From assembly GCA_030447545.1 (NCBI GenBank), contig JAUJOV010000018.1, forward strand, positions 1 to 50,347: a stretch of DNA of 50,347 bases. Reading direction: 5' to 3'. The notes under the pieces are model-generated. The model searched no databases, was not told where the DNA came from, and was given only the letters and a program-made list of their open reading frames with translations. Shown here in pieces: positions 1 through 50,347 of the stretch. Both the position numbers and the translations under genes were made by a program. Source of the stretch: Sphingomicrobium sp. (GTDB taxonomy: Bacteria > Pseudomonadota > Alphaproteobacteria > Sphingomonadales > Sphingomonadaceae). Numbering within the stretch: position 1 is the first letter of the stretch; every line of letters begins with the position of its first letter.

Positions 1-380
1 GAATCCTGGCCCTTGGCGGAAACGTCACGGTCGACGAGCTCGATGATCGCGATCGCCGCCGAATCCGACGCCCGGATACCAGCCTTGATGATCCGGACAT
101 AGCCGCCGCTCCGCGCCGCGTAACGCGGGGCGATGACGTCGAACACTTTAACCAGCTGGGCATCGTCCATCAGCCGCGACTGGGCGAGGCGGCGGTTGGA
201 GAGGCCGCCGCGCTTGGCGAGCGTCACCAGCTTTTCGACATACGGGCGAAGCTCCTTCGCCTTGGCGAGCGTGGTGGTGATCTGCTCGTGCTTGATCAGC
301 GCCGCGGCCATGTTGCGGAACAGGGCGGCGCGATGGCTCGAGGTGCGCTGAAGCTTACGGCCGCCGACGCGGTGACGCAT
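1..380 (-). CDS. rplQ: 50S ribosomal protein L17 (partial, runs off the left edge)
   Basis: Reading leftward from an ATG at 378-380, the translation begins [19 protein letters not shown], the conserved start of bacterial L17, and continues with [23 protein letters not shown]-type sequence to the window edge (126 codons seen; no stop). L17 is a large-subunit protein near the peptide exit tunnel. A GGAGAAG ribosome-binding site lies 4-5 bases before the ATG. In most bacteria rplQ directly follows rpoA. Here no rpoA sequence lies upstream; instead there is a 142-bp gap with a promoter-like element and then an unrelated DUF922-like gene. Identity is certain from sequence; the 3' end is outside the window. 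Confidence 0.96.
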
Positions 381-483
381 GGTTCTTCTCCGTTCGTTCG
401 GGAGCCGTTCAAGGTACTCCCGGCCAGGCGGACTTAGTTAGCGGGAGCCGCCCTTTTTCCCGTCGCTTTGGTGCGAGCCGCGC

Positions 484-512
484 CTTCAAGCGGATGCGGA
501 CGCGCAAGTCAA
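484..512 (-). promoter_or_regulatory. Predicted sigma-70 promoter for rplQ
   Basis: On the minus strand TTGACT (507-512) is followed after 17 bases by TTGAAG (484-489). This is a good -35 and a weak -10 at optimal spacing, about 100 bp upstream of the rplQ start. It would explain transcription of rplQ without a preceding rpoA. Predicted from sequence only. Confidence 0.45.
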
Positions 513-522
513 GGTTCGGGGC

Positions 523-1173
523 TTACTGTGCCGGTGCTGCCGGAGCAGGCGGCGGCGGAGCCGCTACAGGCGGCGGCGGAGCCTTGGTGATCTCCGCGAT
601 CGCCCGGCTCGCTGCTGCGGCTGCGCCTTCGCAGCTGCTCGCCATCACCGCGCGCTCGACTTCGGAGAGCCGTTGGTATGGGCGAAGCAAGGCGGCCGCC
701 TGCTGTTGCTCGAGCGAAGCGACAAAGGCCTGCCATTGGGCAAGCACCGGAGCGGGCACCGCCTCCACGTTCACCAGCCTCGGCAGCACGACTTCGCTTT
801 TCAAGGTCGCGGTCGCACCCGTGACCTTGCAGGTCTCGCCCGTCGTGGCCTTCTTCAGGCTCGTTCCGATCGTCCAGCTCAGGGACGCGGGGATTGCCTT
901 TCCGGTCGCCGCATCCTTGGGCCGCTGAGCATCCATCGAGGCCTGGATCGCCTGGATGGTGTTGCCGCTTACGTCGTAATAGCGGATCACCACCCCCTGG
1001 ATCTGGGCCAGAGAAGCAGCCGGTGCGACTTGCGCAGGCACTTGGGCAGGCACTGGCGCGGGCGCGGGAGCGGGCGCGGGAGCGGGCGCGTAAGCGGTCT
1101 GAGCGGGAGCTGCGGCCGGAACGGCGGCGAGAGCTGCAAGCGCGATGTAACTGAAATCCGATGCCGTTTTCAC
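523..1173 (-). CDS. DUF922-like secreted protein with Pro/Ala-rich linker
   Basis: The start is taken as GTG at 1173 (VKTASDFSY...), preceded by a strong GGAGGAAC site; a longer frame upstream lacks such support. Layout of the 216-residue product: hydrophobic signal-like segment with an A-rich end near residue 24; an (AP)n/PV linker at about 28-50; a globular domain from about 55-190 opening with VVIRYYDVSGNT; and a Pro/Ala-rich tail. The YYDVSG opening, one Cys in a GETCKVT strand and the alternating beta pattern resemble DUF922, a family thought to be zinc-dependent proteases. Where DUF922 members carry HExxH, this protein reads EQQQA, so it is probably catalytically dead or differently employed. 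The role is unknown. Confidence 0.7.
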   Translation of the reverse strand: MKTASDFSYIALAALAAVPAAAPAQTAYAPAPAPAPAPAPVPAQVPAQVAPAASLAQIQGVVIRYYDVSGNTIQAIQASMDAQRPKDAATGKAIPASLSWTIGTSLKKATTGETCKVTGATATLKSEVVLPRLVNVEAVPAPVLAQWQAFVASLEQQQAAALLRPYQRLSEVERAVMASSCEGAAAAASRAIAEITKAPPPPVAAPPPPAPAAPAQ

Positions 1174-1428
1174 ATGTTCCTCCAACTGGGCCGAACTCTT
1201 CGCCGTGGCTGCGCCTAGCCGAAACAGCTCCGGTAGGGAACGGGCCAGATGCAGGGGCGGCAATATTCCTTTCGTCAGCCCAGGCGGCTGAGCTACAACG
1301 CCGGCCAGGGGGCCATGACGGACGTCTTTCTCTCGTACGCGCGGGCGAGCGACTGGCGGCAATCGGGCACCCTTCCCGATTATCGCCGCACAGATTGAAC
1401 GAGCAGGGCTCGGGCGGCGAAGCTGCCC

Positions 1429-1450
1429 GCAATGGGTGGAAAGCGGACAC
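1429..1450. repeat. Interspersed hairpin-type repeat, copy 1 (degenerate)
   Basis: Contains CGCAATGGGTGGAAAGCGGA, one variant of a short family seen at least six times in this window. The left arm is decayed here. It lies in the 294-bp gap between the DUF922-like gene and the lactamase-fold pseudogene, where I see no gene; minus-strand ORFs over it (MSAFHPLR...) are chance translations of the repeat. Confidence 0.6.
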
Positions 1451-1467
1451 TTCGTCGCTATGGTTAG

Positions 1468-2289
1468 ATGATGAAACCTCTGCTTGCGCTGTCGCTCATG
1501 TTTTCGATTGCTGGCACTGCGCTTGCGCAGACGCCGGCTACCACCGTGCGACCCCTGCAACTTTGGCGGCTTGATTGCGGAACTCTCGACGTGGATCTCG
1601 CCAGCTTTTCTGACACCGGGCTTTACGCAGGAGAGCGGCGAACACTGGCGGCGAGTTGCTACCTCATCAAGAACGGCGATCGGCTCCTGCTGTGGGACAC
1701 GGGGCTCGACGGAGCGTTGGCCGGCAAGGCCAAAGACGCGCAGGGGAGTTTCCTTCGCTAACGTATCGTGCCTCAGCTCGCGCGGATTGGAGTGAAACCT
1801 CAGGATGTGACCTTTGTGGGCATCAGCCACTATCACTACGACCACACCGGGTAGGCGGCCGACTTTCCTGGATCTACATTGCTCATCGGCAAGAAGGACT
1901 TCGACGTTGTAAAAACTCGCGAGCAGCTCAAGCCGCGTTTCGCGCCCTGGCTCACCGGCGGCGCCAAGGTGGAAGAAGTCACGAGCGACAAGGATGTGTT
2001 CGGAGACGGCCGCGTCACGATTCTGACACTGCCCGGGCACACTCCGGGGCATTCTGGCCTGCTGGTCAGGCTGGCGTCGGGGCCGGTGCTCCTATCGGGC
2101 GATCAGTATCACTTCGCGGAGCAGGTCGCGAACCGCGGGGTGCCGACATTCAACACCGATCGGGCGGACACGCTCGCTTCTCACGACCGGTTCGATCGGC
2201 TGGCCAAGAACATTGGCGCACGAGTGATCATTCAGCATGAGCCGCGTGACATCCCGAAGCTGCCGCCGTTTCCGCGCGCGGCGGAATAG
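1468..2289 (+). pseudogene. Metallo-beta-lactamase-fold protein (N-acyl homoserine lactonase type) with two in-frame stops
   Basis: One reading frame runs from ATG 1468 to TAA 2289 but is cut by TAA at 1759-1761 and TAG at 1852-1854. Read through, it encodes a signal peptide ending ALAQ, a first-strand region with SCYLIKNGDRLLLWDTG, the zinc motif HYHYDH (HxHxDH), the third histidine in GHTPGHSG, an Asp in SGDQYHF and a last His in IIQHEPRD. This is the secreted lactonase-like branch of the superfamily, whose members hydrolyse lactone or lactam rings. All metal ligands survive, so decay is recent or the stops are read errors. Both stops are one C-to-T change from glutamine codons, and HTGQAADF would fit the family at the second. 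There is no clear RBS at 1468. Confidence 0.75.
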
Positions 2290-2294
2290 GCGCT

Positions 2295-2324
2295 AATGTG
2301 TGCTTTGCGTGAAAAGCAGACCTC
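2295..2324. repeat. Interspersed hairpin repeat, copy 2
   Basis: Reads AATGTGTGCTTT, a short loop, then AAAAGCAGACCTC. This is the hairpin repeat with a few arm mismatches. It sits six bases after the lactamase-fold reading frame, exactly where the neighbouring minus-strand protease remnant ends. Confidence 0.6.
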
Positions 2325-2473
2325 AGCCGCAACGAGCTGCTCGATGAAGCTCCGCCCATGATTGTAATCGCCACCACCGCGCAGATCGATGATCAATCGA
2401 GGAGGGCGAGTGCGATCGAGCTCCGCCAGAAGCGCGCGCGAGTTCTCGGCGAGTTTGTCGTAGCTTCTCCAAT
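2325..2473 (-). pseudogene. Remnant of an S41-peptidase-like protein
   Basis: Immediately after the reductase stop, the minus strand encodes NWRSYDKLAENSRALLAEL followed by RLIIDLRGGGDYNHGR. A [LV]IDLR-N-GGGDY-type segment is typical of tail-specific (S41) protease relatives, which are normally several hundred residues long. Only about 50 residues are present, without a start, and the homology stops where the hairpin repeat at 2295-2324 begins. It is in frame with the shifted tail of the reductase gene, so automated annotation may fuse the two. I read it as a gene fragment. Confidence 0.45.
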
Positions 2474-2957
2474 TCACGTGACCCGGTATCGAACGAACAC
2501 ACAGCCGTGCGAAATCGGCCGTCCTTCGATCAGCTCGAGGTCGGCGCGCCGGCTCATCGGACGGAACAAGGGCGTCCCGTTCCCGAGCAGCAGCGGGTGT
2601 ATGGACAAGCCGATCTCGTCGACCACCCCGCCCTCGATGAGCGCACTGCCGAGTTCGCCGCCGCCCATGACGATGATGCCGCCGCCTGGCACTGCGGACC
2701 AGTTCCGCGCCTTTGGGTTTCTCGCTCATCGTACGGGAGAAAACGTAGCTGGTGATGCCCTTGGTCATCGCTCCGCCGCCCATCTTCAGTGAGAACTCAT
2801 AGGTCTTGCGGCCCATCAGGATCGTGTCGACGCCCTTCCAGCTCTCGGCCATGATGGCGTTGACGTCGTCGCTCATGCGAATCCAGTCGATCGCCTCGTC
2901 CGGACCGGCGATGTAGGCGTCGGCGCTGCACGCCGCGCCATAAGTGACCTTGCGCAT
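2474..2957 (-). CDS. Dihydrofolate reductase / RibD C-terminal family protein (frameshifted)
   Basis: Starts at ATG 2957 behind a consensus AAGGAGG site: MRKVTYGAACSADAYIAGPD, then SWKGVDTILMGRKTYEF and TSYVFSRTM. Near 2692-2700 the frame changes, and the family continues in a second frame with GGGIIVMGGGELGSALIEGG, HPLLLGNGTPLF and ends VRYRVT at 2474. Together this is about 160 residues, the normal length for these small NADPH-dependent reductases of the RibD C-terminal/DHFR-like group; the substrate is unknown in most. One indel accounts for the break, so the gene may be intact in the organism. Confidence 0.8.
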
Positions 2958-3304
2958 GCCCGCCTCCTTTGCACTTGTGCATTAGCGACCATCGCTCATG
3001 CGCCCAAGCGGGTCGAGCGGGGTTCGAAAGCAAACATGCCGCCAATGTGCGCAATGGGTGGAAGGCGGACATTGCTTATCTACGGGTGCAGATAAACGAA
3101 GACCGCCCAGGTTATGCTGATAATTCAAGGGCTAATCGTCTTTGGCATGGACGAGGGTAAACAAATCGTAAATTGTCATCGGTCTTTCGCGAGTCGGGAA
3201 GGCGGGGCAGAGAACTTCAAGGCTGTACGGGTGCCGCTTACGGCTCGGAGGAATCCGAGGCGTCGGCCTGCACGCGTGCCGGGCCGGTGCAAGGGGGCGG
3301 GAAC
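2958..3304. other. Intergenic region with hairpin repeat, copy 3 (3044-3073)
   Basis: No gene is seen in these 347 bp between the reductase and the RTX gene. The repeat at 3044-3073 pairs AATGTGCGC imperfectly with GGCGGACATT. An A/T-richer stretch near 3158-3180 upstream of the RTX gene could hold its promoter, but no clear -35/-10 pair is visible. The apparent 63-residue N-terminal extension of the RTX frame covering 3114-3304 is Arg-rich and unlike the family, so I do not count it as coding. Confidence 0.5.
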
Positions 3305-6300
3305 ATGCCAACGGTCGACGGCACGGGCGGGCGGCGAAAGGCTCGACGGCACATTGGGCGACGACGTCATCAACGGCTTTGGAGGCAATGACGCGCTCTT
3401 TGGTTACGACGGTCACGACACGCTCAATGGCGGTGACGGTAACGATTCTCTCGATGGTGGACTCGGCTCGGACACGCTGAACGGCGGAGCGGGCGACGAC
3501 AATTTGCAGAGTGGCGCGGGCGACGACGTCCTCGAGGGCGGCGACGGCAACGATTTCCTCTACGATTCGCAGGGCACGAACAGGATGCTCGGCGGCGGCG
3601 GCAGGGACACCATCCATGCCTTTGCTGGTGCGACCGTTGACGGCGGTGCTGACAACGACACCATCCTTGTCAGCAGCTCTAATGTTGCCATCACCACCGG
3701 CACCGGCAGCGATACGGTTAGACCCACCTATTTCCGTAATAGCTCAATCATCAGCGACTTCACGGTGGGCGACGGCGGCGACATTTTCGACCTGACCGAT
3801 CTCCTTTCGACCATGCCCAGCTATCCCGGCGGCAATCCATTCGCCACCGGCCATATGCGGCTCGTGCAGAGCGGCACGGACACGCTCGTCCAGGTCGACT
3901 ACGACGGGTCAGGCACTAGCCATTCCTTCATTACGATCGCGACTCTCCAGAGCGTCACCGCCACCGACCTGACGGCCTTCAACTTCGGCGGGTATGGTAC
4001 CGACGGATCGATCCAAACAACGCCGAGCGGGATCCCGGACTCTGCCTCCGGCGACGAGGAGACGCAACTTGCCGGCCAGGTCAGTGCGATCGATCCGGAC
4101 AGCGCCACGCTCACGTTCGCGGTTGCTCAGGGCCCGTCCAACGGCACACTGACGTTCAACAGCGACGGCACCTGGCGCTATACCCCGAACGCAAACTTCC
4201 ACGGCACGGACAGCTTCACCTTCACCGCGAACGACGGCACGGAGACCAGCACTCCGGCGACCGTCACTCTGACCGTCCGGCCGATCGAGGACGAAGCGAC
4301 CGGCACCCTCGTCGTCAACGGTCCAGCGGCCGAGGGTGGAACCTTGACTGCGTCACTCGACAGCCTCGCCGACGCCGACGGTGCAACCGGCACTGCATGG
4401 CAGTGGCAGGAACTGGTCAATGGCAGCTGGGTCGACATAAGCGGCGCGAACAGCGCGACCTTCTCCATCCCCTCGGACCAGAGCTACGTCGACAGGACGG
4501 TGCGCGTCGTCACCACCAGCGACTCGCTCGGCGGCACCACCACATTCGAGGGCTCCGGCCAACAGATTGCGAACGTCAACGATGCGCCGCTTATGCTCCT
4601 CGACGGCGCAGCCGGCACCGCGGGCACAAGCGTCGGCTACACGGAAAATGCCGGCGCAGTGGTGCTTGCTCCCGGGGCACGCATCACCGACGCCGACTCG
4701 GCCAACTTCGACGGCGGCATGCTCAACGTCAGCTTCGCCGCCACGGAGACCGAGGGCACCTTGAGCATTCAGAACCAAGGCACCGGTGCGGGCCAGATCG
4801 GCGTCAGCGGGACCGACGTCACTTGCGGCGGCGTCGTCATCGGCACGTTCAGCACGACTGGCGATGCGGGTTCCGACCTGGTCGTCTACCTCAACGCTTC
4901 GGCGACGCATGAGGCGGTGCAGGCGCTCACTCGTTCAATCACCTACACAAACCCGTCCGACGCTCCTTCGAGCGATCCAAGATCGGTGTCATTCGCGCTG
5001 GTCGACGGAGATGGCAGCGCGCTCGGTGGCTCCGACACCGTCATCGCGGTCGCGAACCTGTTGGTGACGGCTGTTCAGGACGTGCCGTCGCTTCCGGCCG
5101 ATGTTGACGGAGTGTCGGGTGCGAACATCAACGAGCATCTGGCAGTCGGCAGCGAGATCGGCCTCGGCGCCAACTCAAGCGACGCGGATGGCGACTCGAT
5201 CGAATATTATTTCCGCGACAGCTCGGGCAGCAGGGTCCAGACGCTCGGCCACTTCACCATCGATGCTGTAACGGGCGTGGTGACGCTCGCGGCGGCGGTG
5301 AACTATGAGCTGGCGACCAACCATGTGCTCACCGTCTACGCGAGCGACGGTTCGGCCGAATCCGCGACTGAATTCACAGTGGACGTGGCGGATGGCGTCG
5401 AGCATCTGTTCACTGCCGGCGACGACGTGATCGACTTCAACGCTTTGGCTGACGGGGCATACGATTTCGACGGCTTGCAATACGATGGGCTTGGCGGCGA
5501 CGAGTTCGTCATCCTGCCGGACCTGGCAAGCGTCGACAGCGGCAACCCCTGGGACTTCACGCAGATCTTCGACGCCGGCGACGGCAACGACCAGGTCACG
5601 GGCGGCGACGGCGAAGATCGGGTCAGCGGCGGCGTCGGCAACGACATGCTCCTTGGCCGCGACGGCAGTGACGAGCTCGACGGTGGTGGTGGCTATGACC
5701 ATCTCGACGGCGGAGCAGGCGCCGACTCCATGCGCGGCGGCGCGGGCAACGACACCTACATCGTCGACAATGCCGGCGACCGGGCGATCGAGGTCAGCTC
5801 CACCGGCGGCACCGATCTGGTCAGGAGCAGCATCAGCTTCTCGCTTGCGGCGAATGTGGAAAACCTGACGCTCACCGGCAAGCAATGCGATCAACGGAAC
5901 GGGCAACGGCGCAAGCAACCTGCTCAACGGCAATTCGGCGGCCAACACCCTCGACGGGCGCGCCGGCGCCGACTCCATGCGCGGCGGCGGCGGCAACGAC
6001 ACCTACATCGTCGACCATGCCGGCGACCGGGCCGTCGAGGTCAGCTCCACCGGCGGCACCGATCTGGTCAGGAGCAGCATCAGCTTCTCGCTTGCAGCGA
6101 ATGTGGAAAACCTGACGCTCACCGGCAGCAATGCGATCAATGGAACGGGCAATGCCCTTGATAATGTCATCGAGGGCAATGCCGGCGCCAATGTGCTCGA
6201 TGGCGGCGCGGGCTGGGACAGGCTCGTGGGCGGCGACGGCGGCGACACGCTACTGGGCTCTGAAGGAAGCGACCGGCTCGAGGGTGGCATCGGCAACGAC

Positions 6301-6594
6301 ATCCTCATCGGCGGCGCCGGCAACGATACGCTGATCGGCGGCGCGGGCGGCGACGTGTTCCGGATGCGGCCGGTGGAGCTGTCGTAGATGATCCGATCAT
6401 CGGCGTCCTGCGCGCTGGAGCCGGCGCGGAACGCGGAAGCGGAAAGCGTGCCGAGAGGGCCCACGGCGGTGAAGACATCCTGGTCAAGCTTCTATTACGA
6501 TGCCGATGGCGTGGGCGGAGCGGCGCAGGTCCTGTTCGCGACGGTGACGGCGGGAACCGCGCTTACCGGCGCCGACTTCCTGGTCGTCGGCTAA
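3305..6594 (+). CDS. Large RTX (hemolysin-type calcium-binding) protein with cadherin-like repeats, rearranged C-terminus
   Basis: I place the start at ATG 3305 (MPTVDGTGG) behind a GGGGGCGGG site. One missing base near 3330 shifts it into the long frame reading [20 protein letters not shown]. Order: N-terminal RTX nonapeptides (GGxGxDxL, about 3340-3560); a beta region; a Tandem-95/cadherin-like domain with SNGTLTF and [17 protein letters not shown] (about 4060-4270); a WQWQ-type repeat; a VNDAP-linked domain; another cadherin-like domain with NYE (about 5090-5400); then C-terminal RTX arrays with a 246-bp tandem duplication. An extra A near 5880 shifts the frame. The last 70 residues are scrambled by an inversion at 6363-6489; undoing it restores one frame ending in DFLVVG. 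Such proteins leave the cell by type I secretion; no secretion genes are nearby. Confidence 0.85.
5722..6126 (+). repeat. Tandem duplication (246-bp period) within the RTX C-terminus
   Basis: About 159 bp at 5722-5880 recur almost identically at 5968-6126, both encoding [31 protein letters not shown]. The period is 246 bp, exactly 82 codons, so frame is conserved. The two copies differ by a handful of substitutions and one inserted A at the end of copy 1 (GGCAAGCAA against GGCAGCAA). That insertion identifies the frameshift there as a single-base event. Confidence 0.85.
6363..6489. other. 127-bp micro-inversion inside the RTX gene
   Basis: On the plus strand the RTX frame is lost after GGAGGDVFR and regained at [14 protein letters not shown] (6490). 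The missing C-terminal segment is found reversed: the minus strand over 6489-6363 reads [13 protein letters not shown], then [10 protein letters not shown] and [19 protein letters not shown]. Restoring it joins GRI to FYYDADG, the standard order in this family, and the 127-bp length keeps a single open frame to the stop at 6594. Palindromes TCCGGA (6359-6364) and AAGCTT (6486-6491) lie on the two junctions. No long inverted repeats flank it. Confidence 0.8.
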
Positions 6595-6627
6595 GTCACC
6601 GGCAGACACCCGCTAGAAGCTTATGCT

Positions 6628-6650
6628 GCTTTGGGTGGAAAACGGACGTC
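6628..6650. repeat. Interspersed hairpin-type repeat, copy 4
   Basis: Reads GCTTTGGGTGGAAAACGGA with a decayed left arm, between the RTX stop and the end of the convergent HTH gene. Confidence 0.55.
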
Positions 6651-6656
6651 GGCGGG

Positions 6657-7253
6657 TCAGCGTGGCGGGCGGGGTCCGAATGCCGCGTGAAGAAGATAAG
6701 GCCGCCCCTCGCCCGAAATCGCCTCATATCGTTGCATCAGCGAGTCGAGTTCCGCGGCAAAGGCCTGTACCGCTTCCTCCTTCAGCCGCACCACATGCCA
6801 GAATTCGGCCGCCTTGCCGACCTTGCCTTTGACACCGAAAGTGGAGGCACGTGGAGCGCCGTCCTCGGCGTAGAAGAGCACTGCGGGTTCATCAGAGCTG
6901 AGCAGTTCGTTCAACAGGCTCCTGCGGAGCTCCGCTGCAAGGCTTTCTCCAGGAGCGGCTTCCATGAGCTCCAGGGGAACTAGGAAGCGCGATGCCACAG
7001 CGCGGTAATACTTAATGGGCCGGCCGCCGCGGCGGACCTCCCGTTCCACCTTCAACAGCTTACGCCGAGCCAAATCTGTCACATGATAGTGGACGTGGCC
7101 AACTGACCATTGTACTTCATGGGCAAGCTCCGAAACAGATTTGGCCTCGCAAATTAAGGAGAGGAGAAGACGCCGCTTCGATGTGTCCCAGAAGATGCGC
7201 GCGAGATTACGATCGTTTATGCGCAGCAAGCTACTCGAAATGTGCTCTTTCAT
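6657..7253 (-). CDS. ArsR-type winged-helix transcriptional regulator
   Basis: 198 residues from ATG 7253 (MKEHISSSLLRIN); the frame extends to 7289 but that start lacks an RBS. Residues about 15-85 form a winged helix: FWDTSKRRLLLSLICEAKSVSELAHEV, recognition-helix candidate GHVHYHVTDLARRKLL and a wing VEREVRRGGRPIKYYRAV. The rest has no motif I recognise (LFYAEDGAPRASTF, EEAVQAFAAELDSLMQRYE) and may bind a ligand or dimerise. The gene is divergent from the aspartyl protease gene with only 50 bp between starts, so it probably controls that gene and itself. Confidence 0.78.
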   Translation of the reverse strand: MKEHISSSLLRINDRNLARIFWDTSKRRLLLSLICEAKSVSELAHEVQWSVGHVHYHVTDLARRKLLKVEREVRRGGRPIKYYRAVASRFLVPLELMEAAPGESLAAELRRSLLNELLSSDEPAVLFYAEDGAPRASTFGVKGKVGKAAEFWHVVRLKEEAVQAFAAELDSLMQRYEAISGEGRPYLLHAAFGPRPPR

Positions 7254-7303
7254 TCGAATAGGCCGCCTTTTAGCCTCCAGGGGTCCCATAAAGGCGATCG
7301 AAA

Positions 7304-8242
7304 ATGAACATGAACAAAATGAGAGTGCAGGGATTGATGAGGTTTCTGCCCTTGGCGCTTCTTCTCCCAGCCCAAGCCGCGGCGGAGCCTACCACGCTGC
7401 CAGTCGATCTCAGCACTGGCCGTCCGATTGTCACTGCGCAGCTGAACTGCGAGCCTGTGAAGGTAATCTACGACACAGGCGGCCCGAACGGCACCAATAG
7501 TGGCGGCGTTACCGCAGCAACCGCCGTGCGGCTGAAGCTCGCCGTCACAGGCAAGAGCAAAGTGAATGGCCCAGAAGGCGGAACGCCGGCTGAGGTCGAT
7601 GTGCATCAGGCGCAGTCATTGCGCTTCGGCTCTTACCAAGCCGAGAATCTCTCTCTAGCCCGTAGCCAGAGTATACCTGGCGGCGACATATTGGTTGGAA
7701 ACTCCGTCTTCGGCCGGAGTGGCAAGATCTTGGAACTTGATCTCGCGGCGAAGCAGCTACGCCTTGTCGACGCGCCCACAGCGACGGTCGCCCAATGGTA
7801 TCCGCTAGCACCCAACGGACACCTGCACACCAGCATTGCGATCGGCGGCAAAACTTATCGAGCCGCGATCGATACCGGCTTTCCCGGGCAGCTCATGATT
7901 CCGAAGTCGCTAATGGACGAGGTACCGCTCGCTAGCGCACCGAAGGTGATCGGCCGTGCCCGCACCGTTAGTACCGAGTTCGAGGTGATGGGAGCAGACA
8001 TCACTGCGCACGTCTCCATCGGCGATGTGAAACTCCCCGTTTCAAGCGCGGCGTTCGGCCCTTTGCCACGGGTGGTGGTCGGAACGGCCGCTCTCAAAGA
8101 TTTGACAGTTCTGATTGACTGGAAAAACAAGCGCTTTGCGATCATTGAATCCAAGGCGGCAGCGGCAAAGCGATCTGATGCAAGGGCCAGATCGTCAGCC
8201 GGTGAGCAAACGGTCATCGCATTAGCCCCCGTAAGCAGATAA
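7304..8242 (+). CDS. Secreted retropepsin-like aspartyl protease with two DTG motifs
   Basis: A cleavable signal peptide (LPLALLLPAQAAA, cut near residue 28) leads into a 312-residue protein with two aspartyl-protease signatures: VIYDTGGPNG (about residue 56) and AAIDTGFPGQ (about 190). Each is followed by the beta/loop pattern of a retropepsin half, and the second is followed by GTAALKDLTVLIDW, matching the hydrophobic-hydrophobic-G motif. Two DTG halves in one chain imply a pepsin-like pseudo-dimer in the periplasm rather than a homodimer. The C-terminal 30 residues are Ala/Arg/Ser-rich. Start: ATG 7304 (MNMNK), with ATG 7310 and 7319 possible. Probably regulated by the divergent HTH protein. 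The substrate is unknown. Confidence 0.8.
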   Translation: MNMNKMRVQGLMRFLPLALLLPAQAAAEPTTLPVDLSTGRPIVTAQLNCEPVKVIYDTGGPNGTNSGGVTAATAVRLKLAVTGKSKVNGPEGGTPAEVDVHQAQSLRFGSYQAENLSLARSQSIPGGDILVGNSVFGRSGKILELDLAAKQLRLVDAPTATVAQWYPLAPNGHLHTSIAIGGKTYRAAIDTGFPGQLMIPKSLMDEVPLASAPKVIGRARTVSTEFEVMGADITAHVSIGDVKLPVSSAAFGPLPRVVVGTAALKDLTVLIDWKNKRFAIIESKAAAAKRSDARARSSAGEQTVIALAPVSR

Positions 8243-8330
8243 TCGCGCACATCGCTGAACAAACGTTCGCTTTCGGGCGAGTGGCTCGTGGTCGTGAGCG
8301 ACAGGAGATTCGCGCGAAGCTGTCAGGCCG

Positions 8331-8360
8331 AATGTCTGCTTTGGGTCGAAAGCAGACATT
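8331..8360. repeat. Interspersed hairpin repeat, copy 5 (perfect stem)
   Basis: AATGTCTGCTTT at 8331-8342 and AAAGCAGACATT at 8349-8360 are exact reverse complements around a GGGTCG loop: a 12-bp stem. This is the best-preserved copy and defines the family. It overlaps the last two bases of the small gene that ends at 8359. A more decayed relative may lie at 8262-8282. Confidence 0.8.
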
Positions 8361-8568
8361 ACCGATCTGGTGAGTCGAGCATACTAGCGCCCGAGCGGAC
8401 ATAGCCCGCCCTTGTTTCGCACCACTGCACCAGCCCTTTGAGCAGATGCATTCGTTTGTTGATGCGCGAGCGCTCGGCGCGACTTGTCGCCACCTCAATT
8501 TTGGCCCCCAGAGCATCCAGCTCGTCGCGCAGCTTGTCGGCTATCGCGTTGGGCCCGGACGCGCTCAC
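8359..8568 (-). CDS. Small hypothetical protein (69 aa), third gene of a coupled operon
   Basis: Starts at GTG 8568, which overlaps the TGA of the preceding 43-aa gene (GTGA). The product is largely helical and charged: IADKLRDELDALGAKIEVA, then RINKRMHLLKGLVQWCET. There is no signal peptide or membrane segment. I do not recognise the family. The first 40 residues could form a coiled coil. Its stop merges into the hairpin repeat, which may serve as a transcript end. Confidence 0.6.
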   Translation of the reverse strand: MSASGPNAIADKLRDELDALGAKIEVATSRAERSRINKRMHLLKGLVQWCETRAGYVRSGASMLDSPDR

Positions 8569-8696
8569 CGCTGCCTCCGCATTGCATCGAGCCGTCGCTT
8601 GAGCAAATAACTTATGCGCCTTGCGAGCGCGTCAGGATCACCGCTCTTGAGCGCAGCAAGCGATGGTGGAGGCCGATCAGGTTTATTGTCAGTCAC
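8565..8696 (-). CDS. Very small hypothetical protein (43 aa), second gene of a coupled operon
   Basis: A GTG at 8696 overlaps the TGA of the upstream membrane-protein gene, and this ORF ends in a TGA overlapping the next GTG. Both junctions are the 4-base GTGA form of translational coupling, which is the main evidence that it is real. The peptide has an acidic/proline start (TDNKPDRPPPS) and a basic helix (ALARRISYLLKRRLDAMRRQR without its last residue or so), which could bind nucleic acid or membrane phosphates. No family recognised. Confidence 0.55.
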   Translation of the reverse strand: MTDNKPDRPPPSLAALKSGDPDALARRISYLLKRRLDAMRRQR

Positions 8697-9475
8697 TGAG
8701 GCGCCTGGGGCTTCTGATTTGAGCCTTTGACCTCTGCTACCGTTTCGGCTTTCAGCAATACACAGTCCACCATTTCAATTCCCGCTACTGAAATGTGTTT
8801 CAACCGACCCTCGATTGTCAGCACATCGCCTCTGCGGCGGACCTTCAAGCGCTCAATGTCAGACTTGAACTCAGCGTTACTACCCCCCCGCGACTCTCTG
8901 TCATGACCACCCATTAGGGTGATGGTTCGCGGATACTGGAGCGACACCGACAGCCAGCCCGGCGCAATTAAATTGGCGTTGTCGAGCCAAGCGGTCAATC
9001 TCATCCATTTTCCGAAATACTTGTCGGTTATCGCCTCTCCCTCAAGCGAGGTCTTGTTCTCATGCTGAGCCGTTAAAAATGTCGGTGTGATGTTGCTTCC
9101 CAGCAGGATGCGATCTTCGGGGGGCGCGGGCGGTGCGGGCGGCTCAAATGATGGACGTGGCTCGATTTCAATGTGGCGCGGTGATGCCGGTTGACCCCCG
9201 AAGCGAGATTCCAAGAGCTTTTCAGTTCGACGGCGCTCGTTCCAGACTATGAACGCCACGCCCGCCAGCATCATGAAGAAACTGAGATAGCTTGTATTGA
9301 GGACGACGACGTTCACTACGTCTCCTATCCAGCCGGGATCTTTGGAGCGCGAGATGAGAAAGTCGAGGCTCCCGCCCCAACCAATGATCCGCTCAGCCGC
9401 GCCCAGTGCGAAGAGCACCCAGCCAAGCCATCCCCGCCATCCGGGTGGCCGTTTTGTTTCGTGAGGCTCCCCCAT
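8693..9475 (-). CDS. Two-TM membrane protein with C-terminal OB-fold-like domain
   Basis: 260 residues from ATG 9475 (MGEPHETKRPP). TM1 is about residues 14-32 (WLGWVLFALGAAERIIGWG) and TM2 about 55-76 (NTSYLSFFMMLAGVAFIVW), followed by a basic stretch and a proline-rich linker (PRPSFEPPAPPAPPE). A cytoplasmic beta domain (about 150-255) then contains KYFGKWMRLTAWLDN, WLSVSLQYP, VRRRGDVLTIEGRL and MVDCVLLKAE. That order (G-K-W-x-R, then a late D-V-L-T-I-E-G-R strand) resembles small OB-fold modules of the tRNA_anti-like type; this is a pattern-level inference. It heads a three-gene coupled operon next to tRNA-Ser, a common island insertion site. Function unknown. Confidence 0.65.
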   Translation of the reverse strand: MGEPHETKRPPGWRGWLGWVLFALGAAERIIGWGGSLDFLISRSKDPGWIGDVVNVVVLNTSYLSFFMMLAGVAFIVWNERRRTEKLLESRFGGQPASPRHIEIEPRPSFEPPAPPAPPEDRILLGSNITPTFLTAQHENKTSLEGEAITDKYFGKWMRLTAWLDNANLIAPGWLSVSLQYPRTITLMGGHDRESRGGSNAEFKSDIERLKVRRRGDVLTIEGRLKHISVAGIEMVDCVLLKAETVAEVKGSNQKPQAPQ

Positions 9476-9531
9476 TGAGCCAGTCTTTCCACGAACCGTG
9501 ATTTGTTCCGGAACAGCCTGAGACGGTTAGG

Positions 9532-9621
<90 letters not shown>

Positions 9622-9728
9622 GCGGGCGTTATGTGAGGCTGGCCGGCCATCCGGCGGCGAGCGGACGCGCGCCTCTAGCAGCGGCTCGGGTCCTTGCCTA
9701 GCCTCACCCGGGACCTAGATAGGCAGCC

Positions 9729-10097
9729 ATGTTGGATTTTGAACGTTCTGATGGCGTGAACCCGTTGATCGACATCCCCCAGGCACGCTTCGCCATCGGC
9801 GAGGTGGTGCGCCACCGCCTGTTCGACTTTCGCGGGGTGGTGTTCGACGTCGATCCCGTCTTCGCCAATAGCGAGGAATGGTACGAAGCGATTCCAGAGG
9901 CGGTCCGCCCGTCGAAGGACCAGCCCTTCTACCATCTGCTCGCCGAGAATGCCGAGGCGAGCTACATCGCCTACGTAAGCCAGCAGAACCTCGTCCCGGA
10001 CGACAGCGACGAGCCGATCGACCACCCGGCGATCGGCACCTTCTTCAGCGAGTTCGACCACGGGCGTTACCAGCTCCGGCCCGAACACCGCCACTAG
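9729..10097 (+). CDS. hspQ: Heat shock protein HspQ (hemimethylated-DNA-binding/YccV family)
   Basis: The 122-residue product has the family hallmarks: ARFAIGEVVRHRLFDFRGVV, FDVDPVFANSEEWYEAIP, DQPFYHLLAE, SYIAYVSQQNL and a C-terminal FDHGRYQLR. HspQ/YccV is a small cytoplasmic beta protein first linked to hemimethylated DNA and later to heat-shock proteolysis as a Lon-enhancing factor. Length is normal for alphaproteobacteria. It stands alone between tRNA-Ser and rplU. No heat-shock promoter is obvious in the short upstream gap. Confidence 0.9.
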   Translation: MLDFERSDGVNPLIDIPQARFAIGEVVRHRLFDFRGVVFDVDPVFANSEEWYEAIPEAVRPSKDQPFYHLLAENAEASYIAYVSQQNLVPDDSDEPIDHPAIGTFFSEFDHGRYQLRPEHRH

Positions 10098-10257
10098 TTC
10101 GAGCCGCCGAGGGCAGGTGAGCGATTGCGCAGCAATCGGGAGCCAGCGCGTAGAGCCGGCGAGAACCGGCCGACGGGCGGCCTGAGGCCGTGTCGATCGA
10201 CGTCACGGAATCGAAGATGACCGAAGGGCAATTCACTTCGTGAGGGCTCCCCGCCGG

Positions 10258-10286
10258 TTGACACCTCCCGCCCCCTGCCATAGGCG
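10258..10286 (+). promoter_or_regulatory. Predicted promoter of the rplU-rpmA operon
   Basis: A perfect TTGACA (10258-10263) is followed after 17 bases by TAGGCG (10281-10286), a weak -10, 64 bp before the rplU start. The 252-bp gap after hspQ also contains a small hairpin (CGATTGC-GCA-GCAATCG near 10115-10140), possibly the end of the hspQ transcript. Confidence 0.45.
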
Positions 10287-10349
10287 CCTCGCTTTGCCGC
10301 GTCGGGCCATGCGCCGCCGCGCGTTCATCTGTGAGAAGAGACAAGGCCA

Positions 10350-10898
10350 ATGTTCGCAGTCGTGCGCACGGGCGGGAAGCAATATCGCGTCACCCCCGGG
10401 GACAAGATCGTGGTGGAGAAGCTGGACGGCGATGCCGGGCAGCGGATCGACCTTGGCGACGTGCTGCTCGCCGGAGAGGGATCGGACCTGAAGCCGGTCG
10501 ACGGTCTCAAGGTTGCCGCGGAGATCATTGCCCAGGCCAAGGGCGAAAAGGTCACCGTCTTCAAGAAGCGCCGCCGGCACAACTACCGCCGCAAGAAGGG
10601 CCACCGCCAGCAGCACACGATCCTGCGGATCGTCGCGATCGGCGATCAGAAGGCCGAGAAGCCGGCGAAGGCCGAAAAGGCCCCGAAGCCTGCGAAGCCC
10701 GAAGCTGCTGCGGCCGAGGCTGCTCCGGCGCCCGAGGCTGCCGCGCCTGCGGATGCGGAAGCTCCGGCGACCCCTGCCGCCAAGGCCGAAAAGCCCAAGG
10801 CAGAGAAGAAGGAAACCGCTCCCAAGACCCAGAAGGCGTCGACAAAAGATGCTGCACCCGCTAAGGGCGGCGCCAAGAAAAGCTCGAAAGAGAAGTAA
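10350..10898 (+). CDS. rplU: 50S ribosomal protein L21 with extended C-terminus
   Basis: Begins [20 protein letters not shown] and contains [15 protein letters not shown] and HTILRI, the rRNA-binding core of L21 (residues 1-102). About 80 further residues are built almost wholly from Ala, Lys, Pro and Glu ([19 protein letters not shown]...). Such low-complexity tails are common on L21 in sphingomonads and some other alphaproteobacteria; ordinary L21 is about 103 residues. The tail is probably disordered. Followed after 6 bp by rpmA. Confidence 0.97.
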
Positions 10899-10904
10899 CC
10901 CCTC

Positions 10905-11177
10905 ATGGCACACAAGAAAGCAGGCGGCTCGTCCCGCAACGGCCGCGACAGCGAGAGCAAGCGCCTGGGCGTGAAGCTGTTCGGCGGCCAGCAGGCGCGC
11001 GCCGGCAACATCATCGTTCGTCAACGCGGCACTCAATGGCACCCCGGCCAGAACGTCGGCATCGGCAAGGATCACACCCTCTTTGCCCTTACCGACGGCT
11101 GTATCGCGTTCCGAGATGGCAAGCTCGGCCGCAAATACGTGCACGTCATGCCGTTTGCAGCCGAAGCGAGCGAATAG
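10905..11177 (+). CDS. rpmA: 50S ribosomal protein L27
   Basis: 90 residues starting [20 protein letters not shown], the flexible N-terminus that reaches the peptidyl-transferase centre, then [18 protein letters not shown] and [17 protein letters not shown]. It is a complete, normal-length L27 without a cleavable N-terminal extension. Second gene of the rplU operon, ending at a strong terminator. Confidence 0.98.
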
Positions 11178-11257
11178 GGGCCGGTCGACGAAGGGCCGCC
11201 CCACGAGGGGGCAGCCCAGACGAGGTCTCACAAGGATCTTCAAAGGGAGAAGAGGGA

Positions 11258-11280
11258 AGCCCCCGTGAGGGGGCTTTTTT
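11258..11280 (+). terminator. Rho-independent terminator of rplU-rpmA
   Basis: AGCCCCC (11258-11264), loop GTGA, GGGGGCT (11269-11275), then a T run to 11280. A 7-bp GC-rich stem and U-tract 80 bp after rpmA. Confidence 0.9.
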
Positions 11281-11370
11281 GTTGCTCCGCAACGAGCCCC
11301 CACAACCCTTTTTCTTCTCCCGAAACCGTCACGGAGCGGCGCTGGAGCCTCGCCGGGGAGGAGAAGGGAC

Positions 11371-11922
11371 ATGTTTGCACGGACTCAAAGGCTGCTGCTC
11401 CGGCCCGGCTGGGCGGAGGATGCACCGGCGCTTGCCGGGGCGATCGGCGACGAGCGGATCGTTCGCAACCTTGCGACTGCGCCGTGGCCTTTCAGCCTTC
11501 GCGACGCGCAAGCCTTTCTCGCAAGCCCACGCGACCCGGTGCTCCCGTCGCTTCTGATCTTCGAGCGCACGAGCGGCGAGCCGCGGCTGGTCGGCGCGTG
11601 CGGCCTTGGCCGCCGCCCCTCCGGAGCGGTCGAGATGGGCTATTGGATCGCGCGAGGGCATTGGGGCCAGGGCTTCGCGACCGAGGCCTGCACCGCGCTG
11701 ATCGACATCGCGCGCACGCTCGGGCTGACGTGCCTCCAGGGCTCGCACTTCATCGACAATCCGGCCTCCGCGCGAGTGCTCGAAAAGCTCGGCTTTGCGC
11801 CGGTCGGCCTCACCGCGCCGCGGATGAGCTGCGCGCGCGGGACCGAAGCGCACGCGCGGCTGTACTGGCTGGCCCTGGGCGAGTGCATCGATGTGGACGA
11901 GGGCAAGGCGCTCGCCGCCTAG
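11371..11922 (+). CDS. GNAT-family N-acetyltransferase (RimJ/RimL-like)
   Basis: 183 residues behind a strong GGAGGAGAAGG site. It opens with TQRLLLRPGWAEDAPAL and has VEMGYWIARGHWGQGFATEA (the acetyl-CoA pyrophosphate loop, GxGxA variant WGQGFATEA) and NPASARVLEKLGFAPVG, the canonical RimJ/RimL pattern. It transfers acetyl from acetyl-CoA to an amine; the acceptor cannot be told. It lies between the rpmA terminator and obgE, 33 bp ahead of obgE, so the two are probably cotranscribed. Confidence 0.85.
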   Translation: MFARTQRLLLRPGWAEDAPALAGAIGDERIVRNLATAPWPFSLRDAQAFLASPRDPVLPSLLIFERTSGEPRLVGACGLGRRPSGAVEMGYWIARGHWGQGFATEACTALIDIARTLGLTCLQGSHFIDNPASARVLEKLGFAPVGLTAPRMSCARGTEAHARLYWLALGECIDVDEGKALAA

Positions 11923-11937
11923 AAGGCGGGCGCCTAA

Positions 11938-12999
<1,062 letters not shown>

Positions 13000-13009
13000 G
13001 GCCGGGCCG

Positions 13010-13915
13010 GTGATCCTCGCCGTCACCGGCGGCACCGGCTTCGTCGGCTCCCGGCTGCTCGATCTTGCGCTGGAGCGCGGGCACCAGGTCCGAGCGCTCA
13101 CTCGTCGTCCGCAGCAGCCGAAGGACGGGATCGAGTGGATCGAGGGCGATCTCGAGAACCGCGAGGCGCTCGAGCGGCTGGTCGAGCGCAGCGACGCCGT
13201 CGTCCACGTCGCCGGAGTGATCAACGCGCCGAGCGCCGCGGCGTTCGAAGCCGGCAACGCCACGGGCACGCTCGCCATGCTCGCCGCCGCGACCGCGGCC
13301 GGTACGCGCCGCTTCGTCCACGTGTCGTCGCTCGCCGCCCGCGAGCGGAAGCTGTCGAGCTACGGCGCCTCTAAGGCGAGCGCGGAGGATCTGGTCGAGC
13401 ATTCCGGGCTCGACTGGGTGATCGTCCGCCCGCCGGCGGTCTATGGACCGGGCGACCGGGAGACACTCGAGCTGTTTCGCATGGCTGCCGCGGGTCTCAT
13501 CCTGCTTCCGCCGCGCGGCAAGCTGTCACTGATCCACGTCGACGACCTCGCGCGCCTGCTTGTGACGCTCGCTGAAAGCGCCAAGCCAATGAAGCAGCTG
13601 TTCGAGGTCGACGACGGCCGCCCCGGCGGCTGGACCCACCGCGAATTCGCCGTGGCCCTGGCGACGGCCGTCGGCCGCCGCGCCCTGTCCATTGCAACGC
13701 CGGGCGTTGTTCTGCGGCTAGGCGCCACGCTCGACCGGCTGATGCGCCGCAACAAGGCCAAGCTTACCCCCGACCGCGCCGCCTATTTCTGCCACCCCGA
13801 CTGGGTCGTCAGCTCGGGAAAAGCACCCGCGCCCGAGCTGTGGCGGCCGCAAATCGCGACCGAGCAGGGCCTCGCCGACACCGCCCGCTGGTACCGCGCG
13901 CAGGGCTGGCTTTAG
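13010..13915 (+). CDS. cerR: NAD(P)-dependent epimerase/dehydratase-like ceramide reductase candidate
   Basis: GTG start 10 bp after obgE; 301 residues. The Rossmann motif GGTGFVGS is at residues 7-14, VHVSSLAAR ends the fourth strand, YGASK is the YxxxK pair, and VIVRPPAVYGPGDRET is a strand of the extended SDR (NDUFA9-like) fold. The enzyme adjoining acp and spt in Caulobacter crescentus, CerR, is of this type and reduces 3-oxo-ceramide to ceramide. The cerR-acp-spt order here supports the same role. The assignment rests on fold plus context; other extended SDR substrates are possible. Confidence 0.75.
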   Translation: MILAVTGGTGFVGSRLLDLALERGHQVRALTRRPQQPKDGIEWIEGDLENREALERLVERSDAVVHVAGVINAPSAAAFEAGNATGTLAMLAAATAAGTRRFVHVSSLAARERKLSSYGASKASAEDLVEHSGLDWVIVRPPAVYGPGDRETLELFRMAAAGLILLPPRGKLSLIHVDDLARLLVTLAESAKPMKQLFEVDDGRPGGWTHREFAVALATAVGRRALSIATPGVVLRLGATLDRLMRRNKAKLTPDRAAYFCHPDWVVSSGKAPAPELWRPQIATEQGLADTARWYRAQGWL

Positions 13916-13983
13916 GCCCCGCACCCGCCCCATTCGCGCCCCATTGCGTTGCGAAAGCGGCGCCTGCCGCATAGAGGCCAGAC

Positions 13984-14229
13984 ATGACCGACCGGGACGA
14001 GACCTATTCGAGGATCGAGGCGCTCATCGAGCCGTTCAACAAGAAGGGCGTCGAGATCACCGAAGGCACGCGCTTTGCAGTCGACCTCGAGTGGGACAGC
14101 CTCACCGTCATGGACTTCGTCGCCTCGGTGGAGGACGAGTTCGACGTCTTGATCAGCATGAACCGCGTCGCCGAGATCGAGACCGTCGGCCAGCTGGTCG
14201 ATGCCGTGGACCAGCTCCAGGAAGACTGA
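13984..14229 (+). CDS. Acyl carrier protein of the sphingolipid pathway
   Basis: 81 residues with the phosphopantetheine serine in WDSLTVMDFV (about Ser40) and an acidic helix II/III surface (VEDEFDVLISMNRVAEIETV). Its stop overlaps the spt ATG (ATGA), which ties it to serine palmitoyltransferase: in Caulobacter a dedicated ACP supplies the acyl donor for Spt. It is distinct from housekeeping AcpP, which has DSLDTVEL. Cytoplasmic; needs 4'-phosphopantetheinyl transfer. Confidence 0.88.
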   Translation: MTDRDETYSRIEALIEPFNKKGVEITEGTRFAVDLEWDSLTVMDFVASVEDEFDVLISMNRVAEIETVGQLVDAVDQLQED

Positions 14230-15482
14230 TGACCGATCCTGGCCTGGAAATGGAGCTCGGCGGAAGCCGCGAGGGCGGCGGCTCGGGCGACCTGTTCTCC
14301 AAGTTCGACCCGCTGATCGAGCAGCGGCGCGCCTTGTTGGCGAAGGGCGTCACCGACCCGTTCAACCTGGTGATGGAGAGGGTCGAAAGCCCGGCCGTCG
14401 CAATCTGCAATGGCCGCCGGACGATCCTTCTCGGCACCTACAATTACATGGGCATGACCTTCGACCCCGACGTGGTCGCCGCGGGCAAGAAAGCGCTGGA
14501 CGAGTTCGGCTCGGGCACCACCGGAAGTCGCGTGCTCAACGGCACCTATGTCGGCCACCGCGAGGTCGAGCAGGCGCTTCGCGATTTCTATGCGATGGAC
14601 CATGCGATGGTCTTCTCGACCGGCTACCAGGCGAACCTCGGGATCATCTCGACCATCGCCGGCAAGGATGACTACATCATCCTCGACATCGACAGCCACG
14701 CTTCGATCTACGATGGATGCGCGCTCGGCAACGCGCAGGTCATCCCGTTCCGCCACAATGACGTGGACGCGCTCGAAAAGAGGCTGAGGCGGGTGCCCGA
14801 GGGCGCGGGCAAGCTGGTCATCCTCGAAGGCGTCTATTCGATGCTCGGCGACGTCGCGCCCCTTCGGGAAATGGTTGCCGTGTCCAAGGCAGCCGGCGCA
14901 ATGGTGCTGGTCGACGAGGCGCATTCGATGGGCTTCATCGGCCCCAACGGCCGCGGGGTCGCCGAAGACCAGGGCGTGATCGACGACGTGGACTTCATCA
15001 TCGGCACCTTTTCCAAGTCGGTCGGCACCGTCGGCGGCTTTTGCGTGTCGAACCACCCGAAGTTCGAGATCATGCGGCTGGTCTGCCGCCCCTATGTGTT
15101 CACCGCCTCGCTGCCTCCGTCGGTGGTGGCCACCGCGGCGACCTCGATCCGCAAGCTAACGGGCAGCTCGGCCAAGCGAGCCCACCTGTGGGAGAACAGC
15201 AAGCGGCTTCATGCCGGCCTCAAGCAGCTCGGCTTCACGCTCGGCACCGATCAGCCGCAGTCGGCGATCATCGCCGTGATCATGCCCGACCTCGAGACCG
15301 GAGCGGCGATGTGGGAGGCGCTTCTGAAGGAAGGCCTCTACGTCAATCTTGCCCGCCCGCCGGCCACTCCGTCGGGAATGACGCTGCTTCGCTGCTCGCT
15401 TTGCGCCGAGCACAGCGAGGAGCAGGTTGGCGAGATACTCGGAATGTTCGCTGCGGCGGGACGATCGACCGGCTGCATCTGA
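14229..15482 (+). CDS. spt: Serine palmitoyltransferase (alpha-oxoamine synthase)
   Basis: 417 residues. PLP-fold type I features: NYMGM near the N-terminus, GSGTTGSRVLNGTYVGHREVE less its last residue, DSHASIYDG (His stacking on PLP), DEAHSMG, and the lysine in GTFSKSVGTVGG. Serine palmitoyltransferase condenses L-serine with an acyl thioester to 3-ketosphinganine, the first step of sphingolipid synthesis. Other family members (AONS, KBL, ALAS) are less likely because of the coupled ACP and the cerR neighbour; the N-terminal 25 residues (GGSREGGGSGDLFSKF) are typical of Sphingomonas/Caulobacter Spt. Intact. Confidence 0.93.
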   Translation: MTDPGLEMELGGSREGGGSGDLFSKFDPLIEQRRALLAKGVTDPFNLVMERVESPAVAICNGRRTILLGTYNYMGMTFDPDVVAAGKKALDEFGSGTTGSRVLNGTYVGHREVEQALRDFYAMDHAMVFSTGYQANLGIISTIAGKDDYIILDIDSHASIYDGCALGNAQVIPFRHNDVDALEKRLRRVPEGAGKLVILEGVYSMLGDVAPLREMVAVSKAAGAMVLVDEAHSMGFIGPNGRGVAEDQGVIDDVDFIIGTFSKSVGTVGGFCVSNHPKFEIMRLVCRPYVFTASLPPSVVATAATSIRKLTGSSAKRAHLWENSKRLHAGLKQLGFTLGTDQPQSAIIAVIMPDLETGAAMWEALLKEGLYVNLARPPATPSGMTLLRCSLCAEHSEEQVGEILGMFAAAGRSTGCI

Positions 15483-15531
15483 ACGGGAAAGCCGCCTTCC
15501 GTCGGGTCCCGGACAGGTCTAGACTGGCGCC

Positions 15532-17595
15532 ATGAGACCGGCCGGGGAGGAGCTCCAGTTCGACTGGCGGCGGGGCGGCGCTGCAGCCGGCGCGCTGGTC
15601 GCCACGCTGATCCTGCTTGCCATGGTGGTCCTGGTCGCCATCTCAAACAATGCCCGCGACCTGGCGCTCGAGGGCGAACGCCGCGCCTACGACGTCAACC
15701 TGCTCACCCGCACCGTCGACGCGAGCATGGCCCGCTCGGAAGCCGCGCTCGGGCGTTTCGTCCTGGACGAGGACGAACGCGGATCGGGCAGCATCTACTA
15801 CAGCCAGTGGCGCCTCGCCGGTCAGCAGATCCGGCAGCTGGAACGGCTCGTTCGAAGCAACCCCGACCAGCGCCGCCGCCTCGCCGAGCTCCAGCAGCTC
15901 TACCAGCAGCGCGGCGAGGAGTTCGCCGCGGCCGCAAGGGCCACCCTGACCAAGCAGGCGCCGGAGGAACCACCTACTTCTACGTTGCCGCCCAATCGCC
16001 GACCGGAGGGCTGCTCGCCGCAAAGCTGGCCGAGATCGCCCAGGCCGAGCGGGCCCTTCTTCGCGAACGCATGGAGGAGACGCAGATGTTCTCGGCCGAA
16101 GCGGACCGGCTGACCGACTATCTGAGCTGGCTCGGGCTCCTCGTCGGCCTGGCGGCGATTTTCCTCGGCGTGGTGTCGATCCAGGCGATCCGCCAGTTCG
16201 CCTTCGCCAAGCGCCTTGCCGAGACCGAGTCGGAACGCGCCGAAGTGCTCGAGCAGGCGGTTGCCGAGCGCACGCGCGAGCTGATGGAAGCCAATGAGGC
16301 GCTGCGCTCGAGGCGGAGGAGCGGCAGGCGGCCGAAGCCCAGCTGCGCCAGGTCCAGAAGATGGAAGCGGTCGGCCAGCTGACCGGCGGCATCGCCCACG
16401 ACTTCAACAACATGCTCGCGGTGGTGGTCGGCGGCGTCGATCTCGCCCGGCGGCGGCTCAACGGCCCGCGCCGCGAAGTGCTCAACCATCTCAACAATGC
16501 GATGGAGGGCGCGGCGCGCCGCGGCCTTGACCCGCCGCCTGCTGTCCTTCGCCCGCTCGGAGCCGCTGCTTCCCGAGCGTGGACCCGACCGAGCTCGTGT
16601 CGGGCATGTCGGACCTGCTCGACCGCACGCTCGGCGAGCGAATCCACGTCGAGGTCGATCTCGCGCCCGACGCATGGCCGACCTACGTCGATCCGCATCA
16701 GCTCGAGAATGCGATCGTCAATTTGGCTGTCAACGCGCGCGATGCGATGGAAGGGCAGGGAATTCTACGGATCGCCACGCGGAACGCGACGCTCGGTGCG
16801 AACGAAGTGGGCGATATACGCCCCGGCGATTATGTTCAGGTCAGCGTCAGCGACACGGGCTGCGGGATGACCGCCGAAGTGCTCGCGCGCATTCGAGCCC
16901 TTTTTTCACGACCAAGCCGGTGGGCAAGGGCACGGGCCTTGGCCTCAGCCAGATCTTCGGCTTTGCCCACCAGTCGGGCGGCGAAGTCGGCATCGACAGC
17001 GAGGTCGGCAAGGGCACGACCGTGTCCATCTATTTGCCCCGGACGGCGGCGCTCGAGCCGCCGGTGCGGCTCCATCCCGCTGCGCAGCGCGCCGACAATG
17101 AAGCGACGGTGCCGGGCGCGCGGATCCTCGGTGGTCGAGGACGACCCGCGAGTGCGCGCCTCGACGATCGAAGCGCTTCAGGACCTCGACTACCAGCCGG
17201 TCGCCTGCTCAAGCGGGGCCGAGGCGATCGGCATTTTCGAGGCGCAGACATTCGATCTGGTGATCAGCGACGTGATCATGCCCGAGATGACGGGTCCCGA
17301 GCTGATCCGCTATCTGAAGAAGGACCACGAGGATTTCGCGGTGCTGTTCGTCACCGGCTATGTCGGCGAGGGCGAGACCGACGACCTGGTCGGCCATGAG
17401 CTTCTGCGCAAGCCGTTCACCGTCAATGCGCTGGCCAACGCGGTCGCCGTGGCCTTGTCGCGAGCCCTAGCGAACCGCGCCGGACCGGAGGAGCCGCGGC
17501 AGCAGGCTGATCGCGGCGAGAGTGGGTGCCGCCGCTGCCACGCCTTGATCTGGATGTTCGTGCCCGCGTGCCGGTTGATCTTCCACGCGATGTAG
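15532..17595 (+). CDS. Hybrid sensor histidine kinase with CHASE3-like sensor (multiple frameshifts)
   Basis: Read across frames the locus encodes TM1 ([20 protein letters not shown]), a CHASE3-like periplasmic helical domain, TM2 ([17 protein letters not shown]), a coiled linker, a HisKA H-box ([13 protein letters not shown]), an ATPase domain (N-box [34 protein letters not shown]) and a receiver domain (VVEDDPRVR, phospho-Asp in [14 protein letters not shown]). Frame changes fall near 15960, 16310, 16515, 16578, 16900 and 17130. All motifs are conserved, so sequencing error is more likely than decay. The receiver frame continues to 17595, over the 3' end of the opposing gene; a further indel near 17470 probably hides the true stop. 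The signal is unknown; it lies within the sphingolipid locus. Confidence 0.8.
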
Positions 17596-18326
17596 TCGAC
17601 GCCGCCGGTGAAGGTCGCGCTGGCCTTGGCGAGCCGCGCGACCGACAGGTGCTTGCCTTCCATGCGCCGGCGCCCCCAGCCGACCGACCGACGCGCCGGC
17701 TCGATCGCAGCAGCGGCGGCGCCGGCGAACCGGCGGTACCGCTCGGGCTCCACATCGACGACGGAGCCGATGCGCTCGCGCCGCTCGGCCCTGAGCTCGG
17801 CGGAGTAGGTGAGCGCGAAGGCGCGGCGCCACCAGTCGAGGGGGTCCTCGCCGTCGCGCCGGCCGGCGGCGGCAAGCAGGGTCGGTGCGGCCCTCGCGAC
17901 CGCGTCGATCGCCCGCTTGCGCGCCCCCTGGTCCGCCGCCCAGACAAGCCGCGACGGCTGAGCGAAGCGCGCCCAGACCGACACGCTTCGGGTCTCCGGC
18001 CCATTGAGGCGGTGGAAGTCGGCTTCGCTCAGAACCGCATATTTCGCTGCAAGCGCGCCCTGCTCGAAGTAGAAGACGTTGGGCGGAACAAGCCGGTTGG
18101 CGGTCGCCAGCCAGCGCTTCGCATAGGCCGAGCGATAGTCGGACACGATCAGGTAGAAGTCGAGCATCAGCCCTTCGAGCCGCTGCTGGCGCAGGCACGA
18201 GCCGTAGAACAGGACTGCTCGCGACGCTGCCCCGTGCTTCTGGGCGATCGCCTCGGCGATGGCGCGCACGCTTGGGTCGACAGGAATGGCGAGTTCCTCC
18301 GCGACGAGGTCGCGCAGTCTCGCCAC
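17467..18326 (-). CDS. Nucleotidyltransferase-like protein (CpgC-like; frameshift near the 3' end)
   Basis: Starts at ATG 18326 (MARLRDLVAEELAIPVD), 2 bp after the kinase gene. It has a nucleotidyltransferase-type core, VLFYGSCLR then LMLDFYLIVSDY (G-S ... D-x-[YF]), and otherwise resembles the Tam41-like cytidylyltransferase group: [26 protein letters not shown]. Near 17520 the frame shifts and the product ends [13 protein letters not shown] at 17467. In Caulobacter, a lipid kinase and a nucleotidyltransferase beside spt (CpgB and CpgC) take part in adding a phosphoglycerate headgroup to ceramide; the same pairing here suggests the same step. The reaction is inferred from context. Confidence 0.6.
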
Positions 18327-18328
18327 GG

Positions 18329-19309
18329 TTAAGCCGCCAGGCGGACGAACGAGAGCGGCTGCGCGGGGCTGAGGATCACCGGGCGGCCGATCTGCGTGCG
18401 GAACATTTCGCCGTCGAGGATCAGGTCGCTGTTCTCGCCCTCGATGCTGATCTCGTCGGCCTGCTCGAAATGCACTCCGCTCAGGGTGGCGCGCCCGAGC
18501 TTGCCCCGGAGAGTCGCCACGAACGCCCTCAGGACCGAAGCCGGCCGCTCCTCCACCGCGAGCATTTTGAGGCCGCCGCTCCTGGATCCCGCAACCTCGC
18601 TCGAAAGCAGCAGCTTTTCGAGCGTGGTGACGGCGAGCACGGAGAAACGCCCGCTGATCATGCCCCCCTTCTCGCGCACCGACACGCTGAGCGGCCTGGC
18701 GTCGGGCGGGAGGAAGCCGGCTTTCACCCGCAGCAGCAGCTTCGCCACCAGTGCGACCGCGGTGATCACATGCGCAACGCTGTTGGGAAGGCCCAACGGG
18801 TAGATCTTGTGCCTGCAGTAGAGCATCGTGTCGGCAAGGCCGGCGCCGCCGAGGAACATGCCGATGACCGGGCGATCGTCGCCGTCCCTGCCGTGCCTGA
18901 GCGCGATCAGCTCGCGCGGCACGATGTAGCGCTCAAGGTCGCCCTGGGCGATCTCCACCAGCCGCTCGAGCGCGCGGATGGGGTCGCCCTGCGCCCCGAG
19001 GTCGAGCGCGATGAGGTTGGTCTTGCCGTTCGGCAGCACCGCGACCGGCGGCGACTCGCTTCCGAAATGGCCGCCGTTGTACATTTCGGTCAAGGCCGCC
19101 TGGACGGTGCCGTCACCGCCGTTGATGATCAGCATCTTGGGCCGGACGCGCGCGATGGTCCTCAGCGCGTCGCCGATCTGCTCGGCGCGCTCCACCTCGT
19201 AGTGGAAAATGTCGGGATGCTCGGCGCAATAGTCGCGGATCCGCGACAGCTGCGCGAGATTGCCAGTCGACTTGGGGTTCGAGAGCAAAGCGATGCGGGG
19301 ACGCGGCAT
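18329..19309 (-). CDS. Diacylglycerol-kinase-family lipid kinase, candidate ceramide kinase
   Basis: 326 residues. DAGK catalytic features: IALLSNPKSTGN, the nucleotide loop LIINGGDGTVQAALTEM, VLPNGKTNLIALDLG, then a beta-sandwich domain ending DEISIEGENSDLILDGE. It phosphorylates a lipid hydroxyl with ATP at the inner membrane. The neighbourhood (Spt, ACP, CerR, nucleotidyltransferase) makes ceramide the best guess, as for Caulobacter CpgB; diacylglycerol or long-chain base are alternatives. Its stop is separated by 2 bp from the downstream nucleotidyltransferase start, so they form one operon. Confidence 0.72.
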   Translation of the reverse strand: MPRPRIALLSNPKSTGNLAQLSRIRDYCAEHPDIFHYEVERAEQIGDALRTIARVRPKMLIINGGDGTVQAALTEMYNGGHFGSESPPVAVLPNGKTNLIALDLGAQGDPIRALERLVEIAQGDLERYIVPRELIALRHGRDGDDRPVIGMFLGGAGLADTMLYCRHKIYPLGLPNSVAHVITAVALVAKLLLRVKAGFLPPDARPLSVSVREKGGMISGRFSVLAVTTLEKLLLSSEVAGSRSGGLKMLAVEERPASVLRAFVATLRGKLGRATLSGVHFEQADEISIEGENSDLILDGEMFRTQIGRPVILSPAQPLSFVRLAA

Positions 19310-19519
19310 GCCTAGGCCCCGAGCGCAGCCGCGCGCGGCGCGGGAGCTTGTGAAGTTCGCAGCAGGACGGCCGGGGAACGCAATTTCAGCATGAATTCAG
19401 ACGACCATCCGCTATTAAGCCCAGACGTGGGCCAAGCACCGGTCACGAAGGTACATCGGCCCACGTCGCTCTGTCGGTCCGCTTTGCGGCTAAATCATGG
19501 TGTTGGGACGACATAATCC

Positions 19520-20716
19520 GTGCCGCTTTCGCTGATCGACCGATACCTGGCGCGAAACATCGCCGTGCCGCTGCTGGGCACGCTGATCCTTGCGGCGATG
19601 CTGCTGGTGCTCGACAAGATGCTTCGCCTGTTCGACTTCGTCGTCACCACCGGCGGGCCGGTCAGCGTCGTGTGGCAGATGCTCGCCAATCTGATCCCTG
19701 AATATTTCTCGCTCGGGATCCCGCTCGGGCGTCTGCTCGGCGGCCTGCTCGCCTGTCGCTAGCTCGCCTTGTCGTCGGAGCTCGACGCCCTGCGCGGGAT
19801 CGGCTTCGGCTTCGGCCGCCTGCTGCGCGTGCCCTACGCCTATGCGGTCGTGCTGTTGCTCCTCAACCTGTTCATCGTCGGCTGGGTGCAGCCGTGGTCC
19901 CACTATGGCTATGAGCGGCTTCGCTTCGACCTGAGCTCGGGCGCGCTCGGCGCGTCGATGAAGGTCGGCGAGTTCAACCAGCTCGGCAAGCGCTTCACGC
20001 TGAGGATCGACCGCAGCGAAAACGAGGGGACCCAGCTGCACGGCATCTTCGTCCAGATGGACGACAAGTCGGGCATGTCGGTCGCTGCGACCGCACGGCA
20101 CGGCCGGTTCCTGTCGACCGATGATCCCGACACCATCCTGTTCCGCCTGGAGAACGGCAGGCTGATCCAGGACTCGCCGGGCTTTCCGGCGCCGCGAACG
20201 CTGACCTTCGACCTGTACGACCGGCCGAACAGCCTGCCGCCGATCGACCGCTTCCGCGGCCGCGGGCACGAGGAGCTGCAGGAGCTGACGATTCCCGAGC
20301 TCATGCGCCACGCCTACGCCCGGCCGGGACCGCGCGACGAGCGGCTGGCGGCACAGGCGCAGCTCCACTTCCGCCTGGTCGAAGTGCTGATGATGCTGAT
20401 GATCCCGCTGCTCGCGGTCGCGCTCGCCGTGCCGCCGAAGCGAAGCACGTCCTCGCTCGGCATCTTCGTGGGCATCGTGATCATCGTCGCCTATCACAAG
20501 GTCAACCAGTACGCCGAGCAGATGGGCGCGCAGGGCCGCATCGACCCGGTGCTCGCGCTGTGGATTCCGCTGATCCTGCTCTCGGCGATGATCTACTGGA
20601 TGTACCACGTGCTCGCCCATCGGCCCGGCGGTCAGCCGATCGGAGCACTCGAGCGAGCGTTCGCTCAACTCGCGCGCGGCGCGCGCAGGCTGATGCGGAG
20701 GCTGGGGCGCGCTTGA
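19520..20716 (+). CDS. lptF: LptF-type LPS export permease (one in-frame amber)
   Basis: GTG start 19520; one frame throughout, broken only by TAG at 19760-19762 (GGLLACR*LALSSELDALRG). Relatives carry Lys or Arg there, so a single substitution explains it. Six TM segments in the YjgP/YjgQ pattern (IAVPLLGTLILAAMLLVLD; YAVVLLLLNLFIVGW; three near the C-terminus) surround a periplasmic beta-jellyroll (about residues 130-270). With LptG and the ATPase LptB it extracts LPS from the inner membrane. Its stop overlaps lptG (ATGA). The essential role and intact remainder argue for a base-call error. Confidence 0.88.
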
Positions 20717-21810
20717 TGAGCCTTCGCATATTCCCGTCGCGCCGAGTGGCGCTCTACACGATGAAGCTGTTCATCACTCGCAGCCTCGCGGTGCTGGTCG
20801 GCCTCGTCATGATCCTGATGATGCTCGACCTGCTCGGCGAATCCGGCAAGATCCTGGCCGTTCCGGGCAATGGCGAAGCGGACCTGTGGCGCTACGTGTC
20901 GCTTCGTGTTCCTGTCCTGATCTCGCGCTTCCTGCCCTTCTCGGTGCTCCTGGGAACGCTGATCGCCTTTGCCGGGCTCAACCAGCACAGCGAGGTGGTA
21001 GCGATGAAGGCCGCCGGCATATCCGCGCACCAGTTGATCGCGCCGCTGATGGTCGCGAGCCTGGTGCTCGCGGGCGCACTGTTCGCGTTCAACGAGACGG
21101 TGGTGGTCAACTCCTCCCGCGCCGTCGAGGCGTGGAGCGACAATGATTACGAGCCGGTGCCGCCGGAAAGCGGGATCCTCACGAACGTCTGGCTGCTGCA
21201 CGAGGGCGACCTGCTCCAGGCGCGACACGTCGGAGGGCGGGGCCCGGATTTCCACGCGGAGGGCGTGAGGCTCTATGACCGCGAGGTCGGAACGCTTCGG
21301 CGCATCATCCAGGCGGAGCACGCGCAGCCGCAGGACGGCGCGTGGAAGCTGACGAACGTCAGGGTCTATGATTCGACCATGAACGTCGTGCGCCTGCAGC
21401 CCGAAATGAGGGCGCTTGCGGGACTCGAGCCCGACCAGCTGAGGCTCGCCAAGGTCGATCCGGAGAAACTCGACTTCTGGACGTTGAGGGAGCGCATCGC
21501 CGAGCTCGAGCAGGCGGGCCGGCGCTCAGACGCGGCCAAAGCCGGCCTGTGGCACAAGATTTCGGGGCCGCTGTCGACGGTGCTGATGCCGCTGCTTGCC
21601 GCGACCGCGGCGTTCGGCCTCGCCCGCTCGGGCCAGGTGCTGCTGCGCGCAAGCGTCGGAATGGCGCTCGGCTTCGCCTATTTCGTTGCGGACAATTTCA
21701 GCCTGGCGATGGGCAATGTCGGCGCTTACCCGCCGCTGCTCGCCGCCTGGGCGCCGTTCATCCTGTTCCTGCTGGTCGGGGAGACGGTGCTGATCCGAAG
21801 CGAGGAGTGA
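20716..21810 (+). CDS. lptG: LptG-type LPS export permease
   Basis: 364 residues; intact. TM1 LAVLVGLVMILMMLDLLGESG, less one residue, carries the LptG-type start; LISRFLPFSVLLGTLIAF and SEVVAMKAAGIS form the coupling-helix region; a periplasmic jellyroll follows (about 135-265), then C-terminal TMs. Forms a heterodimer with LptF. Sphingomonads keep Lpt components although they make glycosphingolipid rather than LPS; position beside the sphingolipid genes suggests a changed cargo. Ends directly against the convergent desaturase gene. Confidence 0.92.
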   Translation: MSLRIFPSRRVALYTMKLFITRSLAVLVGLVMILMMLDLLGESGKILAVPGNGEADLWRYVSLRVPVLISRFLPFSVLLGTLIAFAGLNQHSEVVAMKAAGISAHQLIAPLMVASLVLAGALFAFNETVVVNSSRAVEAWSDNDYEPVPPESGILTNVWLLHEGDLLQARHVGGRGPDFHAEGVRLYDREVGTLRRIIQAEHAQPQDGAWKLTNVRVYDSTMNVVRLQPEMRALAGLEPDQLRLAKVDPEKLDFWTLRERIAELEQAGRRSDAAKAGLWHKISGPLSTVLMPLLAATAAFGLARSGQVLLRASVGMALGFAYFVADNFSLAMGNVGAYPPLLAAWAPFILFLLVGETVLIRSEE

Positions 21811-22923
21811 TCAGCCGCGCGTCGCCTGCTGCCACGAGCTTGCCGCGAGCTGGCCGGCGAGGCGCGACAGGCCCGAATGGCTCGAGCGGTGGTAGACCGA
21901 GTCGGGATCGAGCGCCGCGCTGAGCCGGCGGTGCGCTTCGCCCAGTGCGTGATACGGCAGGCCCGGCAGCAGGTGGTGGAGCGCGTGATAGCGAAGGCCC
22001 ACCGGCGCCCACAGCACGGGCAGCGTGGCCGGCGGCGGCACGTTGACGCTGTCGAGGAACTGGGCGGTGACGCTCATCGGCTCGCCGTCATTTTCCCACA
22101 GATGGGCGGCGAGCGTGCGCACCTGGTTGAGCAGCATCACGCCGGAGTGAACGCCGAGGAAGATCAAGAAGGCGCGTAGCGGCACGGCGCCGCTGATCAC
22201 CAGGGCCAGCAAGGTGATCGCCCAGGCGCTCGCTGCGGCCTCTTGCACCGCCCACTGGCGCCTGAACCCGCCTTCGGGCTGCGGACGCCGGAACTGCGGA
22301 TTGATCTGCAGACCCGAGTAGCGCGCCACGATGATCCGCCGGAGGCGGGACGACAGCAGCGACAGCGGCGCCAGGACGGCGAAACGGATCAGCATTCCGA
22401 CCGGAGCGAGCGCAGCGGCGACCAGGAACAGCGGCAGGGTCCAGGGCTTCATCAGCGCCAGCGGCAGATATTCGGGATCATCGAGGGTGCCGTAATAGCG
22501 CTTCGCGTGATGCTGATTGTGGACTCCCTCGTAGAGGAAGGATGGCACCAGCAGCGGAATGCCGACCAGCGCATTCCACCCGGTGCGGAAGCCCGGCACC
22601 GCACGCTGCTTGAGGTGGGTCACCTCGTGAATGAAGCTCCCGGCGCGGTACAGCGCGAGGATCGCGACCAGGCCGGCCGCGAGCGTCAGCGCAGTCGAGC
22701 CCGCGAAGAATGCGGCGGCCATCGCCCCGTAGCCCACGAGCACCGAGCCGATCAGGTCGGCCCAGTAGATCGTCGCCCTGGGCAGGTTGAGGTCGCGAGT
22801 CAGGTCGGCGGCGGCCTTGAGCATCGCCTTGTCGTCGGCCGCGCTGCGCCGGACGGCACCGCGCACTTCCGGTGCGGCCGCCTCGCCCGCGCGCTGAAGC
22901 GTGTTGATTGAAACGTAAGTCAT
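21811..22923 (-). CDS. Membrane fatty-acid desaturase
   Basis: 370 residues with three histidine boxes: HEVTH (about residue 99), HNQHH (about 132) and a C-terminal RYHALHHLLP, giving the eight di-iron ligands of membrane desaturases/hydroxylases. At least four hydrophobic segments (LIGSVLVGYGAMAAAFFAG, and three more). It introduces a double bond or hydroxyl into an acyl chain using O2. In this neighbourhood it could act on the sphingolipid acyl or base chain, though a phospholipid desaturase role is equally compatible. Start ATG 22923 (MTYVSINTLQRAG). Confidence 0.85.
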   Translation of the reverse strand: MTYVSINTLQRAGEAAAPEVRGAVRRSAADDKAMLKAAADLTRDLNLPRATIYWADLIGSVLVGYGAMAAAFFAGSTALTLAAGLVAILALYRAGSFIHEVTHLKQRAVPGFRTGWNALVGIPLLVPSFLYEGVHNQHHAKRYYGTLDDPEYLPLALMKPWTLPLFLVAAALAPVGMLIRFAVLAPLSLLSSRLRRIIVARYSGLQINPQFRRPQPEGGFRRQWAVQEAAASAWAITLLALVISGAVPLRAFLIFLGVHSGVMLLNQVRTLAAHLWENDGEPMSVTAQFLDSVNVPPPATLPVLWAPVGLRYHALHHLLPGLPYHALGEAHRRLSAALDPDSVYHRSSHSGLSRLAGQLAASSWQQATRG

Positions 22924-23018
22924 GTTCGCGTCGTATGTGGCGGGAGATAGTGGCGCGAAAGTGGCGTCGCAACGGCACTCGGCTGGCGATTGGCGAAGGA
23001 GCGCGCTAGCCAGCCGCG

Positions 23019-24161
23019 ATGAGCTCCGCTGCGCTGACCGTACGGCCGGTCGCTACCAAAGCCGACCGCAAGGCGTTCGTCGACTTCGCCTGGGACGCAT
23101 ACCGCGGCGACCCGGCCTGGGTGCCGCCGCTCAAGGACGAAGTCCACGGACTTCTGAACCCGAAGAAGAACCCGTGGTTCGGCCATGCCCGCGCCCAGCT
23201 CTGGCTTGCCGAGCGCGGCGGCCGCGTGGTGGGCCGGATCAGCGGACAGGTCGACGAGCTCGTCCAGACGCACATGGCCGAAGGGACGGGCCAGTGGGGC
23301 CTGTTCGAGGCGCTGGACGGAGCGGCGGCCGCGGCGCTGATCGCAGCCGCCGAGGACTGGCTTCGGGCCGAGGTAATGACTCGCGCGCTCGGCCCTTTCA
23401 GCCTGTCGATCTGGGACGAGCTGGGGCTCGAGATCCACGGCCACGAAGAACCGCCCACGGCGATGATGGGCCACCATCGGCCCGAGTATCGCGCGTGGAT
23501 CGAGGCCGCGGGTTACACCAAGGCTGCGGACCTGCTGACCTACCAGGCGGAGATTTCGAGCTGGGCAGACCCGATGGTCATCCGGCTGATCCAGGCGGGT
23601 GAACGCAACCCGCGGATCCGCATCCGCAAGGTCGACAAGGCGCGCTTCGCCCAGGAGGCGGAAGTGATCATGGGCCTGCTCAACGATGCCTGGTCGCAGA
23701 ACTGGGGCTTCGTTCCGCTGACGGAGGCGGAGATCGCCTATGCAGGCAAGAAGCTGAAGCCGATCATCTACGAGGATCTGGTGCTGGTCGCGGAAGTCGA
23801 TGGCGAGCCCGCCGCCTTCATCCTGTGCATCCCCGACGTCAACGAGCTGATCCGCGACCTCGATGGCGAGCTGTTTCCGCTGGGATGGGCGAAGCTTCTG
23901 TGGCGGCTGAGGAAGCCTCGGACGCGGCGGGCGCGGATACCGCTGATGGGCGTGGCGAAGAAGCTCCACCACTCGCGGCTCGGCACCCAGCTGGCCTTGA
24001 TGCTGATCGAGCAGATCCGGCTGGCGCTGATCGGCAAGTTCGGCATCACCATTGGCGAGTTCGGCTGGATCCTGGAGGAAAATACGGGAATGCTGTCGAT
24101 CGCGGAGCTTCCCGGATCGAGCGTCAATCACCGGTACCGGGTGTTCGAAAAGGCGCTCTAG
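23019..24161 (+). CDS. GNAT-fold acyltransferase, candidate bacterial ceramide synthase (bCerS-like)
   Basis: 380 residues, intact. N-terminal TVRPVATKADRKAFVDFAW and DPAWVPPLKDEV, KNPWFGHARAQLWLAERGG and RVVGRISGQVD are the signature of a two-lobed GNAT family often mislabelled dATP pyrophosphohydrolase. A second lobe follows with AWSQNWGFVPLTEAEIAYA and MGVAKKLHHSRLG. The Caulobacter ceramide synthase that N-acylates 3-ketosphinganine is a GNAT-type acyltransferase encoded close to spt. Size, fold and location fit. I cannot show orthology without a search; another long-chain N-acyltransferase is the alternative. Confidence 0.62.
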   Translation: MSSAALTVRPVATKADRKAFVDFAWDAYRGDPAWVPPLKDEVHGLLNPKKNPWFGHARAQLWLAERGGRVVGRISGQVDELVQTHMAEGTGQWGLFEALDGAAAAALIAAAEDWLRAEVMTRALGPFSLSIWDELGLEIHGHEEPPTAMMGHHRPEYRAWIEAAGYTKAADLLTYQAEISSWADPMVIRLIQAGERNPRIRIRKVDKARFAQEAEVIMGLLNDAWSQNWGFVPLTEAEIAYAGKKLKPIIYEDLVLVAEVDGEPAAFILCIPDVNELIRDLDGELFPLGWAKLLWRLRKPRTRRARIPLMGVAKKLHHSRLGTQLALMLIEQIRLALIGKFGITIGEFGWILEENTGMLSIAELPGSSVNHRYRVFEKAL

Positions 24162-24934
24162 CTTTCGAGCTCGACCCATGTCGGCGCGTGGTCCGACGCC
24201 TTCTCCTGAGCGCGCGCCCATTTGTCGACGCCGGCCCCGAGCAGCCGGTCGGCGGCCTCGGGCGAGCAGAGCAGGTGGTCGATGCGGAAGCCCGCGTCGC
24301 GCTGCCAGCAGCCGGCGGTATAGTCCCAGAAGGTGTAGAGCCGGGCCTCGTCGGGGTGAAAGGCGCGCAGAGCGTCGGTCCAGCCCTGGTGGAGGATCCT
24401 GCGCCACCGGGCGCGGGTCTCCGGCTGGACCAGAGCGTCGTGGGCCGCGGCGCGCATCGAGAAGACGTCGCGGTCCTCGGGCACGACGTTCCAGTCGCCG
24501 GCGAGGATCACCGGCCGCTCCTCCTCGAGAAGCTCGAGCGCGTGCGCCTCGAGCCGCTGCATCCAGCGCAGCTTGTAGTCGAACTTCTCGGTGCCGATGG
24601 GATTGCCGTTCGGCAGATAGAGCGAGGCGACGACGAGGCCGCAGGTCTCGGCCTCGATATAGCGGCTGTGGGTATCGTCAGGGTCGCCGGGAAGGCCGAC
24701 GCGGCGAAGCTTGGGCGTATCGCCGCGCACCAGGATGGCGACGCCGTTGAACCCCTTCTGCCCGTGCCAGACCGCTCCGTATCCCGCGCCCTCGGTGTCC
24801 GCGATGGGAATCGAATCGTCGGCGCATTTCAGTTCCTGGAGGCACAGGACGTCGGGCTTCTCCCGCTCGAGCCATTCGATCAGGCGCGGCAGCCGCGCGC
24901 GGATTCCGTTGAGGTTGAAGGTCGCGAGCTTCAC
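24158..24934 (-). CDS. xth: Exodeoxyribonuclease III (AP endonuclease)
   Basis: 258 residues, MKLATFNLNGIRARLPRLIEW less one residue. Catalytic elements: CLQELKC (metal-binding Glu), YLPNGNPIGTEKF (catalytic Tyr region), LAGDWNVVPEDRD (Asp/Asn) and SDHAP (Asp-His pair). It cleaves DNA at abasic sites and degrades 3' ends during base-excision repair. Complete. Overlaps the convergent GNAT gene by 4 bp; 10 bp downstream of erpA, probably one transcript. Confidence 0.95.
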   Translation of the reverse strand: MKLATFNLNGIRARLPRLIEWLEREKPDVLCLQELKCADDSIPIADTEGAGYGAVWHGQKGFNGVAILVRGDTPKLRRVGLPGDPDDTHSRYIEAETCGLVVASLYLPNGNPIGTEKFDYKLRWMQRLEAHALELLEEERPVILAGDWNVVPEDRDVFSMRAAAHDALVQPETRARWRRILHQGWTDALRAFHPDEARLYTFWDYTAGCWQRDAGFRIDHLLCSPEAADRLLGAGVDKWARAQEKASDHAPTWVELES

Positions 24935-24944
24935 TTACGCGGCC

Positions 24945-25277
24945 TTAGACCGAAAAGCTGGACCCGCAACCGCAGCCCGAAGCCGCATTGGGATTGGTCA
25001 CGCGAAAGGAGGCGCCGCCCAGGTCCTCGACGAAATCGACCGCCGAGCCGCGCACCAAATCAAGGCTCATGGGATCGACCACGAGCTTGACGCCGTCGGT
25101 TATCGAGACAGCGTCGGTTTGCTCGGGCGCCTCGGCGAGTTCGAACTTGTAGGTGAAACCCGCGCAGCCGCCACCGTCGACGGCGAGCCTCAGGATCGCA
25201 GGCCTGGACTGGCGCGCGGCGATCCACGCCACGCGCCTCGCGGCATTTTCAGTGAGGGTGATGGCGGGCTCGCTCAC
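24945..25277 (-). CDS. erpA: Iron-sulfur cluster insertion protein ErpA (A-type carrier)
   Basis: 110 residues. ITLTENAARRVAWIAAR, then LAVDGGGCAGFTYKFEL and C-terminal NPNAASGCGCGSSFSV supply the three cysteines (CxnCGC) of A-type carriers. Delivers Fe-S clusters to apoproteins. The overall form suits ErpA better than IscA, and there are no isc genes nearby. Upstream of xth. Confidence 0.9.
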   Translation of the reverse strand: MSEPAITLTENAARRVAWIAARQSRPAILRLAVDGGGCAGFTYKFELAEAPEQTDAVSITDGVKLVVDPMSLDLVRGSAVDFVEDLGGASFRVTNPNAASGCGCGSSFSV

Positions 25278-25315
25278 TCGAGCGAGATAGGAACCCAGGC
25301 CCTATTGGGCAATGA

Positions 25316-26272
25316 TCAGCGCTTGCCGCCGTTCGGACCACCGAGCGCGACCGCGTCCATCGACGCGGTGCCGGCGTTGCGCTGCATCGCGAGCAGATAG
25401 TCGGTCGACTTCATGAACGGGATCGGGTTCACCGGGCGGCTGTCGATGCGCACCTCATAGTGGAGGTGGCTGCCGGTCGAGCGGCCGGTCGAGCCCATGT
25501 GGCCGATCAGCTGGCCGCGCTTCACCTGCTGGCCCGGGCCGACCATGATCCGCGACAAGTGGCCGTAGCGGGTCTCGATGCCGCGTCCGTGATTGAGCTT
25601 GATGAGGTTGCCGTAGCCGCCGCTGTTGTAGCCGGCTTCGGAAACGGTGCCGTCCGCGGTCGCATAGATCGGCGTGCCGACGGGGCCGGCGAGATCGATG
25701 CCGGCGTGCATCGCTGCGCCGCCGCGGAACGGGTCCGACCGGACGCCGTAGCCGCTGGTGAAGGCCGCGGTCTTGACCGGCTTGTCGGACGGAACGGCAA
25801 TCGCGCCCGAGGCGAGATTGTCGAGCTTCTTCCAGCTCGAGAACAATTGCTTGAAGGTCGGGTCGCCCTTGCCGTCGAGCGGGCCGCCGCCGCCGGCCTG
25901 GCCCGGCGCTGCGCCATAGAAGCCGAGGCTGCGGAGCGCGGCCGGATCGACGTTCTCGCTGGCAAGCGCAGCGGCGAGTGCCGCCTGGCGCTGCTCGATG
26001 AGCTTGACCTTGCGATCGGTTTCCGCCGCGAGCTTGGCGACATCCGCCGAATAGTCGCCGTCAACCAGAGCAACGGCCGCGGAAGCGGCCGGAGCGGGAG
26101 TCAGCGTGCGGGCAAGCGCGTAGCTCGACCAGGCGACGAGCGCCATGAGAGCGACGAACAGAACGACCTGAATGGAAGCGGAGATGCGGAAGCGGCGCAG
26201 ACGCGTGCCGTCGTGAACGAAAAAGTCCCGATCGCGGAAAAAGCCGCCCGTTGCCGCCAGCACCTTTGTCAT
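25316..26272 (-). CDS. M23-family (LytM) peptidase, membrane-anchored
   Basis: The start is ATG 26272 behind GGAGGG; the frame extends 670 bp further upstream without support. 318 residues: cytoplasmic basic N-terminus, TM at about 30-52 (IQVVLFVALMALVAWSSYALA), a coiled segment (VAKLAAETDRKVKLIEQRQA), then the LytM domain with HAGIDLAGPVGTPIYA (HxxxD), GNLIKLNHG, TRYGHLS and GSHLHYEVR (HxH). All four zinc ligands are present, so it is likely an active DD-endopeptidase acting on peptidoglycan crosslinks. Not followed by an operon partner. Confidence 0.9.
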   Translation of the reverse strand: MTKVLAATGGFFRDRDFFVHDGTRLRRFRISASIQVVLFVALMALVAWSSYALARTLTPAPAASAAVALVDGDYSADVAKLAAETDRKVKLIEQRQAALAAALASENVDPAALRSLGFYGAAPGQAGGGGPLDGKGDPTFKQLFSSWKKLDNLASGAIAVPSDKPVKTAAFTSGYGVRSDPFRGGAAMHAGIDLAGPVGTPIYATADGTVSEAGYNSGGYGNLIKLNHGRGIETRYGHLSRIMVGPGQQVKRGQLIGHMGSTGRSTGSHLHYEVRIDSRPVNPIPFMKSTDYLLAMQRNAGTASMDAVALGGPNGGKR

Positions 26273-26646
26273 GAGCCCTCCGCTCCAAATCCCGAACAGT
26301 CCATGCGCGCATCCACGCGCACGGCCCGAAACACCCTCGATCAACGAGCTCCCCAGCCCCAAATGCCTGCAGAGGGTTGCCCACCGCCTGCTGACGAAGC
26401 GACCCTGACCCGGGTTGGTTAACAAATTCAACCGTGGGCTGCTCTCCTCGGGACGAACCGCCGAATTGGCACGGTGAACCGTTGAATCACTGGCCGCCGC
26501 AGAGGGAACCGACTGGAAATTCGGCTTTGGGAGGCGCGGCCGCGGGAATGTTTCGCGCCGCCTTGCCCATGCCGATTTGGCCGTTAGAACCGGGCGCGGG
26601 CCACGCCGTCCCAACGCGGCGCGTGCTCTCTGCGAGGAGAGTAGAT
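26273..26646 (+). promoter_or_regulatory. serC 5' region with RBS-sequestering hairpin (serC-motif-like leader)
   Basis: 374 bp between divergent genes with no convincing ORF. Just before serC, CTCTC (26626-26630) pairs with GAGAG (26637-26641) around TGCGAG, burying the GGAGAG ribosome-binding site; a GC-rich stem precedes it. Alphaproteobacterial serC genes are known to carry a short conserved leader called the serC RNA motif, and position and form agree with it. This is a structural match by eye, not a covariance-model hit. Confidence 0.45.
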
Positions 26647-27813
26647 TTGAACCAAGCCAGTGCCGCCGGCGCGCGTGAGCGACGGCCCAAGCCACGCCCG
26701 CTACCCCAGCGTCCCCACTTCTCGTCCGGCCCCTGCGCCAAGCCGCCAGGCTGGCACCCGGGGCTGATCGACACGCGCAGCCTCGGGCGGTCGCACCGCT
26801 CGGCGCTGGGCAAGGCGCGGCTGCAAGAGGCGATCGAGCGGACCCACGCGCTGCTTGAGCTGCCCCGCGACTACCGGCTCGGGATCGTGCCTGCGTCCGA
26901 CACGGGCGCAGTCGAGATGGCGCTGTGGGCGCTGCTCGGCCCAAGGCCCGTGACGATGCTCGCCTGGGAAAGCTTCGGCCAGGGCTGGGTGACCGACGTG
27001 GTCAAGCAGCTCAGGCTCGAGGCGGACGTACGCACCGCGCCTTACGGCGAACTTCCGGACCTTCAGACCATCGACCCGGCGAGCGATGTCGTCTTCACCT
27101 GGAACGGCACGACCAGCGGAGTGCGGGTGCCCAACGCCCAGTGGATCGACGAGCACCGGAGCGGCCTTTCGATCTGCGACGCGACTTCCGGTGCATTCGC
27201 GCAGGACATCGACTGGCGAAGGATCGATGTCGGCACCTTCAGCTGGCAAAAGGCGCTCGGCGGCGAAGGCGGGCAAGGGATGCTGGTGCTCAGTCCGCGC
27301 GCGGTAGAGCGGCTGGAGCGACAGCCTGCAGGACGGCCGCTGCCCAAGATCTTCCGACTGACCAAAAGCGGCGCGCTGATCGAAGGCATTTTCAAGGGCG
27401 AGACGATCAACACGCCCTCGTTGCTCGCGGTCGAGGACTGGCTGGTGGCGCTCGACTGGGCGGAGCGGATCGGCGGTCTCGAGGCGCTGATTGCGCGGGC
27501 CGATGCCAATGCGGCCGCGCTCGACCGCTGGGTCTCCGGCGCCGACTGGATCGAGCATCTCGCGGCCGACCCCGCGATCCGCTCGAACACGTCGGTCTGC
27601 CTCCAGTTCGCCGACCGCACCGACGAGGAGGCCAACCAGGCTCGGCAGAAGGCGATGGTGAAGCTGCTCGAGGCCGAGGAAGCGGCGTTCGACGTGGGCG
27701 CGTACCGCGACGCCCCGCCGGGATTGCGCATCTGGTGCGGAGCGACCGTCGACACTGCGGACGTGGAGGCGCTCGGGCCCTGGCTCGACTGGGCATGGGA
27801 GGCGAGCGCGTGA
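26647..27813 (+). CDS. serC: Phosphoserine aminotransferase
   Basis: TTG start 26647 is chosen because GAGGAGA lies 6 bases upstream and the in-frame sequence before it is not family-like. 388 residues: RPHFSSGPCAKPPGW, RSHRSALGKARL, IVPASDTGAVEMALW, FTWNGTTSGVRVPN, CDATSGAFAQDIDW and the PLP lysine in TFSWQKALGGEGGQGM. It makes 3-phosphoserine from 3-phosphohydroxypyruvate and glutamate. Its TGA overlaps the GTG of serA, so the two consecutive steps are coupled, though in reverse order of the pathway. Confidence 0.95.
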   Translation: MNQASAAGARERRPKPRPLPQRPHFSSGPCAKPPGWHPGLIDTRSLGRSHRSALGKARLQEAIERTHALLELPRDYRLGIVPASDTGAVEMALWALLGPRPVTMLAWESFGQGWVTDVVKQLRLEADVRTAPYGELPDLQTIDPASDVVFTWNGTTSGVRVPNAQWIDEHRSGLSICDATSGAFAQDIDWRRIDVGTFSWQKALGGEGGQGMLVLSPRAVERLERQPAGRPLPKIFRLTKSGALIEGIFKGETINTPSLLAVEDWLVALDWAERIGGLEALIARADANAAALDRWVSGADWIEHLAADPAIRSNTSVCLQFADRTDEEANQARQKAMVKLLEAEEAAFDVGAYRDAPPGLRIWCGATVDTADVEALGPWLDWAWEASA

Positions 27814-29397
27814 GCGAGCAAGTGCGGGTGTTGATCGCGGACAAGATGGACCCGAAAGCCGCGGCGATCTTCCGCGAGCGGGGCATCGACGTCGACGAGA
27901 AGCCCGGCCTTTCGGCCGACGAACTAAAGGCGGTCATCGGCGGATATGACGGCGTCGCGGTGCGCAGCTCGACGCGGGTCACTGCGCCCGTCATGGACGC
28001 CGGCGTGCCGCGCCTGAAGGTGATCGGCCGCGCTGGGATCGGCGTGGATACGATCGACGTGCCGGCCGCGACCGCCCGCGGCATGGTGGTGATGAACACG
28101 CCGTTCGGCAATTCGATCACCACCGCCGAGCATGCGATCGCCATGGTCTTCGCGCTCGCTCGCGAGATCCCGTCGGCCGACCAGTCGACGCAAGCCGGTC
28201 GATGGGAGAAGAATCGCTTCGTCGGAGTCGAGCTCGCGGCAAAGACTCTGGCCCTGATCGGCTGCGGCAATATCGGCTCGATCGTCGCCGACCGCGCGCA
28301 CGGGCTCAAGATGAAGGTGATCGCCTACGATCCATTCCTCAGTCCGGAGCGGGCGCTGGAGCTCGGGGTCGAAAAGGTCGAGCTCGACGATCTCCTGCGC
28401 CGCGCCGACTTCATCTCGCTGCACACGCCGCTCACCGACCAGACGCGGGGGATCCTCTCGCGGGAGGCACTGGCGAAGACGAAAGCCGGCGTTCGCATCG
28501 TCAATTGCGCGCGCGGCGGGCTGATCGACGAAGCGGCGCTGAAGGAGGCGCTCGACGGCGGCCATGTCGCGGGCGCGGCGCTCGACGTGTTCGCCGAGGA
28601 GCCGGCCAAGGACAATCCCCTGTTCGGAACGCCGGGCCTGATCTGCACGCCGCACCTCGGCGCTTCGACCACCGAGGCGCAGGTCAATGTCGCGATCCAG
28701 ATTGCCGAGCAGATGAGCGACTTCGCTGCTCGGCGGCATCACCAACGCGGTCAACATGCCGTCGCTCTCCGCCGAGGAGGCGCCGCGGCTGAAGTTCTAC
28801 ATGGCGCTTGCCGAGAAGCTCGGGCGCCTGGTGGGCCAAGTGGCGGCAAGCGACATCCGCTCGGTGGCGGTCGAGGTCGAGGCGCGGCGGCCGAACTCAA
28901 CCTGAAGCCGGTGACCGGCGCGGTACTCGCCGGCCTGATGGGCACCTATTCCGACACGGTGAACATGGTCAACGCGCCGTTCCTCGCGAAGGAGCGCGGG
29001 CTCGACCTGCGCGAGGTACGCCACGACCGGGAGGGCGACTCATCACACGCTCGTCGCGGTGACCGTCGGGACGGAGGACGGCGAGAAGCGGGTTGCCGGG
29101 ACCCCTGTTCGGCGGCCGCGCGCCGCGGCTTGTCGACATCTTCGGCGTTGCGGTCGAGGCCGAGCTGTCGCCAAGGATGATCTACATCGTCAACAATGAC
29201 GCGCCGGGCTTCATCGGCGCGCTTGGCACCACGCTCGGCCAGGCCGGCGTCAACATCGCCACGTTCAACCTCGGCCGGCGCAAGGCCGGCGGCGAGGCCG
29301 TGGCGCTGGTCGCCGTCGACCAACCGATCACGCCGGAGCTGACCGACGAGCTCTGGCGCCTTCCCGAGTGCGCGAGGTGGTGCCGCTGACGTTTTAG
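27810..29397 (+). CDS. serA: D-3-phosphoglycerate dehydrogenase (frameshifted in its 3' half)
   Basis: GTG start overlaps the serC stop. Residues 1-305 are intact: RVLIADKMDPKAAAIF, VIGRAGIGVDTIDV, GCGNIGSIVADRA (NAD site), NCARGGLIDE and TPHLGASTTEAQ. After about 28730 the frame changes at least five times (near 28730, 28880, 29035, 29095, 29370), yet the regulatory part is recognisable: GITNAVNMPSLSAEEAP, GAAAELNLKPVTGAVLAGLM less its end, then an ACT domain (MIYIVNNDAPGFIGALG). The last shift restores VREVVPLTF and TAG 29395-29397. It oxidises 3-phosphoglycerate in the first step of serine synthesis. Conservation in every frame points to read errors. Confidence 0.9.
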
Positions 29398-29402
29398 CGG
29401 TC

Positions 29403-29421
29403 AATGTCGGCTTTCGGCCCA
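29403..29421. repeat. Interspersed hairpin-type repeat, copy 6 (half)
   Basis: CAATGTCGGCTTTCGGCCC is the left arm and loop of the hairpin family, a few bases after the serA stop; the right arm is lost. Confidence 0.5.
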
Positions 29422-29500
29422 ACACGAGCGGCATGGGTGCCCCGGTAAGTTGCAGTGAGCCATTGAATTTCACTCGGGCGACCACAAATGCGCTGCTCCC

Positions 29501-30428
29501 GTGCCTGCCGACCTAGCAATCCTCTTCGAGCACCCGTCCTGGTTCGAGCTGCTGTTCGCGGCGGTCGAACGGCGCGGGCTGTCGCTCGAGAAGGTGCATC
29601 TGGGCGATCATCGCTTCGATCCCGTGGCCGGCGAGCCGCCGGCGCGCGTGATCCTCAGCCGCGTCGCAATGTCGGGATTCCGCGCGATCCCGAGCATCCG
29701 ATCTTCTACGCGCAGGCGCTGCTCGAGCATTGGCAGCGGCGCGGCGCGAAAGTGCTCAACGGGGCGCAGGTCCTCGCGATCGATCTGTCGAAGGCGCGCC
29801 AGCTGTCGCTCATCTCGAGCCTTGGCCATGCAGTGCCGAGGACGCGCGTGGTGCACCGCGCGGCCGACCTCGTCGCAGCTTCGCAGGACATCGGCTTTCC
29901 GCTTCTGGTCAAGGCGAACATCGGCGGCTCGGGGCGCGAATCACGCGTTACCGCAGCCGCGAGGGGCTTGAACAATCGGTCGCCGACGGGACGGTGCCGC
30001 AGTCGATCGACAATGTGCTGCTCGTCCAGGATGACGTGCCGGTGCGCGGCGGAACCATCGTCAGGATCGAGACGCTGGGCGGCGAGTATTTTTACGCGAT
30101 CGAGGTGGAGAGCAGCGGCGACAGCTTCGACCTGTGCCCGGCCGATGCCTGTGTCGCGCGCAACCGGGCCGCTCCGCAGTTTCGATGAAAGCCGTCACGC
30201 CTTCGCGCGCGATCGTCAGCGCCGCCGAGGAAATTGCTCGCGCCGCCGGGCTCGACGTCGGCGGGGGTCGAGCTGATGATCGACGAGCGCGACGGCACGC
30301 CCCGATTCTACGACATCAACGGCGCGCTTTCCAACTTCGTCGCCAAGCCACTCGAGGTCCTCGGATGGGACCCGCACGAGCGGCTGGTCGACGCTCTGGA
30401 AGCGGCCATAGGGAAGGTGATTGCATGA
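29501..30428 (+). CDS. ATP-grasp ligase-like protein (RimK-like; frameshifted)
   Basis: GTG 29501 start: ADLAILFEHPSWFELLFAA, then an ATP-grasp layout across several frames: HPIFYAQALLEHWQRRGAKV, lid region GFPLLVKANIGGSG (Lys binding ATP), IDNVLLVQDDVP, IVRIETLGGEYFYAIEV and the metal-binding stretch GVELMIDERDGTPRFYDING (E...D...N). Frame changes near 29680, 29940, 30175 and 30265. RimK-like enzymes join a carboxylate to an amine through an acyl-phosphate. Its TGA overlaps the ATG of the LLM oxidoreductase (ATGA), so the two are coupled and may modify one product. The substrate cannot be read from sequence. Confidence 0.72.
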
Positions 30429-31495
30429 GGTTCGGTTACTGGATGCCCGTGTTCGGCGGGTGGCTGCGCAACAGCCCGGACGAGCGGATGGAGGCGAGCT
30501 GGGACTATGTCCGGCGGCTCACCCAGCGCAGCGAGGAAACCGGCTGGGACCTGACGCTCATCGCCGAGCTCAACCTCAACGACATCAAGGGCCGGATGCA
30601 CCGGCGACGCCTGGTCGACCGCAGCGGCGCTGGCGGCGGTGACGAACAGCATCGAGCTGATGGTCGCGGTTCGCCCGAACTTCCACCAGCCCGCGCTGTT
30701 CGCCAAGCAGGCGGCGAATATCGACAATATCTCCAACGGCCGACTTTCGCTCAATGTGGTGTCATCCTGGTGGGCCGACGAAGCGACTCAATACGGGCTG
30801 CAGTTCGACGAGCATGACGACCGCTATGCCCGCACGAGCGAGTGGCTGAAGGTCGTCGATGGCCTGTGGAGCGAGAAACGCTTCACCTTCGAGGGCGAGC
30901 GCTACACGCTCAAGGACGCGATCTGCGAGCCCATGCCGGTGAGTAAGCCGCGCCTGCCGATCTACGCCGGCGGCGAGAGCCCGGCGGCCAAGGCGCTGAT
31001 CGCATCGCAATGCGACGCTTATGTGATGCACGGCGACCCGGTCGAGGCCATCCGCCCGAAGATTGCCGACATGAGCGAGCCGCCGCAGCAGCGCCGGCGG
31101 GTCCGAGATGCAGTTCGGAATGGCCGCGTTCGCGATCGTGCGCGACAGCGAGGCCGAGGCTCGGCGCGAGCTCGAGCGGATTACGCAGCTCGTGGCCCAG
31201 CCGCCGAAGGGCTTCGACAATTTCGAGCAGTGGCTGTCCGGAACGCAGCTCGAGCGCGAGCTCAAGATCCAGGAATATTCCGTCACGAACCGGGGCTCGA
31301 GGCCCCAATCTCGTCGGCACTCTTGAGCAGGTGCGCGAGCGAATCGAGGAATATGAGGCCGCGGGGCTCGACCTGCTCCTCCTCCAGATGAGCCCGCAGG
31401 CGCAGGAGATGGACCGCTTCGCTGCCCAGGTGATCGCCCCGATGCGCGGCGAAGCGCCGGCCGCGAGCGCGATGGTTGAAGAGCTGGTGCGCTAG
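30425..31495 (+). CDS. LLM-class flavin-dependent oxidoreductase (frameshifted)
   Basis: ATG 30425 coupled to the ATP-grasp gene. MRFGYWMPVFGGWLRNSPD, ETGWDLTLIAELNLNDIKG, then after a shift near 30600 NSIELMVAVRPNFHQPALFA, SNGRLSLNVVSSWWADEATQ, YGLQFDEHDDRYARTSEWL and PIYAGGESPAAKALI. Further shifts lie near 31085 and 31305, and it ends [10 protein letters not shown]. The TIM-barrel pattern is that of alkanesulfonate/dimethylsulfone monooxygenase-like enzymes using reduced FMN. No flavin reductase, sulfonate transporter or sulfur gene is nearby, so a role with the ATP-grasp partner is at least as likely as sulfur scavenging. Confidence 0.82.
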
Positions 31496-32158
31496 ACCGC
31501 GACTTCGAGCTGGGTGAAGCGCACGGGCATTACGGCGCGCGTGTCGACCTCGCCGTCGGCGCCCTTTTCGATGACGCTCAGCTGCTGGACGTCCTTGCCG
31601 CCGAGCGGGATGACCATGGGCCTCCCCCGGCGAGCTGCTCGACGAGCGCCGAGGTGGCTCGCCGCCGCGGCGGTGACGAGGATGCGCTCGAAGGGCGCAT
31701 GTTCGGCCCAGCCGCGCGATCCGTCGCCGACGCGCACCTCGACGTCGTAGCCGAGCGCCGCAAGCGGGCCTTGGCGGCTTCGGCGAACTCCTCGACGACC
31801 TCGACGCTGAACACTTGGGCGCCCATGTCAGCCATCACCGCCGCCTGGTAGCCGAGGCCGTGCCGACCTCGAGCACCCGGACGCCCTGCTCCAGTCCAAG
31901 CAGGTCGAGCATCAGAGCGCCGATGAACGGCTGGGAGATGGTCTTGTCAAAGCCGATCGGAAGCGGCGTGTCCTGGTAGGACATCAGCATCAGCGTCTCG
32001 GGGACGAACAGGTGGCGCGGCACGTCGACGAGGGCGGCGCAGCGCGGGTCGGGCGCCTCCTTACCGATCTCCTCGCCGGCGAGGTCGAAATGCATGTCGA
32101 TGATCTCGACCATGTGCCTTCTGAACAAGGCGAGGTGCTGTTCGGTCATCGGCTTCAT
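31492..32158 (-). CDS. Protein-L-isoaspartate O-methyltransferase-like protein (frameshifted)
   Basis: Start ATG 32158 with GGAGGG just upstream. [53 protein letters not shown] (PCMT signature region), then VRVLEVGT, the first half of the SAM motif, with the rest GYQAAVMAD in another frame. [10 protein letters not shown] and [13 protein letters not shown] follow. Shifts near 31857, 31770, 31660 and 31628. PCMT proteins methylate isoaspartyl residues with S-adenosylmethionine for repair; alphaproteobacterial relatives of this branch may have other substrates. Overlaps the LLM stop by 4 bp. Confidence 0.82.
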
Positions 32159-32210
32159 GGGACCCTCCACCAGCCGAACGGCCGCGGCAGGGTGCGCGTT
32201 CCGAGCGGCG

Positions 32211-32324
32211 TCAGGCGGCCGACTGCACCGACGCGGAGCAGGTGCGCGCGATGAACTCCTCGTGGCTCGGCATTTGCTCGGCCAGAGCGGCGTAGCTTTC
32301 GCGCATCATCGCGTGCTCGTTCAT
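32211..32324 (-). CDS. Possible 37-aa small protein upstream of the PCMT gene
   Basis: ATG 32324 to TGA 32211 on the minus strand encodes [18 protein letters not shown] followed by [13 protein letters not shown]. The M-P-x-H-x-x-[FY]-I-x-R-x-C ending resembles the C-terminal tail of flavin-dependent halogenase-like proteins, so this is either a real small protein or a leftover tail. No clear ribosome-binding site. It lies 52 bp upstream of, and codirectional with, the methyltransferase. Confidence 0.35.
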
Positions 32325-32380
32325 GCGGTCGAGCTATAGCGGGAATGGGCGGGGGCGCGACCGGCCAGTCGCCGCGTGCT

Positions 32381-33286
32381 TCAAGGTCGTGCTGCTTCCC
32401 TGAGGAAACGAAGCTCCTCATTTTCCGGATGCTGATCCGATCCGATGTAAGTGCTCACGAATTTCCTGCGGCTCGGACTCACTTGCCTGACCTCGGCAGA
32501 AGTACCGGCCGCTCGAAGCGCAGCGGCAAATTGCTCTGCCTGCATGACGCCCTCCGGATGAGTCCTTAGGGCGTGAAAGAGGAACCGCGGGGCATTGGGC
32601 GGCGACAGGTGTGCGACGGGCGACATGTGGCGCTGCGTCTCGACAGTGCTGCCGCCCAGCTGGAGCAGCTGATTCCTTCGGTACGGACTTGCCGACGCGA
32701 GACGGGCAGGGATGTCGAAGCCGGAGCCATCGAAGATCAGGACCGCCCGCAAGGCGCTGAAATCAACACCGGCGGCCGTAAGATAGGAGGGATCGGTTCC
32801 GAACAGCGCCGCGAAATGCCCGCTCCACTCGTCGCCGATCAGGATGATCCGCGCCGGATCAAAGCCGTATCTGTCGGCCCGGCGGACGATTTCGCCGACG
32901 GCGCGCGCCATATCGCGTGCGAACTCGGCGCCCGAAACCTTGCGCGGACGCCAACGTCCGATCGAGGCGATGGCAAACCCCTCCTGATGGAGGAAGGGCG
33001 TCAAGCACTCGGTCGAGTAGCGGTCTACGTCGGTGATCGCGTCATAGGAATCGAGCCGGATGACGATTGGGGGCCGCTCTGCTTTGCGGCTCCGAAAGAG
33101 GCGGACCATCAACCGTTTTTTACGGTCGTAGTCGAAATCATCATAGGTGGGCCAGTTCGCGCAGGCCGGCTGAGCGTGCACGTCCGAGAAGTCGGGGGGT
33201 GCCCACTACCCCCCGAAAGCCGGCCCGGCAGCCATCGCGAGCGCCAGGGCCAGCGCTGTTGGAGTCAAGCCTCGTCTCGAATTCAA
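32381..33286 (-). CDS. Secreted alpha/beta-hydrolase-like protein lacking the nucleophile elbow, with an in-frame amber
   Basis: The frame from TTG 33286 gives a signal peptide (LTPTALALALAMAAGPAFG), then TAG at 33206-33208, then WAPPDFSDVHAQPACANW and a 260-residue alpha/beta-hydrolase-like domain. The core fits kynurenine-formamidase-type esterases: RADRYGFDPARIILIG and GHFAALFGTDPSYLTAAGVD. Where they have GHSxGxH this reads GDEWSGH, so the serine nucleophile position holds Glu. Late His (PEGVMQAEQF region, SDQHPEN) remains. Probably a non-catalytic homologue. Without read-through the first usable start is GTG 33181, which would drop the signal peptide. Confidence 0.6.
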
Positions 33287-33403
33287 ACGCACGGACCGCG
33301 CCTCTTGCAGCCTGATCCTACTCCGTGAGCTTCGTCACTAACAAGGCATGGACGCGCGCTCGGCTGTTTCCTACAGGCGCGACCTGTCAACAGGGGTAAT
33401 GGC

Positions 33404-34693
33404 TTGGGCAACGTCACAGTCATCGGCGCGCAATGGGGCGACGAGGGCAAGGGCAAGATCGTCGACTGGCTCGCGAGCCGCGCCGAAATGGTTGTGCGCT
33501 TCCAGGGTGGCCACAATGCGGGGCACACGCTGGTGGTGGGCGACCAGACGTACAAGCTCTCGCTGCTTCCCTCGGGCATCGTCACCGGCACTCCGTCGGT
33601 GATCGGCAATGGCGTCGTGCTCGACCCCTGGGCGCTCCAAAGCGAGGTCGAGCGCATCCGTGGGCAGGGCGTCGAAGTCACGCCGGACGTGCTGCGGATC
33701 GCTGAGACCTGTCCCCTGATCCTGCCGTTCCACCGCGACCTCGATGCTCTGCGCGAGGATGCGAGCGGCGCGGGAAAGATCGGCACGACTCGCCGCGGGA
33801 TCGGCCCCGCTTACGAGGATAAGGTCGGACGGCGCGCGATCCGCGTGTGCGACCTTGCGCATCTCGACGAGCTCGAGCCCCTGCTCGATCGCCTGTGCGC
33901 CCACCACGACGCGCTTCGCGCGGGCTTTGGCGAGCCTCCCGTCGATCGCGAGCGGCTGAGGAACGACCTCGCCGAGATCGCCGACTTCGTGCTTCAGTTC
34001 GCCCGGCCCGTATGGCGCGACCTCGACGCCGCGATCCGCCGCGGCAGGCGCATCCTGTTCGAGGGCGCGCAGGGCGTTCTGCTCGATGTCGACCACGGCA
34101 CCTATCCGTTCGTCACCTCGTCGAACACGGTGTCCGGAACCACCGGTTCGGGGAGCGGCACGGGACCTGGGGCGGCCGGCTTCGTGCTCGGCATCGTCCA
34201 GGCCGATACCACGCGGGTCGGCTCGGGCCCCTTCCCGACCGAGCTTCAGGACGAGACCGGCCGCCGCCTCGGCGAGCGCGGCCGCGAGTTCGGGACGGTG
34301 ACCGGGCGGCAGCGGCGCTGCGGCTGGTTCGACGCGGTGCTTGTCCGCCAGTCGGTCGCGGTCAGCGGGATCACCGGGGTGGCGCTGACCAAGCTCGACG
34401 TGCTCGACGGGTTCGAGACCGTGAAAATCTGCACCGGCTACCGCATCGGCGACAGCGAGTTCGACTATCTGCCGCCCCACGCATTCGACCAGAACCGCGT
34501 CGAGCCGATCTACGAGGAGGTCGAGGGCTGGCCCGGCTCGACGCGCGGCGCGCGCAGCTGGGCCGACCTGCCCGCACGGGCGATCAAATATGTGCGCCGC
34601 ATCGAGGAGCTGATCCGCTGCCCCGTCGCGCTGGTGAGCACGTCCCCCGAGCGCGACGACACGATCCTGGTGAGGGATCCGTTCGCGGGTTAG
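33404..34693 (+). CDS. purA: Adenylosuccinate synthetase
   Basis: TTG start 33404 after CAGGGGT; 429 residues, intact. [18 protein letters not shown] (P-loop with catalytic Asp), GGHNAGHT (catalytic His), [24 protein letters not shown]-like [15 protein letters not shown] and TKLDVLDG. It joins IMP and aspartate using GTP, the first committed step to AMP. In sphingomonads purA often lies near the serC-serA region; here about 4 kb of other genes intervene. Confidence 0.97.
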
Positions 34694-34953
34694 TGCCGCA
34701 CCTCGAACCCTTCGAACTCGCAAGGCTCGACGTCCCACAGGCGCACGTCCTCGACCTGCGCGGCGGGCGGGCCGCGTCGAAGGCGCTCGATCATCTGCTC
34801 GACAGCTCGCTCGTCGCCCTCGACATGCGCGTCCGGGCAGTTGCGCACCCAGCCGGTGACTCCGAGCTCATTGGCCTGTTCGACGCTCCAGGCGCGGAAG
34901 AAGACGCCCTGCACGCGGCCGACGATCCGGACGTGGCGGGCTATGGTGGCCAT
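34690..34953 (-). CDS. acyP: Acylphosphatase
   Basis: 87 residues with the signature [15 protein letters not shown] (phosphate-binding loop and catalytic Arg) and [12 protein letters not shown] (catalytic Asn). Hydrolyses acyl-phosphates such as carbamoyl phosphate. Its ATG overlaps the fabI stop (TAATG), and its own end overlaps purA by 4 bp. Confidence 0.95.
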
Positions 34954-35756
34954 TACACCGTCGAAATGTCGGGCGCGTCCTCGGCCTTCATGCCCACCAC
35001 GTGGTAGCCTGCGTCAACGTGGTGGGTCTCGCCCGTGACGCCCGAAGCGAGTTCCGAGAGGAGGTACAGCGCGGCCCCGCCGACATCCTCGATCGTCACG
35101 TTGCGGCGGAGCGGCGAATTATATTCGTTCCACTTCATGATGTAGCGGAAGTCGCCGATCCCGCTTGCCGCAAGCGTCTTGATCGGCCCGGCGGAAATCG
35201 CGTTGACGCGGATGCCTTCGGGCCCGAGGTCCATCGCCAGATATTTGACGCTCGATTGGAGCGCCGCCTTGGCGACCCCCATGACATTGTAGTGCGGGAT
35301 CACCTTCTCCGCGCCGTAATAGGTGAGCGTGAGCACCGAGCCGCCGGGCTTCATCATCGCCCGCGCCCGCTGCGTTACGGCGATGAAGCTGTAGACCGAG
35401 ATGTTCATGGTCATCAGGAAATTGTCGACGCTGGTTTCGACGAACTTTCCCCTGAGCTCGTTCTTGTCGGAATAGCCGATCGCGTGAACGAGGAAGTCGA
35501 GCCCGTCCCACCGCTCCTTCAGCACTGCAAACGCACGGTCGAGCGCCCGCATGTCACTGACGTCGCAGTCGATCAGAAGGTCGGAGCCGAGCTCCGCGGC
35601 AAGCGGGCGCACCCGCTTCTCGAGCGCTTCGCCTTGATAGGAGAAAGCGAGCTCGGCGCCGGCGCCGCCCAGCGCCCGGGCGATCCCCCACGCCAGCGAC
35701 CGCTCGTTCGCGAGGCCCATCACGAGGCCGCGCTTGCCCTTCATCAAATCGCTCAA
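34953..35756 (-). CDS. fabI: Enoyl-[acyl-carrier-protein] reductase (NADH)
   Basis: 267 residues, intact. GLANERSLAWGIARAL (cofactor motif), VHAIGYSDKNELRG, TYYGAEKVIPHYNVMGVAKA (Y-x6-K catalytic pair), and GPIKTLAASGIGDF. Reduces trans-2-enoyl-ACP in the last step of fatty-acid elongation. Start ATG 35756 overlaps the end of the YihY/BrkB gene by 4 bp, so fabI-acyP sit in an operon behind the dnaJ-family and BrkB genes. Confidence 0.97.
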   Translation of the reverse strand: MSDLMKGKRGLVMGLANERSLAWGIARALGGAGAELAFSYQGEALEKRVRPLAAELGSDLLIDCDVSDMRALDRAFAVLKERWDGLDFLVHAIGYSDKNELRGKFVETSVDNFLMTMNISVYSFIAVTQRARAMMKPGGSVLTLTYYGAEKVIPHYNVMGVAKAALQSSVKYLAMDLGPEGIRVNAISAGPIKTLAASGIGDFRYIMKWNEYNSPLRRNVTIEDVGGAALYLLSELASGVTGETHHVDAGYHVVGMKAEDAPDISTV

Positions 35757-36788
35757 AGCTGCGGTCCCCCTGGTTCAGGCACGAGCTCCACGTCCTCCCC
35801 TGGCTGCGGTTCTTCGACCTCGAGCTGGTCCTTGTACGGACCCGAATAGATTTCCCCCTTTAGCGCCGTCGGGCTGACGTCCGCCAGCGCCGCGTTGAGC
35901 TCGGCGCCGGTGACGACGCCAAGGCCGATGATGAAGAAGAAAATCAGCGCGATCATCACTCCGGCGAGGCTTCCGTAGGTGAGGGCGTAGCCCCCAACCC
36001 AGCTGATCGTCGCGGGCAGAAGCTCGACCGTGCCCATCCACCACACGGTGATGAGCAGTGCGCCCGGCCAGATGCGGCACGTGCTCCTGCGGTAGCGTGA
36101 CGGGGTGAGCAGGAAGAAGATCAGGTAAATGGTGGCGAACAGGGTGAGGCCCGGCACGACCCGGAAGACTCCCAGCAAGGTCGAAATGTCCTGGGCGAGC
36201 GGAATCCACGCCTCGACCGCCGACTGGGCCGAGCGGAGCACGACGGTCACTGCAAAGGCGATCATCAGCAGAAGGACCGCCCCGACGATGATTATCATCG
36301 AGCCGAGGCGATATTCCCAGAAGGGCGCGCAATATTTGACGCCATAGGCGCGGCGCAGGATGTCCCGGATCGTCTCGATGAAGCTGCCGACGGTCCACAG
36401 GCCGACCAGCGCGCCGACCCACAGCAGCGGCCCGGTCCTTGCGGTCAGCACGTCCTGGACGGGCTTGCGCAGCACGTCGGCGACGCCGGGCGGCAATTGC
36501 GAAAGCACCGTCGCGACGGTCAGGCGGCTGCTTTCCGTCTCGCCGAACAGGCTCGCCAGCGCGGCGGCCAGGATGAAGAAGGGAAACAGGGTGAGGAGCG
36601 CGAGATAGGCGAGATTGCCGGCGTGGATGAAGCCGTCGTTGTACACGCCGATCCCGACGCGCTTGAGCACTTCGAACGGATAGGTGCCGGGCCTGAGCTT
36701 CTCGGCGACATCGCGCCCGAAAGCGGCGATGAAACTCGCGAGGCGCTTTGCGACGTTCCTCGGGCGCGAGTGGGCTATGGTCCTGCAT
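35753..36788 (-). CDS. YihY/virulence factor BrkB family membrane protein (one frameshift near the start)
   Basis: The true start is ATG 36788 (MQDHSPLAPEERRK). An extra A near 36748 shifts it into the main frame RLASFIAAFGRDVAEKLRPG, then EVLKRVGIGVYNDGFIHAGN. Six TM segments (LAYLALLTLFPFFILAAALA, MIIIVGAVLLLMIAFAVTVV, GLTLFATIYLIFFLL and others) and IRDILRRAYG are family hallmarks. The C-terminus is acidic (EVEEPQPGEDVELVPEPG). The function of the family is not settled; a role in RNase BN activity was earlier claimed and withdrawn. The apparent in-frame fusion to the upstream DnaJ-family gene is produced by two indels. Confidence 0.85.
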
Positions 36789-36803
36789 TGATCTTGTGCG
36801 GCC

Positions 36804-37753
36804 TCAAACCCCGAGGGAGGCCTTGGGTTGCCGGGGCCGTTCCAGCGCTCGGCAAACGCCTCGAGCTCGCGGTCGCCCGACGGCAGATCGACTTCGAGAG
36901 TCACGAGCTGGTCGCCGCGCCTGCCGTTCCTGTCGGTGAAGCCGCGGCCTTTGATGCGCAGCACCTTGCCCGACGTGCTGCCCTTCGGGACCGTCAGCAT
37001 CACCGGTCCGTCCGGCGTCGGCACCTTCACCTTGGCGCCGAGCACGGCTTCCCTGAGAGTCACCGGCAGGTCGAGCCGAATGTCATTGCCGTCGCGCCCG
37101 AAGAAGGCGTGCGGGCCAATCGCGATGGTGACGATCCCGTCGCCCGGACCTGCGGGCCCGTGCTGGCCCTTGCCCGCAAGGCGGATCTTGGTTCCTTCCT
37201 CCAGCCCGTTGGGAAGCTTCAGGTCGATCGGCCTTGCCGTCGGCAAGCGTGATCCGCCAGGCTTCAAGGTTGCTGCGTCGAGGAACGGGACGGTGAGCCG
37301 GTAGGCGATGTCGCCGCCCTTCTGTGCAGTTTTCGAGCGCTGGCCGAAGCCGCCGAGGCCGCCAAAGCCGCCTTGTCCGCCTCGCTTCGCCTGCCGCGGC
37401 CGCTCCTGGAACAGACCGTCGAACAGGTCGCCGAGGCGGTGCTGCCGGCTTGAAACCCTCCCCGGGAAGCCGTTGCCGGGCCCTGGCCCGGTCGCGCCCT
37501 GGCCCCGGCGAAGCCGCCGCCGAACGGCATCTTCGGGTTGCCTTCCTCGTCGATCTCGCCGCGGTCATAGCGCGCGCGCTTGTCCTTGTCCGACAGGAGG
37601 TCGTAGGCCGCGGTCACGTCGCCGGCGCTTCGCGGCGTTCGGATTGTCCTCGTTGCGGTCCGGGTGGAGCTGCTTGGCGAGGCTGCGATACGCCTTCTTG
37701 ATCTCGGCCTCGCTTGCCCCGCGCTTGACGCCCAGCCGTTGATACAGGTCCAT
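36804..37753 (-). CDS. DnaJ-family (CbpA-like) co-chaperone, zinc-finger-less (frameshifted)
   Basis: Starts at ATG 37753: [19 protein letters not shown] and KQLHPDRN (HPD motif that stimulates DnaK ATPase). Helix IV follows in another frame: [20 protein letters not shown]. Then a Gly/Phe-rich linker ([19 protein letters not shown]) and the substrate-binding C-domain: [49 protein letters not shown] and [18 protein letters not shown]. No CxxCxGxG fingers, so type II. Shifts near 37635, 37490, 37440, 37260, 37240 and one before the stop; the family ending NPRASLGV then TGA (36804-36806) is recovered by adding one base. Confidence 0.82.
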
Positions 37754-37831
37754 TCGCGCTCCATGCCGTAACGCTGCTCACGTTTCCAGATGGGTTGCTT
37801 GGGCCCACGCTCCAAGCCTAAGCCGCAGGGC

Positions 37832-38410
37832 GTGGCGGCAACCGACCCCTTCGCTTTGTTCGACGAGTGGTTCGTATTGGCGCGCGAGGCCGAGCCCAAC
37901 GACCCGGAGGCCATGGCGCTCGCGACCGCGACACCCGACGGCCGCCCGTCCGTGCGACTGGTGCTGCTGCGAAGCATCGGCCCGCGGGGCTTCGGCTTCT
38001 TCACCAACCTCGACAGCCGCAAGGGCTCCGAGCTTGCGGCGAACCTTGGGGCGCTCTTGCGATCCACTGGAAGTCGCTGCGCCGCCAGGTCCGCGCCGAA
38101 GGGGCGGTCGAGCTGGTCAGCGACGAGGAAGCGGACGGCTATTTCGCGGGCCGAAGCCGCGATCCCAGATCGGCGCCTGGGCATCGTACCAGTCGCGGGC
38201 CGCTGGCGAGCCGTGACGAGTTCGAAGCCCGCGTCGCCCAGATGACCGCCCGGTTCGATGGATTGCCAGTGCCGAGGCCACCGCGCTGGTCGGGGTTCCG
38301 CCTGGTCCCCGAGCTGATCGAATTCTGACCGACCGACCGCACCGGCTGCACGAGCGACGGCTGTTTACGCGACAGGCGGACGGCTGGGCCGAGGCTTGCT
38401 CTACCCGTGA
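37832..38410 (+). CDS. pdxH: Pyridoxamine 5'-phosphate oxidase (frameshifted)
   Basis: Start taken as GTG 37832 ([14 protein letters not shown]); an ATG at 37784-37790 is possible. [40 protein letters not shown] (FMN phosphate contacts), [34 protein letters not shown]-type segment, [17 protein letters not shown] and ending EGLLYP with TGA 38408-38410. Shifts near 38045, 38150-38200, 38315 and 38393. Oxidises pyridoxine/pyridoxamine phosphate to PLP, the cofactor of Spt and SerC in this window. The divergent dnaJ-family start is about 80 bp away. Confidence 0.9.
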
Positions 38411-39329
38411 GCGCAGGCGCAATGAGCGCTCATCGCTGGCCTCGAGCGGCCTTCGCGAGCCTTCGCAGTCGCTTTGGTGCTGATCGCGCTCAAGGGCTGG
38501 GCGGCGCTCGAAACCGGCTCCATGGCGATGCTCGGCTCGCTTGCCGACAGCGGGTTCGACCTGGTCGCAAGCCTGGTCGTGCTGCTCGCCGTGCGCATCG
38601 CCGCGCAGCCGGCCGACCTCGACCACCGCTTCGGGCACGGCAAGGCCGAGGCTCTCGCGGCGCTGATCCAGGTCGTGCTGATTTCGATATCGGCCTTGTT
38701 CATCGGCTTCCGCTCGACCGAGCGGCTGGTCCGCGGAGCGCAGACCCTCGACGCCGAGCTCGGCATCGGGGTATCCATCGCTGCGATGGCGCTGACGCTG
38801 GGCCTCATCGCGTACCAGCGGCACGTCGTCGCCGCACCAATTCGGTCGCGATCGCGACCGACCGGCTGCACTATGCGTCCGACCTGCTGCTCAACGGCGC
38901 GGTGATCTTCGCGCTCGTGCTCGACCAGTTCGCCGGGCTGGTCGGCGCCGACGCGGTTTTCGGCCTCGCGATTGCCTTGTGGCTGGCACGCGGCGCCTGG
39001 GCCGCGTCGGGTGAGGCGTTCGACCAGCTGATGGACCGCGAATGGCCCGACCAGCAGCGCGAGCAATTCCTCGCCGCCGCGCGCGAATATCCTGAGCTTG
39101 CCGGCCTGCACGACCTTCGCACGCGCAGCAGCGGGACTCACCGTTTTGCGCAATTCCACGTCTGGGTGCCGGCGCACTGGACGGTGCGCGAGGCACACGA
39201 CCGGCTCGACCGCGTCGAGGAACAGTTGCTCAAGCGCTTCCCGGCACCGAGATCCTGATCCACCTCGACCCCGAAGGCCAGGTCGACCGCGACGATGCTG
39301 CCTCGGAAATCACGGAGAAGGCGCGATGA
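38407..39329 (+). CDS. Cation diffusion facilitator (FieF-like) transporter (frameshifted)
   Basis: GTG start overlapping the pdxH stop. After a shift near 38455: VALVLIALKGWAALETGSMA, SLADSGFDLVASL (DxxxD metal site), DLDHRFGHGKAEALAALIQV (linker with His), VVLISISALFIGF, then after a shift near 38835 IATDRLHYASDLLLNGAVI (HxxxD site) and the cytoplasmic C-terminal domain HDLRTRSSGTHRFAQFHVWV. Ends EKAR at 39329, overlapping the PhzF ATG. Exports Fe2+/Zn2+-type ions by proton antiport. Shift near 39243. Confidence 0.88.
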
Positions 39330-40106
39330 CCGGCATGCCGTTCTTCCAGGTCGACGCCTTTGCCGAGCGCCCGCTGACCGGCAACCCGGCCGCGGTGATG
39401 CCGCTCGACCGCTGGCTCGACGAGGGCGTGATGCAGGCGATCGCGGCCGAGAACAACCTCAGCGAAACCGCGTTCACCGTGCCCTCCGGCGCGACGATGC
39501 GGACTTCGACCTGCGCTGGTTCACGCCGACGACCGAGGTGGCGCTGTGCGGCCATGCGACCCTGCATCGGGCCACATCCTGATCCGCGGCGAGAAGGTGC
39601 GGTTCTCAACGCGCTCGGGCATTCTGCCGGTCAGCCGCAACGGCGACCTGCTCGAGCCTCGACCTGCCCGCCCACCGCGTCGAAGCGCGCGAGGTGCCGG
39701 CGCTGCTGGACGCGCTCGGGGTGGAGGCGCCGTCTATCTCGCGTTGGCGGTGAAGCGAACGGCAATGCGATCGTGCTTCTCCCCGACGAGCGCGCGGTGC
39801 GGGCGGTGCGGCCCGATTTCGCGGCATTGGCGAAGCTCCCGTTCCTTGTCTCGGTCACTGCGCCGGGCGACGAACAAGACATCGCCAGCCGCGTGTTCGC
39901 CGCCTATCATGGCGTGAACGAGGATCCGGTGACCGGAGCAGCGCATGCGGCGCTGGTGCCCTTCTGGGCCGGCCGCTCGGCCGCGAGCGGTTCACCGCGC
40001 TCCAGGCAAGCGCGCGAACCGGTCCTCCACTGCCGGCTCGAGGATGATCGCGTGGTGCTCTCGGCGGGCAGTGCCGAACCGTGATTGTCGGAACGTTCCA
40101 GTTTGA
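39326..40106 (+). CDS. PhzF-family protein (frameshifted)
   Basis: ATG 39326 overlaps the CDF stop. MPFFQVDAFAERPLTGNPAA, NNLSETAFTVPSG (catalytic Glu), DLRWFTPTTEVALCGHATLH in a second frame, later AIVLLPDERAVRAVRPDF, SRVFAAYHGVNEDPVTGAAH and TVIVGTFQ. At least five indels (near 39495, 39570, 39660, 39735, 39970, 40070). PhzF-fold enzymes are isomerases or epimerases; only a few have known substrates. The end is uncertain: TGA 40104-40106 if a last indel is corrected, or 40084 as read. Confidence 0.8.
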
Positions 40107-41389
40107 GCGAGCGCGAAGCCTCGTACTGAGCCACGCCTCGAGCGAAAGATCGGCCTTCCGGGCGCCTTTTTGCTGTCGTTCAACGGCGTGCTTGGGGCAG
40201 CCATTTTCGCCCTTCCGGCAACGCTTGCGGCCGATTTCGGCAGCTTCTCGCCCTGGCTGTTCCGCTGGTTGCAGTCCTGTCCCTGGCGATCATCGTCCCG
40301 TTCGCATCGAAGCGCGGGGGCCTTTCCCGAGAGCGGCGGCCCGGCCGAATATGGCCGCGTGTTCAAGCGCTTCGCCGGCTTTGAGCTCGGCTGGGTCTAT
40401 TACCTCGCCCGCACCGCCGCTTCGCCGCCAACGCCAACGTTCTGACCGCCTATCTCGCGCGCTGGTGGGCGCCCGCCGACCAGGGCATCGCACGTGCGGC
40501 GGTGCTGATCGCGACCTGCGCGATCCTCGCGGCAATCAACATCGTCGGCGTGAAGCGCGCGCTCCAGGTGCTCGGCGGGCTGACCTTGCTCAAGGCGCTG
40601 CCTTTGCTGGCGGCTGCCGTCGCAGCGGTGGTGCTGACCTTCCCCTGGCCCGCGCCAGGGACGCTTCCGCCGCTAAGCGACCTCGAGGCCGGGGCGCTGC
40701 TCGTGTTCTACGCGTTCGTCGGCTTCGAAAATGTGGTGGTCCCCGCAGGCGAGACCAAGCGTCCCGCGACGGTGCTGCCGCGCGCGATTTTCGTGACCAT
40801 CGGCTCGACCACCCTGCTCTATTTCCTCGTGCAGCTCGCCTTCGTCAGCGCGCTTCCCGCAGGCGGGACCGACGACAAGGCACCGCTGATCGATCTTGGC
40901 AGCTGGCTTGCGGGGCCCGTCGGCGCCGCCGTGCTGACGCTTGCGGCAGTGGCGTCGCTCACCGGCAATCTGCACGGGATCATGACCTCGACCTCGCGCG
41001 TGACTCATGCGCTGGGCGAGCGCGGCGACCTGCCCGGCTGGTTCGCGCGAGTGCACCCGCGGTTCGTCACTCCGGCCAATTCGATCCTGTTTCTCGCGGT
41101 GCTCGCCGGCGCGCTGGCGCTCAGCGGAAGCTTTGTCTGGCTCGCAGTCGTAAGCACGCTCGCGCGGCTGGTCGTCTACGCCGTCACGATTGCGGCCTTG
41201 CCGCGGGCGCCGGACCGCGGCCGGGTGAATCCGCTGCTCTACGTGCTTGGGGCGCTCGGCATCGCGCTGTGCGTCTGGGGCATGGCGCAGGCAGGGTGGG
41301 AAGCGTGGCGCACGCTCGGCCTGCTCGCGCTCGCGGGAGCCGTGCTCTACGCGGTCACCGTCCTGCCGAAGGCGCGGCTTAGCCGCTGA
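40103..41389 (+). CDS. APC-superfamily amino-acid permease (frameshifted near the 5' end)
   Basis: The N-terminus is unclear; a TTG at 40103 (LSEREAS...) is my guess. The first TM is LERKIGLPGAFLLSFNGVLG then AAIFALPATLAADFGSFSPW, with shifts near 40263 and 40425. From 40440 the frame is clean: VLIATCAILAAINIVGVKRA, LGGLTLLKALPLLAAAVAAV, VFYAFVGFENVVVPAGETKR (TM6 substrate region) and SLTGNLHGIMTSTSRVTHAL. About 12 TM segments and 430 residues, normal for the family. Substrate unknown. The stop overlaps the convergent Nudix gene. Confidence 0.82.
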
Positions 41390-41842
41390 GCTTTTCCTCG
41401 AGCGCATCAAGGATCGGCAGCTGGCTCGGCAGCATCAGGGTCCGGGCGTCGTCGAACGTCATCCACCGCGCTTCCTCGACTTCGGGAAAGCTCTGGAATT
41501 GGCCGCTGCGCGGCGGCCATTCCACCGCGAAGCTGTTGCTGCGCAGCGTGGCGCAGTCGAAATCGGCCTCTACCGCGAACGCTTCGACCCACTTGCCGCC
41601 CGCCTGCCGCACCTTCGCCAGCGGGAACGGAACGCAGGTGAGGCGGGCGCCCAGCTCCTCCTCGAACTCGCGAAGCGCGGTCTCCACGGGCGTTCTCCCG
41701 CTTCGACGAGTCCCTTGGGGATCATCCAGGCGCCTGCGTCCTTGTTGCGCCAGAACGGCCCGCCCGGCTTGACGAGCAGGACCTCGGCCCTGCCGCCGCG
41801 CTCGCGAAAGAGGAGAATGCCGGCGCTAAGCGGCGGCGGCAC
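41379..41842 (-). CDS. Nudix hydrolase (one frameshift)
   Basis: GTG 41842 overlaps the mnmA end by 17 bp: [41 protein letters not shown]. The Nudix box GLVEAGE....[12 protein letters not shown] is complete but split by a shift near 41690. C-terminal [20 protein letters not shown]. Nudix enzymes cleave nucleoside-diphosphate-linked substrates with Mg2+; the WxIPKG..E form is common in NTP or dinucleoside-polyphosphate hydrolases. Probably cotranscribed with mnmA. Confidence 0.85.
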
Positions 41843-42944
41843 TGGCGAGGGTCTGCTCGGCCGGCACGGTCTCGGCGATCCATCCGCCGCCGAGGAGGCG
41901 CGAGCCGTCGTAGAACACGGCCGCCTGGCCCGGCGCGACGCCATATTCCGGCCGCTCGAAATGCACCCACTCGCGCTCGATCCGCGCGGGCACCGGCGGC
42001 GCCAGCGAGCGCACCTTCACGCCCACTTGAGTCTGGTGCTCGCCGATCCAGTTGAGCTGCTCGAACCGCATCGCGTCGACCGCCAGCGCGCGGCGCGGGC
42101 CGACCACCAGCCGCCTTGCCTCCGGCTCGATGCGCACGACGTAGAGGGGCTCCTTCCGGCCGCCGATCTCGATCCCGCGGCGCTGGCCCACCGTGAAATT
42201 CACGACACCTCGGTGGGCGCCGAGCACTCGGCCGTGGAGGTCGACGATCTCGCCTGGCGCAATGGTCTCGGGGCGGAGCCGCTGCACCAGCGCGGCATAA
42301 TCGCCGTCGGGGACGAAGCAGATGTCCTGGCTGTCGGGCTTGGCGGCGACCCCGAGGCCCTCCTCCGCGGCGATCCGGCGCACCTCGCTCTTGGGCAGGC
42401 CGCCCAGTGGAAAGCGCACAAAGTCGAGCTGATCTGGGGTCGTGCCGTACAGGAAGTAGCTCTGGTCGCGCGCGGGATCAGCGCCCTTGTGCAGCTCGAC
42501 TCGTCCATCCTCGACCACCCGGCGCACATAGTGCCCGGTCGCCAGGCAGTCGGCGCCGAGCTCGCGGGCAAAGGCGATCAGGTCGGTGAACTTCACACCC
42601 TGGTTGCACGACGAGCAGGGCACGGGCGTGCGCCCGCGGGCATATTCGTCGGCAAAGCGGTTGATGACGCTCTCCCGGAAGCGGCTTTCATAATCGAGCA
42701 CGTAATGGGCAATGCCGAGCCGGTCGGCGACGGTGCGCGCATCGTAGATGTCCTGCCCGGCGCAGCACGCGCCGGTGCGCTTCGCCGCCTCGCCGTGATC
42801 GTAGAGCTGCAGCGTGACCCCGATGACATCCGCGCCCGTGCGCGCGGCGAGCGCGGCCACCACCGAGCTGTCGACGCCGCCCGACATGGCGACGACGATC
42901 CTCGCTTCGCGCGGAGCGCGACCAAGTCCGAAATGGATGTGCAT
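41826..42944 (-). CDS. mnmA: tRNA-specific 2-thiouridylase
   Basis: 372 residues, intact. P-loop [52 protein letters not shown] (nucleophile Cys), [31 protein letters not shown] (second catalytic Cys) and [11 protein letters not shown]. Thiolates U34 of Lys, Glu and Gln tRNAs using ATP and sulfur relayed to the catalytic Cys. Start ATG 42944; another ATG (MSGG) is too late. Confidence 0.96.
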
Positions 42945-43034
42945 TGAGCCTATATCTCGGCGCTCTTTACCCGAATTTCACCCCTCTAGCCTAGTTCCAG
43001 GCTTCGCACAGCAAAGCTCTTGCGGGGGAAAGAA

Positions 43035-43244
43035 TTGTCACGGCCGGAACTCGATTTCACCCCCGCGGGCGAGACCGCGCCGGAGGCCGCCGAGCTTCTT
43101 GCGGCGCTGGGTGCGCAGTCGGCGCTCGGCAAGGCCGATCGACGCGAGGCGATTGCACGGTTCCTGGCCAATGCTCCGGACTGGCGTGAAGCCCGCGACA
43201 GCTGTGGCGGAGCTTTCGCTGCGGTGCCCCAAAAACAGAGTTAA
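43035..43244 (+). CDS. Small hypothetical protein upstream of sciP
   Basis: TTG 43035 follows GCGGGGGAAAGA; an ATG-type start at 43020 is an alternative. The 69-residue product (SRPELDFTPAGETAPEAAEL, ALGKADRREAIARFLANAPD) is helical, without a membrane segment or signal. Its stop lies inside the first CtrA half-site. I do not recognise the family. Codon usage matches neighbours. Confidence 0.45.
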   Translation: MSRPELDFTPAGETAPEAAELLAALGAQSALGKADRREAIARFLANAPDWREARDSCGGAFAAVPQKQS

Positions 43245-43278
43245 CCTGACGTAAGGTATTGTGAGGCCAGAGTTAACC
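43241..43278 (+). promoter_or_regulatory. Paired CtrA half-sites upstream of sciP
   Basis: TTAACC occurs at 43241-43246 and 43273-43278, 32 bp apart (three helical turns), 65-100 bp before sciP. CtrA binds TTAA-N7-TTAA and also TTAACC half-sites; the first copy has a partial second half (TAAGG) after 7 bases. sciP is a known CtrA target in alphaproteobacteria. Predicted by eye. Confidence 0.5.
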
Positions 43279-43343
43279 AGCGGGTTTCAGAATATCTTCA
43301 AGGGACGGCGATTAAGAACACCAACGGCAAAGAAGAAACGGAT

Positions 43344-43655
43344 TTGACGAAGACGATGCTCGAGAACCAGAAGATCAGGCCCGCGCAGGTCATCGGTCCG
43401 CTCGGCGAGCCGCTGACGGTCGACTCGCTCCCGCCGCCCAACACGACCCGCTGGGTGGTCAGGCGCAAGGCGGAGGTGGTCGCCGCGGTGGCCGGGGGGC
43501 TGCTCAGCGTCGACGACGCGTGCAAGCGCTATCGCCTGAGCCTCGAGGAGTTCACCAGCTGGCAGCGCGCGGTCGACCGCAGCGGAATGCCGGGCCTTCG
43601 CGTGACCCGGCTCAAGCATTACCGCGATCAGTACGAGCGCCAGCAGCGCTACTGA
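43344..43655 (+). CDS. sciP: CtrA inhibitor SciP (DUF1153)
   Basis: About 100 residues; ATG 43356 (MLENQKIRPAQVIG) or TTG 43344. Family core: VIGPLGEPLTVDSLPPPNT, RWVVRRKAEVVAAVAGGLLS and a helix-turn-helix DACKRYRLSLEEFTSWQRAV. SciP is a small DNA-/CtrA-binding protein that blocks CtrA-dependent transcription in G1 in Caulobacter. The conserved DxxPPP and RRKAEVVAAV segments are unmistakable. Monocistronic. Confidence 0.95.
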   Translation: MTKTMLENQKIRPAQVIGPLGEPLTVDSLPPPNTTRWVVRRKAEVVAAVAGGLLSVDDACKRYRLSLEEFTSWQRAVDRSGMPGLRVTRLKHYRDQYERQQRY

Positions 43656-43829
43656 TCGGGCGCGGCCTCGTTACGGCCATTAATCCATCCAGCAAATCCG
43701 GCGCTTTTCGCTGGCAAAGCACTGGACAGTTCCTCCCGATTCAGGAACAACGGGCAAGCATCGCGCGTCTTGATGCGGCACGGCCGCTGCGTAGCGTATT
43801 GGCGGCCTACGAACAGGAGGGAACGCTAC

Positions 43830-44094
43830 ATGATTAACATTCTGATCTGGGTGATCATTGGCGGCATCGTCGGCTGGCTCGCCAGCTTGATCATGCGCAC
43901 CGATGCTCAACAGGGCATATTGATGAACATCGTCGTCGGCATTGTCGGCGCTTTTCTCGGTGGCCTGATCTTCAGCGGCGGAGACATTAACCGCGGCGCG
44001 GCCGGACGACATTACGTCATTCCTCATTGCGCTGCTCGGCGCGGTCATCCTCCTGGCGATCGTGAACCTCGTTCGCCGCAGGAGCATCCGCTGA
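43830..44094 (+). CDS. GlsB/YeaQ/YmgE-type small membrane protein (one frameshift)
   Basis: ATG 43830 behind AGGAGGG. MINILIWVIIGGIVGWLASL, MNIVVGIVGAFLGGLIFSGG, then, after an indel near 44008, DDITSFLIALLGAVILLAIV and a basic end RRRSIR with TGA 44092-44094. Three glycine-rich TM helices of the family once labelled transglycosylase-associated; such genes are often stress-induced. The function is not established. Confidence 0.85.
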
Positions 44095-44117
44095 ACTAGC
44101 CGTTGAGGCTTCAAGGC

Positions 44118-44156
44118 AAGGCCGCCCGGGGGCCCGTCCCGGGCGGCCTTTTTTTT
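44118..44156. terminator. Bidirectional Rho-independent terminator
   Basis: AAGGCCGCCCGGG (44118-44130) and CCCGGGCGGCCTT (44138-44150) form a perfect 13-bp stem around GGCCCGT, followed by a run of Ts to 44156. It lies between convergent genes (GlsB-type and SIMPL) and has As on the other side, so it can serve both. Confidence 0.92.
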
Positions 44157-44208
44157 GCTCCCGACCTTCGCCCGGCGCGCGGCCTCTAACGTAAGTCCGA
44201 CGGGGGCT

Positions 44209-44928
44209 TCAGCGAAGCTCGAACACCATCGACAGACTGACCTGCAGTTTCTGCTCGCCCGGAACGATCTTCGTGTCCGCGGCCCCCATAGCCATGGAGC
44301 GCTCGGCGACCGGCATCGGCATCGGCGGCCCATGGCCGCCGCTCTCGCTGACCGACACGACGCGCACCACGCGCATGCCCATGGCACGCGCGTAAAGCTC
44401 GGCGCGGGCACGGCCCCTCGCGATCGCATTGGTGCGCGCTTCATCGAGCGCCGTTTCGGGGCGGTCGAGCGTCAGCGTCGGGCCGCTGATCTGGTTTGCA
44501 CCCTCGGCGACGAGCGCGTCGAGGATCCGGCCACTGTTGGCGATGTCTCGGAAGCGGATGTTGAGCGTGTTGGACGCCTGGTAGGCGATCAGCCGCGGCG
44601 TCCGGTTCTCCTCGTAATGATAGTCGGGGTTGAGGCTGATCGAGCTGGTCTGGATGTCGCGCTCCTCGACTCCTGCGCGCCTCAGCGCAGCGAGCATCCG
44701 CTCTACTCGAGCCGAGTTCTGCTGGATTGCCGCGGCGGCGGTCGGCGCGCGCGTGACGACGCCGGCAGAAATAATGGCGATGTCGGGAGTGCGGTTCGCC
44801 TCGCCGGTCGCGGTGACGTCGAGCCGCGTGCCGGCGATCGGCGGCAGCTGCACCTCGACTTGCTGCGCAACGGCACCCACGGGAACTACCGCCGCAAGCA
44901 GCGCAAAAGCGATCAATGACTTCTTCAT
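44209..44928 (-). CDS. SIMPL (DUF541) domain periplasmic protein
   Basis: 239 residues, intact. Signal peptide MKKSLIAFALLAAVVPVGAV (cut near AVAQQ). The SIMPL core follows: LDVTATGEANRTPDIAIISA, VERMLAALRRAGVEERDIQT, SSISLNPDYHYEENRTPRLI, YQASNTLNIRFRDI, LDEARTNAIARGRARAELYA and a C-terminal KLQVSLSMVFEL. Family members are periplasmic or envelope-linked, implicated in oxidative-stress or signalling roles; biochemistry is poorly defined. Conserved ARxxAxxxA helix present. Confidence 0.92.
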   Translation of the reverse strand: MKKSLIAFALLAAVVPVGAVAQQVEVQLPPIAGTRLDVTATGEANRTPDIAIISAGVVTRAPTAAAAIQQNSARVERMLAALRRAGVEERDIQTSSISLNPDYHYEENRTPRLIAYQASNTLNIRFRDIANSGRILDALVAEGANQISGPTLTLDRPETALDEARTNAIARGRARAELYARAMGMRVVRVVSVSESGGHGPPMPMPVAERSMAMGAADTKIVPGEQKLQVSLSMVFELR

Positions 44929-45016
44929 CCTGCCCCTTCCTTCGTTGCAGCAAACAAGGGAGGAGCAGCCTCACTCGGCCCGCATGGCCGGCGGATGAAC
45001 GGGCGCAAGTGCGCGC

Positions 45017-45277
45017 CTAGCGTCGGCGGCGCAGCACCATTCGGTAGATCAGCAGGATCAAAAACGCTCCGACGATCGCGGCGATGAAGCCGGCGCCCCC
45101 GTCTGGCTCGTACCAGCCGATCGCCCGGCCGAGGAAACCGGCGAGCAACGCGCCGGCAATGCCCAGCAAGATGGTGATGATGCAGCCGCCCGGATCCTTG
45201 CCCGGCATCAGCAGCTTCGCAATTGCGCCGGCGATACCGCCAATGACGATCCAGCCGAGGATGCCGTACGACTCCAT
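45017..45277 (-). CDS. GlsB/YeaQ/YmgE-type small membrane protein
   Basis: Start ATG 45277 (MESYGILGWIVIGGIAGAIA) with AGGGGAAG upstream; the frame is open to 45307 but less likely. 86 residues: TM1, the conserved KLLMPGKDPGGCIITILLGI, GALLAGFLGRAIGWY, and TM3 GFIAAIVGAFLILLIYRM with an RRRR end. A second member of the family that flanks the SIMPL gene on its other side. Confidence 0.9.
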   Translation of the reverse strand: MESYGILGWIVIGGIAGAIAKLLMPGKDPGGCIITILLGIAGALLAGFLGRAIGWYEPDGGAGFIAAIVGAFLILLIYRMVLRRRR

Positions 45278-45489
45278 TTGCGCTTCCCCTTGTTTATGCC
45301 CATGCAAACTGCAGTTTCGGCCGCAGTTTCTGGGCCAACGCGGCTTTGCGGCGCAAGTGCCGCCGTTGGTCGAAAATCTGTAGCCAAGCTGGACTACAGC
45401 AAGTCTGTTGCAGCGGGTGAGTTATTCGGGTAACACACTCGGGCGTGGGCACTGACGGATTCGCGCGCAAGGCCGGAAGAATGTTGAGG

Positions 45490-46674
45490 ATGAACAGGGA
45501 AACGACAGGCTTCGAAAGCTCCGATACGCTGGTGGTGGTCGACCGCTCGAGGCGCAGACGGACGGCCATGATTGCCGCGGCTGTGGCGGTGGTCGCACTT
45601 CTTCTCGCCCTGTTCTTCATGCGCGGCTCGCAAGAGCCGGCGGGCGGCGACGGCGCGGGAGAAGGTGGGCGCGGCGGTCAGCTCCCGTCCGTTACCGTCG
45701 TCGTTCCAGGCCGGACCCAGGTCGCGCGCACAATGGTCGCCAGCGGCGCGCTCGCCGCGCGGCGCGACCAGCCGGTCGGAGTGCCCGGCGAAGGCGGACA
45801 GGTTACCCGAGTGCTGGTCGATGCCGGCAGCTGGGTCGGCCAGGGCCAGGTGCTGGCGACGATCGAGCGGTCGGTGCAGAGCCAGGAGGCGGCGCAGCTC
45901 GCGGCTCAGGTACAGGTCGCGCGCGCCGACGCGCAGCTTGCTGCGAACGAGCTGCAGCGTGCGCAGGCGCTCGTTGCGCGCGGCTTCGTGTCGAAGGCCG
46001 ACGTCGACCGCAGGAGCGCTGCGCGCGACGCCGCGGCCGCGCGGGTGCGGGTGGCTGTGGCGCAGCTCAACGCCGCCCGCGCGCGCATCGGCCGACTGGA
46101 CATCCGCGCCCCGACGAGCGGGCTCGTCCTGCAGCGCAGCGTCGAGGTGGGCCAAGTCGTCGGCCCCGGCTCGGGCGCTTTGTTCCGGCTCGCCCGCGGC
46201 GGCGAAATGGAGATGCGCGCGCGGCTGGGACAGCAGGACATATCCGCGATCCGGGTGGGCATGCCGGCGTCAGTCACTCCGATTGGAACCAGCAAAAGCG
46301 TCTCCGGGCGCATCTGGCAGGTGTCGCCGATCATCGACCCGCAGTCCCGCCAGGGCGAAGTTCGGATCGCGATCCCCCTACGCGCCCGAGATCCGCCCGG
46401 GCGGCTTCGCAGAGGCGAAGATTTCGTCGGGAGCAACGACTGCGCCGCTGCTTCCGCAGAGCGCGCGGTGCTCAGCGATGCACGCGGCAATTACGTCTAC
46501 ATCATCAACGCCAAGAACGAGGTCGAGAGGCGCGACGTGGAGGTCGGCACGGTCGACGACAGTGGCGTGACCATCGCCGAGGGCCTCAGCGGCCAGGAGG
46601 CGGTGGTGCTGTCGGCCGGTCCGTTCCTCACCCCCGGGCAGAAGGTCGCTCCAAAGCGCCAGGCCGCGCGGTGA
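45490..46674 (+). CDS. RND efflux periplasmic adaptor (membrane fusion protein; short frame excursion)
   Basis: ATG 45490 (MNRETTGFESSDTL). A signal anchor (MIAAAVAVVALLLALFFM) is at about 31-50. Lipoyl halves: GALAARRDQPVGVPGEGGQV, VLVDAGSWVGQGQVLATIE and IRAPTSGLVLQRSVEVGQVV; an alpha-hairpin (QLAAQVQVARADAQLAANEL ... RGFVSKADVDRRSA); a beta-barrel RARLGQQDISAIRVGMPASV; and a membrane-proximal domain NYVYIINAKNEVERRDVEVG. Two compensating shifts near 46375 and 46455 garble about 26 residues. Bridges the RND permease to an outer-membrane channel. Directly upstream of the permease (25 bp). Confidence 0.9.
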   Translation: MNRETTGFESSDTLVVVDRSRRRRTAMIAAAVAVVALLLALFFMRGSQEPAGGDGAGEGGRGGQLPSVTVVVPGRTQVARTMVASGALAARRDQPVGVPGEGGQVTRVLVDAGSWVGQGQVLATIERSVQSQEAAQLAAQVQVARADAQLAANELQRAQALVARGFVSKADVDRRSAARDAAAARVRVAVAQLNAARARIGRLDIRAPTSGLVLQRSVEVGQVVGPGSGALFRLARGGEMEMRARLGQQDISAIRVGMPASVTPIGTSKSVSGRIWQVSPIIDPQSRQGEVRIAIPLRARDPPGRLRRGEDFVGSNDCAAASAERAVLSDARGNYVYIINAKNEVERRDVEVGTVDDSGVTIAEGLSGQEAVVLSAGPFLTPGQKVAPKRQAAR

Positions 46675-46699
46675 TCTCAGGCCAAGAGCTCAGCCAGAC

Positions 46700-49600
46700 A
46701 TGAACTTCCGCAACATCTCGGCGTGGTGCATCCGCAACCCCGTACCGCCGATCGTCCTGTTCATCGGGCTGCTGCTGGTCGGGCTGATCTCGTTCGCGAC
46801 GATGGAGGTCACCGACAGCCCCGACATCGATTTCCCGGCGGCGACCGTGACCGTCGCCCAGCCAGGCGCTGCGCCCGAGGAAATGGAGAACCAGATTACG
46901 CAGCGGGTGGATGCCGCGCTGCGAAGCGTCGAGGGGTCGACGAGATCAACAGCAGCGTCAACGAGGGGCAATCGAGCACCTTCGTTCAGTTCGCAATCGG
47001 AACCCCGACCGACCGCGCGGTCAACGACGTTCGCGAGGCGATCGCACAGATCTGCGGCGATCTTCCCGAGGGCATCCTCGAGCCGCAGGTTCAAAGAGCC
47101 AACGTCAACGACGACGACCTCGCCTTCATCGCCGCCGAAACCACCGACATGACGCTCGAGGAGCTGAGCTGGTTCATCGACAACACGGTCAGCCGTCGAC
47201 TGCTCGGAATTGAAGGCATGGGCAACGTGAACCGCTTCGGCGGGGTCGATCGAGGTGCGAGTACTTCTCGATCCCGTCGCGCTGCAGTCTCACGGCATCA
47301 CTGCTGCACAGGTCAATGCTCAGCTTCGACAAACCAACGTCAACGCCACCGGTGGGCGCGCCGAGATCGCCGGCTCGCGTCAGTCGGTGCGCGTGCTCGG
47401 CAACGCTTCGGTCCGCTCACGAATTGAGCGAAACGCAGATATCGGTGCCGGGCGGTCAGGTGATCCGGCTGCGCGACATCGGCGAGGTTCGCGACGCGGC
47501 TTCGGAACAGACGAGCCTTGCCCGCATGAACGGCCGCGAGGTCGTGGTGTTCAACTTTCACCGCGCGAAGGGCGCCAGCGACATCACGGTATACGATGAT
47601 GCTTGAAGGAGCTGCGCAAGATCCAGGAGGAGATCCGCCGGATCCGCTTCGTCGAAATCAACAACAGCGTCGACTACACGAAGTCGCAGTACAAGACGTC
47701 GATGCTGGCGCTGGTCGAGGGCGCGGTGCTGGCGGTGCTGGTGGTGTTCCTTTCCTGCGCGACCTGCGCGCCACCCTGATTGCCGCGGTCTCGATCCCGT
47801 TATCGGCAATTCCCGCCTTCTGGTTCATGGATCTGATGTCCATCAACCTCAATTTCCCGTCGCTGCTCGCACTCGCGCTTGTAGCGGGAGTGCTGGTCGA
47901 TGACGCCATCGTCGAGATCGAAAATATCGTGCGGCACATGCGCATGGGGAAGAGCGCCTACCAGGCGTCGATCGACGCCGCGGATGAGATCGGCCTGGTT
48001 GTCGTAGCGACGACAATGTCGATCGTCGCGTGTGTTCCTGCCGGTTGCACTGATGCCAGGCATTTCAGGCCAATTCTTCAAGAATTTCGGCTATACGGTG
48101 GTACTTGCGGGTCCTCATCTCGCTGCTGGTCGCGCGAATGATCACTCCACTGATCGCCGCCTATTTCCTTCGAGCCAAGGGCGTACAGGAGCATGCCAAT
48201 GGCGCGTGGATGCACCGCTACCTGCGGCTTCTGAAGTGGAGCCTGTCGACGGAGAAGGTGGAGGCGAGGATCGCAACCCTTCCCAAGTGCCCGGGCGCGT
48301 CTATTCTATCTCGCCGAAATCGGTTTCGGGTTGCTGCTTGTGGCGGCGTTCATGGCAGCATTCGTCGGCGTCGAATGGTGCTTGGCGAGATCGGCCTGTC
48401 GGGCTTCCTCGCCGCCAGGTTGCCTTGCTTGCCGGTGCGGCCGTTTACGGCGCGGCCCGGGTGAGCGGATTGTGGGTCAGAACCCGCAGTGTTCACTTTG
48501 CCGCCTGGCACGAGGGCTTCGCGGGCCGATTGAAGGCACGCCGTTACGATCACCGGCTCGGCATGGTCGGCGTCGGCATCCTCACCCTCGCCGCCACCGT
48601 TGTGCTGTTCGCGATGCTGCCGATGCAGTTCCAGCCGGACTCGACCTAGACACCCGCACGTGCGCATCGGATGCCACCGGGCGTCACTCTGCAACAGACG
48701 CAGGACGCCGTTCACGAAGTGGCGGTGACCGTTGCCGAGCATCCTGGACGTCGAAACGGTGTTTGAGCGCACTTTCACGAACCCGGCTACGTCAACGTGA
48801 AGCTGAAGGAGGACCGAAAGAAGGGCCGACCGAGATCGAGCGCGAAATCACGCCGCAGCTTGCGGCGATCGCTGACGCCCAGGCCAACTTCCAGAGCCAG
48901 GGGGTGGCGGGCCGGGCGGCGTGGCCAGGCGCTGAACATTCTATCTCGGGTCGACCGACCCCGAGCTGCTCGAGGAGACAGCCTATCGGATCGCGACGGA
49001 GATGTCGCAGCGAAAGGAGTTCGTCGCGCCGCGAGTGATCGGTGACGACATTCGCCCCGAGATCACCATCACGCCTCGCTTCGATCTCGCCGCCGACCTC
49101 GGCGTGACGACCGCTGCGCTCAGCCAGACGATCCGAATCGCGACATTGGGCGACATCGATCAGAACAGCGCGAAGTTCTCGCTTTCCGACCGCCAGATCC
49201 CGATCCGGGTGAGCCTGTCGGAAAACGACCGGCGGGATCCGCGACGCTGACGAATTCCGCCGGTGCCGACCGCGGACGGCGGCCTGGTGCCGCTAAGGTC
49301 GGTGGCATCGATCGGCTTCGGCTCCGGCCCGGTACCGCGATCCAGCGCGCACCAACCAGATGCGCCGAATCCTGGTCGGCGCCGATCCCAGCCGGGTCTT
49401 GTCAGCGTCCCAGGCCTATCCAATCATCGACCAGCTACCGTCAGTGCGCAACTTGCCGGAGGGAGTTCAGCGGCTGAACCTCGGGCCTGGAGAAGTGGCA
49501 GGGCGAGTTGATCAAGAACTTCATTGTCGCGGTGATCGCCGGAGTCGGCCTCGTGTTCGCGGTGCTGGTGCTGCTCTATCGGCGCTTCCTCGCTCCCTTC

Positions 49601-50136
49601 GTGAACATGGGCTCGCTGCTGCTCGCGCCGCTTGGAGCAGCGGTCGCGCTCCACCTGGCTGGATTGTCGGTGTCGCTTCCGGTTTTCATCGGGCTGCTGA
49701 TGCTCCTCGAATCGTCGCCAAGAACTCGATCCTTCTCGTCGACTTCGCGGTCGAGATGATGAACCACGGAATGCCCAAGGACGAAGCGATCTACGAGGCA
49801 GGCCACAAGCGCGCAGCCGATCGTCATGACATCGGTTGCGATGGTCGCGGGCATGTTGCTGATCGCCTTCTCGCTTCACGGCGACAGCAGCTGGCGCGCG
49901 CCGATGGGCATCAGCGTGATTGGCGGCCTCATTTTCTCGACCATCCTGACGCTGGTGCTGGTGCCCGCCTATTTCTCCATCGCGATCGACATCGAGCAGT
50001 GGGTCGCCCGCAAGCTCGGGCGCTTCGTGGGACCGCCCGCGAGGACAGCCCGGACGCGCTGCAGGCGCCGAGAACCTTGCCGGCATCCATTGATTTCGCG
50101 TCGGGCGCGGCTCCGCTTTGCCCAGGCCAGCCCTAG
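46700..50136 (+). CDS. RND (AcrB-type) efflux permease, heavily frameshifted
   Basis: Starts MNFRNISAWCIRNPVPPIVL; TM1 IVLFIGLLLVGLISF; porter region TVTVAQPGAAPEEMENQITQ, FVQFAIGTPTDRAVNDVREA; TM4 with ALVAGVLVDDAIVEIENIVR (the charged TM4 Asp pair of proton relay); TM10-12 region NFIVAVIAGVGLVFAVLVLL and MGISVIGGLIFSTILT-type sequence. Total length (about 1,140 codons if repaired) is normal for HAE-type pumps. I count well over a dozen frame changes between 46930 and 49860. All are compatible with single-base errors because conserved blocks persist throughout. The substrate is unknown; regulator and outer-membrane channel are not adjacent. Confidence 0.88.
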
Positions 50137-50347
50137 CGCGCTTCAACCCGACCCAGCCCGGCGCCGGCGGCATGAAAGCCGCCGCCACCGGTCTGCTGTT
50201 GGTCATGGCCGCCTTGTTCGCCATCACCCGTGCCTTCGAGCCGCGCTATCCGTGGCTCGGCTTCGTCAAGGCGTTTGCCGAAGCGGCGATGGTCGGCGGG
50301 CTTGCCGATTGGTTTGCGGTCACCGCGCTGTTCCGCCACCCGCTGGG
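50118..50347 (+). CDS. DUF445 family membrane protein (partial, runs off the right edge)
   Basis: Possible TTG start at 50118 (LPRPALARFNPTQPGAGG), overlapping the pump stop; ATG 50172 (MKAAATGLLLVMAALFAITR) is the fallback. The first TM is followed by FVKAFAEAAMVGGLADWFAV then TALFRHPLG, which is the conserved opening of DUF445. About 77 residues seen of a protein usually near 400. Function unknown. Confidence 0.88.
   Translation, partial: MPRPALARFNPTQPGAGGMKAAATGLLLVMAALFAITRAFEPRYPWLGFVKAFAEAAMVGGLADWFAVTALFRHPL

Follow-up and report, generated by a model that had tools for sequence, protein, structure and literature searches.

The window, a stretch of Sphingomicrobium sp. DNA of 50,347 nucleotides, carries between positions 13,010 and 24,161 a set of genes that we interpret, with a probability of roughly 0.78, as a locus for making and exporting sphingolipid in a sphingomonad without LPS, in which the LptF-LptG pair linked to the serine palmitoyltransferase gene spt is the exporter. 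The locus is a sphingomonad member of the published Caulobacter-type cluster. LptF2 and LptG2 were already proposed in 2024 to transport sphingolipids in Caulobacter, in a paper which states that the sphingolipid route to the outer membrane is not known (PMC11324152); new here is a broad test of this export proposal across genomes.

Profile and homology matches place all genes named for this interval by the initial annotation where it had put them. A cerR-like SDR, a ceramide reductase candidate with Epimerase/NAD_binding_10 matches (13,010-13,915, forward strand), is 41% identical over 310 amino acids to the product of the Caulobacter sp. AP07 gene upstream of acpR-spt. An acpR-like acyl carrier protein gene (13,984-14,229, forward; PF00550) lies immediately 5' of spt (14,229-15,482, forward), whose product matched NF047603 at 803.6 bits (cut-off 670) and the solved Spt structure 2x8u at E 1.4e-200. 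The spt ATG at 14,229 overlaps the acpR stop codon by one base (TGATG); searches used a start at 14,226, which adds one residue. An acpR gene preceding spt is a feature of the rhodobacterial ceramide/phosphosphingolipid cluster, and such an operon is described as the rule in Rhodobacteria (PMC9386255). At the other end, a GNAT-type bacterial ceramide synthase gene (cerS/bCerS; 23,019-24,161, forward) encodes a protein 44% identical over 376 amino acids to that of the Caulobacter sp. AP07 gene 3' of lptG, the published position of cerS CC_1154 (PMC11324152). Its match to Acetyltransf_1 was weak (22.4 bits, above the cut-off of 20.7), and phmmer against PDB sequences gave no match at E 1 for either this protein or the lipid kinase. 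The identities of cerR and cerS to the syntenic genes of Caulobacter sp. AP07 agree with orthology to the Caulobacter genes, and the GNAT protein does not group with an unrelated family.

Between these ends, lptF (19,520-20,716, forward) is interrupted in the window assembly by an in-frame TAG at 19,760-19,762, with PF03739 matching the part after the stop, and lptG (20,716-21,810, forward) matched PF03739 and TIGR04408 (291.8 bits, cut-off 240). A fatty acid desaturase/hydroxylase family gene (21,811-22,923, reverse; PF00487, E 2.2e-25) was found at all 14 loci read in the window's family and at none of the six read from other families of the order, one of which (L192) ends at a contig edge. 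The CHASE3 hybrid histidine kinase (15,532-17,595, forward) is frame-broken in the assembly: CHASE3 and HATPase_c/Response_reg fall on separate ORFs, and the match to relatives shifts frame along the sequence. It forms one ORF of 661-688 amino acids (stop to stop) in all six same-genus loci examined, and had no match at the locus in six loci of other families. Nothing supports the suggestion that this kinase tunes the locus. Only short, low-identity repeat matches were seen within the locus.

Gene content is closest to Caulobacter crescentus CC_1168-CC_1152, which shares cerR-acpR-spt, CC_1161- and CC_1160-type genes, lptF2-lptG2 (CC_1156/CC_1155, there called second versions of LptF/LptG) and cerS with the window (PMC11324152). 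Caulobacter sp. AP07 has the gene order of the published cluster. That cluster also includes aasR, CC_1159, CC_1158, CC_1153 and CC_1152, which were not recognized in the window, whereas the window adds the desaturase and the hybrid kinase; a Caulobacter control genome keeps lpxC, in contrast to the window's order. In Sphingomonas wittichii, cerR, acpR, spt and cerS fall in one locus-tag span, Swit_3897-Swit_3908 (PMC9386255), and orthologs of 16 of 17 Caulobacter genes are reported in six distant regions (PMC11324152).

The reverse-strand kinase and nucleotidyltransferase bear on the headgroup. The DAGK-type lipid kinase (18,329-19,309; PF00781, E 3.4e-14) fits CpgB/CC_1160 by its DAGK_cat domain and position, yet its identity to the syntenic Caulobacter sp. 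AP07 gene is low, only 28% over 321 amino acids. The nucleotidyltransferase (17,520-18,326) is the homologous part of an ORF at 17,358-18,326 whose similarity to relatives ends near 17,520; it is 34% identical over 287 amino acids to the protein encoded at the same position in Caulobacter sp. AP07, as expected for CpgC/CC_1161. It had no Pfam match of its own at E 0.001, and a Pfam Tam41 match was found in two of 42 relatives, in whose alignment YGS, D56 and K95 are invariant. A Tam41-type fold was seen in a relative 75% identical to the window protein; the fold of the L177 relative is nearest Tam41, chains of 6ig2, 7ecd and 6ig4 making up the top five structure matches. The Tam41 CDP-diacylglycerol synthase shares fold, YGS and D motif with the window protein but is distant from this type (TM about 0.5, 14-16% identity). 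Nucleotidyltransferase profile matches occurred in 68 of the loci L035-L194, and the A2 profile gave only a weak nucleotidyltransferase match among PDB sequences (E 0.16). Assignment as CpgD was rejected, position and Tam41 fold agreeing with CC_1161 (CpgC). By analogy with CC_1161, for which activation of ceramide-1-phosphate has been proposed (PMC11324152), the substrate is perhaps ceramide-1-phosphate.

The initial annotation had described a near-complete anionic sphingolipid pathway. Its ceramide genes are indeed conserved, but "near-complete anionic" is overstated: aasR, cpgA and cpgD were not recognized among the ORFs examined at the locus (aasR is reported to be distant in Sphingomonadaceae; PMC9386255). 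The absence of kinase and nucleotidyltransferase from the locus in four of the 14 family loci read (same-genus G143, G129 and G085, and family member G005), all of which retain LptFG there, also weighs against it. Sphingomonad sphingolipid headgroups are mainly sugars. A CPG2 headgroup in the window organism is not supported.

Linkage of lptFG to spt extends well beyond this contig. Counting one LptFG place per genome, 93 of the 143 genomes in the order having both carry LptFG and spt no more than 15 kb apart, including 54 of 57 outside the window's family; within the family, 47 of 86 genomes have the LptFG used at a distance from spt or on a different contig. Coordinates for this count, like the tallies behind the Fisher tests, were transcribed by hand from the match lists. 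The linkage across the order, nearly complete outside the family, shows that this neighborhood is not due to chance. The neighborhoods compared gene by gene were picked for LptFG near spt, so the presence of LptFG in them is not a count. The idea of one functional locus is borne out as one conserved ceramide locus.

The lineage appears to lack lipid A genes. A search of 147 genomes from the order, of which 145 reach 90% completeness or more with no more than 5% contamination, gave no lpxC; completeness of the window's own genome is just 70%. Of the 14 genomes in the order searched for LpxK, 13 gave none and the 14th only a match below the cut-off; G000 gave none. In a class-wide sample of 143 alphaproteobacterial genomes, the threshold for spt was a match of at least 450 bits to NF047603, chosen once the drop in scores to 263 had been noticed; 22 genomes were without lpxC, G268 and G282 being assigned from the list of matches. 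At least four LptF_LptG matches were found in seven of eight genomes with both spt and lpxC versus one of 113 with lpxC and no spt (G160, two matches weak), a difference for which Fisher's p of 1.0e-9 is only a guide because the genomes share ancestry. Among the 15 genomes with spt and without lpxC none had four, and 14 had exactly two. LpxK was not found in these 15 and was found in all eight genomes having both genes, and three genomes without spt, lpxC and lpxK had no LptFG. Nine further family groups of this sample have spt with neither lpxC nor lpxK found. Among cultured strains, lpxC was not found in Enhydrobacter aerosaccus ATCC 27094, Reyranella aquatilis KCTC 52223, Reyranella soli NBRC 108950 or Rhodospirillaceae R-7, the last having an LptFG pair beside spt.

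The trees separate two types of the permease. In the LptG tree, a spt-linked clade of 39 rows including the window and Caulobacter (support 95/91) stands apart from an LPS-type clade of 23 rows (100/100), and the LptF tree recovers the 39-row spt-linked clade with SH-aLRT 100. Of the LptFG loci fetched from the window's order, only 12 entered the trees: the window, ten loci and the extra pair of G071. Both window proteins group with the Caulobacter spt-linked LptFG, outside the LPS-type clade and apart from LptFG of genomes with lpxC and no spt, and assignment to the LPS type was therefore rejected. All 16 spt-negative controls lay with the LPS type in the first LptG tree. Type labels of unlinked pairs (G163, G215, G265, G202, G203 and G160) were set after that tree, so the LptF tree serves as the independent check. 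Of candidate pairs in 21 spt-bearing genomes (14 without lpxC and seven with two pairs), 20 were placed, all of the spt-linked type; locus L091 of G012 was unplaced. Pairs with a member shorter than 300 amino acids, such as L058 of G163, were left out of the trees. Two long-branched loci, L068 (the second pair of G160) and L076 (G190), were left out of the careful trees and of the named-locus flank comparison, which covered the 47 of 80 loci with flanks long enough and scored a locus as lacking the pair unless it had at least two LptFG matches of 200 amino acids. L150 and L158 were also left out of the E. coli rooting and the residue/Fisher comparison. Rooting with E. coli LptG, which joins the tree between the spt-linked and LPS-type clades, gave neither a root nor a direction for the split.

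Residues of LptG point the same way. Of the 23 LPS-type sequences, 19 retain the dibasic pair at 40-41, which in an LPS-bound structure touches the 4'-phosphate and the inner core of LPS (PMC6744409); none of the 39 spt-linked sequences does, the window's included. Other lipid A contacts (E. coli 34, 133 and 136), compared as basic residues, did not separate the types. The enteric LptB2FG LPS exporter shares the LptF/LptG family and a single LptD with the window-type system, but the window's LptFG lies outside the alphaproteobacterial LPS-type clade and lacks this lipid A-contacting pair. LptD occurred as a single copy in 45 of the 50 genomes searched, all 45 bearing LptFG and including the eight with both spt and lpxC; in those eight it adjoins the LPS-type pair in six (in G163 the pair is unplaced) and the spt-linked pair in none. 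For LptC, 40 of the 50 genomes had a single weak match and ten, among them the window's, had none, so a second LptC was not confirmed.

Taken together, copy counts, trees, lack of the dibasic pair, the single LptD and absence of lpxC across the order indicate that the window's LptFG probably exports sphingolipid, as the initial annotation had suggested. Following the order proposed for Caulobacter, Spt fed by AcpR would form 3-oxo-sphinganine, which the GNAT protein would N-acylate and CerR reduce; part of the ceramide may then be phosphorylated by the kinase and CTP-activated by the Tam41-like enzyme. LptF-LptG would be the transmembrane component of an ABC exporter of the Lpt type, extracting sphingolipid rather than LPS from the inner membrane and handing it over the common Lpt bridge to the one LptD. 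Both LptFG branches would coexist where both lipids are made, with only the spt-linked branch kept where lipid A genes are absent.

Could the pair be an ordinary LPS exporter lying beside spt by chance, its lipid A genes missed? NCBIfam does name the window LptG an LPS export permease, above cut-off, and lipid A genes could be missed in so incomplete a genome, but the lack of any lpxC match in the 147 genomes of the order, the lack of LpxK in 13 of the 14 searched for it and the position of both proteins outside the LPS-type clade make this highly improbable. It is also unlikely that the cargo of the pair is a different outer-membrane lipid or glycolipid of bacteria without LPS, with a shared envelope regulon accounting for the linkage to spt. 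LptFG without LpxC was found in three control genomes, Thermus composti, Deinobacterium chartae and Thermotoga maritima, none of which is known to make sphingolipid, so that finding LptFG in a diderm without LPS does not by itself point to sphingolipid; retention of LptFG at the four family loci without kinase and nucleotidyltransferase fits as well. Against this, LptFG doubling tracks spt in lpxC-bearing genomes, and Caulobacter CC_1156 mutants show a cofitness of 0.60 with the phosphosphingolipid gene CC_1159 (PMC11324152).

Another possibility, doubtful yet not negligible, is that the exporter handles only phosphorylated (CPG-type) sphingolipid, LptFG forming one anionic-lipid module with kinase and nucleotidyltransferase. 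Two exceptions, both of the spt-bearing genomes in the class-wide sample that lack a spt-linked LptFG, lend themselves to this: the Reyranella-like G193 (one 5.4 Mb contig) has spt and neither LptFG nor LptD, and G202 has spt with only an LPS-type LptFG pair. The spt loci of both, and likewise three cultured Reyranella-group loci read, are without kinase or nucleotidyltransferase, suggesting that ceramide alone can apparently do without a spt-linked exporter. The same four family loci speak against such a module, since they keep LptFG without the two enzymes, at least at the locus itself.

Export of sphingolipid more generally by the spt-linked LptFG remains our preferred reading. There is perhaps an even chance that this pair represents a second old Lpt branch of Alphaproteobacteria for sphingolipids, sharing one LptD with the LPS branch where both lipids are made, and that having it enabled several lineages besides the sphingomonads to drop LPS, with Reyranella-type bacteria dropping Lpt too while keeping ceramide synthesis; the named cultured Reyranella, Enhydrobacter and R-7 strains are places to look for LPS. 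LptF and LptG labelled as LPS export proteins in sphingomonads are probably mislabelled. With an LptFG split that follows spt, a residue signature and one shared LptD, the sphingolipid route to the outer membrane becomes testable.

The initial annotation had described a ceramide and anionic sphingolipid gene set around lptF-lptG, and this set was confirmed at 13,010-24,161 of the window. Genes for cerR, acpR-spt, a hybrid histidine kinase, a nucleotidyltransferase, a DAGK-type kinase, lptF-lptG, a desaturase and a GNAT acyltransferase lie there on mixed strands, with the nucleotidyltransferase, the DAGK-type kinase and the desaturase on the minus strand. Sequence matches leave no doubt about Spt, which scores 803.6 bits against NF047603 and matches 2x8u at E 1.4e-200. 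In Caulobacter sp. AP07, the next gene 3' of lptG encodes a protein 44% identical over 376 amino acids to the GNAT protein, and the C. crescentus ceramide synthase gene CC_1154 occupies the same place. Counterparts of cerR (41%), the nucleotidyltransferase (34%) and the kinase (28%) follow in conserved order in AP07. The window locus is a new member of an already published cluster; PMC11324152, from which the CC_1154 position is also taken, proposes CC_1168, CC_1156 and CC_1155 as a second LptC, LptF and LptG for sphingolipid and reports that six further bacteria, S. wittichii among them, have orthologs of genes in the Caulobacter cluster.

A nucleotidyltransferase from another member of the genus, which shares 75% identity with the window's enzyme, was modelled at pLDDT 93.1. 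The five best PDB matches of the model were Tam41 CDP-diacylglycerol synthases, with TM scores of about 0.5. The predicted fold fits the suspected activation of ceramide-1-phosphate by CC_1161 (CpgC; PMC11324152); the mechanism of CpgC is still called unidentified in a 2025 paper (PMC12275187).

The window copy is interrupted in two genes. An in-frame TAG is present in lptF at 19760-19762, and the hybrid kinase (15532-17595) is frame-broken, while all six same-genus loci read have it as a single stop-to-stop ORF of 661-688 amino acids. The assembly comprises 99 contigs and is 70% complete; assembly error is the likely cause of both interruptions, with decay as the alternative. A long ORF at 26925-29180 appears to mix a phosphoglycerate dehydrogenase-like frame, recognised by eye, with other frames and is perhaps another frame break. 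Elsewhere in the window, a single ORF at 35753-37267 carries a DnaJ C-terminal and a BrkB domain, and a 1015-amino-acid protein (3114-6161) combines RTX calcium-binding repeats with cadherin-like domains.

As a check on possible sphingolipid export by LptFG, the initial annotation had proposed looking for lptFG next to spt across Sphingomonadales and for absence of lpxA/lpxC from the same genome. LpxC was found in none of 147 genomes of the order, the window's own included, while strong Spt matches (387 bits or more) were found in 146 and LptF_LptG in 144, the three lacking it being fragmented assemblies (100-370 contigs). With a single LptFG place counted for each genome, 93 of the 143 genomes having both carry LptFG and spt no more than 15 kb apart: 39/86 in the window's family and 54/57 across seven other families. 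Among 20 loci fetched around spt-LptFG, the desaturase occurs in 14/14 from the window's family and 0/6 from others, and the kinase with the nucleotidyltransferase in 10/14 and 6/6. Three loci of the window's genus (L180, L181 and L182, from genomes G143, G129 and G085) keep LptFG, the desaturase and GNAT, with the kinase and nucleotidyltransferase absent from the locus. Some genomes of the order (G071, G003, G050, G056 and G084) have four to five LptF_LptG matches, and the extra pair of G071 (L092, G071:C57) clusters with the spt-linked type.

A sample of 143 alphaproteobacterial genomes, with spt counted at 450 bits or more (next matches 263 or less), contained spt in 23 and lpxC in 121. The eight genomes with both had 4, 5, 2, 4, 4, 4, 4 and 4 LptF_LptG matches, and all had LpxK. 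Fifteen had spt without lpxC; two matches were found in 14 and none in G193, and LpxK was found in none of the 15. Among 113 with lpxC alone, only G160 had four matches and G279 three, the rest two or fewer. Since genomes share ancestry, Fisher tests on these counts serve as a guide only. Family f26 is split, G164 having lpxC without spt and G261 spt without lpxC.

The seven genomes with neither spt nor lpxC are mixed, with no LptF_LptG matches in four and two in three. The latter (G187, G190 and G246) have LpxK, LptFG and LptD and probably retain LPS; G220 (0.7 Mb) has LpxK, with LptFG and LptD not found, and searches for all three found none in G151, G212 and G228. As LptFG occurs in control genomes without LpxC, other lipids can be its substrate elsewhere. 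Exceptions also exist among genomes with spt. In G193, whose Spt is 90% identical to Reyranella records, searches for LptFG, LptD, lpxC and LpxK found none, and in G202 the only LptFG is an LPS-type pair. Both spt loci have cerR, acpR and GNAT and lack the kinase and nucleotidyltransferase. The same gene content was read at three loci of cultured Reyranella-group bacteria (L099, L108 and L110), in whose genomes lpxC was searched for and not found. Among 80 named spt loci fetched, 47 had enough flank for reading LptFG and 29 of these had a pair; the other 18 include six Reyranella or Enhydrobacter records and four more ranked among those. LpxC was not found in 13 of the 45 named genomes with spt that were searched, whose completeness is not given; cultured strains in this group of 13 include Rhodospirillaceae R-7, Enhydrobacter aerosaccus ATCC 27094, Reyranella aquatilis KCTC 52223 and Reyranella soli NBRC 108950.

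Phylogeny separates two LptFG types. A first LptG tree grouped the 16 spt-negative controls with the four second pairs of genomes with spt and lpxC, opposite the spt-linked pairs, save two loci of a third kind. A more careful LptG tree supported the LPS type at 100/100 (23 rows) and the spt-linked type, with the window, at 95/91 (39 rows); the LptF tree gave the latter 100. G163, G215 and G265, which have spt and lpxC and carry their pairs away from spt, each have one spt-linked-type pair, and the other is of LPS type in G215 and G265 and too fragmentary for placement in G163. In the LPS-bound structure (PMC6744409), E. coli LptG residues 40-41 contact the 4'-phosphate and inner core. Both positions are basic in 19/23 LPS-type and 0/39 spt-linked sequences; contact positions 34, 133 and 136 showed no such separation between types. 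A third clade near acpR-spt, distinct from both types (L126, L150, L151, L158 and L171), comprises Nitrospirillum, Elstera and three MAG records and could be an independent recruitment; its fetched stretches gave no GNAT match, and cerR only in L150, more than 9 kb from spt. In the first tree, the spt-linked LptFG of the gammaproteobacterium Solimonas marina (L144) nests within the alphaproteobacterial spt-linked clade, which is consistent with between-class transfer of the cluster as suggested in PMC11324152.

LptD (PF04453) is single-copy in 45 of 50 genomes searched, including all eight with spt and lpxC, and was not found in G193, G151, G212, G220 and G228, likewise without LptFG. Even a bacterium that carries two LptFG pairs thus seems to have a single exit at the outer membrane. 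LptD adjoins the LPS-type pair (in G163, the unplaced pair) in six of the eight, and LptC gave at most one, weak match per genome. The two branches would be expected to meet at the bridge or at LptD.

In the literature found, PMC11324152 alone joins LptF2/LptG2 with sphingolipid; PMC11087976, PMC9386255, PMC12275187 and PMC9275681 give further context. No comparative test of sphingolipid transport with LptD/lpxC, alphaproteobacterial LPS loss, or Reyranella LPS and sphingolipid was evident there, most subscription journals lying outside its coverage, nor one of LptB2FG with sphingolipid among the matches listed (best 10 of 417). The broad comparative evidence presented here is a useful addition, suggesting that the LptFG of the window belongs to a separate, sphingolipid-associated branch of Lpt exporters.
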